A DNA stretch of 64,000 bases, from assembly GCF_963378085.1 (NCBI RefSeq), contig NZ_OY726395.1, forward strand, positions 1,488,001-1,552,000. Direction: 5' to 3'. This DNA is from Mycolicibacterium sp. MU0050 (lineage in GTDB: Bacteria; Actinomycetota; Actinomycetes; Mycobacteriales; Mycobacteriaceae). Under the pieces are notes generated by a model that saw only the letters and a list, made by a program, of their open reading frames with translations, was not told where the DNA came from and did no database searches. This document shows, piece after piece, positions 1 through 64,000 of this stretch (its first letter is position 1; each line of letters begins with the position of its first letter). Position numbers and translations under genes: made by a program.

Positions 1-10
1 TCTCGCTCAC

Positions 11-25
11 GAGAATCATATTCTC
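11..25. promoter_or_regulatory. Operator-like palindrome GAGAAT-N3-ATTCTC
   Basis: GAGAAT (11-16) and ATTCTC (20-25) are perfect reverse complements around CAT. The ATTCTC half is followed after seven bases by GATAAC (33-38), so 20-38 also reads as a 10/12 match to the ATTCTC-N7-GAGAAT motif found perfectly at 38726 and 41020. Function as a repressor site is inferred from recurrence only. Confidence 0.45.
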
Positions 26-167
26 ATATCCGGATAACAGATTTCCATGAACTTCGCGTTTGGTCAACGTCGGGTGCCCTCGGCGGGTCCGCGGCGGCAA
101 CTCGCTTCGGCTCGTCGACCTGCGGATTCGAGGCCGCGGCAGCGGCGGAGCTGCGGTTCGGATGTTG

Positions 168-208
168 ATTCTCGATTAGTGAGAAGCTAGTTTCCTAGTT
201 GTGAGAAC
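168..208. promoter_or_regulatory. Tandem operator-like sites, 22-bp phased
   Basis: ATTCTC (168-173), seven bases, GAGAAG (181-186), three bases, GTTTCC (190-195), seven bases, GAGAAC (203-208). The first unit matches the consensus ATTCTC-N7-GAGAAT at 11 of 12 positions and the second at 8 of 12. The two units repeat with a 22-bp period, the same layout as at 25039-25079. The array lies about 90 bases before the amidohydrolase start, consistent with an operator. Confidence 0.5.
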
Positions 209-295
209 GCGCGCAGCCCAGCGCGTCAGCCTCTGTCGTGGCCGCCCGACGAGACGACGGACCGGGATCGGGTGCCCTAGCTGGAAGGAAGCGCC

Positions 296-1594
296 ATGCA
301 CAAGGACGACATGATTTTGATTTCGGTGGATGATCACATCATTGAGCCGCCGGATATGTTCAAGAATCATTTGCCGGCGAAGTATGTCGATGAGGCGCCG
401 CGGTTGGTGCATAACGCTGATGGCTCGGATACCTGGCAGTTTCGGGATGTGGTGATTCCGAATGTGGCGCTCAATGCGGTGGCGGGCCGGCCCAAGGAGG
501 AGTACGGGCTGGAGCCGCAGGGTCTTGATGAGATTCGGCCCGGGTGTTATGACGCTGCGGAGCGGGTCAAGGACATGAGTGCCGGTGGGGTGTTGGCGAC
601 GATGAATTTTCCGTCGTTTCCCGGGTTCGCCGCGCGGTTGTTCGCCACCGATGATGACGAGTTTTCGATGGCGTTGGTGCGGGCGTACAACGATTGGCAT
701 ATCGATGAGTGGTGCGGGTCGCATCCGGGGCGGTTCATTCCGATGGCGATTCCGGCGATCTGGAATCCGCAGTTGTGTGCCCAGGAGATTCGGCGGGTGG
801 CCGACAAGGGTGTGCATTCGTTGACGTTCACCGAGAATCCTTCGACGTTGGGGTATCCGTCGTTTCATGACCTGGAGTACTGGCGGCCGGTGTGGGAGGC
901 GCTGGTCGATACCGAGACGGTGATGAATGTGCACATCGGGTCGTCGGGGAAGTTGGCGATCACCGCCCCGGATGCGCCGATGGACGTGATGATCACGTTG
1001 CAGCCGATGAACATCGTGCAGGCCGCCGCGGATTTGTTGTGGTCGGCGCCGATCAAGGAGTTCCCGACGCTCAAGATCGCGCTCAGTGAGGGCGGCACGG
1101 GCTGGATTCCGTATTTCCTGGATCGGGTGGACCGGACCTTCGAGATGCATTCGACCTGGACGCATCAGGATTTCGGGGGCAAGTTGCCCTCGGAGGTGTT
1201 CCGGGAGCATTTCATGACGTGTTTCATCTCCGATCCGGTTGGGGTGAAGAACCGGCATCTGATCGGGGTGGACAACATCTGCTGGGAGATGGACTATCCG
1301 CATTCGGATTCGATGTGGCCCGGGGCGCCCGAGGAGTTGTGGGCGGTGTTCGACACCTACGAAGTCAGCGACGAGGAGATCAACAAGATTACCCACGAGA
1401 ACGCCATGCGGCTCTACCAGTTCGACCCGTTCGCCCACATCCCCAAGGACCAGGCCACCGTCGGGGCGCTGCGCAAATCCGTCGAGGGCCACGACGTGTC
1501 GATCCGGGCACTGTCGCACGAGCGGGACCCCAACACCAGCAGCGGCATGGACGCCCTGACCGCCGCCGCCCAAGCCAACTCCTCAGCCCGCTAA
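296..1594 (+). CDS. Amidohydrolase family protein (ACMSD-like TIM barrel)
   Basis: This 432-residue protein looks like the PF04909 amidohydrolases that are abundant in mycobacteria. Supporting signs are the N-terminal SVDDHIIEP (Asp12, Asp13, His14), NVHIGSSG in the middle, ALSEGGTGWIPYFLDRVD and the C-terminal MDYPHSDS segment; such motifs supply metal ligands in this family. The substrate is unknown; known members hydrolyse or decarboxylate ring-derived acids. It heads a five-gene (+) run of acyl-CoA genes. Codon use is odd: up to about 1347 third positions are mainly G or T (ttg, gat, att), after which they switch to the C-rich pattern of the neighbours. Two further amidohydrolases lie at 18498 and 19712. 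Confidence 0.85.
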   Translation: MHKDDMILISVDDHIIEPPDMFKNHLPAKYVDEAPRLVHNADGSDTWQFRDVVIPNVALNAVAGRPKEEYGLEPQGLDEIRPGCYDAAERVKDMSAGGVLATMNFPSFPGFAARLFATDDDEFSMALVRAYNDWHIDEWCGSHPGRFIPMAIPAIWNPQLCAQEIRRVADKGVHSLTFTENPSTLGYPSFHDLEYWRPVWEALVDTETVMNVHIGSSGKLAITAPDAPMDVMITLQPMNIVQAAADLLWSAPIKEFPTLKIALSEGGTGWIPYFLDRVDRTFEMHSTWTHQDFGGKLPSEVFREHFMTCFISDPVGVKNRHLIGVDNICWEMDYPHSDSMWPGAPEELWAVFDTYEVSDEEINKITHENAMRLYQFDPFAHIPKDQATVGALRKSVEGHDVSIRALSHERDPNTSSGMDALTAAAQANSSAR

Positions 1595-1604
1595 CCCCCA
1601 CTGC

Positions 1605-1630
1605 GTGGCCCAAACTCACCTTTGGGCCAC
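1605..1630. terminator. Hairpin after the amidohydrolase gene
   Basis: GTGGCCCAAA (1605-1614) and TTTGGGCCAC (1621-1630) form a perfect 10-bp stem with a six-base loop, starting ten bases after the stop codon. There is no U tract, as is common for mycobacterial terminators. The inner 20 bases (1608-1627) recur on the opposite strand at 43650-43669 with one difference, so it is also a dispersed repeat. It could be a partial terminator or processing site inside the operon. Confidence 0.5.
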
Positions 1631-1712
1631 AAAGTACGAGAAACTTCCGGCACAACGTCGACCTCGACGCGCGGCCGGGACCGAATACGACGAGAACGTG
1701 AGGACGCACCCA

Positions 1713-2891
1713 ATGTCTGGCGGAATGAGCTTCGAGCTGACCGAGGACCAGCAGCTGATCCGGAAATCGGTCGCCGAGTTGGCGTCGAAGTTCGACGACC
1801 ACTACTGGATGACCAAGGACCAGGAGCACGAGTTTCCGCAGGAGTTCTACGACGCCATCGCCAAGGGCGGCTGGCTCGGGATGACCATCCCGGAGCAGTA
1901 CGGCGGCCACGGTCTGGGGATCACCGAGGCCACCATCCTCGCCGAGGAGGTGGCCCGCTCGGGCGGTGCGATGAACGCCGCCAGCGCCATCCACCTGTCG
2001 ATCTTCGGCATGCAGCCGGTGGTGGTGTTCGGCTCCGACGAGATGAAGGCGGCGACCCTGCCCCGCATCGTCAACGGCGACCTGCACGTCTGCTTCGGTG
2101 TCACCGAGCCCGGTGCGGGCCTTGACACCTCGCGCATCACCACGTTTGCCAAGCGCGACGGCGACCACTATGTGGTCAACGGCCGCAAGGTCTGGATCTC
2201 CAAGGCGCTCGAGTCCGAAAAGATCCTGCTGCTGGCCCGCACCACGCCCTATGACGAGGTGACGAAGAAGACCGACGGCCTGTCGCTGTTCCTCACCGAC
2301 CTCGACCGCGACCGGGTGGAGATCCGGCCCATCAAGAAGATGGGCCGCAACGCGGTCTCCTCCAACGAGCTGTTCATCGACGACCTGCGGGTGCCCGTCG
2401 AGGACCGGATCGGCGAGGAGGGCAAGGGATTCCAGTACATCCTGCACGGCCTGAACCCGGAGCGGATGCTGATCGCGGCCGAGGCGCTCGGCATCGGGCG
2501 GGTGGCCCTGGATCGGGCCGTCAAGTACGCCAACGAACGGCATGTGTTCGACCGGCCGATCGGGATGAACCAGGGCATCCAGTTCCCGCTGGCAGACTCG
2601 TTGGCCCGACTCGACGCCGCCGAGTTGATCCTGCGCAAGGCGACCTGGCTCTACGACAACGGCAAGCCGTGCGGGCGTGAGGCCAACATGGCCAAATACC
2701 TCTGTGCCGACGCCGGTTTCGGCGCCGCCGACCGGGCGCTGCAGACCCACGGCGGGATGGGCTACTCCGAGGAGTACAACATCTCCCGGTTCTTCCGCGA
2801 GTCGCGCCTGATGAAGATCGCTCCGGTCAGCCAGGAGATGATCCTGAACTTCCTCGGCTCCCACGTGCTGGGCCTGCCCCGCAGCTACTGA
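1713..2891 (+). CDS. Acyl-CoA dehydrogenase
   Basis: A 392-residue flavoprotein of the acyl-CoA dehydrogenase family, expected to put an alpha,beta double bond into an acyl-CoA using FAD. The reading frame is open from 1605, but the ATG at 1713 (MSGGMSFELTEDQ) is chosen because homology begins there and GTGAGGAC precedes it. Visible family segments include GVTEPGAGLDTS (flavin/substrate region), DGDHYVVNGRKVWIS and the C-terminal QTHGGMGYSEEYNI. The usual C-terminal EGTSE is replaced by APVSQE, so the catalytic base may be the Glu in NPERML, as in isovaleryl-CoA dehydrogenase-type members. It sits between the amidohydrolase and a CoA-transferase. Confidence 0.9.
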   Translation: MSGGMSFELTEDQQLIRKSVAELASKFDDHYWMTKDQEHEFPQEFYDAIAKGGWLGMTIPEQYGGHGLGITEATILAEEVARSGGAMNAASAIHLSIFGMQPVVVFGSDEMKAATLPRIVNGDLHVCFGVTEPGAGLDTSRITTFAKRDGDHYVVNGRKVWISKALESEKILLLARTTPYDEVTKKTDGLSLFLTDLDRDRVEIRPIKKMGRNAVSSNELFIDDLRVPVEDRIGEEGKGFQYILHGLNPERMLIAAEALGIGRVALDRAVKYANERHVFDRPIGMNQGIQFPLADSLARLDAAELILRKATWLYDNGKPCGREANMAKYLCADAGFGAADRALQTHGGMGYSEEYNISRFFRESRLMKIAPVSQEMILNFLGSHVLGLPRSY

Positions 2892-2974
2892 GATCCAGCG
2901 ATGACTGTCTCGTGGACGCGTCCCAGGGCCGGGCAGGTGCCGCCGCGGCGCGGCGCCATGGTTATGTGAACCGC

Positions 2975-4207
2975 ATGCAGAACAACGCCGCGCCGCTGGC
3001 CGGGATCACCATCGTCGCGATGGAACAGGCCGTGTCGGCACCGATGTGCACCCGGGTGTTGGCCGATTTCGGCGCCCGGGTGATCAAGGTGGAGAACCCC
3101 AAGGGCGGGGACTTCGCCCGCGACTACGACGACGTCGTGAACGGCCCCGGTGGCCTTGCCGCGCACTTTGTCTGGGCCAACCGGGGCAAGGAATCGATCA
3201 CGCTGAACCTGAAGTCGCCGGCCGGTCTCGACGTGCTGCACCGATTGCTCGAGCGCGCCGACGCCCTGGTCTCCAACCTGGCGCCGGGCGCGCTGGCCCG
3301 GATGGGGCTGGGCGCCGAGGACCTGCACCGGCGGCATCCCAACGTGATACCGGTGGAGATCGACGGATACGGCCCCGGCGGTCCGCTCTCCCACAAGCGG
3401 GCCTACGACCTGCTGGTGCAAGCGGAGTCCGGGACCTGCGCGGCGACCGGCTATCCCGGCATGCCGGCCAAGCCGGGCCCGCCTGTGGCTGACGTCTCCA
3501 GCGGACTGTATGCGGCGCTGTCGATCATGGCGTTGCTGATCGGGCGGGAACGGCACGGCACCCAGACCGCCCCCGCGGTCGCGGTGAGCCTGTTCGACAC
3601 GATGACCGACATCATGGGTTATCAGCTGACCTACACCCAGCATTCGGGCATCGACCAGGAGCCCCTGGGGATGAGTTCGCCGGCGGTGGCCCCCTACGGT
3701 TCCTTCCCGACCCGCGACGGGCAGACCGTCGTGCTGGGGACCACCAACGACCGCGAATGGCAGCGACTGGCCCGCGAGATCATCGAGCGCCCCGACCTGG
3801 CAGACGACCCCAGGTTCGCGTCGAATTCGCAGCGCTGCGAGCATCGGGACATCCTCAATGCCGCCATTGAATCCTGGTGCGCCCAACACGATCTGGCGCA
3901 CATTCAGAAGACGGCGGACGACGCGGGTATCGGAAACTCCCGCTACAACCGACCCAGCGAGGTGATAGCGCACCCGCACCTGCAGGCGCGCGACCGCTGG
4001 CGGCAGGTGGACACCCCCAAGGGGCCCATCTCGGCGCTGCGGCCCCCGCCGGTGATCGAGGGGTTCGAGCAACCGATGGGCGCGGTCCCCGGACTGGGGG
4101 AGCACACCGACGCGGTGCTGGCCGAGTTCGGCTTCGACGCGGCGGCCATCGCGCAGTTACGTGAGCAGGGCGCGATCGGGCCGGTCTATTCGGCCACGAA
4201 GCACTGA
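2975..4207 (+). CDS. CaiB/BaiF family (class III) CoA-transferase
   Basis: This 410-residue protein has the class III CoA-transferase signature: LAGITIVAMEQAVSAPMCTRVLADFGARVIKVE at the N terminus, ANRGKESITLNLKSPAG, and PVADVSSGLYAALSI, whose Asp is the likely acyl-carrying residue. It probably moves CoA between carboxylic acids. The frame opens at a GTG at 2912, but the ATG at 2975 starts right at the conserved domain and is preferred. Neighbours on both sides are acyl-CoA enzymes, so it may activate the pathway substrate. A second member of the family lies at 26609. Confidence 0.88.
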   Translation: MQNNAAPLAGITIVAMEQAVSAPMCTRVLADFGARVIKVENPKGGDFARDYDDVVNGPGGLAAHFVWANRGKESITLNLKSPAGLDVLHRLLERADALVSNLAPGALARMGLGAEDLHRRHPNVIPVEIDGYGPGGPLSHKRAYDLLVQAESGTCAATGYPGMPAKPGPPVADVSSGLYAALSIMALLIGRERHGTQTAPAVAVSLFDTMTDIMGYQLTYTQHSGIDQEPLGMSSPAVAPYGSFPTRDGQTVVLGTTNDREWQRLAREIIERPDLADDPRFASNSQRCEHRDILNAAIESWCAQHDLAHIQKTADDAGIGNSRYNRPSEVIAHPHLQARDRWRQVDTPKGPISALRPPPVIEGFEQPMGAVPGLGEHTDAVLAEFGFDAAAIAQLREQGAIGPVYSATKH

Positions 4208-4227
4208 AAAGTCAAGGCGGAGGAACA

Positions 4228-5370
4228 ATGCGAGAAACAGTCATCGTCGGTGCCGTGCGCACCCCGGTCGGTAAGCGCAACGGCGGGTTTGCCGAGACCC
4301 ACGCCGCGGACCTGTCGGCGTTGGTGCTCAACGAGCTGGCGACCCGAACCGGGCTGGACCCCGACATCGTCGACGATGTGGTGTGGGGCTGCGTGTCCCA
4401 GGTGGGAGATCAATCCAGCAACATCGGCCGGTACGCGGTGCTGGCCGCCGGCTGGCCCGAGCACATTCCCGGCACCACGGTCAACCGCGCCTGCGGATCC
4501 AGCCAGCAGGCACTGGATTTCGCGGTGCAGGCGGTGATGTCCGGTCAGCAGGACGTCGTGGTCGCCGGCGGCGTGGAGGTCATGAGCCGCGTCCCGTTGG
4601 GCGCGGCCCGCGCCACCGGAATGCCGTACGGCCCGAAAGCCCTTGCCCGTTATGACGGTTTCGAGTTCAACCAGGGCACCGGCGCGGAGATGATCTGCGA
4701 GAAGTGGGGCTTCGACCGGACCGCGGTCGACGAGTACGCCGTCCGCTCGCACGAGCTGGCCGCCGCGGCGCAGGACGCCGGCGCGTTCACCGAGCAGATG
4801 GTGTCGGTCACCACCGAGGCCGGTGTGGTCGACGCCGACGAGGGCGTCCGCCGCGGCACCACCGTGGAGAAACTCGCCGGGCTCAAGCCGGCGTTCAAGG
4901 ACGACGGCATGATTCACGCCGGCAACTCCTCGCAGATCTCCGACGGCGCCGCGGCGCTGCTGGTGATGACCACCGAGAAGGCCCGGGAACTGGGAATGAC
5001 ACCGCTGGCCCGCTATACCGCCGGCGCGGTGACCGGCGCCGACCCGGTGCTGATGCTCACCGGACCCATTCCGGCCACCGAAAAGGTGTTGCGAAAGGCC
5101 GGATTGGGGATCGACGACATCGGTGTGTTCGAGGTCAACGAGGCCTTCGCCCCGGTGCCGATGGCCTGGTTGGCCGATACCGGCGCGGATCTCGCGCGGC
5201 TGAACCCCCTCGGCGGTGCGATCGCGCTCGGGCATCCGCTGGGCGCGTCCGGCGCCGTCCTGATGACCCGGATGATCCATCACATGCGTGACAAGGGCAT
5301 TCGCTACGGCCTGCAGACCATGTGCGAGGGCGGCGGCACCGCCAACGCCACCGTGGTCGAGCTCATCTAG
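4228..5370 (+). CDS. Acetyl-CoA acetyltransferase family thiolase
   Basis: A 380-residue degradative-type thiolase, expected to cleave a 3-ketoacyl-CoA with CoA. The nucleophilic Cys89 lies in VNRACGSSQQAL, the His in IALGHPLGASGA, and the second catalytic Cys (about residue 366) in MCEGGGTAN, so all active-site elements are present. Length is normal for the family. The start has GGCGGAGGAAC just upstream. It follows the CoA-transferase by 20 bases and precedes an acyl-CoA dehydrogenase by 21, which indicates one transcription unit carrying out beta-oxidation-like steps. Confidence 0.93.
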   Translation: MRETVIVGAVRTPVGKRNGGFAETHAADLSALVLNELATRTGLDPDIVDDVVWGCVSQVGDQSSNIGRYAVLAAGWPEHIPGTTVNRACGSSQQALDFAVQAVMSGQQDVVVAGGVEVMSRVPLGAARATGMPYGPKALARYDGFEFNQGTGAEMICEKWGFDRTAVDEYAVRSHELAAAAQDAGAFTEQMVSVTTEAGVVDADEGVRRGTTVEKLAGLKPAFKDDGMIHAGNSSQISDGAAALLVMTTEKARELGMTPLARYTAGAVTGADPVLMLTGPIPATEKVLRKAGLGIDDIGVFEVNEAFAPVPMAWLADTGADLARLNPLGGAIALGHPLGASGAVLMTRMIHHMRDKGIRYGLQTMCEGGGTANATVVELI

Positions 5371-5391
5371 CACCGACAAGGGAGAAACCTG

Positions 5392-6540
5392 ATGCGTCGC
5401 ACGCTGTTCACCGAGGATCATGAGGCGTTTCGCGAGCTCGCGCGCGATTTCATCGAGAAGGAGGTCGTGCCCGCGTATCCGCAGTGGGAGGAGGCCGGCC
5501 GGATGCCGCGGGAGACGTTCGCCAAGCTCGGCGCCACCGGGATGATGGGGATGGCGATCCCCGAGGAGTACGGCGGGGGCGGGCAACCGGATTACCGCTA
5601 CAACGTGGTGCTGCAGGAGGAGGCGGCGCGGGCGTTGGTGACGCTGTCGACGGTGCGCACCCAGCTCGAGGTGATCCTGCCGTACTTCCTGCACTACGCC
5701 AGCGAGGAACAGCGGAAGCGTTGGTTTCCGGGGTTGGCCGACGGCACGTTGTTGACCGCGGTGGCGATGACTGAGCCGGGCACCGGATCGGATCTGGCCG
5801 GCGTGCGTACCACGGCCCGGCTCGACGGCGATCACTACGTGCTCAACGGGGCGAAGACGTTCATCACCGGTGGCATGCAGGCGGACCTGGTGATCGTCGT
5901 AGCGCGGACGTCGACCGATCCGGACAACCGCCGCCGGGGCCTGACCCTGCTGGTGGTCGAGGACGGCATGGCCGGCTTCGAACGCGGCCGCGAACTGGAG
6001 AAGATGGGCTGCAAGGTCCAGGACACCGCCGAGCTGTCGTTCACCGACGTCCGCGTCCCGGTCACCAACCGGCTGGGGGAGGAGGGCGAGGCGTTCTCCT
6101 ACCTGGGGCACAACCTGCCCCAGGAGCGTCTGACCGTCGCCGTCGGTTCGGTCGCGCAGGCGCGCTCGGCGATCCATGCGGCGATCGAGTACACCAAGAC
6201 CCGCAAGGCGTTCGGGACCCCGGTGGCGTCGTTCCAGAACACCAAGTTCGAGTTGGCGGCCTGTTCGGCGGAGGTCGAGGCCGCGCAGGCGATGCTGGAT
6301 CAGGCGGTCGGCGAGCACGTCACCGGCGAGCTGTCCGGTGCCGATGCGGCACGGGTGAAGCTGTTCTGCACCGAGATGCAGGCCCGGGTGATCGATCGGT
6401 GCCTGCAGTTGTTCGGCGGTTACGGCTACATGATGGAGTACCCGATCGCGCGGCTGTACACCGATGCGCGGGTGGCCCGGATCTACGCGGGCACCAGCGA
6501 GGTCATGAAGGTCATCATCGCCAAGTCGCTGGGGCTCTAG
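5392..6540 (+). CDS. Acyl-CoA dehydrogenase
   Basis: A 382-residue acyl-CoA dehydrogenase. AMTEPGTGSDLAGVRTTA, DGDHYVLNGAKTFITGG and QLFGGYGYMMEYPI are the standard FAD and substrate segments. The C-terminal motif reads IYAGTSEVMK, with Ala where medium-chain enzymes have the catalytic Glu; the Glu in NLPQERLTVAV is the likely base, as in isovaleryl-type enzymes. The start codon has GGGAGAAACCTG before it. Last gene of the five-gene unit beginning at 296. Confidence 0.93.
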   Translation: MRRTLFTEDHEAFRELARDFIEKEVVPAYPQWEEAGRMPRETFAKLGATGMMGMAIPEEYGGGGQPDYRYNVVLQEEAARALVTLSTVRTQLEVILPYFLHYASEEQRKRWFPGLADGTLLTAVAMTEPGTGSDLAGVRTTARLDGDHYVLNGAKTFITGGMQADLVIVVARTSTDPDNRRRGLTLLVVEDGMAGFERGRELEKMGCKVQDTAELSFTDVRVPVTNRLGEEGEAFSYLGHNLPQERLTVAVGSVAQARSAIHAAIEYTKTRKAFGTPVASFQNTKFELAACSAEVEAAQAMLDQAVGEHVTGELSGADAARVKLFCTEMQARVIDRCLQLFGGYGYMMEYPIARLYTDARVARIYAGTSEVMKVIIAKSLGL

Positions 6541-6743
6541 CGCCCGCGATCTCCACCCTTCTCGCGCCGTGGACGGCGGCTCGGGGCGCCCATGCGGGTG
6601 CCCCGGCCGCAGCGGCGACGGCGCGATCTCAGTGTTTGTGCCCCCTGCACCGGTCTTCAGCGGCGGCGTGGCGCACAGTGCCCCGGGCGTGTGAGCCGAC
6701 CGGAAAATTTTCCGAAAGAGACTCTTGTCACAACGGCAAAACC

Positions 6744-6771
6744 AACCTACTGTATGTTCATTAAGTAGGTT
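6744..6771. promoter_or_regulatory. Palindromic operator before the TetR gene
   Basis: AACCTACT (6744-6751) and AGTAGGTT (6764-6771) are perfect 8-bp inverted arms around 12 bases, ending 24 bases before the GTG start of the TetR gene. A plausible -35 (TTGTCA, 6725-6730) sits just upstream, so a bound dimer would cover the promoter. Autoregulation is inferred from position and symmetry. Nothing similar was noticed elsewhere in the window. Confidence 0.6.
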
Positions 6772-6795
6772 TGCCCGACCGGAAAGTCTCAGCCC

Positions 6796-7401
6796 GTGAC
6801 CTCTGCCAGGCCTTATGCGACGTTGCTCGCCAAAGGAGAGGACCGCAAGGTCCGCATCCTCGCCGCCGCGCAACGGCTGCTCACCCAGAACGGGTGGCGC
6901 AACACCTCGCTGGCCCAGATCGCCAAGGAGGCCGGGGTCAGCGCCGCGGGCCTGCTGCATCACTTCGAGTCCAAGGAGCAGTTGCTGCACGCGGTCGTCG
7001 ATGCACGTGACGCCGAGGACAACGCGCGTCTGGACCGTTCCGGCGACCTACTGGAGCAGATTGCCCGTGCGGGAGTGCGCGCCGAACGTAACCCCGAACT
7101 CGTCGGCACTTACTCGGTGCTGCTTGTCGAGAACCTGATGCCGGATGCGCCACTGCATGACCGCCTGCTCGCCAGGCAGCGGGCCGCGGTGAAGATCCTG
7201 GCGGACCTCATCCGCCAGGGTCAGGCATCGGGGAAGTATCGCGCTGACATCGACCCGGATCTCAAGGCCGTGCAAATCGTGTCCCTCGTCAACGGAATGG
7301 AAATCTCATGGCTGCTCGATCCCTCAATGCCTCTGCAGGAAGCGCTGCGCGCGTACGCGACCTCGCTGAGCCGGGAATTCGCGCCGGAAGGCACATCATG
7401 A
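6796..7401 (+). CDS. TetR family transcriptional regulator
   Basis: A 201-residue regulator with an N-terminal helix-turn-helix at about residues 17-62 (RILAAAQRLLTQNGWRNTSLAQ, then AGVSAAGLLHHFESKEQLL), typical of TetR; the C-terminal part should bind a small ligand. The GTG at 6796 is used because the domain begins soon after it and a palindrome lies directly upstream. Its stop overlaps the start of the next gene by four bases (ATGA), so the two are translationally coupled. Likely represses itself; other targets cannot be told from the window. Confidence 0.9.
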   Translation: MTSARPYATLLAKGEDRKVRILAAAQRLLTQNGWRNTSLAQIAKEAGVSAAGLLHHFESKEQLLHAVVDARDAEDNARLDRSGDLLEQIARAGVRAERNPELVGTYSVLLVENLMPDAPLHDRLLARQRAAVKILADLIRQGQASGKYRADIDPDLKAVQIVSLVNGMEISWLLDPSMPLQEALRAYATSLSREFAPEGTS

Positions 7402-7919
7402 GGTACCGCCTGGACGTGGTCGCGCCCAGCGTTCGCGACGCGGTGAGCGCCGCCGGCGGCTGGATGTTCGACCGGGTCATGGCGGGCTGGGACGTGCGCG
7501 TCCTGATCGACCCGGAGCGCGCCGACGCGGCCGACGACCGGGCCCTGCAGATCCTCGGCGCCGACACCGGCGACCTCGAGTCCGCGCTGCTGACCGGTCC
7601 CCGCGGGGTGCGGCCGCACGCGCTCGCGGTGGCCGCCGATCTCTACGAGCAGGATTCACGCATCCGCGAAGGCATTCAGCAGGCGCTCGACAGCGGGCAG
7701 ACCGAGGTCACGCTGTGGGGCGAGAGCTGGCCGGACGAGTTGGACCACAGCAGCGTCGGGTCGGTCGAGCACCGGCTCAGCGTTGCCGCGCGGGCCTTCA
7801 AGGCGCAGGCGCTGGCCGCGCTGGACTGTACGGAGGCCGGGGCCGACGTCATCGAGCTGTTTCGCAGCGGCACACCGGCAAGCTGCCCGGTGGCCGCTGA
7901 CCTGGTGCCCGCCAGCTAG
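7398..7919 (+). CDS. Protein of unknown function coupled to TetR
   Basis: A 173-residue protein starting MRYRLDVVAPSVRDAV at an ATG that overlaps the TetR stop. I do not recognise the family. It has no signal peptide or membrane segment; GWMFDRVMAGWDVRVLID and the C-terminal Ala-rich helices suggest a small soluble alpha/beta protein. It shares operon structure with the TetR regulator. Its TAG stop is split: TA belongs to the target-site duplication of the IS630-type element and the G is the first base of that element. The pre-insertion sequence restored from the right junction (TA then G) would also give TAG at the same place, so the protein is unchanged. Confidence 0.75.
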   Translation: MRYRLDVVAPSVRDAVSAAGGWMFDRVMAGWDVRVLIDPERADAADDRALQILGADTGDLESALLTGPRGVRPHALAVAADLYEQDSRIREGIQQALDSGQTEVTLWGESWPDELDHSSVGSVEHRLSVAARAFKAQALAALDCTEAGADVIELFRSGTPASCPVAADLVPAS

Positions 7920-9064
7920 TGGTGTGTCGTTGAAATAGTCTGGTTATTTGTTGGTAGACTCGGTGGATGGTGGCTGCGGCGTTGACGGCGACGGTTGAAC
8001 AGCGAGTTGAGCTGGAGCGGATGGCGGCCTCGACGTCGTTGCCGCACCGGGCGGTGATCCAAGCTCGGGGCCTGCTGTGGGCCTGTGACGGGATCGCCAA
8101 CGATGAGATCGGGCGGCGCTGTGGGGTGGACTCGGATGCGGTGCGACGCTGGCGTTCTCGATTCTCCGAAGAAGGCATCGCCGGTGTGGGCAAGATCGCC
8201 AAAGGTCGCGGCCGCAAGCCCAGTCTGCCAGCGGGTACGGTCGCCGAAGTGCTGCGTCTGACCCGTGAAGAACTGCCCGCAGACGGATCGACGCAGTGGT
8301 CCACCCGCACCATGGCCGCCCGGGTTGGGGTCGGAAAAGACTCCGTGGCCAAGATCTGGGCTGACCACAATCTCCAACCTTGGAAGGTGAAGACCTTCAA
8401 GGTCAGCAACGATCCGCATTTCGAGGAGAAACTCGTCGATGTTGTTGGGCTGTACATGAATCCGCCAGCCCGTGCGGTGGTGTTTTCCTTCGATGAGAAG
8501 ACTCAATGTCAAGCGCTGGACCGGACCCAACCCTCGCTGCCGATGAAACCCGGCCGAGCCGGCACCATGACCCACGACTACAAACGCCACGGCACCATCG
8601 ACCTGTTCGCGGCGATGAACGTTGCCACCGGTGAGGTGCTCACCGATCTGCGCAAAGGCCACACCGGCGCCGATGTACTGCGGTTCTTCAAACAGATCGA
8701 CGCCTCTGTGCCCCGCGGACTGGCCGTGCATGTCGTGCTTGACAACCTCTCGGCGCACTCGACTCCGGAGATCAAGAAGTGGCTGGCGCACAAGGACCGT
8801 CGCCGCTGGCACCTGCACCCCACTCCGACCTCGAGTTCCTGGCTCAATCTCATCGAACGCTGGTTCAAAGAGCTCACCGACAAACGACTGCGTCGCGGAG
8901 TATTCACCAGCGTCGCCGATCTCACCGAGGCGATCACCACCTGGGCCGCCCACTGGAACGCCAACCCCACGCCATTCATCTGGAAAGCCACCGCAGAAGA
9001 CATCATCACCAAAGTCCGCCGCGGACGCGAAACACTTAACCACCTCAATTCACAGACGGAGCAC
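7919..9064 (+). mobile_element. IS630-type insertion sequence, complete
   Basis: A 1146-bp element flanked by TA on both sides (7917-7918 and 9065-9066), as expected for IS630/Tc1-mariner target duplication. The ends are imperfect inverted repeats: left GTGGTGTGTCGTTGAAATAG and right (reverse complement) GTGCTCCGTCTGTGAATTGA, about two thirds identical over 30 bases. It carries one intact transposase gene. Insertion was into the TA of a TAG stop codon. The transposase stop codon itself is completed by the right-hand TA plus the following host base. Confidence 0.85.
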
Positions 9065-9067
9065 TAG
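7967..9067 (+). CDS. IS630 family transposase
   Basis: A 366-residue transposase. The N-terminal part is helix-turn-helix (GIANDEIGRRCGVDSDAVRRW, then RVGVGKDSVAKIW), followed by a DDE domain: Asp176 in FSFDEKTQ, Asp259 in VVLDNLSAH and Glu297 in SSWLNLIERWF. All three catalytic acids are present and no frameshift is seen, so it looks active. The stop codon lies at 9065-9067, using the duplicated TA and an adjacent host G; the element therefore depends on a purine beginning the flanking sequence to end translation at once. Confidence 0.95.
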   Translation: MVAAALTATVEQRVELERMAASTSLPHRAVIQARGLLWACDGIANDEIGRRCGVDSDAVRRWRSRFSEEGIAGVGKIAKGRGRKPSLPAGTVAEVLRLTREELPADGSTQWSTRTMAARVGVGKDSVAKIWADHNLQPWKVKTFKVSNDPHFEEKLVDVVGLYMNPPARAVVFSFDEKTQCQALDRTQPSLPMKPGRAGTMTHDYKRHGTIDLFAAMNVATGEVLTDLRKGHTGADVLRFFKQIDASVPRGLAVHVVLDNLSAHSTPEIKKWLAHKDRRRWHLHPTPTSSSWLNLIERWFKELTDKRLRRGVFTSVADLTEAITTWAAHWNANPTPFIWKATAEDIITKVRRGRETLNHLNSQTEH

Positions 9068-9121
9068 CGGGCCCACCTACACACCGCGAGCGGCCACCCT
9101 GGTACGGCTCCCACCACCTAC

Positions 9122-9179
9122 GCGAGCGCTCATCCTTGTACGGAAATCCTTGAGAATTTGTACAAGGATGAGCGCTCGT
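9122..9179. repeat. Dispersed palindromic repeat, copy 1 (terminator-like)
   Basis: CGAGCGCTCATCCTTGTAC (9123-9141) and its exact reverse complement (9160-9178) form a 19-bp stem with an 18-base loop. It sits between the IS element and the 3' end of the ferredoxin gene read from the other strand. Two further copies lie at 60057 and 60130, also between convergent genes. The preceding flank CACCACCT is shared with the 60057 copy, so these are related elements, probably serving as terminators. Confidence 0.7.
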
Positions 9180-9245
9180 CGTGTGGTTAGGCCGCCGCGC
9201 TGTGGTGAGCGCTCGCGCTGTGGTCGGGCTTCGCGGTGGTGAGGG

Positions 9246-9443
9246 TTATTCGCGGATGGTGATGGCCTGGCGGGGGCATTGGCGCACGGCCTCGCGGACC
9301 TGGGCCTCGTTGTCGGGGGTGACTTCGTCCTGCAGGACGTGCAGGTAGTCCTCGTCGTCGAGTTCGAAGACCTCGGGGATGATGCCCATGCAGACCCCGT
9401 TGGCTTCGCAGATCTCGAAGTCGACCTCGATCTTCTTGCTCAT
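9246..9443 (-). CDS. Small ferredoxin, partner of the adjacent P450
   Basis: A 65-residue ferredoxin starting MSKKIEVDFE. Cluster ligands are Cys12, Cys18 (CEANGVC) and Cys56 (QCPRQAI), the three-cysteine pattern of mycobacterial 3Fe-4S P450 ferredoxins, with Asn at the variable middle position. The ATG overlaps the stop of the P450 gene by one base (TGATG), so electrons from this protein very likely serve that P450. A longer upstream frame exists but homology starts at this ATG. Confidence 0.9.
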   Translation of the reverse strand: MSKKIEVDFEICEANGVCMGIIPEVFELDDEDYLHVLQDEVTPDNEAQVREAVRQCPRQAITIRE

Positions 9444-10645
9444 CAGCGCAGCACCTTCACCGGGACGTGGTGATACCCCGCGACGTTTTGCATCTTCACC
9501 TTGGACAGGCCGTCCCATTGGACCTCGTAGCGGGGCATGAAGTCGAGCAGTCGCTCTACGGCGATGGTGGTTTCCAGGCGGGCCAGCGCCGCGCCGAGGC
9601 AGCTGTGGATGCCGTAGCCGAAGCCGAGGTTCTGGGCTTCGGTGCGGTCGCGGTCGATGTCGAACAGGTGCGCATCGGTGAAGGCGCGGGGGTCACGGTT
9701 GGCGGCGGCTTTCATCAGGAAGACGGGTTTGCCGGCGGGGATGGTGACACCGTGCAGGTGGGCTTCTTTGAGGGTGAAGCGGACGTTGTAGTGCACGGGG
9801 CCGTCGAAGCGCAGCATCTCCTCGACGGCGGCGGGGACCTTGCTGCGGTCGTCGAGCAGTTTCTGCCATTGGTCGGGGTTCTTGGCGAAGGTGACGATCG
9901 CGTTGCCGACCAGCTTGGTGACGGTTTCCGCCCCGGCGCCACCGAGCAGCGAGGTGAAGCCGGCGATCTCGATGTCGTCGAGCTTGCGCAATTGGCCGTC
10001 CTCGGCGAGGATCTCCGCTTGCACCAGCCGGCTGATCATGTCGTCCTGCGGGTTGGCCCGCCGCTCCTGGGCCAATTGGTAGTAGTACGTGCCGGATTCG
10101 ATCGCGGCCTGCATGCCGGCCTCGGTGTAGCCGATGTTGCCGGGCTCGCGGGTCAACGAGGTGTCGATCCAGTGCCGCACCATCTGGCGGTAATCCTCGG
10201 GGACGCCGGCCATCCGGGTGATGACCTCGACCGGGAACGGTCCGGAGAAATCCTGGACCACGTCGAAGTTGTCGGGATCGACCTGACCGAGGTAGTGGTC
10301 GACGAGGTGCTCGACGGTCTCGCGCTGGGACTGGATGGCGCGCGGGGTGAACGCCTTGTTCACCAGGCTGCGCATCACCCGGTGTTCGGGCGGATCCATG
10401 AAGATGATCGACTTCTGCGGCCCCTCCTCCGACTGAACCATCGCCAGGTCGCAACCCCGCGTGGAGGAGAAGGTCTCGTGGTCCTTGAGCGCGGCCGCGA
10501 CGTCGGCGTGCCGGGTCAGCGCGTAGAAGTCGAATTCGTCGCTGTAGTAGACCGGCGCCTCGTCCTGCATGCGCAGGTAGATGTCGTACGGGTCGTTGAA
10601 GTATTCGTCGGAGAACGGGTCGAAGACGACCTGCGGCTTGGTCAT
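9443..10645 (-). CDS. Cytochrome P450
   Basis: A 400-residue soluble bacterial P450. The haem-binding loop is FGYGIHSCLGAALAR with the thiolate Cys at about residue 349; the I-helix carries GGAGAETV and the K-helix EEMLR (ExxR). It should hydroxylate a hydrophobic substrate using electrons from the coupled ferredoxin at 9246. I do not assign a CYP number. It is followed immediately by its ferredoxin and preceded by 97 non-coding bases holding a palindromic promoter element, so it probably has its own promoter apart from the 10743-16587 operon. Confidence 0.93.
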   Translation of the reverse strand: MTKPQVVFDPFSDEYFNDPYDIYLRMQDEAPVYYSDEFDFYALTRHADVAAALKDHETFSSTRGCDLAMVQSEEGPQKSIIFMDPPEHRVMRSLVNKAFTPRAIQSQRETVEHLVDHYLGQVDPDNFDVVQDFSGPFPVEVITRMAGVPEDYRQMVRHWIDTSLTREPGNIGYTEAGMQAAIESGTYYYQLAQERRANPQDDMISRLVQAEILAEDGQLRKLDDIEIAGFTSLLGGAGAETVTKLVGNAIVTFAKNPDQWQKLLDDRSKVPAAVEEMLRFDGPVHYNVRFTLKEAHLHGVTIPAGKPVFLMKAAANRDPRAFTDAHLFDIDRDRTEAQNLGFGYGIHSCLGAALARLETTIAVERLLDFMPRYEVQWDGLSKVKMQNVAGYHHVPVKVLR

Positions 10646-10692
10646 GTGCGGCCTCCGGGGCTGAGAGGTGCGAAGTTACGGATAAAGCGGTA

Positions 10693-10709
10693 ACTGTAAC
10701 GTTAACAGT
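10693..10709. promoter_or_regulatory. Palindromic element before the P450
   Basis: ACTGT (10693-10697) and ACAGT (10705-10709) flank AACGTTA, lying about 50 bases upstream of the P450 start in an AT-rich patch that stands out from the surroundings. GTAAC/GTTAC-type words repeat through it. It is a candidate operator or promoter core; the arms are short, so this is tentative. Confidence 0.35.
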
Positions 10710-10742
10710 AATCGCGACCGCGCGGGCCGTAAAGCGCCGTTC

Positions 10743-11552
10743 TCAATGCCCCAGTCCCGCGTCGACCAACGGGTCGAGACGTCCGAGATCGGCACCGAGT
10801 TCGGCCGTGGTGCGCCGGACGACGGCCACGTCCTTGCCGATGAATTCGCCGACCGCGGCGATGAATTTCGCGGCCGATCCGGCCCGGGCGATGTTGCCCA
10901 TCGCCCGGGATGCACCGCTGCCGTGCGGCAGCGCGTCGAGCGCGGCCGATTCGTCGATGCCGAGACGCTCGGCCAGCTTGGTGGCCTCGGCGACCAGACC
11001 GATCTGCGCGGCGAACAGCGCGTTGTTGATCAGCTTCATCTTCTGCCCGGAACCGACCGGGCCGACGTGCACCACCGGGTCGCCATAGCTCGCCAGCGCG
11101 GGTCGGGCCTTGGCCACGGCGTCCTCGGTGCCACCGAGGTAGAGCGTCAGCGTTCCAGCGGCGATGTCGTGCGGACCCCCGCTGACCGGGGCGTCGAGCA
11201 CGCCGACGTCGCGCGCGGCACCGGCCTCGGCCAGCGTCGCCGCGGTCTGCGGGCTGCCGGTGGTGTGCACCACCAACACCGAACCGGGGCGCATCGCGGC
11301 CAGTAATCCGTTGCCGGCCGGGGAGTCCGAGCACAGCTCGCGGACCTGCTCGTCGGTGAAGACGCACACGATCACCACGTCGGCGCCGGCGGCCACGTCG
11401 GGCGCCGCGCTCACCGTGGCGGCGCCCAACTCGGCCAGGGCGGTGCGCTTCTCGGCGGAGCGGCCCAGGGCGGTGACCTCGTGGCCGGCGGCCAGCAGCC
11501 GCTCGACCATCGGTGTGCCCATGCGGCCGGCTCCGACGAAGCCGACTCTCAC
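10743..11552 (-). CDS. 3-hydroxyisobutyrate dehydrogenase-like NAD(P) oxidoreductase
   Basis: A 269-residue beta-hydroxyacid dehydrogenase. It begins at a GTG (MRVGFVGAGRMGTPMVERLL, Rossmann GxGxMG) that overlaps the upstream stop by four bases. DAPVSGG is the substrate-binding signature and the Lys in GSGQKMKLINN is the expected catalytic residue. It should oxidise a short 3-hydroxy acid with NAD(P). It is the second of two tandem paralogues (next: 11549) and the last gene of the overlapping run from 16587. The open frame extends far upstream but only as a shadow. Confidence 0.88.
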   Translation of the reverse strand: MRVGFVGAGRMGTPMVERLLAAGHEVTALGRSAEKRTALAELGAATVSAAPDVAAGADVVIVCVFTDEQVRELCSDSPAGNGLLAAMRPGSVLVVHTTGSPQTAATLAEAGAARDVGVLDAPVSGGPHDIAAGTLTLYLGGTEDAVAKARPALASYGDPVVHVGPVGSGQKMKLINNALFAAQIGLVAEATKLAERLGIDESAALDALPHGSGASRAMGNIARAGSAAKFIAAVGEFIGKDVAVVRRTTAELGADLGRLDPLVDAGLGH

Positions 11553-12367
11553 CGGGGATTGTCCATCAGCTCGAGGGCGGTGTCGGCCACCGTGAACACG
11601 GTGCCCTCCTTGGCGTCGGCGCGGGCGGCCAGGTCGGCGGCCAGCCGAACGTCCTTCTGCAGCAACGCGCCGGCGATCGGAGCCAGCCGTTCCAGCGTGC
11701 CCCCGAAGGCGGCGATGCTGCCGAGCGCCTTGCTGGTGCCCGAGCCGCGGGTGAGCACCTCGCACATCTTGGTCCGCTCCACCCCGAGTTCCTCGCCGAG
11801 TTCCAGCAGGCTCATCGCGCTGCCGAGATTGGCGCTGAACAACAGGTTGTTCAGGATCTTGCTGACCTGGCCGGCGCCGACGGGGCCGAGATGCACGATC
11901 GGGTCGGCGTAGGTCTCGAACACCGGCCGACACTTCTCCAGGTCTTCCTCCGCACCGCCGACCATCACCAGCAGCTGCTTGGCCTCGACGGCGGGGCCCC
12001 CGCCGCTGACCGGCGCGTCCAGCACCGAAACCTGCTTCTGTGCAGCCGTTTCCGCGAGTTCGCGGCAGGTGTTGGGGTGCACGGTGCTGTGGATGACGAT
12101 GATGCTGCCGGGCCTCATGTTCGCCACCAGGCCCTGCTCGCCCTCGCACAGCTGTCGCACGTCGTCGTCGCCGATCACGCACAGGCAGACGATGTCGCAG
12201 TCCGCGGCCAACTCCGCCGGTGTGCCGGCGACCTTGGCCGCGGTGTCTGAGTAGGGTTCCAGCGAGGCCGCGCGCCGCGCCCACAGCGTGGTCGGGATAC
12301 CCGCGTCGACGATGGCGCGCGCCATCGGGCCGCCCTGGCTCCCCAATCCAATGAATCCGACTCGCAT
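11549..12367 (-). CDS. 3-hydroxyisobutyrate dehydrogenase-like NAD(P) oxidoreductase
   Basis: A 272-residue paralogue of the gene at 10743, starting at an ATG (MRVGFIGLGSQGGPMARAI) that overlaps the preceding hydrolase stop by one base. The dinucleotide site is GLGSQG, the substrate loop DAPVSGGG, and the catalytic Lys lies in GAGQVSKILNN. Two tandem members may act on different hydroxyacid isomers or form a heteromer; that is inference. Both belong to the operon with the thiolase fusion and NuoF-like protein. Confidence 0.88.
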   Translation of the reverse strand: MRVGFIGLGSQGGPMARAIVDAGIPTTLWARRAASLEPYSDTAAKVAGTPAELAADCDIVCLCVIGDDDVRQLCEGEQGLVANMRPGSIIVIHSTVHPNTCRELAETAAQKQVSVLDAPVSGGGPAVEAKQLLVMVGGAEEDLEKCRPVFETYADPIVHLGPVGAGQVSKILNNLLFSANLGSAMSLLELGEELGVERTKMCEVLTRGSGTSKALGSIAAFGGTLERLAPIAGALLQKDVRLAADLAARADAKEGTVFTVADTALELMDNPR

Positions 12368-13287
12368 CAATTGGCCTCCATCGTGACATCGGTTGTGGCC
12401 CGGGTCTCCGAGGTTCGGCGGACCCGGCATTCCTCCGCGAACGCCAACGCGCTCAGGTGGTACGCGGCGGCGGTGTGGCCCAGGCTCAGGTTGTGGCCGC
12501 CGTTGAGCTGGCGTGTCGTACGGACGTCCGGCGCGGCGGTGAACAGGGCGGCGACCTCGCCCAGCGCGGCATCGTCGGCTGCCCACACCCGCTCGAACTC
12601 GGCCATCGTGTAGCGCACCGGAACGCGCACCCGCGCAGCCAGTTCGGTGACCGTCGCGGCCCAGTTGGCCACCAGGCCGCCCTCGTAACCCGGCGAGATC
12701 GGGCCGGCCTTGATCCGTACCGCACCGGCGATGCCGTCGGGGTACAGCTCGGCGGGCTCCCACAGCAGTTCCCGGAGGCCAGTCGGAACGTTGGTGATTG
12801 ACGCCGACGACAGCACCGCGGCCGCGGCCTCCTGCTGGTTCAGCCCGGTGCCGGAGATCTCGACGCCCAGCAGCTGCCGGCCGCGGTCCGGGTGGGCGGC
12901 CAGCTGCAGCGCCAGCTCGGTGCCGTTGGAATGAGCCAGCACGAACAACCCGGCGCCGCGGTCGCGGTCCCCGAGGATGGCATCGATGGCGCCGTAGGTC
13001 ATCTCGGTCCGGCGGGCCGGGTCGGTGAACTCCTCGGCGTACAGGGCGGAGCTGCCGAAGCCGGGCCGGTCCAGGGCGAGCACCGTGTAGCCCAGCCGGG
13101 CCCCGAGCCGTAGCAGCGAAAGCCGGGGATGGCCGGGGCAATCGAAGTAAGCGCCGGTGGTGGCGCCGCCGTGGATCGCCACCACGACGGCTGTCGGGGC
13201 GGCGTCGGCGGGGCAGGCCAACAGGCCCGACATCGGCACCCCGTCGACCAGGACCACCCGCGGGGTGGGCACCGGGCCTTCGCTCAC
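12367..13287 (-). CDS. Alpha/beta hydrolase
   Basis: A 306-residue alpha/beta hydrolase starting at GTG (MSEGPVPTPRVVLVDG), overlapping the thiolase-fusion stop by four bases. VVAIHGGATTG gives the oxyanion region, LAHSNGTELALQ the nucleophile elbow (Ser, with Ala instead of the first Gly of GxSxG) and LNGGHNLSLGH the His region. Likely a thioesterase or esterase in the same pathway; the substrate is unknown. Confidence 0.82.
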   Translation of the reverse strand: MSEGPVPTPRVVLVDGVPMSGLLACPADAAPTAVVVAIHGGATTGAYFDCPGHPRLSLLRLGARLGYTVLALDRPGFGSSALYAEEFTDPARRTEMTYGAIDAILGDRDRGAGLFVLAHSNGTELALQLAAHPDRGRQLLGVEISGTGLNQQEAAAAVLSSASITNVPTGLRELLWEPAELYPDGIAGAVRIKAGPISPGYEGGLVANWAATVTELAARVRVPVRYTMAEFERVWAADDAALGEVAALFTAAPDVRTTRQLNGGHNLSLGHTAAAYHLSALAFAEECRVRRTSETRATTDVTMEAN

Positions 13288-14960
13288 GTGTCCGCCCGCA
13301 ACAGCAGGACGCCGCTCGGGGTCAGGCCGCCGCTGCTGACCACCGCCACCCGCGCGTCGGCGACCTGCCGGTCGCCGGCCTCGTTGCGCAGCTGGGTGAC
13401 CGCCTCGTGGATCAGGCCCATCCCGTGGGTGCGCCCGTGGGAGAGCTGACCACCGTGGGTGTTGAGCGGGATCACGCCGTCGCGCGCGATGTTCTTGCCG
13501 CCGTCGAGGAAGTCCTTGGCCTCGCCGATCCCACAGAAGCCCAGTGCCTCCAACCAGGACAGGCAGTTGAAACTGAAACCGTCGTACAGCTCGGCGACGT
13601 CGACGTCGCTGGGCCGCAACGAGGTTCGCGTCCACAGGTGGGCCGCCTGGCCCAGTACCTGCGGTTCGTGGGTCAACGTGGTCTGGTCCCAGTCGGTGCG
13701 CTCGATGATCTGCGTCCCGACCGCCTCGATGCGCACCGGCGGTTTGGCCAGATCGTCGGCCGTGTCGACCGCCGAGACGATCACCGCCACCGCGCCGTCG
13801 CACGGGACGTCGCAGTCGTAGAGCCCGAACGGCGTGGTGATCATCCGCGCCGACAGGTAGTCCTCCATGGTCATCGGATCGCGGTAGATGGCCGTGGGAT
13901 TCAGGGCGGCGTTGGCGCGCTGGTTCAGCGCGATCCAGCCCAAGGTCTCCCGCGTGGTGCCGTACCGATGAAAGTGGCGCTGCGCGTTGAGCGCCAGCGT
14001 GTGGGCGGCCGAGGTGGCGCCGAACGGCGCCTGCCAGTTGGTGGTGCGCATGCCGCCGGGCGGGGCGGCCTTGCCCTCCTTCATCAGCTGGCTGAAGGTC
14101 GCCTCCCACAACGTGCGGAAGCACAGCACATGGCGGGCCATCCCGGTGGCCACGGCCATCACCGCGGCGATCACCGAACCACCCGGGCCAAAGGTGTCCA
14201 TGCCGCCGTTGATCCACGTCGGCTTGATGCCCAGCGCGCCCTCGAGCGCACCGACCCCGCCCTCACCCATCCCCGCGATGTCGAGGCCGGGGTAGGTCGA
14301 CAGCCCGTCGATGTCGTCCAGCGTCAGCCCGGCATCGGCGACCGCGGCCTCGCAGGCCTCGATGGTCAGCGACAGCGGCGGCACCATCAGTCGGCGGCCC
14401 AACCGGGAGGCGCCGATACCGGTGATGACGGCTTTGTCCTCGAACTTCTCCTGTCGCACCATGGGACGGACGTGCTTCGAGAAATCTTCGGGGGCAATCT
14501 CGTCGGCCGGCAGCTCACCCAGCTGCTTCGGGGCGACGGGTCGGAACAGCGGCAGGTAGACGTCGTCGGCCTTCTCGAACTCCACCTCGACCAGCTGACC
14601 CAATTCCAGGTCCACACCGCCGGACTCGTCGATGTCGACGAGGATGTTGGTGGTCAACCGGACCCGCGGATCTTCCTCGAGGGCGACCTGCGCCACCACG
14701 TACGGCGCCGGCAGGCCCGGCAGGCTGAAGCGGTGGTTGACGGTGAAACCGGCCAGCACGCCGCGGCCCGACACCTCACGCACACCCATGTTGTGGCTGC
14801 GGCAGTACCGGCAGATCGGTTGCGGCGGGTGGATCAGCGACTTGCAGTCGCCGCACTCGCAGATCCGGAGTACGCCGTCGGCGCCTGCGGTCCAGAAGAA
14901 TTCGACCTCCGGACGAAGCTCCGGGAGCGGGAGTCGGGTGGGCGTATCGGCTGAACTCAT
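13284..14960 (-). CDS. DUF35-thiolase fusion (lipid-transfer/SCP-x type)
   Basis: A 558-residue two-domain protein. Residues 1 to about 150 are a DUF35 OB-fold with an N-terminal zinc ribbon (Cys36/Cys39 in CGDC and Cys50/Cys53 in CRYC). From about residue 155 (EDKAVITGIGASRLGRR) follows a thiolase-like domain of the nonspecific lipid-transfer type, with AELYDGFSFNC and THGGQLSHGRTHGMG near the end. In cholesterol side-chain degradation a DUF35 domain (ChsH2) and the aldolase Ltp2 are separate polypeptides that form a complex; here comparable parts are fused in one chain. A retro-aldol or thiolytic role on an acyl-CoA is inferred. The ATG overlaps the ferredoxin stop. Confidence 0.85.
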   Translation of the reverse strand: MSSADTPTRLPLPELRPEVEFFWTAGADGVLRICECGDCKSLIHPPQPICRYCRSHNMGVREVSGRGVLAGFTVNHRFSLPGLPAPYVVAQVALEEDPRVRLTTNILVDIDESGGVDLELGQLVEVEFEKADDVYLPLFRPVAPKQLGELPADEIAPEDFSKHVRPMVRQEKFEDKAVITGIGASRLGRRLMVPPLSLTIEACEAAVADAGLTLDDIDGLSTYPGLDIAGMGEGGVGALEGALGIKPTWINGGMDTFGPGGSVIAAVMAVATGMARHVLCFRTLWEATFSQLMKEGKAAPPGGMRTTNWQAPFGATSAAHTLALNAQRHFHRYGTTRETLGWIALNQRANAALNPTAIYRDPMTMEDYLSARMITTPFGLYDCDVPCDGAVAVIVSAVDTADDLAKPPVRIEAVGTQIIERTDWDQTTLTHEPQVLGQAAHLWTRTSLRPSDVDVAELYDGFSFNCLSWLEALGFCGIGEAKDFLDGGKNIARDGVIPLNTHGGQLSHGRTHGMGLIHEAVTQLRNEAGDRQVADARVAVVSSGGLTPSGVLLLRADT

Positions 14961-15271
14961 CGGGTGAATCCCCATTCGGCTTCGTTGTCGTCGACCTTGA
15001 GATGGGCGCCGGGATCTTCGTCGGTGGCCGGCCGGGGCCCCGGCGGGGCCTCGTTGGGCCCGTGGGCGTTGATCTCCATGATCGCGTGCACCGGGCAGTC
15101 CAACAGGGCTCGCATGACGGCGTCGCGGTCCTGCTCGGGAATGTTGCCGTCGCCGACGAGCACCGCGTAACCCCAGTCGTCGAGGGAGAAGTACTCCGGC
15201 GCGTGCTTGGCGCAGATCCCGAAGCCGTCGCACAACGTGCGATCCAACTTGATTTGCATCTTGTCGGACAT
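14957..15271 (-). CDS. Ferredoxin with C-terminal extension
   Basis: A 104-residue ferredoxin. Cys14, Cys20 (CDGFGIC) and Cys59 (DCPVHAI) are the cluster ligands; the middle position is Phe. After about residue 65 it carries a 40-residue acidic, Pro-rich tail absent from the other ferredoxins here. It overlaps the NuoF-like gene by one base (TGATG), so the NuoF-like protein may be its reductase. There is no P450 directly adjacent in this operon; the nearest begins at 10645. Confidence 0.87.
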   Translation of the reverse strand: MSDKMQIKLDRTLCDGFGICAKHAPEYFSLDDWGYAVLVGDGNIPEQDRDAVMRALLDCPVHAIMEINAHGPNEAPPGPRPATDEDPGAHLKVDDNEAEWGFTR

Positions 15272-16587
15272 CACGGGGCCTCCACTGCTTCTACCTCGAA
15301 GGGGCGCGCTGCGGCGAAAACATCTGCGCCACAGACGGTACAGCCGCCGGCGAGGTGGCGAGCGACCTCGGCGGGAAACTTGTCGAGCAGGCTCGCGGCG
15401 ATGTTGGTGGCGGCGTCCAGGGTGCCGCAGGCGCCTCGACCGCGCAGCACCACCGACCACCGCTTCAACCGGGCGACATCCTCGTCGGTGGCCACGCCGT
15501 CGCGCAGGGCTCCGGCGGCCGCGGCCATCGCCGCGGTCCCGTTGAAGCACGATCCGCACTGCCCGGCGTTCTCGCGATCGAAGTACGCCAGCACCGCGGC
15601 GGCGACGGCCACCGGGCATTCGTCGGTGAGGACCGAGACGGCGCCGCAACCGAGTCCGCTGCCCAAGCCGCGCAGTGTCTCGTGGTCCAAGGCGGTGTCG
15701 GTGACGTCGGCGCCGAGCAGTCCGGCGAAGTAGCCGCCCATCAGCGCGCCCCGGACCGACTCGGGTGCGAGTCCGTGCAGGGCAAGGACTTCCGAAAGCC
15801 GTACGCCGTGCGGCAGTTCATAGAGGCCCGCGGGCCGACCGGCGCCGGTGATGGTGGCCAGGAAGGTGCCCGGGGAAGCATCGGTGCCCGCCTCCCGGTA
15901 CGCGGCCGCGCCGTGGCGCTGCACGTAGGGGAGATTGGCCAACGTCTCGACGTTGCTGACGATCGTCGGTAGGCCGCCGACGCCTTCTTCGAAGGGCCGC
16001 GGCGGTTTGTCGGTGGGCTTGGCCGGTCCGCCGTTGATCGCCTGGACCGCGGCGGTTTCCTCGCCGGCGACATAACCCGCGGGGACCACCCGCAGGCTGA
16101 GCGTCAGGCCGCCCAGCGGGTCGCTGCCGTCGGCCCGGATCTCGTCGAGTGCGGCGTCGACCGCGCGGGCCGAGGCGGGATCGGACACATAGACGTGGGC
16201 GTGTTTGGCGCCGACGACATGGGCGGCCAGTCGCGCGCCGTCGAGCACCAGGTGCGGTCGGTTGCGCAGCAGCCAGCGGTCTTTCACCGATGCCGGTTCG
16301 CCTTCTTCTCCGTTCGCCACCAGCACTGTGTCGCGCCCCGTGTTGGCCGCGGACCGCACGGTCTGCAGCTTGACCGCCAAGGGGAACGCCGCCCCGCCGC
16401 GCCCCCGGACGCCCGCGGCGCGGACCTCGTCGAGCAGCGCGGTGGGATCGGCGAGCGAGGCATAGCCGCCGCCGGCCACGTACTCGGCCAGGGTCTCCAC
16501 GCCGTCGGACTGTCGCAGCAGTCGGGCGGTGATGCCGGGCCAGACGCCGACCGTGAAGCCGGCGGGTGCTGCCTTGGTGTTGTTCAT
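15271..16587 (-). CDS. NuoF-like NADH:ferredoxin oxidoreductase subunit
   Basis: A 438-residue homologue of the 51-kDa (NuoF) subunit of complex I. GRGGAAFPLAVK is the FMN site, NGEEGEPASVKDR the NADH site, and CGSCFNG plus GACG near the C terminus the 4Fe-4S ligands. No other nuo genes are nearby, so it is not complex I. Coupled to a ferredoxin, it plausibly oxidises NADH and reduces that ferredoxin. First gene of the minus-strand operon; divergent from the small gene at 16650, with 62 bases between them. Confidence 0.85.
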   Translation of the reverse strand: MNNTKAAPAGFTVGVWPGITARLLRQSDGVETLAEYVAGGGYASLADPTALLDEVRAAGVRGRGGAAFPLAVKLQTVRSAANTGRDTVLVANGEEGEPASVKDRWLLRNRPHLVLDGARLAAHVVGAKHAHVYVSDPASARAVDAALDEIRADGSDPLGGLTLSLRVVPAGYVAGEETAAVQAINGGPAKPTDKPPRPFEEGVGGLPTIVSNVETLANLPYVQRHGAAAYREAGTDASPGTFLATITGAGRPAGLYELPHGVRLSEVLALHGLAPESVRGALMGGYFAGLLGADVTDTALDHETLRGLGSGLGCGAVSVLTDECPVAVAAAVLAYFDRENAGQCGSCFNGTAAMAAAAGALRDGVATDEDVARLKRWSVVLRGRGACGTLDAATNIAASLLDKFPAEVARHLAGGCTVCGADVFAAARPFEVEAVEAP

Positions 16588-16649
16588 GACTGACTCCTGC
16601 GGACCGGGGGGTGGGCTGTCGACGCCCGAAGCTGGCTAGTCTCGTGGGC

Positions 16650-17132
16650 ATGCGAACCGCAGTGGTGCGAGTACGGGTGGACCCCGACGGGGAACTGACC
16701 GCGGCTCAATTGGATACCGGGATGGCGGCGCTGGCCGAGCTCGCGACCGCGGCCGGCGCGACGCTGATCGAGAACAACCTCGCTGCACTGCCGCCCAGCC
16801 GCCGCGAGGTGGAACTGCTGATGACCGGGGCGGCGGCCGAACAGCTGCAGGAGACGGCGATGTCGTTGTGCCGAAAGACCTTTGGCGAGCTCGGTGGTAA
16901 TCCGGTGCCCGGCGTCCTGACCTACGTCAGCCACGGCACCGACGACGACGCCCACGGCGTGCTGGCCGGCTTCGGCCTGACGGGGGAGATCGAGCGGACC
17001 CCGACCGGGGAGGGCTGGGACATCGTCGACGTGACCCTGCGCAAGACCGACCTGGAGCGGGTGCCGGAGAGCAGGATTCACACCGCGCTGGAGGCGTCGC
17101 TGAACTGTGAGGTTCGGATCCACACGGTCTGA
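16650..17132 (+). CDS. Conserved small protein of unknown function
   Basis: A 160-residue protein from ATG 16650 (MRTAVVRVRVDPDGEL). The pattern of two short alpha/beta halves (LTAAQLDTGMAALAELATAAGATLIENNLA, and a second strand-rich part ending NCEVRIHTV) looks like a small soluble fold, but I do not recognise a family. No signal peptide is visible. It is divergently transcribed from the NuoF operon and convergent with the hydrolase at 17147, with 14 bases between their stops. Confidence 0.7.
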   Translation: MRTAVVRVRVDPDGELTAAQLDTGMAALAELATAAGATLIENNLAALPPSRREVELLMTGAAAEQLQETAMSLCRKTFGELGGNPVPGVLTYVSHGTDDDAHGVLAGFGLTGEIERTPTGEGWDIVDVTLRKTDLERVPESRIHTALEASLNCEVRIHTV

Positions 17133-17146
17133 CGGCACCGCGGCGC

Positions 17147-18046
17147 TCATTGCTCGTCCAGGAAATCCAGGATCGCCGGCGCCGCCTGCACCCAGGTGTC
17201 GAACAGGCAGAAGTCCTTGCCGCCGCTCTGGGCCATCTTCTCGCCGGCGCGCTCCCAGGCGTCCTCGGGCCACGGCGGGTCGATCAACGTCGAACCCTTG
17301 ATCAGGCAGTGCACCTCGAAGGACGTGCGCTTGGGGTGGTCCCAGTCGTTCTCGCCGCCCCGAATGATGAGCGTGGGCACGGTGATGTTGTCGAACATCT
17401 CGTCGACGACGCCGGGGATGGTCTGGCCGGGTTTGGGCACGTAGGCGTTGAGCCAGCGCAGCATCAGCTTGAGGAACTCGTCGGCGTCCAGATCGCGGAG
17501 CCGCTGTTCGTTGGCCGGGTTCTGCTCGATGCGCTCGCGCCATTCCGGCACCTTCAGCAGACCCTCGATGCCGAGGCCCCGCACGGCCAGGATGCTCGGT
17601 ACCACGTAATGGCCGCCGAGTACGAAGCTCCCGTACACGCCGCCGACGATGTTCCACACCACCAGCTTTCGCACCAACTCGGGGTAGAGCATGGTGGTCA
17701 GCATCGAATCGCGGGCACCGCCGGAACCGCCGGCGATGATGCACGGGCCGATGCCGAGGGTGGTGATCAGCTTGGCCAGCGTCTCGGCCCGCATGTGGGA
17801 TTCGCTCTGCCCGTAGAACTGCACTTCGGACTTGCCGCAGTTCGGCCGGTCCCACAGCAGCACCCGGTAGCCGCCGTCGGCCAGGGCCTCTGCCAGCGGT
17901 CGCAGCCCGGGGATGTCCTTACTGAACCGGCCGCCGGGGGTCAGGGCGATGAAATCGCCCTTTTCACCCAGGATTTCGTAGACGACGTCGCCGCCGTTGA
18001 TCTTGGCGGTGTGTTCGCCCGGCGTGAGTGCGGTGCTGGTCGGCAT
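17147..18046 (-). CDS. Alpha/beta hydrolase
   Basis: A 299-residue alpha/beta hydrolase. LLWDRPNCGKSE is the strand-4 region, AGGSGGARDS the nucleophile elbow (GxSxG), and LIIRGGENDWDHP likely supplies the acid. The ATG at 18046 is preferred over an in-frame TTG at 18058. It is last in the minus-strand group with two amidohydrolases and a Rieske protein, which suggests hydrolysis of a ring-cleavage or ester product; that is inference. Confidence 0.8.
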   Translation of the reverse strand: MPTSTALTPGEHTAKINGGDVVYEILGEKGDFIALTPGGRFSKDIPGLRPLAEALADGGYRVLLWDRPNCGKSEVQFYGQSESHMRAETLAKLITTLGIGPCIIAGGSGGARDSMLTTMLYPELVRKLVVWNIVGGVYGSFVLGGHYVVPSILAVRGLGIEGLLKVPEWRERIEQNPANEQRLRDLDADEFLKLMLRWLNAYVPKPGQTIPGVVDEMFDNITVPTLIIRGGENDWDHPKRTSFEVHCLIKGSTLIDPPWPEDAWERAGEKMAQSGGKDFCLFDTWVQAAPAILDFLDEQ

Positions 18047-18064
18047 GGGTGTTCTCAATGGTCC

Positions 18065-18493
18065 TCAGGCTTGTACCAGGACGTCGTTGCCGACAACCCG
18101 GACGGGATAGGTGCGGATGCTCCACTCCGGCTTCACCGCGGTGGTGCCGGTGGCGAGTTCGAAACCCCATTGGTGCCAGGGGCAGTAGATGTACTCCATG
18201 TCGCGCACCATCACCGCGTCGCCGGGCACCGTCTCGTCGACGATGTTGCGCCCGCGGGCGCGCCCGGAACACAGCGGCCCGCCCTCGTGCGGGCAGTAGT
18301 TGGCGATCGCGTAGAAGGTGCCGTTGACGTTGTACACCCCGACGCCGTGCCGGCCGATGGGCACGAGTTTGTGTGTGCCCGGCGGGATCTCGTCGACCGT
18401 GGCGACGATGTGCTCGCGGCCCTGGGCCAGCCGGGGCTGCTTGGCCTCGGGTTTGGCTGCCGGCGAGGTTTCTGAGTTGTGCGTGTCGGTCAT
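18065..18493 (-). CDS. Rieske [2Fe-2S] ferredoxin
   Basis: A 142-residue single Rieske domain. CPHEGG (Cys67, His69) and CPWHQWGF (Cys104, His107) are the four cluster ligands. No oxygenase catalytic domain follows, so it resembles the ferredoxin component of a multicomponent Rieske system or a small redox partner. No terminal oxygenase or reductase lies in this operon, so its partner is elsewhere or is an unrelated enzyme. It starts five bases after the amidohydrolase stop. Confidence 0.9.
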   Translation of the reverse strand: MTDTHNSETSPAAKPEAKQPRLAQGREHIVATVDEIPPGTHKLVPIGRHGVGVYNVNGTFYAIANYCPHEGGPLCSGRARGRNIVDETVPGDAVMVRDMEYIYCPWHQWGFELATGTTAVKPEWSIRTYPVRVVGNDVLVQA

Positions 18494-18497
18494 GGCG

Positions 18498-19682
18498 TCA
18501 GAACACCCGGGTCTGGCCCTCGATGGCCGGGACGGTGTCGGGCAGCTTGTAGGTTTCGATGCCGTTGCGGAACATGATGGCCTCGCGGGCGTGCTCGGGT
18601 AGGTGCTTGACCAGCCAGCGCGGGTCGTCGAAGGTCCAGTGCGGGTAGTCGCTGGAGTACAGCAGGATCTTCTCGCACTCCATCCACTCGAATGCCCGGC
18701 TCAGTTCGGTCTTGTCTTCCGGGTAGTCCAACGGCTGGGTGGTGAACTTGATGTGGTCCTTGACGTATTCACTGGGCTTGCGCTTGATGTCGAGCCAGGA
18801 TTTGCGGGCCTCGTAGATGGCGTCCATGCGCCACATCAGCGGCAGGATCCAGGTGAAGGCGTGCTCGACGAACACGAAGCGCAGGGTGGGGAAGCGGTCG
18901 AAGACGCCGTCGAAGATCAGGCTCATGATCTGGTTGTGGGCCAGCAGCGAGTAGGTGACCATCAGGTCGTGGTTGTAGCTGGGATAGCCGACCGGCGGCA
19001 TCGGCAGTTCCTCGTGGTGGCTGCGCGACAGGTGGCAGGACACGGTGATGTCGTGTTTGGTGGCGGCGGCCCACACCGGGTCGTACATCGGGTCGCCCCA
19101 GGCCGGGCGGCGTTCGGCCTTGATCAGGATCTGCGCCATGTAGGGGTGGTCGGCCCATTTCTCGATCTCGGCGGCGGCGAGTTGGGGTGCCTCGATGGAC
19201 ACGCAGATCGACCCGCGCCAGCGTTGGTGCCAGTTGTTGTGTGAGTCCAGCCAGTGCGCGTCCTGCCAGGAGTTGAGCGCCTGGCTCATGGCGTGGTCGG
19301 CCTCGGGAAGCCGGCACGGGTAGGCGCCGGGTTCCAGGATCGCGATGTCGGAGCCGGCCTCCATGATCAGTTGCCGGAAGGCCAGATCGGGGTCGCTGCA
19401 GGCGAATTCGCCGTCGTCGGGGAAGGCGTCGACCCGCATGGCGAAGGCGTGCGCGTAGTCGGGGGCGTCGTAGTAGATCAGCTCGCCGAACTTGTGTGTC
19501 GAGAAGTACTTGGTGCGCCATGGCTCGGGAATGTGCGGGAACAGCTCGCCGCGCTTGGGCACCGGGTGGACGTCGGAATCGACGCACCGGATGGGTGTGC
19601 GCTCGACGGGGGTGACCCGGTCGGTGGTCGTGGTGACGGCTTGGGCCGGGCCGCCGGTGGGATTCGGATCGGTGGTGGTCAT
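18498..19682 (-). CDS. Amidohydrolase family protein
   Basis: A 394-residue PF04909-type amidohydrolase with a Thr/Pro-rich N-terminal 25 residues. Metal-site signatures are CVDSDVHPVP, VSCHLSRSHHEE, FVEHAFTWILPLMWRMD and SSDYPHWTFDD. The order and spacing match the proteins at 296 and 19712, but it is clearly diverged from both. It lies between another amidohydrolase and the Rieske gene, so the two barrels may act in successive steps or as a pair. The substrate is unknown. Confidence 0.85.
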   Translation of the reverse strand: MTTTDPNPTGGPAQAVTTTTDRVTPVERTPIRCVDSDVHPVPKRGELFPHIPEPWRTKYFSTHKFGELIYYDAPDYAHAFAMRVDAFPDDGEFACSDPDLAFRQLIMEAGSDIAILEPGAYPCRLPEADHAMSQALNSWQDAHWLDSHNNWHQRWRGSICVSIEAPQLAAAEIEKWADHPYMAQILIKAERRPAWGDPMYDPVWAAATKHDITVSCHLSRSHHEELPMPPVGYPSYNHDLMVTYSLLAHNQIMSLIFDGVFDRFPTLRFVFVEHAFTWILPLMWRMDAIYEARKSWLDIKRKPSEYVKDHIKFTTQPLDYPEDKTELSRAFEWMECEKILLYSSDYPHWTFDDPRWLVKHLPEHAREAIMFRNGIETYKLPDTVPAIEGQTRVF

Positions 19683-19711
19683 CTCGCCTGCTCCTCTCAG
19701 TGGGTTTCGGC

Positions 19712-20818
19712 TTACTGGGTGACCAGGCCGGTGGCGGCTGCGACGTCGATGCCGTAGAGCTCGGCGGCGTTGCGCCAGCAGTACTTTTCGCGCTGCTCGG
19801 CGCTGTAGGCGCGGGGGACCTCCACGTCGTTCATGTTCCAGTGCGGGTAGCTGGAGCCGAACATGGTCATGTCGTCCTTATTGGTGAAGCTGAACCACTC
19901 CCCGGCGTAGTCGACGTCGCCGGGGCCGTCGAACGGGCCCTGGACGAAGAAGACGTGCCCGGGCAGGTAGTCGCTCGGCATCTTCGGAGCCCACGGGGTC
20001 TGCTCGAGGTGCGGCCGACCGAAGCAGTCCATCCGCCAGATGAACGGGGTCAGCGAGTCGCCGGCGCCGTCCCCGAAGACGAACTTGAGGCCGTCGTACT
20101 TCTCGAAGACGCCCTCGGCGATCATGTTCATCAGGTGGTACAGGTAGTTCAGCGACATGAACCCGTGGTACTGCTCATAGGTCCGGGTGCGACCCGACGG
20201 GGTGGGTGCAAACCCGATGCCGGAGCCGACCTCGATGTGGGTGGCCACCGGTAGCCCGGCGTCCTGCGCGGCCTCCCACAGCGGCCAGAACTGCGGTTTG
20301 CCATAGAGTTCGCGGGACTGCAGCGGAATGCCGATCTGCACCACGCGCGGATGGTCCTTGTACTTGTCGATCTCGCGCAGGGCCCCGGTGATGTCGTCGG
20401 GGTTGACGCGGATGGTGCCGCGGAACCGCTCGCCGTGAGTGTCGTGCTCGAGCCACCGCGACACCATCATCTCGTTGTGCGCGGCGGCAATCGCAGTACC
20501 CAGGTGTCGGTCCGGCATCACGCCGCGGGTCATCGGATGCAGCACCGCGATGTCGACACCGCGATCGGTGAACAGATGCTTGGCCGCCACGTCGACATCC
20601 GAGCCGGGGTACTGCCGGTCGGGTCCCGTGGTGCCCTTGGCGTACTCGCCGCCGGGGGCGCCGTACCAGTCCATCTCGTAGTCGGGGAACCCGCGGCTAC
20701 GGAAGGGTTCGTGCATGAAGTTCTGCCGGAGGTCCTTGTTGGAGCTGCAGAAGATATGGACGCTGGCGTCGATCACGGGCGTTTTCACCGTGTTTTCGCC
20801 GTCCTTGAGTTCGATCAT
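19712..20818 (-). CDS. Amidohydrolase family protein
   Basis: A 368-residue amidohydrolase of the same type, starting at ATG 20818 (MIELKDGENTVKTPVID); the frame extends upstream to 20857 but without homology. IDASVHIF, ATHIEVGSG, FVFGDGAGDSLTPFIWRMD and SSYPHWNMND carry the expected metal and substrate residues. It heads the minus-strand operon and shares a 212-bp divergent regulatory region, with two operator-like sites, with the acyl-CoA dehydrogenase at 21031. Confidence 0.85.
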   Translation of the reverse strand: MIELKDGENTVKTPVIDASVHIFCSSNKDLRQNFMHEPFRSRGFPDYEMDWYGAPGGEYAKGTTGPDRQYPGSDVDVAAKHLFTDRGVDIAVLHPMTRGVMPDRHLGTAIAAAHNEMMVSRWLEHDTHGERFRGTIRVNPDDITGALREIDKYKDHPRVVQIGIPLQSRELYGKPQFWPLWEAAQDAGLPVATHIEVGSGIGFAPTPSGRTRTYEQYHGFMSLNYLYHLMNMIAEGVFEKYDGLKFVFGDGAGDSLTPFIWRMDCFGRPHLEQTPWAPKMPSDYLPGHVFFVQGPFDGPGDVDYAGEWFSFTNKDDMTMFGSSYPHWNMNDVEVPRAYSAEQREKYCWRNAAELYGIDVAAATGLVTQ

Positions 20819-20861
20819 GACACCCACCCACGGTCGGACATGTGATTCATAGTACAACCCC

Positions 20862-20889
20862 GTTCTTCGAGAGCAAGAATGGAATTCTC
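20862..20889. promoter_or_regulatory. Operator-like half-site array
   Basis: GTTCTT (20862-20867), seven bases, AAGAAT (20875-20880), three bases, ATTCTC (20884-20889). The first pair matches the ATTCTC-N7-GAGAAT consensus at 9 of 12 positions, and the last two halves form the N3 palindrome also seen at 11-25. It lies 44 bases before the amidohydrolase start at 20818. Confidence 0.5.
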
Positions 20890-20961
20890 ATGCGCTGCCC
20901 GGTGTCGGGCGCGCCGGGCTGGGTGCGCTGCCGGGCGCGAGAGACTTCGATTCCAGCATAC

Positions 20962-20976
20962 TAGAATGATATTCTC
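20962..20976. promoter_or_regulatory. Operator-like palindrome TAGAAT-N3-ATTCTC
   Basis: AGAAT-GAT-ATTCT is a 13-bp perfect palindrome, 55 bases before the GTG start at 21031. It resembles the KstR core AGAAC-N2-GTTCT but has a three-base spacer and T/A inner bases, as do the sites at 11 and 20875. Probably bound by the same protein as the other ATTCTC sites. Confidence 0.5.
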
Positions 20977-21030
20977 CCATGAAACCACGAGTTGGTCTCT
21001 TATATCTAGGACCTGACACCGAGGAGCACC

Positions 21031-22200
21031 GTGCAACTGGATTTTGATGCCGACGTCGAGCAGTTCCGTGCCGAGTTCATCGCGTTCCTCGATGAGTACC
21101 TGCCCCCGGAGAGCGAGACCGCCGAACGGTCCCAGACCTGCTCGCACATCCCGGAGTGGGCCCGGCGCTGGCAGCGCCTCCAGTTCGAGCACGGCTGGCT
21201 GCTGCCGGGCAATCCGCCCGAATTCGGCGGCCGCAACGCGACGGTGGTGCAGCAGTACGTGCACCGCGAGGAGTTGTCGAAGCGGCGCATCTACCACAGC
21301 TTCAATCCGCAGGGCGTGGGCATCGTCGCGGCGTCGATCCTGACGTTCGGGACCGACGAGCAGAAGCAGAAGTGGGCCGTGCCGATCCTGCGCGCGGAGA
21401 TGACCGCCTCGGTGGGCATGAGTGAGCCGGGCGCGGGTTCGGATCTGGCGTCGCTGCGGACCAAGGCGGTCGTCGACGGTGATCACTTCGTGGTCAATGG
21501 CCAGAAGGTGTGGACCTCCGGCGCTCACGACGCCGACGTGCTGTTCACGTTCGTGCGGACCGATCCCGATGCGCCCAAGCACAAGGGGCTGTCGGTGCTC
21601 ATGATCCCCACCGACAGTCCCGGCCTGGTGCGCCGGCCCTTCCCGACCGTGTGCCATCACGACGACCTCGACTTCAACGAGGTGTTCTTCACCGACGTGC
21701 GGGTGCCGCGGGAGAACCTGGTCGGTCCGCTCAACGGCGGCTGGCGGGTGGCCAACGGCGCGCTCGGCCACGAGCGGACCATGATGTGGATGCAGTACGC
21801 CGACCGCCTGCACAACCTCGTCGAGGACTTCCGCCCCACCGACGCCCTGGGCCGGGACCGGTACGCCACGCTGGTGATGGACTATCAGGCGCTGCGGTTG
21901 CTCGGGTCGGCGGCGATCGCCAAGGCCGCCCGCGGCGAAGAGGACATGACCACCATCTCGGTGCTCAAGGTGCTCGGCTCCGAGGCCGAACGGGATGCCA
22001 CCGAGGCGGCCCTGGACGGTGCCGGCGTCGACGGGCTGCGGCACCCGGCCAACACGTCGTCATACCAGCCCTATGACCTGGATTACCTGTCGGCCAGTTG
22101 GATCGAGCGCTACTTCCGTAGCTTCGCCGGGACCATCGCCGGGGGTACTTCGGAGATCCAGCGCAACATCATCGCGCGCGGGCTCGGCCTTCCGATGTAG
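21031..22200 (+). CDS. Acyl-CoA dehydrogenase
   Basis: A 389-residue acyl-CoA dehydrogenase starting at GTG with GAGGAG six bases upstream. GMSEPGAGSDLASLRTKA, DGDHFVVNGQKVWTSG and FAGTIAGGTSEIQRNIIARG are family signatures; Gly replaces the C-terminal catalytic Glu and GHERTMMW may supply the base. Enzymes of this subfamily can be one half of alpha2beta2 dehydrogenases acting on steroid or bulky acyl-CoAs, but no matching partner gene is adjacent. Stands alone on this strand, closed by a strong hairpin. Confidence 0.9.
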   Translation: MQLDFDADVEQFRAEFIAFLDEYLPPESETAERSQTCSHIPEWARRWQRLQFEHGWLLPGNPPEFGGRNATVVQQYVHREELSKRRIYHSFNPQGVGIVAASILTFGTDEQKQKWAVPILRAEMTASVGMSEPGAGSDLASLRTKAVVDGDHFVVNGQKVWTSGAHDADVLFTFVRTDPDAPKHKGLSVLMIPTDSPGLVRRPFPTVCHHDDLDFNEVFFTDVRVPRENLVGPLNGGWRVANGALGHERTMMWMQYADRLHNLVEDFRPTDALGRDRYATLVMDYQALRLLGSAAIAKAARGEEDMTTISVLKVLGSEAERDATEAALDGAGVDGLRHPANTSSYQPYDLDYLSASWIERYFRSFAGTIAGGTSEIQRNIIARGLGLPM

Positions 22201-22201
22201 C

Positions 22202-22250
22202 GATTTCGGTGCGCTGGGGGGCGCTCGGCGCCCCCCAGCGCACCGAAATC
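22202..22250. terminator. Bidirectional terminator hairpin, 23-bp perfect stem
   Basis: Bases 22202-22224 are exactly complementary to 22228-22250 around a TCG loop, beginning two bases after the acyl-CoA dehydrogenase stop and ending three bases before the P450 stop on the other strand. A perfect 23-bp stem between convergent genes strongly suggests a shared terminator. No U tract is needed or seen. Confidence 0.85.
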
Positions 22251-22253
22251 ATC

Positions 22254-23618
22254 TCAGGGCCAGTCGATTACGGCGGCTTCTTTACGCTCGGTGATCGGGC
22301 GCGCCAACTCCTGCTCGTTGCAGATGCGCTGCAGGTTCTCCAGCGTCTCGTCCAGGCCCGGCCCCAGCGGCTTGCTCGGGGTGAAGGTGGCCGGCAGGTT
22401 ACGCATGCCCTGGATCACGCCGATGGTGTCGTAGTGCACGGTGCCCTCGGGATCGCAGACGTAGTCCGGCATCCGATCCAGCACCGCGGTGAGCATCGAC
22501 TTGAACACGGTGCGGGCCACGTTGGAGCCCACGCAGCGGTGCACGCCGATCCCGAAGCTGAAGTGGCGGTTGCCCTTTCGCTCCATGATCAGCTCGTTGG
22601 GCTTTTCGAACACGGCCGGGTCGCGGTTGGCCATCGCCCACGACAGCCACAGCCGCTCGTACTGCTTGAACTGCTGACCCAGCACCTCGACGTCCTCGGA
22701 GAAGGTGCGTCCGTCGCCGGGGGCCGGCGTGAAGAACCGCAGGAACTCCTCGGTCGCCGGGTTCAGCAGGGTGGCGCGCTCCGCACTGAGGCGCGTCCGC
22801 TCCGACGGGTTCTCGCCGAGCCATTCCAGGGCATGCGCGGTCAGCGCCGTGGTGGTGTCGAAGCCACCGCCGATGACCAGGCCCAGGTTGCCCAGGATCT
22901 CCATGTCGGGCGCGGGTTCGCCGTCGATGCGCAACTGCAGCAGGGCATTCACCAACCCGGGCCGGGGGTTTTCCCGGATCTCCATCATGTTGTTGATGAG
23001 GTCGATGCCCATCTCGCGGTGCTGCTCGTTGATCTTCTCGCGTTCGGGCGCGTGCTCGGGGGTGTAGACCGAGGCGTGGGTGGGCTCGCTGTAGACGTTC
23101 CACTTCTTCAGGTCGATGCCCATCATGGCCAGGGTGAGGACCGCGGGCACGACGTTGGCGAGGTGCTCGACGAAGTCGATCTGGCCGGACTCGATGTGCT
23201 CGTCGAGTGCGGCACGGGTGATCTCGTGGACGAACGGTTCCCAGCGCTTGATGGCGGCCGGCGACAGGTACGGATTCAGTGCCCCGCGGTACTGGCTGTG
23301 CTCGGGCTCGTCCATCTCCAGGATGCCGCCCCGGACCACCGTGGCGCGGCTGGCCTTGGGGATGGTGATGCCCTGAAACGGGGTCTCCCCGGAGATGTCG
23401 TGATGGTTGGACACCGCCGGGCAGCGGGCCAGTTCGAACACGTGCGCGCTGTCCGCGGCCACCCAGTGCCCGCCGTGGGTGTCGGTCCACGCCATCGGGC
23501 ACTTGGCGTGCATCTCCTCGGTGATCGCCTGGAACTGCAGCCGATACTCGGGGGTGTGCCGGTCGAAGTGATACCGGTTCTTCTTGCGGTCATCGGTCGT
23601 GACATCGTCGATGCTCAC
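22254..23618 (-). CDS. Cytochrome P450
   Basis: A 454-residue P450, about 50 residues longer than the other two here. The haem loop is FGIGVHRCVGSNVAR (Cys at about residue 362), the I-helix GGGFDTTTA and the K-helix EEFLR. The start is GTG 23618, preceded by AAGGAGAC at correct spacing. The C terminus extends some 40 residues beyond the usual end (from about KPLGPGLDET), which is unusual. Its ferredoxin and an SDR lie upstream in the same operon. Confidence 0.92.
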   Translation of the reverse strand: MSIDDVTTDDRKKNRYHFDRHTPEYRLQFQAITEEMHAKCPMAWTDTHGGHWVAADSAHVFELARCPAVSNHHDISGETPFQGITIPKASRATVVRGGILEMDEPEHSQYRGALNPYLSPAAIKRWEPFVHEITRAALDEHIESGQIDFVEHLANVVPAVLTLAMMGIDLKKWNVYSEPTHASVYTPEHAPEREKINEQHREMGIDLINNMMEIRENPRPGLVNALLQLRIDGEPAPDMEILGNLGLVIGGGFDTTTALTAHALEWLGENPSERTRLSAERATLLNPATEEFLRFFTPAPGDGRTFSEDVEVLGQQFKQYERLWLSWAMANRDPAVFEKPNELIMERKGNRHFSFGIGVHRCVGSNVARTVFKSMLTAVLDRMPDYVCDPEGTVHYDTIGVIQGMRNLPATFTPSKPLGPGLDETLENLQRICNEQELARPITERKEAAVIDWP

Positions 23619-23673
23619 GGCGTTGTCTCCTTGATGTTCTGGCCGATCGGACAGCCCCACGGGGCGATCAGGC

Positions 23674-23865
23674 TCATTCGATGATGATGGCTTGTTCCGG
23701 ACAGGACTGGGCGGCCTCACGAACGGCGTCCTGCTGATCCTCGGGGACGATCTCGTTCACGGCCGACGCATGGCCGTCGACGTCATCGAGCTCGAATGAA
23801 TCGGGCGCGATCATGGCGCACAAGGTGTGGCCCTGGCACTTCTCGCGGTCTACCCAAACCTTCAT
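23674..23865 (-). CDS. 3Fe-4S ferredoxin, P450 partner
   Basis: A 63-residue ferredoxin starting MKVWVDREK. Cys10, His13, Cys16 (CQGHTLC) and Cys55 (SCPEQAI) give the C-x2-H-x2-C pattern common in mycobacterial P450 ferredoxins. It lies 55 bases before the P450 start, with its own ribosome binding site (AAGGAAGAC). Electron donor for the P450 at 22254 by position. Confidence 0.9.
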   Translation of the reverse strand: MKVWVDREKCQGHTLCAMIAPDSFELDDVDGHASAVNEIVPEDQQDAVREAAQSCPEQAIIIE

Positions 23866-23913
23866 CGTGTCTTCCTTTCGCGCCCAATCCTGTTGTCTTG
23901 CACCCGGATGCAC

Positions 23914-24774
23914 TTAAACGTGGTAGTCGTACCACTTCAGGTAGCCGCCGGCGTCGACGCGCAATTGCATGCCGGTGACGTAGCGGGATTCGTCCGAGGC
24001 CAGCCACAGCACCGCGTTGCTGATGTCCTCGGGCTCGACGTAGTTGACCTTCATGGCCTGCTGGACACCGAACACCGGCTCGGCGTCGGCGCGGGTGGGC
24101 TTCTCCAGGTCGGGGCGGAAGCTGCGGTACATCGGCTCGCTCTGCAGCATGTCGGTGTTGCAGTTGGTGGGGTGGATGACGTTGGCGCGCATGCCCCGCA
24201 CCGCGATCTCGGTGGCCAGGTAGTGCACGTACTCGGAGATCATGCGCTTGGACACCATGTAGCCCATGCCGCCGGGGTCGCCGCCGGGGTTGGGCTTGTT
24301 GTGCGCGTCCATCAGCGCCGCCGCCGAGGCGGTCGCGATGATCGAGGCGCCCTCGGTGAGGTGGGGCAGCGCCACCTGGATGGCGTTGATGGTCCCGATC
24401 AGGTTGGTGTTGATGCCGTCGGTCCAGGCCTGCATGGGCGGCTGGCCCTTCATGCCCGCCACGCCGGCCTGCGCGACCACCACGTCGAGCTTGCCGAATT
24501 CGGCGAGGCCGGCCTCCAGCGCGGTGCGCAGCTGTGCGACCTCGCGCACGTCTGCCTTGGCGGTGACGATCCGCTGCCCGGTCTTCTCGACGAGGTTCTT
24601 GGTCTCCTCGAGATCTTCCGGGGTGGCCATCGGGTAGCCGATGGTCTCGAGGTCCTCACAGAGGTCCACCGCGATGATGTCGGCGCCTTCCTCGGCCAGC
24701 CGGACTGCGTGGCTGCGGCCCTGGCCCCGCGCCGCTCCGGTGATGAATGCGACCTTGCCTTCAACGCGTCCCAC
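23914..24774 (-). CDS. Mycofactocin-coupled SDR family oxidoreductase
   Basis: A 286-residue short-chain dehydrogenase starting at GTG with AAAGGA upstream. VEGKVAFITGAARGQGRSHAVRL and EEGADIIAVDLCED, together with the inserted segment about residues 40-60 (DLETIGYPMATPEDLEETKNLV), are the hallmarks of the subfamily that keeps its NAD bound and passes electrons to mycofactocin. The catalytic Tyr-x3-Lys is GYMVSKRM. It probably oxidises an alcohol made by the P450 in the same operon to a ketone or aldehyde. The mycofactocin biosynthesis genes are not in the window. Confidence 0.9.
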   Translation of the reverse strand: MGRVEGKVAFITGAARGQGRSHAVRLAEEGADIIAVDLCEDLETIGYPMATPEDLEETKNLVEKTGQRIVTAKADVREVAQLRTALEAGLAEFGKLDVVVAQAGVAGMKGQPPMQAWTDGINTNLIGTINAIQVALPHLTEGASIIATASAAALMDAHNKPNPGGDPGGMGYMVSKRMISEYVHYLATEIAVRGMRANVIHPTNCNTDMLQSEPMYRSFRPDLEKPTRADAEPVFGVQQAMKVNYVEPEDISNAVLWLASDESRYVTGMQLRVDAGGYLKWYDYHV

Positions 24775-24911
24775 AGAGGTTCCTTTCACTTGGTTGTCGA
24801 GCTACCCGGCGCGGGGTCAGGTGGGAGGCGGGCAGGCCTCGATACTTGCTGCCGTCGGTGCGAAACCGGGAACCGCATGACGCCACCTGAAAGAATCTCC
24901 CTTTCGATTGT

Positions 24912-24926
24912 GAGAACCGTACTCTC
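24912..24926. promoter_or_regulatory. Operator-like palindrome GAGAAC-N3-ACTCTC
   Basis: GAGAAC (24912-24917) and ACTCTC (24921-24926) around CGT match the GAGAAT-N3-ATTCTC palindrome at 10 of 12 positions. It lies 138 bases upstream of the SDR start in the divergent region. Confidence 0.4.
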
Positions 24927-25038
24927 CGGCGCGCTCGTCTCGCAAGGTTACTGCACTAAGAGTCTCAAAAGTGCCCGGGTCAGGACCTTCCCCGAGGCAC
25001 TGTTGACAGCCGCGTCAGAGTCCTGCTTAGTTTCTTGA

Positions 25039-25079
25039 GTTCTCGTCTGGCGAATGTAAGATTCGCCGAAGATGAGAAT
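25039..25079. promoter_or_regulatory. Tandem operator-like sites, 22-bp phased
   Basis: GTTCTC (25039-25044), seven bases, GAATGT (25052-25057), three bases, ATTCGC (25061-25066), seven bases, GAGAAT (25074-25079). The downstream unit matches ATTCTC-N7-GAGAAT at 11 of 12 positions, the upstream one at 8. Spacing is identical to 168-208. It ends 30 bases before the aldehyde dehydrogenase start. Confidence 0.5.
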
Positions 25080-25109
25080 CCAGTTATCAACGAGCAGGAA
25101 GGCCGCTTG

Positions 25110-26612
25110 ATGGGATCCCCTGAGTCGGCAACGCTGACAAACCCGCAGGCCGCGCCGGACCGCCGGCTGCTCATCGGCGGCAAGCTGGTCGACGCCGAGG
25201 CCACCTATGCGAGTCTGAATCCCGCCACCGGCGAAGTCCTGGGATACGCGCCGGACGCCGGCGTCGCGGAAGCCGAGGCCGCCATCGCCGCGGCGCGCAC
25301 GGCCTTCGACGAGACCGACTGGTCCACCAACAAGGAACTTCGGGTGCGGTGCCTCGAGCAGTTGCACCGTGCGTTGGTCGACAACCGTGCCGAGATGGGC
25401 CAGCTGACCACCGACGAGGTGGGGGCGACCGCCGCGCTGCTGGCCGGTGCGCAGTACGACGGGCCCGTCGAGATCGTGCGCTATTACGCCGAGCTGCTCA
25501 AGACCACCGAATTGACCGAGGACCTGGGCAACGTCGAGGCGCGCGGCGCGCTGCACCACCGCTGGGTGGAAAAGGAAGCCGCCGGCGTCGTGGCGGCGAT
25601 CATCGCCTACAACTATCCGAATCAGCTGGCGCTGGCCAAGCTGGCGCCCGCGCTGGCCGCCGGCTGCACCGTGGTGCTCAAGGCCGCCCCGGACACCCCG
25701 CTGGTGACGCTGGCGCTCGGCGAGCTGATCGCCAACCACACCGACATTCCGCCCGGCGTGGTCAACGTGCTGTCCGGCGCCGCGCCGGAGGTCGGGGCGG
25801 CGTTGACCACCAGCCCGGACGTCGACATGGTCACGTTCACCGGTTCGACGCCCACCGGCCGCGCCATCATGTCCGCGGCCAGCGCCACCCTCAAGCGCGT
25901 GTTCCTCGAACTGGGCGGCAAGTCCGCCGCCATCGTGCTCGACGACGGCGATTTCAACACTGCCGCAGTCTTTTCGGCGTTCTCGATGGTCACCCACGCC
26001 GGCCAGGGGTGCGCGCTCACCTCGCGGCTGCTGGTGCCGCGGGCGCACCACGACGAACTCGTCGAACTCATCAAGGCCAACTTCGGCCACGTCCGCTACG
26101 GCGACCCCAACGATCCCAAGACCTACATGGGCCCGCTGATCAGCGAGAAGCAGCGAGACAAGGTCGACGGCATGGTCCAGCGCGCGGTCGCCGCCGGCGC
26201 CACCCTGGTCACTGGGGGCGAGAAGAAGGGGCCAGGCTACTTCTATACGCCAACCTTGCTGGCCAACGTCGACCCCGACAGCGAGATCGCGCAGGAGGAG
26301 GTGTTCGGCCCCGTGCTGGCGGTCATCGCCTACGACGACGATGACGACGCGGTGCGCATTGCCAACAACTCCATCTACGGACTGTCCGGCGCGATCTTCG
26401 GCAGCCACGAGCGTGCGCTCGGTCTGGCGCGCCGGATCCGGACCGGGACGTTCTCGATCAACGGCGGCAACTACTTCCACCCGGACGCGCCGTTCGGTGG
26501 TTACAAGCAGTCCGGTATCGGCCGCGAGATGGGCGCCGCCGGCCTGGCGGAGTTCCAGGAGGTCAAGACCTTCGCGGTTCCGGTCGCCGCCGAGCCGGGG
26601 GCGCAGTCGTGA
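25110..26612 (+). CDS. Aldehyde dehydrogenase (NAD(P)-dependent)
   Basis: A 500-residue aldehyde dehydrogenase. FTGSTPTGRAIM is the cofactor-binding segment, FLELGGKSAAIV carries the general base Glu, HAGQGCALTSR the catalytic Cys, and QEEVFGPVLAVI the C-terminal signature; length is typical. It should oxidise an aldehyde to an acid, which the co-transcribed CoA-transferase (26609) could then activate. Start chosen at ATG 25110 with AGGAAGG upstream. Confidence 0.93.
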   Translation: MGSPESATLTNPQAAPDRRLLIGGKLVDAEATYASLNPATGEVLGYAPDAGVAEAEAAIAAARTAFDETDWSTNKELRVRCLEQLHRALVDNRAEMGQLTTDEVGATAALLAGAQYDGPVEIVRYYAELLKTTELTEDLGNVEARGALHHRWVEKEAAGVVAAIIAYNYPNQLALAKLAPALAAGCTVVLKAAPDTPLVTLALGELIANHTDIPPGVVNVLSGAAPEVGAALTTSPDVDMVTFTGSTPTGRAIMSAASATLKRVFLELGGKSAAIVLDDGDFNTAAVFSAFSMVTHAGQGCALTSRLLVPRAHHDELVELIKANFGHVRYGDPNDPKTYMGPLISEKQRDKVDGMVQRAVAAGATLVTGGEKKGPGYFYTPTLLANVDPDSEIAQEEVFGPVLAVIAYDDDDDAVRIANNSIYGLSGAIFGSHERALGLARRIRTGTFSINGGNYFHPDAPFGGYKQSGIGREMGAAGLAEFQEVKTFAVPVAAEPGAQS

Positions 26613-27817
26613 GCGGGCCGCTGGAGGGCATCCGGGTCCTCGAGGTCGCGATGTACGGCTTCGTCCCCTCGGCCGGCGCCGTGCTGGGGGAGTGGGGCGC
26701 CGACGTCATCAAGGTCGAGCACGCCGTCACCGGCGATCCGCAGCGCGGGCTGCGGCAGACCGGTTTGTTGCGGGTGGAGGGCGACCCGAACCCCAACATC
26801 GAGCACGCCAACCGCGGCAAGCGCAGCATCGGCCTGGACATGTCGGTGCCCGAGGGCAAAGAGGTGCTGCTGGAACTGGCCAAGCGCGCCGACGTGTTCC
26901 TGACCAGCTTCCTGCCCGGTCACCGGCAGAAGTTCGGCATCGATGTGGACGACATCCGCGCGGTCAACCCGAACATCATCTATGCGCGCGGTAGCGCGCT
27001 CGGGCCGCGCGGTGAGGAGTCGGTCAAGGGCGGCTACGACATGACCGCGTTCTGGTGCCGGGCCGGCACCGCGCGCACCATCACCCCGCCGGACATGCCC
27101 GGCATGATCGGCCCGCCCGGGCCGGCCTACGGCGACACCATCTCCGGTACCAACCTCGCCGGCGGCATCGCCGCGGCACTGTTGAAGCGGGAACGCACCG
27201 GTGAACCGTCGGTGGTGGACGTCTCGCTGTTGGGCAGCGGCCTGTGGGCCCTGGGACACACCGTCGCCCTGACCAACCATCTCGGCGAGCGGATGGAAGC
27301 GTTCCCACCGGGCACGCAGGGGTCGCCGGCCAACCCGCTCGTCGGGCTGTATCCGACCGCCGACGACCGCTACATCTCCTTCGTCATGATGCAGCCCACC
27401 AAGTTCTGGGCCGATGTGTGCCGACACATGGATCTCGAGGAGCTGATCGACGACCCGCGGTTCGCCACGGCCGAGGCGATCGCGGAGAACACCGCGACCG
27501 CCAACGAGATCCTCACCGAGGCGATGCAGAAGCGGACCCTGCCGGAGTGGAGCGAGCGCTTCACCACGCTGGCCGGGCCCTGGGCCCCGGTGCAGGACAC
27601 GCTGCAGGCCGCGCAGGACTCGCAGATCCGGGCCAACGAGTACCTCGTCCCGGCCGGCGAGCTGGAACTGGTCTCCAACCCGGTCCAGTTCGACGTTGCC
27701 GCGCCGAGCACCGGCCCGGCACCGGGATTCGCCGAACAGACCGACGACATCCTGCAGGAACTGGGCCTGGACTGGGACCGCATCATCGAACTCAAGACGG
27801 CCGGCGCCGTCACCTAG
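26609..27817 (+). CDS. CaiB/BaiF family (class III) CoA-transferase
   Basis: A 402-residue class III CoA-transferase; its GTG overlaps the aldehyde dehydrogenase stop by four bases. GIRVLEVAMYGFVPSAGAVLGEWGADVIKVE and ANRGKRSIGLDMSVPEG are family segments, and the Asp in YGDTISGTNLAGG is the likely catalytic residue. Coupling to an aldehyde dehydrogenase suggests an aldehyde to acid to acyl-CoA route. It differs clearly from the paralogue at 2975. Confidence 0.88.
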   Translation: MSGPLEGIRVLEVAMYGFVPSAGAVLGEWGADVIKVEHAVTGDPQRGLRQTGLLRVEGDPNPNIEHANRGKRSIGLDMSVPEGKEVLLELAKRADVFLTSFLPGHRQKFGIDVDDIRAVNPNIIYARGSALGPRGEESVKGGYDMTAFWCRAGTARTITPPDMPGMIGPPGPAYGDTISGTNLAGGIAAALLKRERTGEPSVVDVSLLGSGLWALGHTVALTNHLGERMEAFPPGTQGSPANPLVGLYPTADDRYISFVMMQPTKFWADVCRHMDLEELIDDPRFATAEAIAENTATANEILTEAMQKRTLPEWSERFTTLAGPWAPVQDTLQAAQDSQIRANEYLVPAGELELVSNPVQFDVAAPSTGPAPGFAEQTDDILQELGLDWDRIIELKTAGAVT

Positions 27818-28291
27818 CCGAAAGCTCCGACATGTCCCGCACCGCCGCGATCAGCGCCTCGACACCCGTTTGTGGGTGTGATCTGGGTCGCATTGTCGGG
27901 GTTGGCGCCGGCGCCCTCACTTTTGCGCGGACGCGCCGTGCGAACGTTACATTCGGCGGCGAATGTGTTAGGTATGTTCGTCAATTGTCCACGGGGATCG
28001 ACCAAATCGGCTATGAAGATCTGGGCTCTTCAACCCGCTTCGGCGAGGGCGCATCGGTGAAGACGGAGGTGACCGCGGTGAACAGGCGGCCGTCGGCACC
28101 GAACAGAGGCACCCGCGCCGAGGTGCGCGCCGTTGTCGGCGGAGACATCCAAGGTGTGACACTGTTTGGTCGAACAGGGGGGAAAGCCATCAGCGCAGCC
28201 GACGCCGCCCGCACCGGGCCACTGCACCACCTCGGCGGATCGGCCGCGGTCTCGGCCGTCGCCATCCTCCAACCACCGGAAGGGCCGGGTC
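27818..28291. other. Leader/promoter region of the mce operon, 474 bp
   Basis: No gene is supported in this stretch; short open frames here lack a good start context. It holds a palindrome ACATTCG-GCGG-CGAATGT (27949-27966) in a relatively AT-rich patch, a candidate operator or promoter feature of the mce operon. The ATTCTC/GAGAAT motif was not noticed here, so transport may be controlled separately from the flanking genes. Confidence 0.5.
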
Positions 28292-29113
28292 GTGGCAAAT
28301 AAAGAGGCGGTCCAGGGACCGGAACGGTGGACGGTGGGCCTCGGGCGATTGAAGAACGCCTCCGGGGCGTTCCAGGCAATCGGTGGTTTGTTTGCCATGG
28401 CTGCTGATGCGGTGCGGTTTGTGTTTGTGCGGCCGTTTCAGTGGCGGGAGTTTTTGGAGCAGTCGTGGTTTGTGGCGCGGGTGTCGTTGGCGCCGACGTT
28501 GTTGGTGGCGATTCCGTTCACGGTGTTGGTGTCGTTCACGTTGAATATTTTGTTGCGGGAGTTGGGGGCGGCGGATCTGTCGGGGGCGGGTGCGGCGTTT
28601 GGTGCGGTGACGCAGTTGGGTCCGATGGTGACGGTGTTGATCGTTGCTGGTGCGGGGGCCACGGCGATGTGTGCGGATTTGGGGTCGCGGACGATCCGGG
28701 AGGAGATCGACGCGATGGAGGTGTTGGGGATCAATCCGGTGCAGCGGTTGGTGACGCCGCGGATGTTGGCTTCGGGTTTGGTGGCGCTGTTGCTCAACAG
28801 TTTGGTGGTGATCATCGGAATCCTTGGGGGGTATGTGTTTTCGGTGTTCATCCAGGATGTGAATCCGGGGGCGTTCGCGGCGGGGATCACGTTGTTGACC
28901 GGGGTGCCGGAGGTGATCATCTCGTGTGTGAAGGCGGCGTTGTTCGGGTTGATCGCGGGGTTGGTGGCCTGTTATCGGGGGTTGACGATCACCGGGGGTG
29001 GGGCCAAGGCGGTGGGTAATGCGGTCAACGAGACGGTGGTGTATGCGTTCATGGCGTTGTTCGTGATCAATGTGGTGGTCACTGCCATCGGTATCCAGAT
29101 GACGAACAACTAG
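28292..29113 (+). CDS. yrbEA: YrbEA, permease subunit of the Mce transporter
   Basis: A 273-residue MlaE/YrbE-type permease with about five to six membrane segments (SLAPTLLVAIPFTVLVSFTL, VTVLIVAGAGATAM, LVALLLNSLVVIIGILGGYV and others) and the conserved cytoplasmic segment RTIREEIDAMEVLGINPVQRLVTPR. It forms the inner-membrane pore for lipid import with YrbEB. The start is GTG 28292 with GGAAGGG upstream. From about 28380 codons end mostly in G or T (ttg, gtg, ggg), unlike the C-rich neighbours, and this continues into yrbEB. Confidence 0.93.
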   Translation: MANKEAVQGPERWTVGLGRLKNASGAFQAIGGLFAMAADAVRFVFVRPFQWREFLEQSWFVARVSLAPTLLVAIPFTVLVSFTLNILLRELGAADLSGAGAAFGAVTQLGPMVTVLIVAGAGATAMCADLGSRTIREEIDAMEVLGINPVQRLVTPRMLASGLVALLLNSLVVIIGILGGYVFSVFIQDVNPGAFAAGITLLTGVPEVIISCVKAALFGLIAGLVACYRGLTITGGGAKAVGNAVNETVVYAFMALFVINVVVTAIGIQMTNN

Positions 29114-29127
29114 GCGGGGCGGCGGTT

Positions 29128-29985
29128 ATGGGTACTTCGACGTTGTTGCGGCAGCGGTTTCCGCGGTTGGTCAGTCAGGCCGGTCGGCCGGTGGAGTTGT
29201 TCTCCCGGATCGGTGATCACATTTTGTTCTATGGGCGTGCGGTGGCCGGCGTGCCGCATGCGACGTTGCATTTCCGCAAGGAGATCGTGCGGTTGATCGC
29301 GGAGATCTCGATGGGGGCCGGGACGCTGGCGATGATCGGCGGCACGGTGGTCATCGTCGGGTTTTTGACGTTGGCCACCGGTGGGGTGTTGGCGATTCAG
29401 GGTTACAGCTCGTTGGGCAATATCGGCATCGAGGCGTTGACGGGGTTTTTGTCGGCGTTCATCAATGTGCGGATCGCGGCGCCGATTGTGGCCGGGATCG
29501 GGTTGGCCGCGACGTTCGGTGCGGGGGTGACCGCGCAGTTGGGGGCGATGCGGATCAATGAGGAGATCGATGCGTTGGAGTCGATGGGGATTCCGCCGAT
29601 CGAGTATCTGGTGTCCACCCGGATCATTGCGGGGATGACGGCGATCACGCCGTTGTATGCGATTGCGGTGATCATGTCGTTTGTGGCGGCGCAGTTCACC
29701 ACGGTGGTGTTGTTGGGCCAATCCGGCGGGTTGTATGACCATTACTTCTATACGTTTTTGAATCCGATCGATTTGTTGTGGTCGTTCCTGCAGGCGATTT
29801 TGATGGCGATCACGATCTTGTTGATCCACACCTACTTCGGTTACTTCGCCGCCGGTGGGCCGGCCGGGGTCGGCGCCGCGGTCGGTAACGCGGTACGCAC
29901 CTCCCTGGTCGCCGTCGTCAGCGTGACCCTGCTGGTCTCACTGTCCATCTACGGCTCCAACGGCAACTTCAACCTCAGCGGATAG
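29128..29985 (+). CDS. yrbEB: YrbEB, permease subunit of the Mce transporter
   Basis: A 285-residue MlaE-family permease pairing with YrbEA. Membrane segments include TLAMIGGTVVIVGFLTLATG and AITPLYAIAVIMSFVAAQF; INEEIDALESMGIPPIEYLVSTR is the conserved coupling helix. It starts 14 bases after yrbEA. The G/T-ending codon bias ends at about 29825, and the last 50 codons return to C-ending usage. Confidence 0.94.
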   Translation: MGTSTLLRQRFPRLVSQAGRPVELFSRIGDHILFYGRAVAGVPHATLHFRKEIVRLIAEISMGAGTLAMIGGTVVIVGFLTLATGGVLAIQGYSSLGNIGIEALTGFLSAFINVRIAAPIVAGIGLAATFGAGVTAQLGAMRINEEIDALESMGIPPIEYLVSTRIIAGMTAITPLYAIAVIMSFVAAQFTTVVLLGQSGGLYDHYFYTFLNPIDLLWSFLQAILMAITILLIHTYFGYFAAGGPAGVGAAVGNAVRTSLVAVVSVTLLVSLSIYGSNGNFNLSG

Positions 29986-30002
29986 CGGATTCGGGAAAAA
30001 CT

Positions 30003-31208
30003 GTGACAGACAATGTCGAACGCGGCAGGGCCTGGACTCGGCCCGTCGCCGGCGGGCTGGCGGTCGTCGCGATCATCGGCGTCATCGCCCTGGCGGTCGC
30101 CCTGTTTCAGGGCAGCTTCACCAAAACCGTCCCGGTGACCCTGATCTCGGATCGCGCCGGTCTGGTGATGAACGCCGACGCCAAGGTCAAGATGAACGGC
30201 GTGCAGGTCGGCAAGGTGGCCGCCATCGAGACCCGCCCCGACGGCACCGCCGAACTGCGCCTGGCCATGGATCCGAGCCAGCTGCGGCTGATCCCGGCCA
30301 ACGTCACCGCCGACATCGAATCCACCACGGTCTTCGGCGCCAAGTTCGTCAACCTCAAGGCGCCCGAGAATCCCTCGTCGCAGAAGATGGAAGCCGGTCA
30401 GGTGCTGCGCGGCGACCACGTCACCGTCGAGATCAACACCGTCTTCCAGCAGCTGACCCGGGTGCTCGACAAGATCGACCCGGTCAAGCTGAACGAGACC
30501 CTCGGCGCGATGTCCGCGGCGTTCGGTGGTCGCGGCGAGAAGTTCGGTCAGACCGTCTCCGACTTCGAGGCGCTGCTGGAGAAGCTGGAACCGAGCCTGG
30601 ACAACCTGGCCCGGGACACCGAGGCCACGGCCGTGGTGGCCGACGCCTACGCCGACGCCGCGCCGGACCTGATGCGCACGGTCGAGAACACGATCCGGGT
30701 CAGCGACAGCATCGTCGACGAGCAGCAGAACCTGGATGCGTTCCTGGTCAGCATGATCGGACTCGCCGACATCGGCAACGACGTCGTCGGCGGCAACCGT
30801 GCCGCGCTCAGCGAGACGCTGCGCCTGCTGGTCCCCACCACCGACCTCACCAACGAGTACGCCGCCGGCCTCAACTGCGCTCTCGGCGGCATGGCCACCT
30901 TGTCCAAGCAGCCGCCGGCCGCGGACCCGGGCATCGCGGTGAACGTGGCATTCGTCATGCACATCGACCGGTACCGGTACCCGTCGAGTCTGCCCAAGGT
31001 CGCGGCCAAGGGCGGGCCGCACTGCATGGGTCTGCCCGACATCGGCTTCGGTAACAAGGCGCCCTACCTGGTGACCGACACCAACTCGAACCCGTGGCAG
31101 TACGGCAACCAGGGCATCCTGCTCAACTCCGACGGCCTCAAGCAGATGCTGTTCGGACCGTTGGACGGACCGCCCCGCAACACCGCACAGATCGGACATC
31201 CGGGATGA
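30003..31208 (+). CDS. mceA: MceA family protein
   Basis: A 401-residue Mce protein: one N-terminal membrane anchor (about residues 16-36, VAGGLAVVAIIGVIALAVALF), the MCE domain (VTLISDRAGLVMNADAKVKMNGVQVGKV onward) and a helical MCE-fold extension. It starts at GTG 30003. Mce proteins A-F are thought to form a channel carrying lipids across the cell envelope to the YrbE permease. The substrate of this operon cannot be told; the gene set around it suggests a hydrophobic, possibly cyclic compound. Confidence 0.93.
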   Translation: MTDNVERGRAWTRPVAGGLAVVAIIGVIALAVALFQGSFTKTVPVTLISDRAGLVMNADAKVKMNGVQVGKVAAIETRPDGTAELRLAMDPSQLRLIPANVTADIESTTVFGAKFVNLKAPENPSSQKMEAGQVLRGDHVTVEINTVFQQLTRVLDKIDPVKLNETLGAMSAAFGGRGEKFGQTVSDFEALLEKLEPSLDNLARDTEATAVVADAYADAAPDLMRTVENTIRVSDSIVDEQQNLDAFLVSMIGLADIGNDVVGGNRAALSETLRLLVPTTDLTNEYAAGLNCALGGMATLSKQPPAADPGIAVNVAFVMHIDRYRYPSSLPKVAAKGGPHCMGLPDIGFGNKAPYLVTDTNSNPWQYGNQGILLNSDGLKQMLFGPLDGPPRNTAQIGHPG

Positions 31209-32230
31209 CGCGAACCTCGAGCACGATGGTGAAGTTCGGCATCTTCGCCACGATCATGGTGCTGCTCACCGGATTCCTGTTCATGGCGTTCGGCGAGTAC
31301 CGCGGTGGTGCCACCACGAAATACTCGGCGGTCTTCGCCGACGCGTCCCGGTTGGAGAGCGGCGACTCCGTCCGCGTCGCGGGTGTGCGGGTCGGCACCG
31401 TCGACTCGGTGTCGCTGCAGCCCGACCGCACGGTGCTGGTGAAGTTCAACGCCGAACGCCACATCAAGCTCACCACCGGCACCCAGGCCGCCGTGCGCTA
31501 CCTGAACCTGGTCGGCGACCGGTTCATGGAACTCGTGGACAGTCCCGGATCGACCAAGATCCTGCCCGCCGGTTCGCAGATCCCCGAGGAGCGCACGCAA
31601 TCCGCGCTGGACCTCGACCTGCTGCTCGGCGGCCTGCGGCCGGTGATCCAGGGCCTGAACCCGCAGGACGTCAACGCGCTGACGTCCTCGCTGATCCAGG
31701 TCCTGCAGGGCCAAGGCGGGACGCTGGAGTCGCTGCTGAGCAAGACGTCGTCGTTCTCGACCACCCTGGCCGACAACAACGAGGTGGTCGAGCAACTGAT
31801 CGACAACCTCAACGGGGTGGTGGAGACGTTGGCCGCCGACGGTGACAAGTTCTCCGGCAGCATCGACCGCCTCGAGCAGCTGATCAGCGGGCTGTCGGAG
31901 GACCGCGATCCGATCGGCACAGCCATCACGTCGTTGGACAACGGCACCGCATCGCTGGCGAGCCTGCTGACCGAGGCGCGGCCGCCGCTGAACGCCAGCG
32001 TGGACCAGCTCAACATCCTGGCGCCGCTGCTGGAGGCCGGGTCCCCGAATCTCGATGCGGCACTGCAGAAGATGCCGGAGAACTACAAGAAGCTGCGGCG
32101 GCTGGGCGCCTACGGCAGTTGGATCATGTATTACATCTGCGGCCTCAGCATCCGGGTCACCGACCTGCAGGGCCGGACCGCAGTCTTCCCGATGATCAAA
32201 CAACTGAGTGGAAGGTGCGCGGAGCCCTGA
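31205..32230 (+). CDS. mceB: MceB family protein
   Basis: A 341-residue Mce protein starting at ATG 31205, overlapping the mceA stop (ATGA). Membrane anchor about residues 11-29 (GIFATIMVLLTGFLFMAFG), then the MCE domain (YSAVFADASRLESGDSVRVAGVRVG) and a long helical part. Ends with a short Cys-containing tail (SGRCAEP). Confidence 0.93.
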   Translation: MTRTSSTMVKFGIFATIMVLLTGFLFMAFGEYRGGATTKYSAVFADASRLESGDSVRVAGVRVGTVDSVSLQPDRTVLVKFNAERHIKLTTGTQAAVRYLNLVGDRFMELVDSPGSTKILPAGSQIPEERTQSALDLDLLLGGLRPVIQGLNPQDVNALTSSLIQVLQGQGGTLESLLSKTSSFSTTLADNNEVVEQLIDNLNGVVETLAADGDKFSGSIDRLEQLISGLSEDRDPIGTAITSLDNGTASLASLLTEARPPLNASVDQLNILAPLLEAGSPNLDAALQKMPENYKKLRRLGAYGSWIMYYICGLSIRVTDLQGRTAVFPMIKQLSGRCAEP

Positions 32231-33312
32231 TGCTGAAGTACCGCGAATCAAACCTCGTTCGCGCGGGGTTCCTCGGCGCCGCACTGATCGTGCTGGTGAT
32301 CGCCGTGGGATTGCAGCCCGAGCGCCTCATCCAGTGGGCCGGCTCGGTGCGCCACCAGGCGCTGTTCTCCGAGGCCGGCGGCATCATCGTCGGCAACGAC
32401 GTGACCGTGTCCGGCATCAAGGTGGGCTCGGTGTCCGCCGTGGAGCTCGAGAACGGCGACGCCCTGGTGACTTTCACCGTGGACGGCAGGCACCCGTTGG
32501 GGTCGCAGACCACCGCGCACATCCGCACCGGCTCGCTGCTCGGCGAGCGGGTGCTGACGCTGGAGTCCGAGGGCAGCGACAAGCTGCGGCCCGGGACCGT
32601 CATCCCGGTGACGCGCACCTCCTCGCCGTATTCGCTGACCGACGCCCTGGGCGAGCTGACCACCAACACCAAGGGCACCGACACCGCAACGCTGAACCAG
32701 TCGCTGGATACGCTCTCGGCCACCATCGACCAGCTTGCCCCGCAACTGGGCCCCACCTTCGACGGGTTGTCCCGGCTGTCCCGGTCGATCAACAGCCGCA
32801 ACGAAAACCTGGCGGATCTGCTCGCCAGCGCGGGCGACGTCACCAAGGTGCTGGGGGAGCGCAGCCAGCAACTGAATGCGTTGATCCTCAATGCCAACGA
32901 CCTGCTGGGCGTCCTCAACGACCGGCGCGAGGCCATCGTCGATCTGCTGGCCAACACCGCAGCGGTGTCGCAGCAACTCAGCGGCCTGGTGGCCGACAAC
33001 GAGGCCGAACTCGCACCGTCGCTGGAGCGGCTGAACGTGGTGATGGCCATGCTGGAGAAGAACGCCGACAACATCGGCCAGGCCCTGCCGGGCATCGCCA
33101 AGTTCCAGGTGACACAGGGCGAGACGTTGGCCAACGGCCCGTACTACAACGCCTACGTGCCGAACCTCGCGGTGGCCCAGACGCTGCAGCCGTTCCTGGA
33201 TTACTCGTTCGGGTTCCGCCGCGGAACCAACGCCGGCCAGCCCGGGGATGACGCCGGACCGCGGGCCGAGTTGCCGTTGCCCTACAACGGGATCCCGGGA
33301 GGTACGCGCTGA
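32230..33312 (+). CDS. mceC: MceC family protein
   Basis: A 360-residue Mce protein starting at ATG 32230 (TGATG overlap with mceB). Anchor about residues 10-27 (VRAGFLGAALIVLVIAVG), MCE domain beginning FSEAGGIIVGNDVTVSGIKVG, then a helical needle-like region rich in Leu, Asn and Asp, and a short Pro/Gly tail. An in-frame GTG 15 bases upstream is possible but has worse spacing to a ribosome site. Confidence 0.92.
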   Translation: MLKYRESNLVRAGFLGAALIVLVIAVGLQPERLIQWAGSVRHQALFSEAGGIIVGNDVTVSGIKVGSVSAVELENGDALVTFTVDGRHPLGSQTTAHIRTGSLLGERVLTLESEGSDKLRPGTVIPVTRTSSPYSLTDALGELTTNTKGTDTATLNQSLDTLSATIDQLAPQLGPTFDGLSRLSRSINSRNENLADLLASAGDVTKVLGERSQQLNALILNANDLLGVLNDRREAIVDLLANTAAVSQQLSGLVADNEAELAPSLERLNVVMAMLEKNADNIGQALPGIAKFQVTQGETLANGPYYNAYVPNLAVAQTLQPFLDYSFGFRRGTNAGQPGDDAGPRAELPLPYNGIPGGTR

Positions 33313-34778
33313 TGCAACGCAAGCGTTTGACCGGCGTCGCGGCCATCGCGTTGGCCGTCGTGTTGGTGGCCGGCGCGGCCTACGTCGTACGGCAGCAGTT
33401 CTTCGGCTCGAAGACCATCGAGGCGTTGTTCACCTCGGCGACCGGCATCTACCCCGGGGACGAGGTCCGAGTGTCCGGGGTCAAGGTCGGCACCATCGAG
33501 GCGATCAAGCCCGAGGGCACCCAGAGCCGCCTGGTGCTCAAGGTCGATCACGACGTGGACGTGCCCGCGGACGCCAAGGCCGTGATCGTCGCGCAGAACC
33601 TCGTCGCGGCCCGCTATGTGCAACTGGCCCCCGCCTATCGCGGCACCGGTCCTACCATGGCGGACGGCACGGTGATCCCACTGGATGCCACCGCGGTCCC
33701 GGTGGAATGGGACGAGGTCAAGACGCAGCTGATGCGGCTGTCCACCGAACTGGGCCCGCAGAGCGGGGTCGACGGGACCTCGGTGTCGCGCTTCATCGAA
33801 AGTGCCGCCAACGCCATGGACGGCAACGGTGCCAAGCTGCGGGAGACCATCACCCAGCTGTCCGGCGTGTCCCGCATCCTCGCCGAGGGCAGCGGCGACA
33901 TCGTCGATATCATCACCAACCTGCAGACCTTCATGACCGCCCTGAAGAACAGCAATCAGCAGGTGGTGTCGTTCCAGAATCGGTTGGCCACGCTGACCAG
34001 CGTGGTCGACGGGAGCCGCACGGATCTCGACGCCGCACTCAAGCACCTCTCGGTGGCGGTCGTGGAGGTGCAGCGGTTCGTCGCCAACAGCCGCGACAAG
34101 ACGGCCGAGCAGATCGAACGGTTGTCCAACGTCACCCAGAACCTCGTCGACCACAAGATCGACCTGGAGAACATCCTGCACGTGGCGCCGAATGCGTTCG
34201 CCAACGGTTACAACATCTACAACCCGGACGCCGGTAGCCCGGTGGGGCAGTTCGTGTTGCACAACTTCTCCAACCCGGTCGAGTTCATCTGCGGCGCCAT
34301 CGGCGCGGTGGAGAACACCACCGCCCCGGAGACCGCCAAGCTGTGCTCGCAGTACCTCGGGCCCGCGCTGCGGTTGCTGAACTTCAACAACCTGCCGTTC
34401 CCGGTCGCCCCGTACCTGATGAAGTCCGCGAGCCCGGAGAACCTCATCTACTCCGAGCCGGGCCTGGCGCCCGGCGGCGGGGGCGGCTCGCCCGAGCTCC
34501 CGGAGGCTCCACCGGCGATCTCGGCCTATCCGCGGGACGTGCCGCCCGGCCCGCCACCGTTCACCGGACGCGCCCCGGGCGTCCCGCCGCCGGGTGCCCA
34601 GCAGATGCTGCCGGGTGCACCCCCGGTGGTGCCGCCCAACGTGCTGGCCAACATCGGCGACGTGCTGAACCCGGCAGGTGTTCCGCCGGGGCCGGCACCG
34701 GGGCCCGCCCCCGGCGCACCGCTGGCCGCCGAAGCGCCGGCCGGACCGCCTCCGGCAGAAGGGATGCCGCCAGCATGA
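33312..34778 (+). CDS. mceD: MceD family protein with Pro-rich tail
   Basis: A 488-residue Mce protein. Anchor about residues 8-26 (VAAIALAVVLVAGAAYVV), MCE domain from FTSATGIYPGDEVRVSGVKVG, helical region, then from about residue 385 a long Pro/Gly/Ala-rich tail (PPGPPPFTGRAPGVPPPG), typical of MceD proteins and perhaps spanning or binding the cell wall. Starts with a one-base overlap with mceC. Confidence 0.93.
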   Translation: MQRKRLTGVAAIALAVVLVAGAAYVVRQQFFGSKTIEALFTSATGIYPGDEVRVSGVKVGTIEAIKPEGTQSRLVLKVDHDVDVPADAKAVIVAQNLVAARYVQLAPAYRGTGPTMADGTVIPLDATAVPVEWDEVKTQLMRLSTELGPQSGVDGTSVSRFIESAANAMDGNGAKLRETITQLSGVSRILAEGSGDIVDIITNLQTFMTALKNSNQQVVSFQNRLATLTSVVDGSRTDLDAALKHLSVAVVEVQRFVANSRDKTAEQIERLSNVTQNLVDHKIDLENILHVAPNAFANGYNIYNPDAGSPVGQFVLHNFSNPVEFICGAIGAVENTTAPETAKLCSQYLGPALRLLNFNNLPFPVAPYLMKSASPENLIYSEPGLAPGGGGGSPELPEAPPAISAYPRDVPPGPPPFTGRAPGVPPPGAQQMLPGAPPVVPPNVLANIGDVLNPAGVPPGPAPGPAPGAPLAAEAPAGPPPAEGMPPA

Positions 34779-36130
34779 TGGGCAAGAGATCCATTCGGAT
34801 GGCGATCGCGACCGCGGGCTGCGTCGCGCTGGCCACCAGCGGATGCGCGTTCCAGGGCGTGAACTCGCTGCCGCTGCCGGGCGCTGTCGGCCGCGGTGCG
34901 GACGCGAAGGTCTACCACGTCGAGATCGCGAATGTGGCCACGCTGGAACCGAATTCGCCGGTGATGATCAACGATGTCGTGGTCGGCAGCGTGCGCAAGA
35001 TGTCGGTGACCGACTGGCATGCCGACATCGAGTTCTCGGTGCAGCCCGGCGTCGAGGTGCCGGCCAACGCCGTGGCGACCATCGGCCAGACCAGCCTGCT
35101 CGGGTCGATGCACCTGGCGCTGAATCCGCCTGTCGGGGAGGCGCCCGCCGACCCGCTACCGGAGGGCGCGACGATCCCGCTGAGCGACTCGTCGACCTAT
35201 CCCACCACCGAACAGACGCTGGCCTCGCTGGCGGCCGTGGTGACCGGCGGCGGCCTCGGCCAGATCGGCGACGTCATCCACAACTTCAGCACCGCGCTCA
35301 ACGGCCGGGAAAGCGACGTCCGCGACCTGCTGACCCGGCTGGACACTTTCGTCGGCACGCTGGACGCCCAGCGGGACAACATCGTGGCCTCGGTGGAGTC
35401 GCTGAACCGGCTCGCAGGCACCTTCGCCGGTCAGCGCGACACCATCACGCAGGCGCTGGACCGGATTCCGCCCGCGATCGACGTCCTGATCCAGCAGCGG
35501 CCGCGGTTGACGACGGCCCTGCAAAAGCTCGGAACGTTCAGCGACACCGCCAACCAGCTGGCCAACGACTCGCAGGCCGACCTGGTGCGCAACCTGAAAA
35601 ATCTGGAACCGACGCTCAAGGCGCTGGCCGACATCGGACCGGACCTGGGTGAGGTGCTCGGTTACGCCCCGACGTTCCCGTACACCCAGAGCTTCATGGA
35701 CCGCGGCATCCGCGGCGACTACTACAACCTGTTCGCCACCATCGACCTGACGATTCCGCGGTTGAAGCGAACGCTGTTCCTCGGTACCCGGTGGGGCGAC
35801 CAGGACGTCCAGTTGGTGCCGGCGCCGGGGGACCCGTACTACCTGAACTACACCTATGACCCGCTGAAGACGGGCGCGACGCCGCCGCCGCCGGACGCCT
35901 TCCCGGCGATGCCGGAGGCCGAAGCGCCGGTGGCCCTGCAACAGGGGCCGCCGCCGCCGATCCCGCCCGAGGTCGGACCCATCCTGCCGTTCACCCCGCC
36001 CGAGCCGTTCCAGGTGCCCGGCGCGCCGGTCTACCTGACGGCACCGCCCGCCAAGCCCGGAGACCCGATCTTCGCCGGACCCTTTGGCGCCGAACCGGAC
36101 TCGTCCGCACCCACTGACGGAGGTGGCTGA
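34775..36130 (+). CDS. mceE: MceE family lipoprotein
   Basis: A 451-residue Mce lipoprotein. The N terminus MMGKRSIRMAIATAGCVAL is followed by the lipobox ATSGC, placing the lipidated Cys at about residue 24. MCE domain (VYHVEIANVATLEPNSPVMINDVVVG), helical region, then a Pro-rich C terminus. The ATG overlaps the mceD stop by four bases. Lipoprotein status at position E matches mycobacterial mce operons. Confidence 0.93.
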   Translation: MMGKRSIRMAIATAGCVALATSGCAFQGVNSLPLPGAVGRGADAKVYHVEIANVATLEPNSPVMINDVVVGSVRKMSVTDWHADIEFSVQPGVEVPANAVATIGQTSLLGSMHLALNPPVGEAPADPLPEGATIPLSDSSTYPTTEQTLASLAAVVTGGGLGQIGDVIHNFSTALNGRESDVRDLLTRLDTFVGTLDAQRDNIVASVESLNRLAGTFAGQRDTITQALDRIPPAIDVLIQQRPRLTTALQKLGTFSDTANQLANDSQADLVRNLKNLEPTLKALADIGPDLGEVLGYAPTFPYTQSFMDRGIRGDYYNLFATIDLTIPRLKRTLFLGTRWGDQDVQLVPAPGDPYYLNYTYDPLKTGATPPPPDAFPAMPEAEAPVALQQGPPPPIPPEVGPILPFTPPEPFQVPGAPVYLTAPPAKPGDPIFAGPFGAEPDSSAPTDGGG

Positions 36131-37899
36131 TGCTCACGCGTTTCGTCCGAACGCAGCTGATCCTCTTCACCATCGCCTCGATCGTGGGAGTGGCGGTGAT
36201 GCTGTTCGCCTACATGCAGCTACCCACGCTGCTGGGGGTGGGGCGGCTCACGGTCACGATGAACCTGCCGGCCACCGGTGGGCTCTACCAGTTCAGCAAC
36301 GTCACCTACCGCGGCTCGCAGATCGGCAAGGTCACCTCCGTCGAGCTGACCGAAACCGGTGCCCGGGCAACGTTGTCGCTGGACCGATCGCCGAAGATTC
36401 CCGCGGACCTGCAGGCCCAGGTGCTGAGCATGTCGGCGGTCGGCGAGCAGTACGTCGACCTGCAGCCGCGCACGGATTCGGGGCCGTACCTGGAGAACGG
36501 CGCGGTGATCGCGATGGAGGACACCACCATTCCGCAGGAGGTGGGCCCCATGCTCGACCAGGTGAGTGCCCTGATGGACACCATTCCGAAGGACCAGCTG
36601 AGTCACCTGCTCGACGAGACCTTCGAGGCCTTCAACGGCACGGGATACGATTTCGGCTCGCTGCTCGATTCGGCGTCGACCATCACCCGCGATGCCAACG
36701 CCATCTCGGACCGTACCCGCGCCCTGATCGACGACTCCCGCCCGTTCCTGGAAGCCCAAGAGCAAACCACGGATTCGACCCGGACCTGGGGGCGCAGCCT
36801 CGCCGGTATCACCGAGCAGCTGTCGAACAACGATCCCGAGTTCCGCGCCGTGCTGGCGAACGGTCCCGGCTTCGCGCAGGAGACCTCCCGGTTGCTCGAC
36901 CAGGTGAAGCCGACGCTGCCGGTGCTGCTGGCGAACATGACCACGATCGGGCAGGTCGGGGTGACCTACAACGCGTCCATCGAGCAGTTGCTGGTGTTGC
37001 TGCCGCCGTACGTCGCGCAGATCCAGACGTATGCACCGATCAACAACCCGGCCGGCATGCCGAACGGTGACTTCTCGCTGGGGCTCGGGGACCCGAACTC
37101 CTGCACGGTGGGCTTCCTGCCGCCGTCGGCGTGGCGGTCGCCGTCGGACACGGAGGTCGTCGACACCCCGGACGACATCTACTGCAAGCTCCCGCAGGAC
37201 TCGCCGATCGCGGTCCGCGGTGCCCGTAACTACCCCTGCATGGCGCATCCGGGCAAGCGGGCTCCGACGGTCGAATTGTGCAACGACCCCGAGGGTTTCA
37301 AGCCGTTGGCCACCCGTCAGCATTCGCTCGGGCCCTACCCGATAGACCCGAACCTGATCGCTCAGGGTGTTCGTCCGGACAGCCGGGCGCTCGCGGACTC
37401 GCAGATCTTCGGGCCCGTCGAAGGCACCCCGCTGCCGGCCGGAGTCGCTGCCCCGCCGCCCCCGGCGCCGCTGTCGCCGCCCAATGCGCCGCCGCCGAAT
37501 TTCGCGGGCACGGGCCCCGGGCCGTTGCTGCCGGGGCAACCGATGTACCTCGAGCCGCCGGTGACGCCGCCGGCGCCGCCGCAGATCCACAATCCGGCGA
37601 CCACGCCCGATGATCCCGCGCATGCGCCACACGCCACCCAGGTTCCGTTGCCGCCGGGCGTGGCGCCCGGACAGCTCCCGATGCCCCCGGGTGTCGAGGA
37701 AATCCCCAACTCGGGCACCCCGGCGATACCGCAGGCCAGCCCAAGTTCGTTCGGGGACAAGGCCGCTGGTGGCCCGTCGGTGGCCGTGGCCAAGTACAAC
37801 CCCCGCACCGGGGAGTACATGGGCTCCGACGGCGCGCTCTACCAGCAGGCGAACCTCGCCAAGACTCCGACGTCGTGGACCGACCTGATGCCCACCTGA
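36130..37899 (+). CDS. mceF: MceF family protein with long Pro-rich tail
   Basis: A 589-residue Mce protein, last of the six. Anchor about residues 10-30 (LILFTIASIVGVAVMLFAYM), MCE domain (LTVTMNLPATGGLYQFSNVTYRGSQIG), long helical part, then a Cys-containing segment and a Pro-rich region of about 160 residues (APPPPAPLSPPNAPPPNF). The operon closes with a hairpin 13 bases after the stop. Confidence 0.93.
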   Translation: MLTRFVRTQLILFTIASIVGVAVMLFAYMQLPTLLGVGRLTVTMNLPATGGLYQFSNVTYRGSQIGKVTSVELTETGARATLSLDRSPKIPADLQAQVLSMSAVGEQYVDLQPRTDSGPYLENGAVIAMEDTTIPQEVGPMLDQVSALMDTIPKDQLSHLLDETFEAFNGTGYDFGSLLDSASTITRDANAISDRTRALIDDSRPFLEAQEQTTDSTRTWGRSLAGITEQLSNNDPEFRAVLANGPGFAQETSRLLDQVKPTLPVLLANMTTIGQVGVTYNASIEQLLVLLPPYVAQIQTYAPINNPAGMPNGDFSLGLGDPNSCTVGFLPPSAWRSPSDTEVVDTPDDIYCKLPQDSPIAVRGARNYPCMAHPGKRAPTVELCNDPEGFKPLATRQHSLGPYPIDPNLIAQGVRPDSRALADSQIFGPVEGTPLPAGVAAPPPPAPLSPPNAPPPNFAGTGPGPLLPGQPMYLEPPVTPPAPPQIHNPATTPDDPAHAPHATQVPLPPGVAPGQLPMPPGVEEIPNSGTPAIPQASPSSFGDKAAGGPSVAVAKYNPRTGEYMGSDGALYQQANLAKTPTSWTDLMPT

Positions 37900-37911
37900 G
37901 AAGTGGTGGTG

Positions 37912-37954
37912 AACGCAGGACCGGCCACGGGAGATCCGTGGCCGGTGTTGCGTT
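37912..37954 (+). terminator. Terminator hairpin of the mce operon
   Basis: ACCGGCCACGG (37920-37930) pairs exactly with 37936-37946 around GAGAT; the outer AACGCA/TGCGTT (37912-37917 and 37949-37954) extends the stem across a small internal loop. It begins 13 bases after the mceF stop. Confidence 0.8.
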
Positions 37955-38185
37955 ACGGGGTCGGCCTGTCGGCCGGTGTCGCATAGCTTTTCGCGGCGGG
38001 CAGATGCTGCAGGTCAGGATCGGCAGTTGCCCCGCGAGCCCGCGGTCGGGTTCGCGAAATTGCCGGCATGGTCGTTCTGCCCGACTTGCAACGACCGTGG
38101 GCGCAACTTGGGGCGCTGGCAGCCGACGGCGGGCGCGAGACGACCTAGCCGCAGGCCGCCCTGCTGCCCACGGGTGGGGACGGTG

Positions 38186-38695
38186 TCAGATCTTCCTCAT
38201 GAAGAACGGCATCCGGATGTGCGGCCACTGGTTGCGGCCGCAGGAGCCGCTGGGACCGGTGGTGACGTCCTCACCGGCGTACTCGTTGGACTTGACGTCC
38301 ACGCGACCGTCGGCGCCCACGGGGTAGAGCAGGTAGGTCTGCAGGCCCTCGATGGGCTGGCCGTCGGCGCACCACCGCCATTCCGGCCACGCGCGTTTGA
38401 CGTACCAGACGCCGCTCTTGGTGTAGATCGGCGCGGTCCATCCCTGATCGCTGTTGACGGTGCCGGCGCAGTCCACCGGCGTGGTGCACACGGTGGAGAT
38501 GGTCCAGGTGCTGCGGGTGCTCGGCTGCTTCTCGTAGCGGTCGTTGACCTTGGCCCATTCGCCGTTCGAGGAGGTTTCGAACGTGCCGTTGATGCCCCAG
38601 TTCGGGGTGGCGTCGGCGACGGCAGGAGCGCCGACGCCCGTCGCCACCAGCGCCGCCACTGCCGCTGCCGTCGCACTTGCCTTGAAGGCCGACAT
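38186..38695 (-). CDS. Small secreted protein of unknown function
   Basis: A 169-residue exported protein. From ATG 38695 (TAGGAG upstream) it has a clear signal peptide (FKASATAAAVAALVATGVGAPAVADA, cleavage near AVADA). The mature part has four or five Cys (VCTTPVDCAG, WCADG, SGSCG) and many Trp (GVWYVKRAWPEWRWC), suggesting a compact disulphide-bonded domain. I do not recognise a named family. A perfect ATTCTC-N7-GAGAAT site lies 31 bases upstream. Located just after the mce operon, on the opposite strand. Confidence 0.78.
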   Translation of the reverse strand: MSAFKASATAAAVAALVATGVGAPAVADATPNWGINGTFETSSNGEWAKVNDRYEKQPSTRSTWTISTVCTTPVDCAGTVNSDQGWTAPIYTKSGVWYVKRAWPEWRWCADGQPIEGLQTYLLYPVGADGRVDVKSNEYAGEDVTTGPSGSCGRNQWPHIRMPFFMRKI

Positions 38696-38725
38696 CAATG
38701 CGCTCCTAGCTCCACCGATAGCGTG

Positions 38726-38744
38726 ATTCTCAGATTCGGAGAAT
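38726..38744. promoter_or_regulatory. Operator-like site ATTCTC-N7-GAGAAT (perfect)
   Basis: ATTCTC (38726-38731) and GAGAAT (38739-38744) are perfect inverted 6-bp arms around AGATTCG, 31 bases before the start of the exported protein at 38695. Same arms and spacer length as 41020-41038. Confidence 0.65.
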
Positions 38745-38809
38745 ATCACTGCCGCCTGGGTCCGCGGTGCTATCGAGCCTAAAACGGCGGCCCCGCATCG
38801 CCGGTGGTT

Positions 38810-39403
38810 TCAGACGAACTCGACCTGGGCGATCTTGAACTCGCCGCCGTCGTCGGCCAGCGTCACCGCGACCCGAAAACGCTGCGGTTCGCGGCGGGCG
38901 TCCTCGGCGTTGGCCGCCTGGCTGGTCGCCGCGACCAGGACCACCGGTGCTTGATCGGAATCGGGTTCCACCGCGACCGAATTCACCGTGACCTCCGTGC
39001 GGACCTCCGACTGCGCGAGGGACTCGATCAGCATGTCCGCCTGGGCCTCGAACTCCTCCTTGAAGTCGCCCGTGGCGCTGTCGATGATGCTCTGCACATT
39101 CTCGGCGGCATTGGCGTAATCGAGGGTCATCAGGTTGACCACCCCCTGCCGGGCGATGGCGGCGTATTCGGCGTGCTGGGCCGAAACCTGCGTGAGCGAG
39201 CGGTGCTGCCAGGTCAGGTAACCGCTGGCGGCCAGCAACCCGCAGATCGCCACGACGGCTGCCGCGAGCCCGGCCCGCAGGATCAAGCCCGATCGGGCCC
39301 GGGGCCGCGCGTCGGCGGCCGCCTCGGCTTCCTGAGCGGTCACGGCCGCCTCCGCCGCGGACGGGGCGGAGGTGTCGTCATTCTCGGGTGCCTCGGGTGC
39401 CAT
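38810..39403 (-). CDS. Mce-associated membrane protein
   Basis: A 197-residue protein starting at ATG 39403. An acidic, Ala-rich cytoplasmic N terminus (about 35 residues) is followed by one membrane helix (LILRAGLAAAVVAICGLLAASGYL) and a periplasmic domain (LDYANAAENVQSIIDSATGDFKEEF) like the Mas proteins usually encoded after mceF. Here it is on the opposite strand and separated by the small exported protein. It probably stabilises or assists the Mce complex. Confidence 0.82.
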   Translation of the reverse strand: MAPEAPENDDTSAPSAAEAAVTAQEAEAAADARPRARSGLILRAGLAAAVVAICGLLAASGYLTWQHRSLTQVSAQHAEYAAIARQGVVNLMTLDYANAAENVQSIIDSATGDFKEEFEAQADMLIESLAQSEVRTEVTVNSVAVEPDSDQAPVVLVAATSQAANAEDARREPQRFRVAVTLADDGGEFKIAQVEFV

Positions 39404-39501
39404 CGCCCGTCTGCTCCATCCGTCGTCGGCTGCGAATCCGTCTCGGAGCCTAGCGTTTATCCACGGCCCCGGCGGGCGGGCACCGGCGGCCGCTGAGTAA
39501 T

Positions 39502-39520
39502 CTTCTCCGAAATGAAGAGT
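39502..39520. promoter_or_regulatory. Weak operator-like site
   Basis: CTTCTC (39502-39507), seven bases, AAGAGT (39515-39520) matches the ATTCTC-N7-GAGAAT consensus at 9 of 12 positions and lies 29 bases before the GTG at 39550. The placement matches the stronger sites, but the score alone is not convincing. Confidence 0.3.
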
Positions 39521-39549
39521 TTCGTTTCCAGCTGTGCGAAAGTGTTCAC

Positions 39550-39963
39550 GTGCGTGTGATGGTGATGGCCGCCGCCGCGGCAACGGTGGGCGCGATGCTC
39601 AGTGCGCCGGCGGCGACGGTGAGTGCGCCGGTGGCCCAGGCGGGCCCGCAAACCTGCAACGACGCCTTCTGCGTCCCCGGCATCCGGCCCAACGTGGTGC
39701 TGGGTTCGTACTGCGACAACACGTCCTACTTCGTGTTCGGGACCGCGGTCGCCGGCCCGTCCATCCAGCCCGGGCGGTTGGTGTTCTGTGGCTCGCCGCG
39801 CCGCTACGAGCCGAGGTGGTTCCGTTCGCCACCGTTGGCCGGGATCCGCGACGAGGGCAGCCAATGCTCGAGTGAGCTGCACATGGTGGCCCAGGCGCCC
39901 GATGGCCTGTTCCTGAGCTGCATCGCCCACAGCGGTGAGGCGCTCTGGCGGCGCGGCGACTGA
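39550..39963 (+). CDS. Small secreted protein of unknown function
   Basis: A 137-residue exported protein from GTG 39550 (an ATG three codons on is possible). Signal peptide VMAAAAATVGAMLSAPAATVSA with cleavage near VSAPVAQA, then a mature region with six Cys (TCNDAFC, SYC, FCG, QCSS, SCIA), likely three disulphides. No family recognised. It stands alone between minus-strand genes, in the cluster of small exported proteins beside mce. Confidence 0.7.
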   Translation: MRVMVMAAAAATVGAMLSAPAATVSAPVAQAGPQTCNDAFCVPGIRPNVVLGSYCDNTSYFVFGTAVAGPSIQPGRLVFCGSPRRYEPRWFRSPPLAGIRDEGSQCSSELHMVAQAPDGLFLSCIAHSGEALWRRGD

Positions 39964-40020
39964 GCCGCAGCGCCACCGCGCGGGCCGAGTTCGCCGCCGG
40001 CGCTGCCGGATTGCGCGTCG

Positions 40021-40440
40021 TTACCAGTTACGGATCGAGCAGAGCGCGCCCTTGGGGCCGCTGTCGGTCTTGACGACCACGCCGTCGACCGCGAGCTCAC
40101 AGCTGTATCCGGGCACGGGGAAGTTCGGCGCCTCGCCGCTTTGCACGGCCACCATCGCCCACAGGTTCGGGTCGGCCAGGTGGGCCTCGAGCACCCATGG
40201 CTGACCAGGTCCCACCTCGGCGTCGGCGCGCGGGCTGAACATGTACGGGTTGTGGCTGTAGTCGGAGAACAACGCGGGCTCGGTGTCCCGGTAGTAGATG
40301 TGCGACCAGATGGGCGCGTTCGCGGTGACGGTGTACCGGACATGGTGCAGGACCGGCTCATTCGCGCCGACGGGGGCAGCGGTGCCGAGGGATCCGGCCA
40401 GCATGGCCAGCGCGGCGGCCGAGGAAACTAGAGCACGCAT
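40021..40440 (-). CDS. Secreted protein with MmpS-like domain
   Basis: A 139-residue exported protein starting MRALVSSAAALAMLAGSLG, signal cleavage near VGANE. The mature part (VRYTVTANAPIWSHIYYRDTE, then PWVLEAHL, VAVQSG, CELAVDGVVVKTDSG and CSI near the end) follows the order of MmpS proteins, including the two Cys and the VDGVV segment, but it has a cleavable-type signal instead of the MmpS membrane anchor. No mmpL is nearby. Two bases separate it from the gene upstream (40443), so they form an operon. Confidence 0.7.
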   Translation of the reverse strand: MRALVSSAAALAMLAGSLGTAAPVGANEPVLHHVRYTVTANAPIWSHIYYRDTEPALFSDYSHNPYMFSPRADAEVGPGQPWVLEAHLADPNLWAMVAVQSGEAPNFPVPGYSCELAVDGVVVKTDSGPKGALCSIRNW

Positions 40441-40442
40441 CG

Positions 40443-40916
40443 TCACATCCTGGTCAACGAGATCGGGTAGGTGAAGCTGCCGCCGGGGGCGCCGTCGCAC
40501 CCGGTCGCGAACGAGGACACCATCTCACCGGCCAGCGTGTCCTTGTGCCAGCGGTAGACGTCGTGGGTCGGTATGACGGGACCGTAGTAGATGTCCCCGC
40601 AGCGCAGGCCGAACGGGTCGTCGATGACCATGGTGTAGAAGCCGTCGTCACCGAGCATGGCGTCGGCGTGGGTGTACTTCGCCTTGGCCACCGGCTGGGG
40701 GATGGTCTGCACCCGGATGCAGGTGGCGCCCTCGACCGGGAAGCCCCGGCATGGGGTCATCGCGGCGAAGATCCAGGTGTGGAAGTCACGGCGGTCCGGG
40801 ATGTGCAGGTTGTAATTGCCGTAGAACATTGCCGACGCCGGCGGTGCGAACAAGATCGTCGCCGACACCAGCACGATGCCGGCGAGCGCGCTCAGCACGG
40901 ACCGGATGGGCTTCAC
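40443..40916 (-). CDS. Small secreted protein of unknown function
   Basis: A 157-residue exported protein starting at GTG 40916 with GGAGGA upstream. Signal peptide IRSVLSALAGIVLVSATILF ending at PPASA, then MFYGNYNLHIPDRRDFHTWIF and a mature domain with four Cys (PCRG, TCIR, RCGD, GCDG). The pattern fits a family of small mycobacterial secreted proteins without known role. First gene of the pair with the MmpS-like protein; the perfect operator at 41020 lies about 100 bases upstream, between it and the CoA ligase. Confidence 0.72.
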   Translation of the reverse strand: MKPIRSVLSALAGIVLVSATILFAPPASAMFYGNYNLHIPDRRDFHTWIFAAMTPCRGFPVEGATCIRVQTIPQPVAKAKYTHADAMLGDDGFYTMVIDDPFGLRCGDIYYGPVIPTHDVYRWHKDTLAGEMVSSFATGCDGAPGGSFTYPISLTRM

Positions 40917-41019
40917 GGGCTTCCTCCACGGTTCATCGACTGTCCGGCTGACTATAAAACTCCGACCGAGGTCGCCGGGCCGAAACCGGAATCCCGCCTT
41001 CGCCGCACCGGAGATTGGC

Positions 41020-41038
41020 ATTCTCGCTTCCGGAGAAT
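41020..41038. promoter_or_regulatory. Operator-like site ATTCTC-N7-GAGAAT (perfect)
   Basis: ATTCTC (41020-41025) and GAGAAT (41033-41038) are perfect arms around GCTTCCG, 35 bases before the CoA ligase start at 41074 and 103 bases before the divergent exported protein at 40916. Confidence 0.65.
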
Positions 41039-41073
41039 AGCATCATCGACGACGGTGAGGAGTGCACAGGCCG

Positions 41074-42640
<1,567 letters not shown>

Positions 42641-42651
<11 letters not shown>

Positions 42652-43633
42652 GAAGCTGGTCATCGGGGCCAGCGGGTTCCTGGGTTCGCACGTCACCCGC
42701 AAGCTCGTCGAGGCCGGCGAGGACGTCCGGGTGATGCTCCGAAAGACCAGTTCCACCAAGGCGATCGACGACCTCGATGTGGAGCGCTGTTACGGCGACC
42801 TGTTCGACGAGGCGGCGGTGCGCGCGGCCATGACCGGCTGCGACGTCATCTACTACTGCGTGGTGGACGCCCGGATGTGGCTGCGCGACCCGACCCCGTT
42901 GTTCCGCACCAACGTCGACGGGTTGCGCGCGGTGCTCGACGTGGCCACCGAGGACGACATCGCCGCCGGACTGCGAAAGTTCGTGTTCACCAGCACGATC
43001 GGCACCCTGGCCATCAGCAAGACCGGGCTGGTCACCGAGGACGACCCGCGCAACTGGACCGAGGGCGGCGCCTACGTCGAGGCCCGGGTCGCCGCCGAGG
43101 AATTGCTGTTCGAGTATGTCCGGGACCGCGGCCTACCGGGTGTCGCGATGTGCGTGTCCACCACCTACGGCCCCGGCGACTGGCAGCCGACCCCGCACGG
43201 CGGGCAGGTCGCGATGGTGGCCGCGGGAAAGATGCCGTTCTACCCGGACTTCGGCCTGGAGGTGGTGGGTATCGAGGACGCCGCGCGGGCCATGCTGCTG
43301 GCCGCCGAGAAGGGGCGCAACGGCGAGCGCTACATCATCTCCGATCGCTTCATGACGATGCGCGAGATCCAGGATGTCGTCGCCGACGCCGCCGGGGTGC
43401 GCCGCGCCCGAATCAAGGTGCCGCTTCCGGTGTTACGGGCCGGCGCCCGGCTCAACGACCTGGCTGCGCGCGTGCTGCGCCGAGACCTGATGTTCGCCTC
43501 GGCGGGCCAGAAGATGTCCGAGCTGATGTCGCCGCTGGATCACAGCAAGGCCGAACGTGAGTTGGGCTGGAAGCCCGAACCGGTCGAGGAGTCGCTGGCC
43601 CGGGCCGTCGCCTTCTTCCGCGCCCACCGCTGA
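42641..43633 (+). CDS. NAD-dependent epimerase/dehydratase (extended SDR)
   Basis: A 330-residue extended SDR starting at GTG 42641 inside the end of the CoA ligase. GASGFLGSHV is the NAD-binding loop; FTSTIGTLAIS and STTYGPGDWQPTPHGG are typical of the 3-beta-hydroxysteroid dehydrogenase/dihydroflavonol reductase group. The catalytic motif reads YVEAR: Arg stands where YxxxK expects Lys, which is unusual and may alter activity. Probably reduces or isomerises a hydroxy/keto compound in the pathway served by the CoA ligase. Confidence 0.85.
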
Positions 43634-43649
43634 CCGCCCCCGCCGACGC

Positions 43650-43669
43650 GCCCAAAGGTGAGTTCGGGC
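43650..43669. repeat. Dispersed hairpin repeat, second copy
   Basis: GCCCAAAGGTGAGTTCGGGC differs by one base from the reverse complement of 1608-1627. Arms GCCCAAA and TTCGGGC pair apart from one mismatch. It lies 16 bases after the stop of the epimerase gene, between convergent genes, as a terminator would. Confidence 0.5.
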
Positions 43670-43720
43670 CGGTTTGTGCGAGTGGCTTTCGGTATTTCGT
43701 CGATCTCGGCGGGGCGGCGG

Positions 43721-45358
43721 TCAGCTCACCGACCGGCCCGTCGCCGCGTGATGGCCGGCCCGGAAGCCGAACACCATGGCCGGGCCGATGGTGCCGCCGG
43801 CGCCGCCGTAGGCGCGGCCGGTGACGCCGGCCATCGCGTTGCCCGCCGCGTACAGCCCCGGGATCGGTGCGCCCGAGACGTGCAGGACCCGGCCGTCGCG
43901 GTCGGTGCGCGGACCGCCCTTGGTGCCCATCGCGCCGAGGGCGACCGGCACCGCGTAGTACGGGGCGGTATCGAGGGGACCGAGCGTGCGGCCGGCGTCG
44001 GTCGAGGCGTTGGGATCGCCCCAGTAGCCGTCGTAGGCGCTGCTGCCGCGGCCGAAGTCGGGATCGCGCGGATCGTCGCCGGCGACGTTGCGATTCCAGT
44101 CGGCCAGCGTCCGCGCCAGCCCCTCGGCGTCGATGCCGGTCTTCTCGGCCAGTTCGTTGAGATCGGCTGACGCGCAGAACCATTCGGGGGCCGGCTCGCC
44201 CGGTTCGACGCCCAGGAAGCCGTAGCGCTTGAGGTGCTGGTCGTCGAACACGATCCAGGCGGGGTCGTTGACATAGCCGTCGCGCGGGTGCAGGTACTGG
44301 AAGGCGCCGGCCATCGAGTTGTAGTCGCAGGCCTCGTTGATGAACCGCTGCCCGGCGCGGTTGACGATGATGCTGCGCGGTCGGGTGCGTTCGAGACGCA
44401 CGCTGCGGCTGCGCTGGTGACCGTCGATGGTGTCGTCGGGAATCTGCACGATGGGCACCCACCAGGCCTCGCCCATGTTGGCCAGATCCGCGCCGTGGGC
44501 CATCGCCATCCGCAGCGCGTCCCCGGTGTTGTTGGGCGGCGAGACCGGGCCGTGCATGGGCCCGCGCAGGAACGCCTCGACCAGCCTGGTGTCCCACTCG
44601 AAGCCACCGTTGGCCAGGATCACCCCGCGGTGCGCCCGGACGTTGACCGTGTTGTCACCGGAACTGATCCGCACCCCGGCGATGACGCCGTCCTCGGCGA
44701 TCAACTCGACGGCCCGGGTGCCGGTGAACGGCGTGATCCCGGCGTCCAGCAGGCCCTGGAGCAAGCCCGCGATCATCGCGGTGCCGGCCACCACGATGTC
44801 CCCGGAGGTGTCGTCGATATCGGCGTGCAGCCGCGCGCGGGTTTCGGCGTCGATGCCCACGTTGCTGAAATCCGGTGGGAAGGAGGTGATCCGGTCGCGC
44901 CAGGCCGGGATCCGGTTGAGGTCGTAGGGGACCGGCCCCAGGGAACGGCCGCCGCCGGGCCGGCCGCCGGGCAGCTCGGGCTTGTAATCCGGGAACCCGG
45001 TGGCGATCTCGAACCGCATGTCGCTGTGCGCCTCGACGAAGTCGATCATGGCCGGGCCGGTGCGCACGAATGTCTCCACCAGGTCCTCGTCCATGGCGCC
45101 GAAGGACTGGGCGCGCAGATACGCCATGGCGTCCTCGACGGTCAACTCCCCGTCGGGGGACCGGTGATGCGCCGGAATCCAGGCGATGCCGCCCGAGACC
45201 GCGGTGGTACCTCCGACGGTCTCGGCCTTCTCGTAGACCTCCACCCGGACGCCCGCCTCGGCGCCGGCCACGGCCGCGGACAACGCCGCGGTCATCCCCG
45301 CCCCACCGGTGCCCAGCACGACGACGTCGGTTTCGCGGTCCCAGTTGGTTGCGTTCAC
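43721..45358 (-). CDS. FAD-dependent dehydrogenase, KstD/fumarate reductase type
   Basis: A 545-residue flavoprotein. The FAD-binding site is VVVLGTGGAGMTAALSAA and YEKAETVGGTTAVSGG; the C-terminal cap has ALGAMGTKGGPRTD and AYGGAGGTIGPAMVFG, as in 3-ketosteroid-delta1-dehydrogenases and flavocytochrome-c-like reductases. It likely introduces a double bond next to a ketone. It follows the IclR gene by 28 bases, so the regulator and enzyme are co-transcribed. A second, diverged member lies at 49684. Confidence 0.88.
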   Translation of the reverse strand: MNATNWDRETDVVVLGTGGAGMTAALSAAVAGAEAGVRVEVYEKAETVGGTTAVSGGIAWIPAHHRSPDGELTVEDAMAYLRAQSFGAMDEDLVETFVRTGPAMIDFVEAHSDMRFEIATGFPDYKPELPGGRPGGGRSLGPVPYDLNRIPAWRDRITSFPPDFSNVGIDAETRARLHADIDDTSGDIVVAGTAMIAGLLQGLLDAGITPFTGTRAVELIAEDGVIAGVRISSGDNTVNVRAHRGVILANGGFEWDTRLVEAFLRGPMHGPVSPPNNTGDALRMAMAHGADLANMGEAWWVPIVQIPDDTIDGHQRSRSVRLERTRPRSIIVNRAGQRFINEACDYNSMAGAFQYLHPRDGYVNDPAWIVFDDQHLKRYGFLGVEPGEPAPEWFCASADLNELAEKTGIDAEGLARTLADWNRNVAGDDPRDPDFGRGSSAYDGYWGDPNASTDAGRTLGPLDTAPYYAVPVALGAMGTKGGPRTDRDGRVLHVSGAPIPGLYAAGNAMAGVTGRAYGGAGGTIGPAMVFGFRAGHHAATGRSVS

Positions 45359-45386
45359 ACGCAGATCCTTTCGGTAAGACGACGGC

Positions 45387-46112
45387 TCAGTTCAATATCA
45401 CCGACAGCTCTTCGGCTGCCTTGATCACCGCGTCACGGCCGCGTTCGACGACATCCTCGCGATGGGAGATCAGGTTCAGGCACGTTGCCGGGGCCGGTGG
45501 CAGACGATGCACCGGAACGGCAAGGCCAAAGGTGTTGGGCTCGATCTCGCCGTGGGTGATGACCCAGCCCTGTTCGCGGGTCAGCGTCACCAGGTCCCGT
45601 TCCCCGGGCCGGGGCGGCATGCTCGCCAACAGCGCGATGCCCGCGGCGCCGCGGTCGAGTGGATAGCGGCTGCCTTCGTGGAAGGACAGTTGGTAGGCGA
45701 CCTGCGTGGGCACGATCACCGCGATGGCCACCTGATGATCGCCCTCGGCGACCAGCATCGACACGGTGGTGGACAGCTCGTCGGCCAGGGCCCGCAGCCG
45801 CGGCAGGCAGACCTGCCGGAGGTTGTTGTCGAAGGAGGCACCGAGCGCCACCAGGCCGGCGGCGGGGCGGTAGCGGCCGTCCTCGGCCTTGGCGACCATC
45901 CGGAACTGCGCGAGCGTGCTCAGCAGTCGGTAGGCGATGGTGCGATGCACGCCGATGCGCTCGGCGACCTGCTGCGCGGTCAGCCCGTCCGGGGTGGCCG
46001 CGACCACCTGGAGCGCGGTCAGGCCGCGGGCCAGCGTCTGCGAGCCCGGTGCGCCGGTGGCGACGACGGTGATCGGCTGCTCGGTCGCGGCGATTCCTCC
46101 CTTGACAGACAT
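45387..46112 (-). CDS. IclR family transcriptional regulator
   Basis: A 241-residue IclR regulator: winged helix about residues 25-85 (TLARGLTALQVVAATPDGLTAQQVAERIGVHRTIAYRLLSTL), then an effector-binding domain with LDRGAAGIALLA and HGEIEPNTFGLAVPV. GTG 46115 is an alternative start. Divergent from the ten-gene catabolic cluster beginning at 46219 and co-directional with the FAD enzyme at 43721; by analogy with MhpR-type IclR regulators it probably controls both. Confidence 0.9.
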   Translation of the reverse strand: MSVKGGIAATEQPITVVATGAPGSQTLARGLTALQVVAATPDGLTAQQVAERIGVHRTIAYRLLSTLAQFRMVAKAEDGRYRPAAGLVALGASFDNNLRQVCLPRLRALADELSTTVSMLVAEGDHQVAIAVIVPTQVAYQLSFHEGSRYPLDRGAAGIALLASMPPRPGERDLVTLTREQGWVITHGEIEPNTFGLAVPVHRLPPAPATCLNLISHREDVVERGRDAVIKAAEELSVILN

Positions 46113-46178
46113 CACCCTGAGAGTGATGCTCTATAGATAGTGCACATCGATGTACGATATTAGCACACATCGATCGCA
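46110..46178. promoter_or_regulatory. Candidate IclR operator region
   Basis: Three symmetric words occupy the divergent gap: CATCAC/GTGATG (46110-46115 and 46123-46128), the perfect palindrome ACATCGATGT (46144-46153), and a related ACATCGAT (46167-46174) 23 bp further on. They lie between the IclR start and the first gene of the cluster, 45 to 75 bases before it. Binding by the adjacent IclR protein is inferred. Confidence 0.5.
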
Positions 46179-46218
46179 GAAAAAGAGAACGTCATAATCG
46201 CAGGCAGAGAGGCATTTC

Positions 46219-47085
46219 GTGGCTGAGTTCGAGAGCATTTGGAGCGATCTTCAGGGCGTTCCGTTCTCGCAGGGGTACCTGGACGCCGGCGGTGTACGCA
46301 CCCGATACCTGCACGCCGGGGACCCCGAAAAGCCCGCCCTGGTGCTGCTGCACGGCTCCGGCGGACACGCCGAGGCCTACGTCCGCAACCTCGCCGCCCA
46401 CGCCGAACACTTCTCCACCTGGTCGATCGACATGCTGGGGCACGGTTACACCGACAAGCCGGGACACCCCCTGGAGATCGCGCACTACGTGAAGCACCTG
46501 CTGGCCGTCTTCGACGCGATCGACGCCGAGCGGGTGTACCTGTCCGGGGAGTCGCTCGGCGGCTGGGTGGCCTCCCGGGCCGCCGCCGATCACCCCGAGC
46601 GGATCCACCGGTTGGTCCTCAACACCGCCGGCGGCTCGCAGGCCGACCCGGAGGTGATGAAGCGCATCATCACGCTGTCGATGGCCGCGGTCGAGGATCC
46701 GAGCTGGGAGACGGTGCAGGCGCGGATCAAGTGGTTGATGGCCGACAAGTCCAAGGACTACGACGACATCGTGGCCAGCCGCCAGCGGATCTACCGGTTG
46801 CCGGGATTCGTCGACGCGATGCGCGACATCATGGCGTTGCAGGACCCGGAGATCCGGGCTCGAAACCTGATGGGCCCCAAGGAGTACGGCGCCATCACCG
46901 CCCCGACGCTGGTGCTGTGGACCAGCGACGACCCGACCGCCGACGTCAGCGAGGGCAGCCGGATCGCCTCGATGATCCCCGGCGCCCGGTTCGAGGTGAT
47001 GGCCGGCTGCGGGCACTGGCCGCAGTACGAGGATCCCGACACGTTCAACCGCCTGCACGTCGACTTCCTGTTGGGGCGGTCGTAA
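46219..47085 (+). CDS. Alpha/beta hydrolase, meta-cleavage product hydrolase type
   Basis: A 288-residue hydrolase starting at GTG 46219. LLHGSGGHAEAY is the oxyanion region, LSGESLGGWVAS the nucleophile elbow (Ser112), LWTSDDPTADVSEG the acid region and AGCGHWPQYEDP the His. This matches C-C bond hydrolases such as MhpC/BphD/HsaD, which cleave the product of an extradiol dioxygenase. It heads the operon containing MhpA and MhpB homologues, which supports that role. A second candidate hydrolase lies at 55363. Confidence 0.85.
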   Translation: MAEFESIWSDLQGVPFSQGYLDAGGVRTRYLHAGDPEKPALVLLHGSGGHAEAYVRNLAAHAEHFSTWSIDMLGHGYTDKPGHPLEIAHYVKHLLAVFDAIDAERVYLSGESLGGWVASRAAADHPERIHRLVLNTAGGSQADPEVMKRIITLSMAAVEDPSWETVQARIKWLMADKSKDYDDIVASRQRIYRLPGFVDAMRDIMALQDPEIRARNLMGPKEYGAITAPTLVLWTSDDPTADVSEGSRIASMIPGARFEVMAGCGHWPQYEDPDTFNRLHVDFLLGRS

Positions 47086-48813
47086 GTGGCCGCCGCGCAG
47101 AGTGGTTCAGACCGCCCCGCGGTGGTGATCGTCGGGGCCGGGCCGGTGGGCCTTACCCTGGCGAACATCCTTGGCCTGCAGGGTGTTCGGACGCTGATCG
47201 TGGAGGAACGCGACACGCTGATCGACTACCCGCGCGGCGTCGGTCTCGACGACGAGTCGCTGCGGACGTTCCAGTCGATCGGCCTGGTCGACGCCGTGCT
47301 GCCGCACACCGTCCCGAACCAGATCCTGCGGTTCTTCGATTCCAACCGCCGCCTGCTGGTCGAGATGGCGCCCCCGGACGCCCGCTTCGGCTGGCCCAAA
47401 CGCAACGGCTTCGTCCAGCCCCTCGTCGACGCCGAATTGTTCGCCGGCCTGCGCCGTTTCGACCATGTCGAGATCCGCTGGGGCACCAGGATGACCGCCG
47501 TGACCGAGACCGCCGAGGGTGTCACGGTGGAGCTGGCCGGCCCCGACGGCGCCGGCTCCCAGGTCCACGCCGGCTACGTCGTCGGCTGCGACGGCGGGCG
47601 CAGCGCCACCCGCCACCTGATGGGCGTCTCCTTCGAGGGCACCACCTCGCCCACCCGCTGGGTGGTCATCGACCTGGCCAATGACCCGCTGGGCCACCCC
47701 AACAGCGAGGTCGGCGCCGACCCCGAGCGCCCGTACGCCTCGATCTCGATCGCCCACGGTATCCGCCGGTTCGAGTTCATGATCCACGACGACGAATCCG
47801 ACGAGCTGGCCTCCGATCCGGCGTTCGTCAGCCGGCTGCTGGCCAGTTTCGTCCCGCATCCCGACCAGGTCGACATCATCCGGCATCGGGTCTACACGCA
47901 CCACTCGCGCATCGCCGGCGCCTTCCGCAAGGGGCGGATGCTGCTGGCCGGCGACGCCGCCCACCTCATGCCGGTGTGGCAGGGGCAGGGGTACAACAGC
48001 GGGATCCGCGACGCCGCAAACCTGGGTTGGAAACTGGCGGCCGTGGTCAACGGCCACGCCGGCGACGCCCTGCTGGACAGCTACGACGTGGAACGGCGCA
48101 AGCACGCGCGCGCCATGATCGACCTGTCCACCATGGTGGGCCGGGTCATCTCGCCGACCAACCGCCGCGTCGCCGGGGTGCGTGACAAGCTCATTCGTGC
48201 GGCGTCCATCGTCCCGTCGCTCAAGCGGTATGTGCTGGAGATGCGGTTCAAGCCGATGCCGCGCTACGAGCAGGGCGCGGTCGTACATGCCGCCACCCCG
48301 CCCCCGCCGGGGTCGGCGGCCGGCACCCTGTTCATCCAGCCGCGGGTCGACACCCGCACCGAGCAGAACGTCCTGCTCGACGACGTCATCGGCACCGGCT
48401 TCGCGGTGCTGTGCTGGAACAACGACCCCCGCCGACTGCTCGGAACGGAGATGCTCGAGCGGTGGAAGGCGTTGGGCACCACCTTCATTGCCGCGCGACC
48501 GAGCACCCAGTTGCATTGGCGACCGGACGGCGAGAGCGTCGACGACCCCGACGTGGTCGTGGTCGGTGACCGCACCGGGGCGCTGAAGTCCTTCTTCGAC
48601 GGTCACACCGACTCGGTGTTGTTCCTGCGGCCGGACCGCTGCATCGCCGCGGCCTGTGTGGCCCAGCGCGCAGCCGAGATGAGTTCCGAGGTGTTCTCGG
48701 TCCTGCACGCCGATGCCCCGAAGCCTGCGAAAGGCGGTGAGAACCATGGCGCAACTGGCACTGTGTTGCATGTCGCACAGCCCGCTGCTGAATCTTCCGG
48801 GACCGTCGGCTGA
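47086..48813 (+). CDS. mhpA: MhpA-like 3-(3-hydroxyphenyl)propionate hydroxylase
   Basis: A 575-residue FAD aromatic hydroxylase. [18 protein letters not shown] binds the ADP part of [16 protein letters not shown] is the DG motif and [21 protein letters not shown] the GD motif. Segments such as [25 protein letters not shown] and [11 protein letters not shown] closely follow E. coli MhpA, which hydroxylates 3-(3-hydroxyphenyl)propionate to the catechol. The true substrate may be a related phenol. GTG start one base after the hydrolase stop; the 3' end overlaps the dioxygenase gene by 68 bases. Confidence 0.88.
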
Positions 48814-49687
48814 CCTGCTCACCGACATCGAGGCCGCGCTGGCCGGTGCGCGCGACTTCGTCGCCGACTTCGCCCCGGACGTCGTGGTGACCTTCTCGCC
48901 GGATCACTACAACGGCTTCTTCTACAAGCTTATGCCCCCGTTCTGCATCGGCACTTCGGCGTCGGGGGTGGGCGACTACGGCACCCAGGCCGGTCCGCTG
49001 AACGTCGCCGAAGACCTCGCCAACGCCTGCGCGGCAGCGGTGCTCGACGCCGACGTCGACGTCGCGATCTCGGCCGGCATGGAGGTCGACCACGGCACCG
49101 TGCAGCCTCTGCAGACGTTGTTCGGCGACGCCGCGGCGGTGCCGATCATCCCGGTGTTCATCAACTCGGTCGCCACCCCGTTGGGACCCGTCCGCCGGGT
49201 GCGGGCGCTGGGCACCGCCATCGGGGCCTTCCTGGCGACGCTGGACAAGCGGGTGCTGGTACTGGGATCCGGTGGCCTGTCGCATGATCCGCCGGTGCCG
49301 ACGCTGGCGACGGCGCCCCCGGCCGCGCTGGACCGCATCGTGCGCGGCGTCGCCATGAGCCCGGAGCAACGCAGCGCCCGCCAGGACGCGGTGATCGCCG
49401 CCGCCCACGACTTCGCCCACGGCGAGTCGGCGCTGCAGCCGCTGAATCCGGACTGGGACCGCGCGTTCCTGGAACTGCTCGACGCCAACCGGCTTGCCGA
49501 GGTCGACACCTGGTCCAACGGCGACATCGCCGCCGCGGCCGGAAACTCCGCCCACGAGGTCCGGACCTGGATCGCGGCCTTCGCCGCGCTGGCCGCCTCC
49601 GGTCGGTACGTGACCGCTCACCACTATTACCGCCCGGCGCCGGAACTCATCGCCGGGTTCGCAATCCGAACGGCGGTGCCCGCATGA
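48746..49687 (+). CDS. mhpB: MhpB-like extradiol catechol dioxygenase (LigB type)
   Basis: A 313-residue class III extradiol dioxygenase close to E. coli Mhp[35 protein letters not shown] and [12 protein letters not shown] carry His11, His54, His116 and His180; the last two correspond to the catalytic His115 and His179 of MhpB. It opens a catechol ring next to the hydroxyls using Fe(II). The ATG at 48746 (AAAGGCGGTG upstream) lies inside the mhpA gene; the frame upstream of it is not needed. Confidence 0.93.
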
Positions 49688-51465
49688 CGGCCAACGACAA
49701 CGACCACGCAGCGACCTTCGATCACGAGGTCGACGTGTTGGTCATCGGCAGCGGCGGCGGCGGGCTGACCGCCGCGTTGACCGCTCAGGCCGAGGGGTTG
49801 GATGCCCTCGTCGTCGAGAAGTCGGCCCACTACGGCGGTTCCACGGCGCTCTCCGGCGGCGGCATCTGGGTGCCGGGTGCGCCCTCGCAGCGCCGCGAGG
49901 GCTATTCGCCGGACCCGGATGAGGTCTTCGGCTACCTCAAGCAGATCACCGGCGGGCTGGTCAGCGATGCCCGGCTGCGCAAGTACGTCGAGGCCGCGCC
50001 GGAGATGATGCAGTTCCTGGAGGACCGCAGCCGCTGGTTCGAGTTCGTCTGGAAGCCCGGCTACGCCGACTACTACCCGGAACTGCCGGGCGGTTCGGCC
50101 CTGGGCAGCACCATCAACGTGCCGGCCATCGATCTGCGCAAGCTCGGCGCCGAGGAACAGAACCTGTTGCAGCCGTTGGCGCTGGCGCCCAAGGGCATCT
50201 GGTTCGCGCCCAAGGATCTGCGCCTGTTCTACCAGGTCCGGCAGAACTGGCGCGGTAAGGCGGTGCTGGTCAAGCTGATCTGGCGGATGTTCCGGGCCAG
50301 GGTCTTCGGCGACCGGATGGCCGCCATCGGGCAATCCCTGGTGGCCCGGATGCGACTGGCCCTGCAGGAGCACGACATTCCGCTGTGGCTCAACACGCCG
50401 ATGACCGAGCTCATCACCGACGGGGACGGGCCGGGGGCGCGGGTGATCGGCGCCGTCGTCGAACAGGATGGCCGGACCCGTCGGATCGGGGCCCGTGCCG
50501 GGGTCATCATCGCCGCCGGCGGATTCGACCACGACATGGCCTGGCGCCGCGAACATCTGCCGGAGCTGGAGCAGGACTGGAGCTTCGGTAACCCGGCGGC
50601 CACCGGTGACGGCATCCGCGCCGGCCAGAAGGTCGGCGCCGCCACGGATCTGATGGACGAGGCCTGGTGGTTCCCGGCCATGTGCTGGCCCGACGGTCGG
50701 TTGCAGTTCATGCTCAACGAGCGCATGATGCCGGCGCAATTCGTGGTCAACGGCGCGGGCAAGCGGTTCATCAACGAGGCCGCCCCCTACATGGACTTCG
50801 CGCACGCGATGATCGAGGGCCAGCGCTCGGGGGTCACCCACATCCCGGTCTGGCTGATCACCGACCAGCGGTCGTTCCACCGCTACGTGGTGGGTGGCCA
50901 CCTACCCATCCCGAAGATCCCGTTCGCGCCGGTGCCGACCGGCCGGAAGATCCCGCAGGCCTGGTTGGACTCCGGGATCGTCAAGGAAGGCAAGAGTTTC
51001 GAGGAGCTGGCCGCGCAGATCGACGTGCCGCCGGCCGCACTACGGGAGACCGCCGAACGCTTCAACGAACTGGCCCGCAAGGGTCACGACGACGACTTCG
51101 CCCGGGGTGACAGCGCCTACGACAACTACTACGGTGACCCGACGCTGCCGAACCCGAACCTGTACCCGCTGTCGAAGCCGCCGTACTACGCGTTCCAGAT
51201 CATCCTGGGTGATCTGGGCACCTCCGGTGGGCTGCGCACCGACGAGCACGCCCGGGTGCTCGACACCGAAGACCGGCACATCCCCGGCCTGTACGCGGTG
51301 GGCAATGCCTCGGCCGCGGTGATGGGCCGCAGCTACGCCGGCGCGGGCGCCACCATCGGCCCCGCGATGGCCTTCGGCTACGTCGCCGCCAAACACGCCG
51401 CCCAGAACCACCCCGTCCGGAACCCGCAACAACCGCAAGTCCACGACAACGTCCGCAACGCCTGA
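49684..51465 (+). CDS. 3-ketosteroid dehydrogenase-like flavoprotein
   Basis: A 593-residue FAD dehydrogenase overlapping mhpB by four bases. [17 protein letters not shown] and [22 protein letters not shown] bind [22 protein letters not shown] and [17 protein letters not shown] are typical of KstD and KsdD-like enzymes, and the length suits them. It should desaturate a ring ketone. Sitting between an aromatic dioxygenase and a flavin monooxygenase, it may help convert a cyclohexanone-type ring into the phenol used by MhpA; that is inference. Confidence 0.88.
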
Positions 51466-51476
51466 GGAGGCACCCG

Positions 51477-52796
51477 ATGAAGATCTCGCTGTTCTACGAA
51501 TTCCCGCTGCCTCGGCCGTGGTCGGAAGACGACGAACATCAACTGTTCCAGCACGGTCTGGACGAAGTCGAAGCCGCCGACAAAGCCGGCTTCTCGACCG
51601 TCTGGCTCACCGAGCACCACTTCCTCGAGGAGTACTGCCACTCCACCGCGCCGGAGATGTTCCTGGCCGCGGCGAGCCAGCGCACCAAGGACATCCGGCT
51701 GGGCTTCGGTGTCATGCACCTGCCCCCGCCGATCAACCATCCGGCGCGTATCGCCGAGCGTGTCGCCACGCTGGATCACCTGTCCAACGGTCGGGTGGAG
51801 TTCGGCACCGGTGAGGGTTCCTCGGTCGCCGAGTTGGGTGGATTCAACATCGACCCGGCCGACAAGCGGGCGCAGTGGGAGGAGGCCCTTGAGGTCGCGA
51901 TCCGGTGCATGGTCGAGGAGCCCTTCTCCGGCTTCAAGGGTGAGCACGTCGAAATGCCTGCGCGCAACGTGATCCCGAAGCCGCTGCAGAAGCCGCACCC
52001 CCCGGTCTGGGTGGCCTGCACCCGTCCGTCGTCGGTGCAGATGGCCGCGCAGAAGGCCATCGGCGCGCTCAGCTTCGCCTACACCGGCCCCGAGGCGCTC
52101 AAGGAGCGGGTCGACGGGTACTACCAGGAGCTGGAGGAAAAGGGCACGCCGGTCACCCCGGCGATCAACCCCAACCTGCTGGCGATCGGCGGCGACCTGT
52201 CGATGATGGTGGCGAAGAACGACGACGAGGCGCTCAAGCGGCTCGGCATCGGCGGCGGCTTCTTCAGCTTCGGCATCATGCACTACTACCTGACCGGCAT
52301 GCACACCCCGGGCCGTACCAAGGTGTGGGAGCGCTACGAGCAGGCGGTCAAGGAAGATCCGACGCTGGCCTACGGCCCGGGTCGCGGCGCCATCGGCGGT
52401 CCGGACACCGTGCGGGAGTTCCTGCGCAGCTACGAGGCCAGCGGTGTCGACGAGATCATCCTGCTGCTGAACCCGCGCAGCCATGAGGGCACCATGGAAT
52501 CCATCGAGATCATGGGCAAGGAGATCCTGCCCGAGTTCATCGAGCGCGATCAGAAGGCGGTGGCCGACAAGGCCAAGCGCCTCGAGCCGGTGATCGAGAA
52601 GATCGAGGCGCGGCGGCAGCCGTCGAACGCACCGCTGTTCGACGAGACCTACGCCTTCGGTGGGTTGCCCACCGGCCGTGGCGGCAAGTTCACCGCGGGG
52701 GAGATCCCCGAGGCGATGGCCGAGATCAACGAGGGCCGCGTCAAGGCAGCCCAGCTGGAGAAGGAGCAGAAGGCGGCCCGGGAAGCAGCGAGCTGA
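51477..52796 (+). CDS. LLM-class (luciferase-like) flavin monooxygenase
   Basis: A 439-residue luciferase-like protein. MKISLFYEFPLPRPW, TVWLTEHHFLEEYCHS, GVMHLPPPINHPARIAERVATLDHLSNGRVEFGTG and WVACTRPSSVQ are the family segments. Such enzymes use reduced FMN supplied by a separate reductase, and the FMN reductase at 54666 in the same operon is a natural partner. Baeyer-Villiger or hydroxylation chemistry is possible. The C-terminal 70 residues are charged and helical. Strong GGAGG before the ATG. Confidence 0.9.
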   Translation: MKISLFYEFPLPRPWSEDDEHQLFQHGLDEVEAADKAGFSTVWLTEHHFLEEYCHSTAPEMFLAAASQRTKDIRLGFGVMHLPPPINHPARIAERVATLDHLSNGRVEFGTGEGSSVAELGGFNIDPADKRAQWEEALEVAIRCMVEEPFSGFKGEHVEMPARNVIPKPLQKPHPPVWVACTRPSSVQMAAQKAIGALSFAYTGPEALKERVDGYYQELEEKGTPVTPAINPNLLAIGGDLSMMVAKNDDEALKRLGIGGGFFSFGIMHYYLTGMHTPGRTKVWERYEQAVKEDPTLAYGPGRGAIGGPDTVREFLRSYEASGVDEIILLLNPRSHEGTMESIEIMGKEILPEFIERDQKAVADKAKRLEPVIEKIEARRQPSNAPLFDETYAFGGLPTGRGGKFTAGEIPEAMAEINEGRVKAAQLEKEQKAAREAAS

Positions 52797-52798
52797 GC

Positions 52799-53632
52799 GT
52801 GGCCACCCTCGACGAGCTGGTGCGTTACGACGGTAAGCACGTGGTGGTCACCGGCTGCGCGTCCGGCATCGGCGCGCAGGTGGCGCGCCAGCTCGGCGAA
52901 TTGGGCGCCCGGGTAACGGGTCTGGACCGCCGCGATCCGCAGAACGGGGTCGACGACTTCATTGCTGTGGATCTGGCCGACCCCGTTTCGGTGGACGCGG
53001 CGGCCGGCGGGGTCGACGGCGGCGTGGACGCGCTGTTCAACGTGGCCGGGGTGTCCTCGGGCATAGGTGATCCGGCGCTGGTGGTCCGGATCAACTTCCT
53101 GGGCATGCGGCAGTTCACCGAGACCATGCTGCAGCGAATCCCGGCCGGGGGATCGGTCACCTCGGTGTCCTCGCTGGCCGCCTCCGAGTACCGCGAGAAC
53201 GCCTCGACCACAGCGGGTCTGGTGGCCACCGCCTCGCCGGAGCAGGGCGTGCAGTGGTGCGCCGACCATCCCGACGCGCTGGCCGAGGGCGGCGGCTACC
53301 GGCTGGCCAAGGAAGCGACCATTCTCTACACCATGAGCAAGGTCGCCGAACTAGGTGCGCGCGGGATCCGGATCAACTGCACCGCCCCGGGGGTCACCGA
53401 AACACCCATCCTCGATCAGTTGCGAACCGCGTACGGGCAGGGTTATCTCGACTCGTTCACCACGCCGCTGGGACGCGCTTCGACACCGCAGGAGCAAGCC
53501 GCGTTGTTGGTGTTCCTCGGCAGCCCCGCCGCCAGTTACGTCACCGGACAGGTGATCTGGGCCGACGGCGGCATCCTGGCCGAGCGGTTCAGCTCGGCGA
53601 TCGATTCCCTCGACCGGATCTCGGGAAGGTAG
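52799..53632 (+). CDS. Short-chain dehydrogenase/reductase
   Basis: A 277-residue SDR from GTG 52799. VVVTGCASGIGAQVARQL binds NAD(P), FNVAGVSS is the NNAG-equivalent and YRLAKEA the Tyr-x3-Lys. An insertion of about 30 residues between the catalytic Ser region and Tyr (STTAGLVATASPEQGVQWCA) resembles bacterial 3-alpha-hydroxysteroid dehydrogenase-like SDRs. It probably interconverts an alcohol and ketone in the cluster pathway. Confidence 0.88.
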   Translation: MATLDELVRYDGKHVVVTGCASGIGAQVARQLGELGARVTGLDRRDPQNGVDDFIAVDLADPVSVDAAAGGVDGGVDALFNVAGVSSGIGDPALVVRINFLGMRQFTETMLQRIPAGGSVTSVSSLAASEYRENASTTAGLVATASPEQGVQWCADHPDALAEGGGYRLAKEATILYTMSKVAELGARGIRINCTAPGVTETPILDQLRTAYGQGYLDSFTTPLGRASTPQEQAALLVFLGSPAASYVTGQVIWADGGILAERFSSAIDSLDRISGR

Positions 53633-53635
53633 GCC

Positions 53636-54634
53636 ATGGCCGGCACAATGCAGGACTTCCGCAAGATGGCCGACGAGGTGCGCAACTGGGGCCGCTGGGG
53701 CGCGGCCGACGAGTTGGGCACCCTGAACTTCATCACCGCGGACAAGGTCGCCGAGGCCGCCGGACTTGCCCAGCGCGGCAAGGTGTTCGCGCTCGGCACC
53801 GACTTCGGATCCAACGGCCCGCAGGGCGCGTTCAAGTTCCGCAACAACCCGGTGCACACGATGACCGTCGACGGTGGCGACGCCGACACCCTGGTGCGTT
53901 ACGGTCCGGAGTGGCTGCGCAACGCCGTCGCCCACGACGTCAGCGCGTTCTTCGCCGACAATCCGTTCCGGTTCAACGACGACATGATCGTGATGCCGCT
54001 GCAAGCGGCCTCGCAGTGGGATGCGCTGAGCCACGTGTACTACGAGGACAAGCTGTACAACGGTTTTCCCGCGGATTCGGTGACCAGTTTCGGCGCCTAT
54101 CACTGCGGGATCGACAAGGTCGACGCCGTCGGCATCACCTCGCGCGGGGTGCTGCTCGACTTGGTGCGATTTCGGGGCGCCGAGGTGTTCCTCGAACCGG
54201 GCAACCCCGTCACCCCGGAGGAACTCGACGCCGTGGCCGCCAAGCAGGGCGTCGAGGTGCGCAGCGGCGACATCGTGCTGGTCCACACCGGCTGGTGGAC
54301 CCGGTTCTGCGCGGTCGGCGACGGCGCCGAGGCGGGTTCGGGGTTGGACTGGCGGTGCGCGGCGTGGCTGCACGAGCACGAGGTGGCCGCGGTGGCGGCG
54401 GACAACCTGATGGTCGAGGACCCGGACCCGGCCGCCGGTGTCGAGGGCACCTTCCTGCCGATGCACATGCTCTGCCTGCGCGACATGGGGCTGATGCTCG
54501 GCGAGTACTGGGATCTGACGGCCCTGGCGGCCGACTGCGCCTCCGACGGCGTCTACGAGTTCCAGCTCGTCGCACCGCCGCTGAGCGTCGTCGGCGCGGT
54601 GGGCTCGCCGGTGAATCCGATCGCCATCAAATGA
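53636..54634 (+). CDS. Cyclase family protein (kynurenine formamidase-like)
   Basis: A 332-residue member of the cyclase family (PF04199), metal-dependent hydrolases. WGRWGAADELGTLNFIT and the metal-binding QWDALSHVYYEDKLYNG (related to HxGTHxDxPxH, with Gln and Trp at positions usually held by other residues) are visible, as is DIVLVHTGWW. It likely hydrolyses an amide, lactone or cyclic ester; in this cluster a lactone from a Baeyer-Villiger step is plausible but unproven. Confidence 0.85.
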   Translation: MAGTMQDFRKMADEVRNWGRWGAADELGTLNFITADKVAEAAGLAQRGKVFALGTDFGSNGPQGAFKFRNNPVHTMTVDGGDADTLVRYGPEWLRNAVAHDVSAFFADNPFRFNDDMIVMPLQAASQWDALSHVYYEDKLYNGFPADSVTSFGAYHCGIDKVDAVGITSRGVLLDLVRFRGAEVFLEPGNPVTPEELDAVAAKQGVEVRSGDIVLVHTGWWTRFCAVGDGAEAGSGLDWRCAAWLHEHEVAAVAADNLMVEDPDPAAGVEGTFLPMHMLCLRDMGLMLGEYWDLTALAADCASDGVYEFQLVAPPLSVVGAVGSPVNPIAIK

Positions 54635-54665
54635 CCGAACCGAACGACACCTAGGAAGACACGAC

Positions 54666-55280
54666 GTGGCTGCGACACCCAAGGACCCGGGCTCCGGGGA
54701 CACCACCGCGAACGACGGACCGCTGATCGTCGGTCTGGGCGGCACCCTGCGGGCCAACTCTTCGACTGAGCGTGCCCTGCGGTACTGCCTGTCCGAGGTC
54801 GAGCGTCAGGGCGGGCGCACCCGGCTGTACGCCGGGCCTGACCTGGACCTGCCGATGTATGCGCCGCACGAACTGGAGCGCACCCCGAAGGCCGCCGAGC
54901 TGGTCGATGCGCTGCGCAGCGCCGACGCGGTGGTGGTGGCCTCACCGGGCTACCACGGCTCGGTGTCGGGCTTGGTCAAGAATGCGCTGGACTACATCGA
55001 GGACCTGCGAGAGGACCCGCGGGTGTACCTCGACGACACCCCATGGGGCTGCATCACCTGCGCGTACGGCTGGCAGGCCGCCGTGGGCACGCTGGGACAG
55101 CTACGCGTCATCGGGCATGCGCTGCGCGCCTGGCCCACTCCGCTGGGGGTGGCGATCAACTCCGCGGACCCGGTGTGGGATGCCGACGGGGAACTGGTGG
55201 ACGAGACGGTGCAGAACCAGTTGCGGATGCTCGCCTCCCAGCTGCTGACCTTCGCCAATTCGAGCGGCGCCCGCAAGTGA
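54666..55280 (+). CDS. NADPH-dependent FMN reductase
   Basis: A 204-residue flavodoxin-fold reductase starting at GTG 54666. IVGLGGTLRANSSTERAL binds the FMN phosphate and VVVASPGYHGSVSGLVKNALDYIEDL the isoalloxazine, as in NAD(P)H:FMN reductases. It is a likely reductant supplier for the LLM monooxygenase at 51477. The N-terminal 15 residues are low-complexity. Confidence 0.88.
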   Translation: MAATPKDPGSGDTTANDGPLIVGLGGTLRANSSTERALRYCLSEVERQGGRTRLYAGPDLDLPMYAPHELERTPKAAELVDALRSADAVVVASPGYHGSVSGLVKNALDYIEDLREDPRVYLDDTPWGCITCAYGWQAAVGTLGQLRVIGHALRAWPTPLGVAINSADPVWDADGELVDETVQNQLRMLASQLLTFANSSGARK

Positions 55281-55362
55281 ACGTCGGCCTCGTGCCCCGC
55301 GGCGCACCGGCCGCGGGGTGCCGACGACGTTGCACGGACCCGGACTGAACAGGAGCTGGCAA

Positions 55363-56232
55363 ATGGACACGGGTTATGACCGCAAGACCGTCGTCGTCGA
55401 CGGTCTGACGACCAGCTACCTGGAGGCCGGCGCCGAGCACGCCGAGACGGTGGTGCTGCTGCACGGCGGCGAGTTCGGCGCGAGCGCCGAGTTGGGCTGG
55501 GAGCGCACCATTTCCGCGCTCGGGCAACGATTCCGGGTGCTGGCCCCCGACATGCTGGGGTACGGCCAGACGGCCAAGGTGCTCGACTTCGTCGACGGGC
55601 GCGGGATGCGGATCCGCCACCTCGCGGCGTTCTGCGCGGCGGTCGGCGTCGAGGTGGCGCACTTCGTCGGCAACTCGATGGGCGCGATCAACCTCCTGGT
55701 CGACGCCACCTCCACCGCGCCGATCCTGCCGATGCGCAGTTTGGTGGCGATCTGCGGCGGCGGCGAGATCCAGAACAACGAGCACATGCGCGCGCTCTAC
55801 GACTACGACGCCACGCTCCCGGCGATGAAAAGCATTGTGACTGCGCTGTTCTACGCTTCGTCGTACCCCGACGACGAGGCGTACGTGGCGCGCCGCCACG
55901 AATCGGCGACGCTGCCGGGAGCCTGGGAGACCATCGCCGCGGCGCGATTCCGCCGGCCCGGTTCCGAGCCACCGGCGGCGGCCTCCAGTCGCCGCGCCTA
56001 CGAGCGGATCACGGTGCCGGCGCTGATCGTCGAGGGCGGTGGTGACAAGCTACTCCCGCCGGGTTGGGCGGCCGAGATCGCCGGGCAGATCGCCGGCGCA
56101 CGGTCGGCGGTGATAAACAACGCCGGTCACTGCCCGCAGATCGAGCAGCCCGCGGCCGTCAACGACCTGCTGCTGGCTTTTCTCACCGAGCAGAGCCACA
56201 ACGACCACCAGAGCGGAGCGCACGCATCATGA
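55363..56232 (+). CDS. Alpha/beta hydrolase, MhpC/BphD type
   Basis: A 289-residue hydrolase from ATG 55363, with AGGAGC upstream. LLHGGEFGASAELGW is the oxyanion region, FVGNSMGAINLLVDA the nucleophile elbow (GNSMG as in MhpC), LIVEGGGDKLLPP the acid region and NNAGHCPQIEQP the His. Second C-C-hydrolase candidate of the cluster; it resembles MhpC in the elbow more than the 46219 protein does. Confidence 0.85.
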   Translation: MDTGYDRKTVVVDGLTTSYLEAGAEHAETVVLLHGGEFGASAELGWERTISALGQRFRVLAPDMLGYGQTAKVLDFVDGRGMRIRHLAAFCAAVGVEVAHFVGNSMGAINLLVDATSTAPILPMRSLVAICGGGEIQNNEHMRALYDYDATLPAMKSIVTALFYASSYPDDEAYVARRHESATLPGAWETIAAARFRRPGSEPPAAASSRRAYERITVPALIVEGGGDKLLPPGWAAEIAGQIAGARSAVINNAGHCPQIEQPAAVNDLLLAFLTEQSHNDHQSGAHAS

Positions 56233-57029
56233 CCGAGAGCCAGTCCGGCGAACTGAGCGGCAAGGTCGCCGTCATCACCGGGGGAGCGGCGGGCCTGGGC
56301 CGCGGCATCGCCGAACGCTTCCTCGCCGAAGGCGCCAAGGTGGTGGTCGGAGACCTCGCCGACGGCCCCCCACTCGACGGTGACTACCGGTTCATCGAAA
56401 CCGATGTCGCCGACCTCGACCAGATCGCCCGCTTGGTGTCGACCGCCGTGGACTCCTTCGGCGGGTTGGACATCATGGTCAACAACGCCGGGGTTTCCGG
56501 CACCATGCACCGGCGCTTCCTCGACGACGACCTGGCCGACTTCGAGCAGGTGATGGCGATCAACCTGCGCGGCGTGATGGCCGGTACCCGCGACGCCGCG
56601 CGCTACATGGCCGAACACGGCGGCGGGTCCATCCTGAACCTCACCTCCATCGGCGGCATCCAGGCCGGCGGCGGCGTGCAAACCTACCGGGCTTCGAAGG
56701 CCGCGGTCATCCAGTTCACGAAGTCCGTGGCGATCGAACTCGCGCACTACGAGATTCGGGTCAACGCCATCGCACCGGGCAACATCCGCACGGCCATCGT
56801 CAAGAAGTCGGCAGCCGGTGAGGATCTCGAGCGACTCGAACAATTCGAGGAGGCCATTCGCGCGCAGATGCGCGCCGACCGCCCCCTGAAGCGCGAGGGC
56901 ACCGTCGAGGACGTCGCCGAGGCGGCGCTGTACTTCGCCGGGGACCGCTCGCCGTACGTCACCGGCACGGTACTGCCCATCGACGGCGGCACGGTGGCGG
57001 GCAAGGTGATTCAGCGCAAACCGAAGTAG
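56229..57029 (+). CDS. Short-chain dehydrogenase/reductase
   Basis: A 266-residue classical SDR overlapping the hydrolase by four bases. VAVITGGAAGLGRGIAERF is the cofactor loop, NNAGVSG the structural motif, LTSIGGIQAGGGVQTYRASKAA the Ser and Tyr-x3-Lys. Last gene of the ten-gene cluster; its 3' end overlaps the convergent hydrolase gene by 19 bases. Confidence 0.9.
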   Translation: MTESQSGELSGKVAVITGGAAGLGRGIAERFLAEGAKVVVGDLADGPPLDGDYRFIETDVADLDQIARLVSTAVDSFGGLDIMVNNAGVSGTMHRRFLDDDLADFEQVMAINLRGVMAGTRDAARYMAEHGGGSILNLTSIGGIQAGGGVQTYRASKAAVIQFTKSVAIELAHYEIRVNAIAPGNIRTAIVKKSAAGEDLERLEQFEEAIRAQMRADRPLKREGTVEDVAEAALYFAGDRSPYVTGTVLPIDGGTVAGKVIQRKPK

Positions 57030-57754
57030 CCGGTCACTCCCGCGCGCTCGACGTGGTCTGCGACCAGGCGCGGATACCGGTGTCGGTCGGGGCGGAAGAT
57101 GTCGTGCGGCGAGTCGTCGAACACGACCAGCTCGGCGGTCGGGAACACCTGTCGATACCGCGCCCAGGCGGCGTCGTCGACGATGCGGCCGGTGCCGCTG
57201 CGCACCGCGAGCAGCGGAATGTCCAGCTGCGCCAGCGGTTCCCAGAACGACCGCGCCTGCGCCGCGCGGAAGGTGTCGCGAATGGCGCGCTCGTCGAGGC
57301 GGTCTCGCACCGGCGTGCCGCGCCACCGCCCATCCAGCAGGCCGGTGACGTGAGCGTCGCCCAGGACGATCTCCTCGGGCACGTAATCGCCGATGGCGAG
57401 CGACCGCACACGATCGCTGTGCTGCAGCGCCCACCAGACCGCGGCCGCGGTGCCGCGCGAGAACGTCACCAGGTGCACGGGCCCGCTGCTCACGGTGTCG
57501 ATGACCGCGCCGACGTCGCCGCTCAGCGTCTCCAGGTCGTAGCCCCGCGCCGGGGCGTCGCTGCGACCGTGGCCGCGGACCTCCACCACCGCGGTGCGGC
57601 GCCCGAAGGACGGAAGGACGGCGCGGTAGTCCTCGGCCACGTCGGTCATCCCCGGGACGAACACGATGGGCGCGCCGCGGTCGTCGCCGCCCGAGTCGAG
57701 GTAGTGGATGCGGACGTCGCCGTGGTGGGTGAATGCGGACTTCATCACCGCCAT
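57011..57754 (-). CDS. Alpha/beta hydrolase
   Basis: A 247-residue alpha/beta hydrolase. VFVPGMTDVAEDY is the oxyanion region, VTFSRGTAAAVWW the nucleophile elbow (Thr replaces the first Gly of GxSxG), and FDDSPHDIFRPD the C-terminal His region. ATG 57754 or 57745 could be the start. Divergent from the TetR gene at 57847 across a 22-bp palindrome, so it is probably the target of that regulator. Confidence 0.82.
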   Translation of the reverse strand: MAVMKSAFTHHGDVRIHYLDSGGDDRGAPIVFVPGMTDVAEDYRAVLPSFGRRTAVVEVRGHGRSDAPARGYDLETLSGDVGAVIDTVSSGPVHLVTFSRGTAAAVWWALQHSDRVRSLAIGDYVPEEIVLGDAHVTGLLDGRWRGTPVRDRLDERAIRDTFRAAQARSFWEPLAQLDIPLLAVRSGTGRIVDDAAWARYRQVFPTAELVVFDDSPHDIFRPDRHRYPRLVADHVERAGVTGYFGLR

Positions 57755-57796
57755 GACTACCAGCCCCGGTCGGCGGGCCGCGAGAGACCCGCGGAC

Positions 57797-57818
57797 TTAA
57801 ATCAATCACTTGACTTAA
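57797..57818. promoter_or_regulatory. TetR operator palindrome
   Basis: TTAAATCAA (57797-57805) and TTGACTTAA (57810-57818) are 9-bp inverted arms with one mismatch around TCAC, in an AT-rich gap between the divergent hydrolase and TetR genes, 29 bases before the TetR start. Position and symmetry suit autoregulation and control of the hydrolase. Confidence 0.7.
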
Positions 57819-57846
57819 CGATGGTCGGGCCTGTTGACTTGGGCGT

Positions 57847-58548
57847 GTGACCGCCACCAAGTCGCCGCGTGCGGACCGGGCCAACGAGACCCGGGAGGCG
57901 ATCCTGTCGGCGGCCGAGCGGCTCTTCGCCGAACGCGGCGTGTTCGCGGTGTCGAATCGCCAGGTCAGCGACCAGGCCGGGCAGGGCAACAACGCCGCGG
58001 TCGGCTACCACTTCGGCACCAAGGCGGACCTGATCCGCGCGATCGTCCGTCGGCACAACGAACCGGTGGAACGGTTGTGTGAGCAGATGGTCGACGAGGT
58101 CGAGCGCACCGCGCGGACCACGGGGCGGCCGGCCGAACTGCGCGACTGGGTGCAGTGCCTGGTCCGCCCGCTGGCCGCGCACCTGGCCGAGCTGTCCGGG
58201 GCCACCGGCACGTCGACGTACGCGCGGTTCTCGGCGCAGCTGATGCCGGACCCGACGCATCGCGACATCGTTTCCGAGGAGTCGCTGGCGTCGCCGTCGG
58301 TGCTCAAGATCATCGAGGGCCTCAACCGGTGCCTGCCGGACATGCCGGCCGAGGTGCGTGTCGAGCGCAACGCGATGGCGCGGCATCTGATCGTGCACAT
58401 GTTCGCCGAGCAGGAACGGGCCCGGGCCCAGGGGGACCCGACCGTGCGACCGGATTGGGACGCCACCGCCGACGGCCTGGTGGACGCCATCACCGGCCTG
58501 CTGCTGGCCCCGGTAACAGCCCACCGTGCAAAGGGAGCACAACCGTGA
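57847..58548 (+). CDS. TetR family transcriptional regulator
   Basis: A 233-residue regulator from GTG 57847. The DNA-binding domain is residues 12-65 (TREAILSAAERLFAERGVFAVSNRQVSDQAG, GYHFGTKADLIRAI). The long C-terminal ligand domain is typical of regulators of lipid or xenobiotic genes. Its stop overlaps the ferredoxin start by four bases, so the regulator, ferredoxin and P450 form one operon. Confidence 0.9.
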   Translation: MTATKSPRADRANETREAILSAAERLFAERGVFAVSNRQVSDQAGQGNNAAVGYHFGTKADLIRAIVRRHNEPVERLCEQMVDEVERTARTTGRPAELRDWVQCLVRPLAAHLAELSGATGTSTYARFSAQLMPDPTHRDIVSEESLASPSVLKIIEGLNRCLPDMPAEVRVERNAMARHLIVHMFAEQERARAQGDPTVRPDWDATADGLVDAITGLLLAPVTAHRAKGAQP

Positions 58549-58739
58549 AAGTCATTGTCGATCAACCCAAGTGCGTGTCGGCAGGCAACTGCGTCGCCAA
58601 CGCGCCGGAAGTGTTCGATCAGAGCGAGGACGACGGCAGCGTCATCCTGCTCGACGAGAACCCGCCGGACGAACTCGCCGACGCGGTCCGGGAGGCCGTG
58701 TCGGCCTGCCCGGCCATGGCCATCCGCGTCGAAGACTGA
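58545..58739 (+). CDS. Ferredoxin, P450 partner
   Basis: A 64-residue ferredoxin starting at GTG 58545 with AAAGGGAG upstream. Cys10, Cys16 (CVSAGNC) and Cys55 (ACPAMAI) are the cluster ligands, with Ala at the variable position 13. Directly precedes the P450 at 58791. Confidence 0.9.
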   Translation: MKVIVDQPKCVSAGNCVANAPEVFDQSEDDGSVILLDENPPDELADAVREAVSACPAMAIRVED

Positions 58740-58790
58740 CCGCGCGGCCACCCAGACCCACCCCAACCAGCCCACGCCAGAGGAAGCCCC

Positions 58791-60023
58791 GTGACCGAAA
58801 CCTTGACCGACACCGTGACCGACGTCCCCGAGTACCCGATGGAGCGGTCGGCCGCCTGCCCGTTCGCCCCGCCGCCCGGCGTGATGGAACTCGCCGCCGC
58901 GGCCCCGCTCTCGCGGGTCCGCATCTGGAACGGCACCACGCCCTGGCTGGTCACCGGCTACGAGGTGGCGCGTGAGTTGTTCGCCGACTCCCGGGTCAGC
59001 GTCGACGACCGCAACGAGGGCTTCCCGCACTGGAACGAGCACATGCTCTCGACGGTGTACAAGCGCCCGCGCTCGGTGTTCACCTCCGACGCCGAGGAGC
59101 ACACCCGCTTTCGCCGGATGCTGTCGCGGCCCTTCACGTTCAAGCGCGTCGAGGGCCTGCGGCCCTACATCCAGCGGGTGACTGACGAGTGCATCGACGC
59201 GATGCTGGCCGGCGAGAAGCCCGCCGACATCGTGTCCGGCCTGGCGCTGCCCGTGCCCACCCAGGTGATCAGCGAGATGCTGGGGGTGCCGTACGAGGAC
59301 CACGAGTTCTTCCAGCATCACGCCAACGTCGGTCTGGCCCGCAACGCCACCGCCGAGGACGGCCAGAAGGGCGCGATGAGCCTGCACGGCTACCTGATCG
59401 ACCTGGTCAAGAAGAAGATGGAAAACCCCGCCGAGGACGCCATCTCGGATCTGGCCGAGCGGGTCACCGCGGGGGAGATCAGCGTCAAGGAGGCCGCGCA
59501 GCTGGGCACCGGGCTGCTGATCGCCGGGCACGAGACCACCGCCAACATGATCGGCATCGGGGTGCTGGCGCTGCTGGAGAACCCGGAACAGGCCGCGCTG
59601 CTACGTGACACCGACGATCCGAAGGTGATCGCCAACGCGGTCGAGGAGTTGATGCGCTACCTGAGCATCATCCAGAACGGCCAGCGCCGGGTGGCCCTCG
59701 AGGACATCGAGATCGCCGGCGTCACCATCAAGGCCAACGACGGCATCATCTTGGACCTCGCCCCGGCCAACTGGGACGCCGCGGCGTTTGCGGCCCCCGA
59801 TCAGTTGGACCTGACCCGGGACAACGCCCGCAACGAGCTCGGTTTCGGTTACGGCCGGCATCAGTGCGTCGGCATGCAGCTGGCCCGCGCCGAGCTGCAG
59901 ATCGTGTTCCACACCCTGCTGCGCCGCATCCCGACCATGCAGCTGGCGATCCCATTCGACGAGGTGCCCTTCAAGCACGACCGACTGGCCTACGGCGTCT
60001 ACAGCCTGCCGGTCACCTGGTAG
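58791..60023 (+). CDS. Cytochrome P450 (CYP105-like)
   Basis: A 410-residue P450 from GTG 58791. Haem loop FGYGRHQCVGMQLAR (Cys at about residue 359), I-helix IAGHETTANM and K-helix EELMR. The N-terminal MERSAACPFAPPPGVMEL pattern and ETTA I-helix recall actinobacterial CYP105-type enzymes, which act on diverse xenobiotics. Electron donor is the ferredoxin just upstream; the TetR gene at 57847 likely controls its expression. Confidence 0.92.
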   Translation: MTETLTDTVTDVPEYPMERSAACPFAPPPGVMELAAAAPLSRVRIWNGTTPWLVTGYEVARELFADSRVSVDDRNEGFPHWNEHMLSTVYKRPRSVFTSDAEEHTRFRRMLSRPFTFKRVEGLRPYIQRVTDECIDAMLAGEKPADIVSGLALPVPTQVISEMLGVPYEDHEFFQHHANVGLARNATAEDGQKGAMSLHGYLIDLVKKKMENPAEDAISDLAERVTAGEISVKEAAQLGTGLLIAGHETTANMIGIGVLALLENPEQAALLRDTDDPKVIANAVEELMRYLSIIQNGQRRVALEDIEIAGVTIKANDGIILDLAPANWDAAAFAAPDQLDLTRDNARNELGFGYGRHQCVGMQLARAELQIVFHTLLRRIPTMQLAIPFDEVPFKHDRLAYGVYSLPVTW

Positions 60024-60056
60024 GGCTCACCACCTGGTAGGGGCTCACCACCTGCC

Positions 60057-60114
60057 GCGAGCGCTCATCCCTGTACGGTTTTCGCCAAAATTTCGTACAA
60101 GAGTGAGCCCTCGC
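60057..60114. repeat. Dispersed palindromic repeat, copy 2
   Basis: Arms 60057-60077 and 60094-60114 are largely complementary (four mismatches in 21) and match the unit at 9122, including the flank CACCACCT. It begins 34 bases after the P450 stop, between convergent genes. Confidence 0.65.
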
Positions 60115-60129
60115 GGGGGCGGCCACGGC

Positions 60130-60185
60130 CGAGCGCTCATCCTTGTACGGTTTCCGCCCGATTTGCGTACAAGAGTGAGCGCTCG
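60130..60185. repeat. Dispersed palindromic repeat, copy 3
   Basis: CGAGCGCTCATCCTTGTACG (60130-60149) pairs with 60166-60185 at 18 of 20 positions. A further half unit, TGAGCGCTCGCGG, follows at about 60201-60213. Together with copy 2 it fills the convergent gap before the quinone oxidoreductase stop, consistent with a double terminator. Confidence 0.65.
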
Positions 60186-60220
60186 CGGAAAGGGGGCCGC
60201 TGAGCGCTCGCGGCCGGTGG

Positions 60221-61195
60221 TCAAGCCACGTCGAGGATGACCTTGCCGATCGCCTTGCGGTCGGCGACGAAGCGCAGCGCCGCGGCGGCCTGCGCCAACG
60301 GGAACCGGGCACCGATGTACGGCCGGACCTTCCCGTCGGCGAACATCTGAGTCAGCTCGGCGTCGGCCGGGCCGATGTCGTCGGGGTAGTCGGCGGCGAA
60401 GGTCCGGATCTCCATGCCCCGCACGGTGATTCCCTTCAGCAGCACCAGGTTCAGCGGAATCGACGGGATGGTGCCGGAGGCGTAACCCAAGGTCACGAAC
60501 GTGCCGCCGCGGCCCAGCGAGCGCAGCGCCGGCTCGGCGTAGGCCCCGCCGACGGGATCGAGGACGGCGGCCGCCCCCGCGCCGCCGGTGAGCTCCCGGA
60601 TGCGGTCGCGCAGATTCTCCCGCTCGTAGTCGATGGTCGCGACGGCGCCGCGTTGTGCGCAGACTGCCAGCTTCTCCGGCCCGGAGGCGGCGGCGATGAC
60701 CCGGGCGCCCATCGCGGTGGCCAGGTCGACGGCGGCCAGCCCGACACCGCCGGCCGCGCCGAGGACCACCACGTGGTCGCCGGGGCGCACCGGCGATACC
60801 GTGCGCAGCGTGTAGTAGGCCGTGCGGTAGGTGACACCGAACGCGGCGGCGTCGGCGAAGTCCACCCCGTCCGGCATGCGGGTCAGCGAATTGGCCGGGG
60901 CCAGAACCTGTTCGGCGAAGGCGCCGACCATCATCGAGCCTGAGACCCGCTCGCCGGGCCGCCAGGCGACCTCGGGGCCGACGGCCAGGATCTCGCCGGC
61001 GAACTCGCTGCCGGGGGAGAACGGCGGGGGGATCCGAACCTGGTAACTGCCGGACAGGAACAGCACGTCGGGGAAGTTCACCGCGGCCGCGCGCACGCGA
61101 ACCACCACCTCGCCGGGGCCCGGGGTCGGGTCGGGAACCTCCTCGTAGACCAGGCTTTCGGGCGGTCCGTACTCGCGGCACAGCTGGGCTTTCAC
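60221..61195 (-). CDS. NADPH:quinone oxidoreductase family (zinc-free MDR)
   Basis: A 324-residue medium-chain dehydrogenase/reductase starting at GTG 61195. FSPGSEFAGEILAVGPEV is the catalytic-domain signature and VVVLGAAGGVGLAAVDLA the NADPH loop (AAGGVG). Zinc-ligand residues of alcohol dehydrogenases are not apparent, as in quinone oxidoreductases and enoyl reductases. The start overlaps the TetR stop (GTGA). Last gene of the minus-strand operon from the right edge. Confidence 0.9.
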   Translation of the reverse strand: MKAQLCREYGPPESLVYEEVPDPTPGPGEVVVRVRAAAVNFPDVLFLSGSYQVRIPPPFSPGSEFAGEILAVGPEVAWRPGERVSGSMMVGAFAEQVLAPANSLTRMPDGVDFADAAAFGVTYRTAYYTLRTVSPVRPGDHVVVLGAAGGVGLAAVDLATAMGARVIAAASGPEKLAVCAQRGAVATIDYERENLRDRIRELTGGAGAAAVLDPVGGAYAEPALRSLGRGGTFVTLGYASGTIPSIPLNLVLLKGITVRGMEIRTFAADYPDDIGPADAELTQMFADGKVRPYIGARFPLAQAAAALRFVADRKAIGKVILDVA

Positions 61196-61815
61196 GGGTT
61201 GTCCTCTCCGACCGCATCGAGGCCGCGCAGGCAGAACCGCACGAGATGGGTCACGTCGTCGGGTTCGGGGTGGGTGCCGGAGCCGACGTAGCGGCGCATG
61301 GTGGCGATGGTGAGTTGGAAGATCGCCTCGGCGTCGCGTCCGGGGTCGTCGCTGCCGAGCGCGGCGATGGGGGCGATCAACATGTCCCGCATGGGCGCCA
61401 TGATGCCGGTGACGGAATCGGTGGCCGCCGGGCTGGTCATCTGCTCGACCACCGCCCGGCTCATGCTGGTCAGGTGCGGGTCGGACACCTGCGCCAGCGC
61501 GCCGGTGATCCACCGGGCGACCTTGTCGGCGGGGCGGTCGGCCTTGTCCATCTGATGGCTCAGGTAAGACACGACGACCCCGATGCCGCGTTCCATCACC
61601 GCCAGCAGCAAGTCGTCCTTGCCGGCGAAATAGCGGTAGAACGCCTTCTTCGACGATCCGGCCTCGGTGACGATGTCGCTGACCCGGGGCGCCTCGGGGG
61701 CCACCCGCTGCATCACCGTGATCGCTGCCGCGAGAATGCGTTCCACGTCGTCGGTGGCCTCGCGGTGCCGGGTGTCCAGGGCCCGGTCGACGGCCTGGGC
61801 GACCCGGGTGCTCAT
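61192..61815 (-). CDS. TetR family transcriptional regulator
   Basis: A 207-residue regulator. HTH at about residues 24-68 (RILAAAITVMQRVAPEAPRVSDIV, GSSKKAFYRYFAGKDDLL). It is embedded in an operon, overlapping the acyl-CoA dehydrogenase stop by four bases and the oxidoreductase start by four, so its amount is tied to the enzymes and no local operator is possible; its operator should be upstream of the operon, beyond the window. Confidence 0.88.
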   Translation of the reverse strand: MSTRVAQAVDRALDTRHREATDDVERILAAAITVMQRVAPEAPRVSDIVTEAGSSKKAFYRYFAGKDDLLLAVMERGIGVVVSYLSHQMDKADRPADKVARWITGALAQVSDPHLTSMSRAVVEQMTSPAATDSVTGIMAPMRDMLIAPIAALGSDDPGRDAEAIFQLTIATMRRYVGSGTHPEPDDVTHLVRFCLRGLDAVGEDNP

Positions 61816-63125
61816 GGCGTCGGGGCCGGCGGCACCAACGGGATCTCGCTGACCCGGTCGCCGTACTTGACCTTGGCGGCGGCGATCCGGACATCGAGGA
61901 ATTCGCTGGGCCACTCGGCGTCCTCGGCCTCGTAGTCCTTGAGCAGCATCCGGGCCAGGTTCACCTTGTGCGCCTCGGTGGGGCCGTCGGCCAGCCCGAG
62001 CGCGACGCCGCCGAGCAGGACATTGGTCAGCGGCAGTTGTTGGGTGAGGCCCATGGCGCCGTGCACCTGGATGGCGCGCAGCCCGATGGACTTCAACACC
62101 TGCGAGGCCAGGATCTTGCACACCCCGATCTCGGCGCGCGCGGCGTGCTCGCCGGCGGTGTCGATCAGCCAGGCGGTGTGCAGGACGGTGAGCCGGAACT
62201 GCAGCAACTCGGCGTAGGAGTCCGCGATGAACGCCTGCACCAGCTGCTTGTCGGCCAGCGAACTACCCTGGGTGAAACGGCTTTTCGCCCGGTGCGCCAT
62301 CATGTCCAGCGCACGCTGGGCCACCCCGATGGACCGCATGGCGTGATGGATGCGCCCGCCGGCCAGCCGCGCCTGCAGGATCTGGAATCCGTGCCCCGGC
62401 TCGCCGAGCATCGCCGAGGCGGGCAGCCGCACGTTGTCGTAGTGGATCAACGAATGCCCGGCCTCGTGCGGCAGGGACCCCACCAGGTGGTGGGTGGCCT
62501 CGATGTTGACCCCCGGGGTGCCGGCCGGGATCAGGAACGTCGAGGCGCCCCGGTGCACGGGCACGTCCGGGTCGGTGACGGCGACGACGATGAAGAACGA
62601 CGCCACCGAGGCATTCGAGGAGAAGTACTTGCGGCCGTTGAGCACCCAGTCCTCGCCGTCGCGCACGGCGCGGGTGGTGAAGACCCGCGGATCCGAGCCG
62701 CCCTGGGGCTCGGTCATCGAGAAGCAGGAGAAGATCTCCCCCGAGAGCAGCCCGGCCAGGTAGCGCTCCTTCTGCTCGGGCGTGCCGAACCGGGCCAGGA
62801 TCTCGGCATTACCGGTGTCGGGGGCCTGCGTGCCGAACACGATGGGGGCCCAGCCGCTGCGCCCGAGGATCTCGTTGATCAACGTCAGCTTGACCGCGCC
62901 GAACCCCTGACCGCCCAGCTCGGGACCCAGGTGCGGCGCCCACAGCCCGCGGTCCCGGACCTGCTGCTTGAGCGGGTCGACGATGCGGCGCCGGTCCTCG
63001 TCGAGGGGGAGGAACTCGCAGCCCGGGAAGAGCACCTCCAGCGGTTCCACCTCCTCGCGCACGAAGTCGCGGATCCAGGCGAGCTTCTCCTCGAACTCGG
63101 GTTCCGTCGAGAAATCCCATGCCAT
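61812..63125 (-). CDS. Acyl-CoA dehydrogenase, ACAD10/11-like
   Basis: A 437-residue acyl-CoA dehydrogenase. FSMTEPQGGSDPRVFTTRA, DGEDWVLNGRKYFSSN and VHGAMGLTQQLPL are family motifs; the C-terminal LADGPTEAHKV replaces the usual EGTSE, as in the ACAD10/11 group. That group is linked in other genomes to phosphotransferase-like kinases that activate 4-hydroxyacyl-CoAs. The upstream gene is only partly in the window, so such a partner cannot be confirmed. Confidence 0.9.
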   Translation of the reverse strand: MAWDFSTEPEFEEKLAWIRDFVREEVEPLEVLFPGCEFLPLDEDRRRIVDPLKQQVRDRGLWAPHLGPELGGQGFGAVKLTLINEILGRSGWAPIVFGTQAPDTGNAEILARFGTPEQKERYLAGLLSGEIFSCFSMTEPQGGSDPRVFTTRAVRDGEDWVLNGRKYFSSNASVASFFIVVAVTDPDVPVHRGASTFLIPAGTPGVNIEATHHLVGSLPHEAGHSLIHYDNVRLPASAMLGEPGHGFQILQARLAGGRIHHAMRSIGVAQRALDMMAHRAKSRFTQGSSLADKQLVQAFIADSYAELLQFRLTVLHTAWLIDTAGEHAARAEIGVCKILASQVLKSIGLRAIQVHGAMGLTQQLPLTNVLLGGVALGLADGPTEAHKVNLARMLLKDYEAEDAEWPSEFLDVRIAAAKVKYGDRVSEIPLVPPAPTP

Positions 63126-63175
63126 GGTGGTCTCCTAAGTTGCTCGGGCAGATGCGGGTTGGGACCCGCCGGTGA

Positions 63176-63937
63176 TCACGGGATGCCGCCGTCGGCCCGC
63201 ACGATGGAACCGGTGGTGAAACTCGAGGCGTCCGACATCAAAAACAGCGCGGCGCCGACGATTTCGGCCGGGTTGCCGGCGCGCTGCAGCGCGAAGTGGC
63301 CGAACGGGTTGTCGACGCCGTCGAAGTCCCAGGCCTTGCTGATGTCGGTGAGGAAGGGCCCGGGCATCAGGGTGTTCACCCGGACGGTGGGGCCGTACGC
63401 CTGGGCCAGCCCCTCGGTCATGGCGTTCAGGCCCGCCTTGGAGGCGGCGTAAGGGATGAAGCTCGGGTGCGGCCGCAGCGAGCCGTGGGTGCTGACGTTG
63501 ATGATCACGCCGCCGCCGGCGGCCACCATCTTCTCGCCGACCAGGGCCGAGAGCCGAAACGGCCCCTTCAGGTTGAGATTGACCACGGCGTCGAACAGCT
63601 GCTCGGTGACATCGGTCTGCTTCTCGTACACCGGTGACATGCCGGCGTTGTTCACCAGCACGTCGACCTTGCCGAACCGCTCGTAGGCGGCATCGACCAA
63701 GCCGTCCAGCTGATCCCAACGGCCGACGTGCACGGCGTAGGGCAACGCGGCGCGGCCGGTTTCGGCCTCGATCTCGGCGGCGGTGGCCTGGCAGGCGTCC
63801 AGCTTCCGGCTGGCGATCACCACGTCGGCACCGCAGCGCGCCGCGGCGAAGGCCATCTCGCGGCCCAACCCGCGGCTGCCGCCGGTGATCAAGACCACCC
63901 GGTCGGTGAGGTCGAAAAGTTGTTGTGGAGAGGTCAT
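63176..63937 (-). CDS. Short-chain dehydrogenase/reductase
   Basis: A 253-residue classical SDR starting at ATG 63937. VVLITGGSRGLGREMAFAAA binds NAD(P), NNAGMSP is the structural motif, and NVSTHGSLRPHPSFIPYAASKAG holds the catalytic Ser and Tyr-x3-Lys; the C terminus ADGGIP is standard. It begins one base after the stop of the partial gene at the edge and precedes the acyl-CoA dehydrogenase by 50 bases. Confidence 0.92.
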   Translation of the reverse strand: MTSPQQLFDLTDRVVLITGGSRGLGREMAFAAARCGADVVIASRKLDACQATAAEIEAETGRAALPYAVHVGRWDQLDGLVDAAYERFGKVDVLVNNAGMSPVYEKQTDVTEQLFDAVVNLNLKGPFRLSALVGEKMVAAGGGVIINVSTHGSLRPHPSFIPYAASKAGLNAMTEGLAQAYGPTVRVNTLMPGPFLTDISKAWDFDGVDNPFGHFALQRAGNPAEIVGAALFLMSDASSFTTGSIVRADGGIP

Positions 63938-63938
63938 G

Positions 63939-64000
63939 TCAGGCTCCTGCGGTGCGGGTGAGCTCGGCCGCGGTGGTCATCAGCTGCGGGACCATCGCCC
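63939..64000 (-). CDS. 3' end of a gene cut by the window edge
   Basis: The last 19 residues (AMVPQLMTTAAELTRTAGA) and stop TGA of a minus-strand gene are visible, one base before the SDR start. Spacing and codon use suggest a real co-transcribed gene. Too little is present to name a family. Confidence 0.5.
   Translation of the reverse strand, partial: AMVPQLMTTAAELTRTAGA

Follow-up and report, generated by a model that had tools for sequence, protein, structure and literature searches.

We found that the palindromic sites in and around the window (the whole 64,000-nucleotide stretch of DNA analysed here) are probably the operators of one TetR-family autorepressor, TetR1, a reading drawn from sequence to which we assign a probability of about 0.8. 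The gene for TetR1 (G000:C1:1463346-1464005, minus strand) is outside the window, 24 kb upstream. The operator unit is a 15-bp palindrome, GAGAAT-N3-ATTCTC (the core), which has the same half-sites as the ATTCTC-N7-GAGAAT element (the N7 form) in a preliminary description of this DNA, in inverted order. The perfect copies of the N7 form are, just as probably, junctions between adjacent operators. The site, its architecture and conservation, its co-occurrence with TetR1 and its autoregulatory placement were each established by computation.

Two kinds of promoter may be distinguished. A type A promoter would carry a perfect core with weak halves on either side at N7, and a type B promoter would carry two imperfect cores 22 bp apart, whose common perfect inner halves would make up ATTCTC-N7-GAGAAT. 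The two perfect N7 copies of the preliminary description were confirmed at 38726-38744 and 41020-41038 with zero mismatches, and their distance to start codons, given as 30 to 40 bases, was measured as 30 and 35. The first copy is formed by the perfect inner halves of a type B tandem at 38717..38753 (38717-38731 and 38739-38753, two weak cores with a 22-bp offset and 3 mismatches in each), and 30 bases separate it from the ATG at 38695 of a putative target on the minus strand (38186..38695), whose product is small, exported and has a domain of the Rv2253/PknI dimerisation type (NF052447, 66 bits, cut-off 35). The second copy is formed by the inner halves of a type B tandem at 41011..41047 (cores 41011-41025 with 1 mismatch and 41033-41047 with 2 mismatches, 22 bp apart) and lies 35 bases before the ATG of a putative target encoding an AMP-binding acyl-CoA ligase (41074..42651, plus strand), the start having been picked from the first residues of orthologues. 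Orthologues of this ligase are present in 77 of the 148 genus genomes, every one of them a TetR1 carrier. Of 20 perfect N7 sites retrieved from relatives, at least 17 are located at the promoter of the orthologous CoA-ligase or enoyl-CoA hydratase gene.

The near matches reported elsewhere in the window fared differently. The one upstream of 296 was confirmed: a perfect core, GAGAAT-CAT-ATTCTC (11..25), lies between a minus-strand Rieske oxygenase gene outside the window and the gene for an amidohydrolase-fold protein (PF04909; 296..1594, plus strand), a putative target, and a 1-mismatch N7 form (ATTCTC-N7-GAGAAG, 168..186) with a 4-mismatch copy 22 bp further is also found upstream of that gene. 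In the 80 named loci, 56 sites with at most one mismatch adjoin orthologues of gene 296. The match at 20818/21031 was likewise borne out by 1-mismatch cores at 20875..20889 (AAGAAT-GGA-ATTCTC) and 20962..20976 (TAGAAT-GAT-ATTCTC). Here the putative targets are a minus-strand gene for a PF04909 amidohydrolase-fold protein (19712..20818), with another such gene after it (18498-19682), and an acyl-CoA dehydrogenase gene (21031..22200, plus strand), whose orthologues in the named loci adjoin 17 sites with at most one mismatch. At 24774/25110 the claim is plausible, with weak 2-mismatch cores at 24912..24926 and 25074..25088, the latter joining a 1-mismatch N7 form (25061-25079). The putative targets are a mycofactocin-coupled SDR oxidoreductase (23914..24774, minus strand; TIGR03971, 342 bits, cut-off 300) and an aldehyde dehydrogenase (25110..26612, plus strand; TIGR04284, 625 bits, under the cut-off of 775), after which comes a family III CoA-transferase (26609-27817; PF02515). 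The start at 25110 was adopted from the preliminary description; the N7 form at 25061 falls within the longest-ORF gene call, but 5′ of this likelier start. The match assigned to 39550 (site 39502, 3 mismatches) was no better than chance. The statement that the sites are always intergenic holds with shorter gene starts, but with longest-ORF calls several lie just inside 5′ ends. The suggested link to the mce operon was not sustained, since from 25089 to 38716, the stretch spanning the mce genes, there is no core with at most three mismatches and these genes thus lack a core of their own. The central proposal, one conserved operator common to the amidohydrolase, acyl-CoA dehydrogenase, SDR/aldehyde dehydrogenase and CoA-ligase genes, was upheld.

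TetR1 carries a TetR_N helix-turn-helix (PF00440, 30.5 bits, cut-off 24), which its structural model (pLDDT 83) places in helices at 54-71, and its genomic neighbours are acyl-CoA dehydrogenase genes. Its own promoter contains a perfect core (G000:C1:1464109-1464123). Among the 80 named loci, the 400 bp upstream of TetR1 contain a perfect core in 75 and a core with at most one mismatch in 79, while the reversed pattern never occurs there with fewer than three mismatches. The earlier statement that no regulator gene in the window carries the motif was borne out for the two TetR genes there that were scanned (6796 and 57847, best sites 4-5 mismatches), but TetR1, outside the window, does carry it. 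Within the genus, a perfect core occurs in 119/121 genomes with TetR1 versus 3/27 without, and two or more in 117/121 versus 1/27. In a family sample of 151 genomes from 31 genera, 29/33 genomes with TetR1 have at least two perfect cores versus 0/118 without, and outside its own genus the figures are 19/23 versus 0/118; in these fourfold tables, unlisted genomes without a match were identified by elimination. Nine family genomes without TetR1 hold a single perfect core each, which sets a background level. The exceptions are G147 (8 cores, TetR1 orthologue not found, in an assembly that is 93% complete and in 700 contigs), G043 (one core, without TetR1), and G055, G088 and G241 (TetR1 present, no perfect core); G069, which contains two TetR1 fragments (97% and 65% identical), was scored as lacking TetR1. 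Upstream of TetR1, G055 has a core with one mismatch, and the 1.5-kb flanks of TetR1 in G088, G062 and G025 have no core within 2 mismatches.

The architecture of the operator was read from the spacing of its half-sites. In 1.68 Mb around TetR1 in the 80 named contigs together with our own 144 kb, GAGAAT-N3-ATTCTC occurs 162 times versus 6 times for ATTCTC-N7-GAGAAT, and any other spacing (0-24 tested) at most twice; these genomes are related, and dereplication leaves 49-58 sites. The half-sites form a lattice with a 22-bp period: over spacers 0-30, the best position for an additional half-site is N7 next to a perfect core (z 3.3) and N3 next to a perfect N7 site (z 4.4). Such a lattice is compatible equally with a 13-bp N7 dimer unit and with the N3 unit. 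The N7 unit had been our initial working model in this follow-up and was dropped after the spacing histogram. It would make ATTCTC-N7-GAGAAT the dimer site, as the preliminary description had it, and each N3 core two back-to-back N7 sites with one weak outer half each. We consider this unlikely, even though perfect N7 sites occur in 117/148 genus genomes (the reversed control in 1), outer halves at N7 are present beside perfect cores, and the site at 38726 is a perfect N7 form with weak cores only. Besides the 162 to 6 imbalance, the N7 form has at least two mismatches in the TetR1 promoters of all 80 loci, where the core is usually perfect; part of the N7 counts stems from a different, longer palindrome (G036); and KstR, as described in PMC1995591, uses a hexamer-N2/N3-hexamer form. 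That the palindromes arose by chance against AT-rich promoter DNA is the least probable explanation of all. At up to three mismatches the N7 form is indeed near expectation in the window (13 sites versus 8.28 ± 3.22 in shuffles, 10 of 100 of which reach 13), but perfect N7 copies number 3 in the surrounding 144 kb versus a mean of 0.005, a count reached by 0/200 dinucleotide shuffles, and these are the only ones in the 5.22-Mb genome. The same genome has 5 perfect cores (0.0 expected from 200 shuffles of the 144 kb), all at 1457-1565 kb, a 109-kb span around the window, and 9 of its 13 cores with at most one mismatch fall in this cluster; two of the four 1-mismatch cores elsewhere are inside called genes and two are intergenic beside seemingly unrelated genes. 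Off-cluster N7 sites with 1-2 mismatches (17 in the 13 loci viewed, counts approximate, with 15 more of the 37 N7 sites outside those loci) are mostly within genes. Of the 218 sites in the named loci that have no more than one mismatch, only 13 lie deep within genes, and cores are conserved at orthologous promoters of relatives. These two results and the single cluster of perfect cores are what the regulatory role proposed in the preliminary description would lead one to expect. A reversed-pattern control gave 5 versus 37 (N7 scan) and 5 versus 60 (core scan), but, since GC-rich DNA of this kind has fewer CTTA/TAAG words, it exaggerates the enrichment, and the case for enrichment rests instead on the perfect sites, the spacer controls and the co-occurrence with TetR1. 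Chance is thus refuted for sites with zero or one mismatch and stands for 39502.

The operator could also belong to TetR2, another TetR of the same cluster (G000:C1:1563825-1564478, plus strand), which we judge slightly less likely still than the N7 unit. TetR2 adjoins CoA-ligase/hydratase promoters in many relatives; within the genus, two or more cores occur in 117/118 genomes with it versus 1/30 without, and G147 has its 8 cores together with TetR2. However, the region upstream of TetR2 itself has no core (best site 4 mismatches), the family genomes G166, G177, G191, G226 and G275 have 2-6 cores and TetR1 with no TetR2 match (E 1e-40), G138 has 4 cores and TetR1 without TetR2, and G250, the single genome with TetR2 but not TetR1, has no core. 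TetR2 matches are also mostly near 60% identity versus near 80% for TetR1. Because TetR2 tracks the core equally within the genus, the preference for TetR1 rests on autoregulation and these few family genomes. That the sites are those of KstR or a KstR paralogue is very improbable. The KstR motif TAGAAC-N2-GTTCTA has similar half-sites (PMC1995591), but in the 144 kb AGAAC-N2-GTTCT has 0 matches, TnnAACnnGTTnnA one and AGAACNNGTTCT none. KstR was reported in all mycobacteria analysed except M. leprae (PMC3388012), whereas, of the 27 genus genomes lacking TetR1, 24 are without a core.

Returning to TetR1 as the regulator, we infer that one dimer would read one 15-bp GAGAAT-N3-ATTCTC unit and that, because the 22-bp lattice corresponds to about two helical turns, dimers may bind side by side, possibly cooperatively. 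In the absence of an inducer, TetR1 would occupy its own promoter and those of a catabolic regulon, acting by repression rather than activation, and would be released by a pathway substrate or a CoA-thioester intermediate. Putative targets are CoA ligases, acyl-CoA dehydrogenases, an enoyl-CoA hydratase, PF04909 amidohydrolase-fold enzymes and SDRs, together with Rieske/P450 oxygenation genes and a B12-dependent mutase. More tentatively, and rather doubtful as a whole, TetR1 might act as master switch for an undescribed catabolic regulon that environmental mycobacteria share with Nocardia and related genera, its substrate being bulky, cyclic or branched, and perhaps terpenoid-like. In this scenario PF04909 proteins might serve as diiron oxygenases or thioester-acting enzymes (PDB matches include the relatives PtmU3 and DitZ), the B12 mutase might rearrange branched carbon, and one protein might read both the N3-core and N7-core phases of the lattice, making control graded, not all-or-none. 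Exact-string searches of one open-access library found no paper printing the operator, and literature searches (DitZ, PtmU3, terpene or mce link; partly at title/abstract level) found none on this cluster among the papers listed. If the TetR1 reading is correct, a named regulator, an exact operator and a list of genes open to testing become available together for a regulon conserved by roughly four fifths of the sampled species of the genus and by seven more genera of the family sample, with a handle on the substrates of large P450/amidohydrolase/acyl-CoA clusters and a promoter-regulator pair for mycobacterial biotechnology. It also teaches that a palindrome read locally may mark where two sites meet, not the site itself.

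The TetR1 system would work like KstR and KstR2 with another motif and protein, by analogy with those repressors. KstR (Rv3574) is a TetR repressor that regulates its own gene and, through a hexamer palindrome that overlaps promoters, a large lipid-catabolic regulon in mycobacteria (PMC1995591), and TetR1 would be alike in these respects. The preliminary description had set its motif apart from that of KstR, but the hexamer-N3-hexamer core is near TAGAAC-N2-GTTCTA in form, and the KstR half-site TAGAAC resembles GAGAAT (PMC1995591); the differences are a spacer of N3 instead of N2, other outer bases, the 22-bp lattice and another gene cluster, and no KstR chain is among the 11 PDB sequences listed as matches of TetR1 (E 0.001). 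KstR2, a small TetR that regulates its own gene and has some three promoter sites close to it (PMC3068626), is similar, but its genes differ and, by inspection, the TetR1 half-sites share no core with its motif AnCAAGnnCTTGnT. KstR3 of Mycolicibacterium neoaurum is comparable in kind, being of the TetR type and acting negatively on a catabolic operon far from the sterol cluster, but it controls atf1-chsH4-chsE6; PMC10398937 gives no motif for it, and its neighbours as described there differ from those of TetR1. The closest solved folds to the TetR1 model are EthR2 (Rv0078; TM-score 0.72, Foldseek E 5.5e-8) and the acyl-CoA-responsive TetR FadR, from which TetR1 is set apart by an identity of 16-21% among the matches listed and by other operons.

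Both perfect copies of ATTCTC-N7-GAGAAT that the preliminary description took as the operator are present without mismatch (38726-38744 and 41020-41038; the window is G000:C1:1488001-1552000). The 5.22-Mb genome contains one further perfect N7 site, 13 kb downstream of the window, and shuffles of the surrounding 144 kb gave a mean of 0.005 and never reached 3. The looser site list gave a mixed picture: sites with up to three mismatches showed no significant enrichment in the window. As a unit, however, the N7 arrangement was not sustained: both copies are junctions between adjoining cores, because 15-bp cores, GAGAAT-N3-ATTCTC, flank them 22 bp apart. The site at 41020-41038 joins cores at 41011-41025 (one mismatch) and 41033-41047 (two mismatches), and that at 38726-38744 joins two cores with three mismatches each.

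Across spacers of 0-24 in 80 named contigs carrying the TetR-family gene TetR1 and our own 144 kb, perfect half-site pairs comprised 162 GAGAAT-N3-ATTCTC, 6 ATTCTC-N7-GAGAAT and at most 2 of any other arrangement. Site pairs recur at exactly 22 bp, and the logo of 76 dereplicated sites shows GAGAAT 3 bases outside ATTCTC. When spacers of 0-30 were compared among themselves, with relatedness uncorrected, an extra half-site was best placed at N7 beside 58 dereplicated perfect cores (z 3.3) and at N3 beside 19 perfect N7 sites (z 4.4), which places both forms in one lattice with a 22-bp period. All five perfect cores of the genome, and 9 of the 13 with at most one mismatch, lie within 1457095-1565355. 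The genomes G036 (5-6 copies; for example, locus L073), G123 and G086 contain a distinct 19-mer, fully palindromic (ATTCTCTAAAATAGAGAAT, with closely similar versions), which also fits the N7 pattern; it looks like another element that raises N7 counts.

Among six TetR genes checked in or near the window, only TetR1 (G000:C1:1463346-1464005, minus strand) has a core upstream, at G000:C1:1464109-1464123, between it and divergent acyl-CoA dehydrogenase genes. Within the 400 bp that precede TetR1, 75 of 80 named loci had a perfect core, 4 had a core with one mismatch and 1 a core with two; the reversed pattern never had fewer than three mismatches, and the N2 and N4 spacer variants mostly had four. 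These loci come from Mycobacterium, Mycolicibacterium, Mycolicibacter, Nocardia, Aldersonia and some metagenome bins.

TetR1 was found in 121 of 148 genus genomes (E 1e-40; best matches 74-100% identity), and perfect cores in 122, usually in 4-8 copies (reversed control, one genome). At least one perfect core was present in 119/121 genomes with TetR1 versus 3/27 without, and at least two in 117/121 versus 1/27, the exception being the fragmented, 93% complete G147. In a family sample of 151 genomes from 31 genera (10 genomes shared with the genus sample), the figures were 32/33 versus 9/118, those nine all single copies, and 29/33 versus 0/118. The genus-wide phylogenetic profile would equally suit a second TetR-family gene, TetR2 (G000:C1:1563825-1564478, plus strand), 76 kb downstream from where the window begins, since its profile is the same; yet in the family five genomes with TetR1 but without TetR2 hold 2-6 cores, and the only genome with TetR2 but without TetR1 has none. 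Together with the missing core in front of TetR2, this makes TetR2 an improbable regulator. In the TetR1 carrier G055 (G055:C1:4098186-4101836, L178), a one-mismatch core precedes TetR1, a close TetR2 relative (78%) adjoins it, and there are no perfect cores genome-wide.

In the named loci, using a simple gene caller, a gene start lay within -120 to +350 bp of 211 of the 218 cores that had one mismatch or none, and 13 of the 218 were placed over 120 bp into a called gene; in these loci the motif is thus rare deep inside genes. The commonest neighbours of these 218 cores were orthologues of TetR1 (72) and of gene 296, a PF04909 amidohydrolase-fold gene (56), followed by acyl-CoA dehydrogenases (23 and 17), SDRs (15 and 14), a Rieske oxygenase (15) and a P450 (15). 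In our genome, cores also precede genes for a 2Fe-2S ferredoxin and CoA ligase, a MeaB-like GTPase, an enoyl-CoA hydratase and amidohydrolases. A two-mismatch core lies upstream of a gene pair for a methylmalonyl-CoA-mutase-type large subunit and a B12-binding small subunit (TIGR00641, TIGR00640; L016:4580-6589, G000:C1:1452580-1454589); the MeaB-like GTPase gene lies 10 kb from this pair, beside a perfect core. Conservation at orthologous promoters was confirmed, as 17 of 20 perfect N7 sites retrieved from relatives lie at the CoA-ligase (13, by coordinates) or enoyl-CoA hydratase (4, translations judged by eye) promoter. The other three are L077, which falls in a called gene and whose genome lacks TetR1; L073, the other palindrome; and L070, assigned to neither group. 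The CoA-ligase orthologue occurs in 77 of the 148 genus genomes, all with TetR1.

The region 28166-37899 is a true mce set by Pfam (two MlaE permeases and five Mce proteins). The proposed link between operator and mce operon was not supported, with no core of up to three mismatches between 25089 and 38716; putative read-through from the aldehyde-dehydrogenase promoter could reach these genes. By eye, from first residues, the genes at 46219-53632 (hydrolase, flavin monooxygenase, extradiol dioxygenase and flavin dehydrogenase) resemble a meta-cleavage aromatic or steroid-ring module, where no core with up to two mismatches was found.

An amidohydrolase encoded beyond the window, at 77379 in window coordinates, matched the PDB entries of a mycobacterial-type hydrolase of unknown role (4dzi), PtmU3, ACMSD and DitZ; DitZ, judging by its name, would act in diterpenoid breakdown. 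PMC7782822 describes PtmU3 as a diiron beta-hydroxylase acting on CoA-linked diterpenoids, and AibH1H2 as a diiron monooxygenase with an amidohydrolase fold. With low confidence, this points to a substrate that is bulky and isoprenoid-like. At 18498-20818, two PF04909 amidohydrolase-fold genes stand side by side on the minus strand, an order resembling that of the AibH1-AibH2 pair.

TetR1 and the core are probably a new regulator-operator pair of a kind already known; searches with the exact operator strings and the broader topic found no paper describing the operator in one open-access library, and "undescribed" holds within that scope. The natural reading is that a TetR dimer would read GAGAAT-N3-ATTCTC and repress, because KstR and KstR2, the most similar systems on record, are reported to repress through 14-bp palindromes (PMC1995591, PMC3068626). 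TetR1 differs in a basic N-terminal stretch (P0001 residues 10-47) that is almost invariant among 23 homologues, better conserved there than the ligand domain, and modelled as a single helix connected to the protein's first helix; our guess is that it may assist the packing of adjacent dimers at 22 bp. The nearest folds to the TetR1 model are EthR2 and the acyl-CoA-responsive FadR, and the FadR-like fold would fit, weakly, a CoA-thioester effector.
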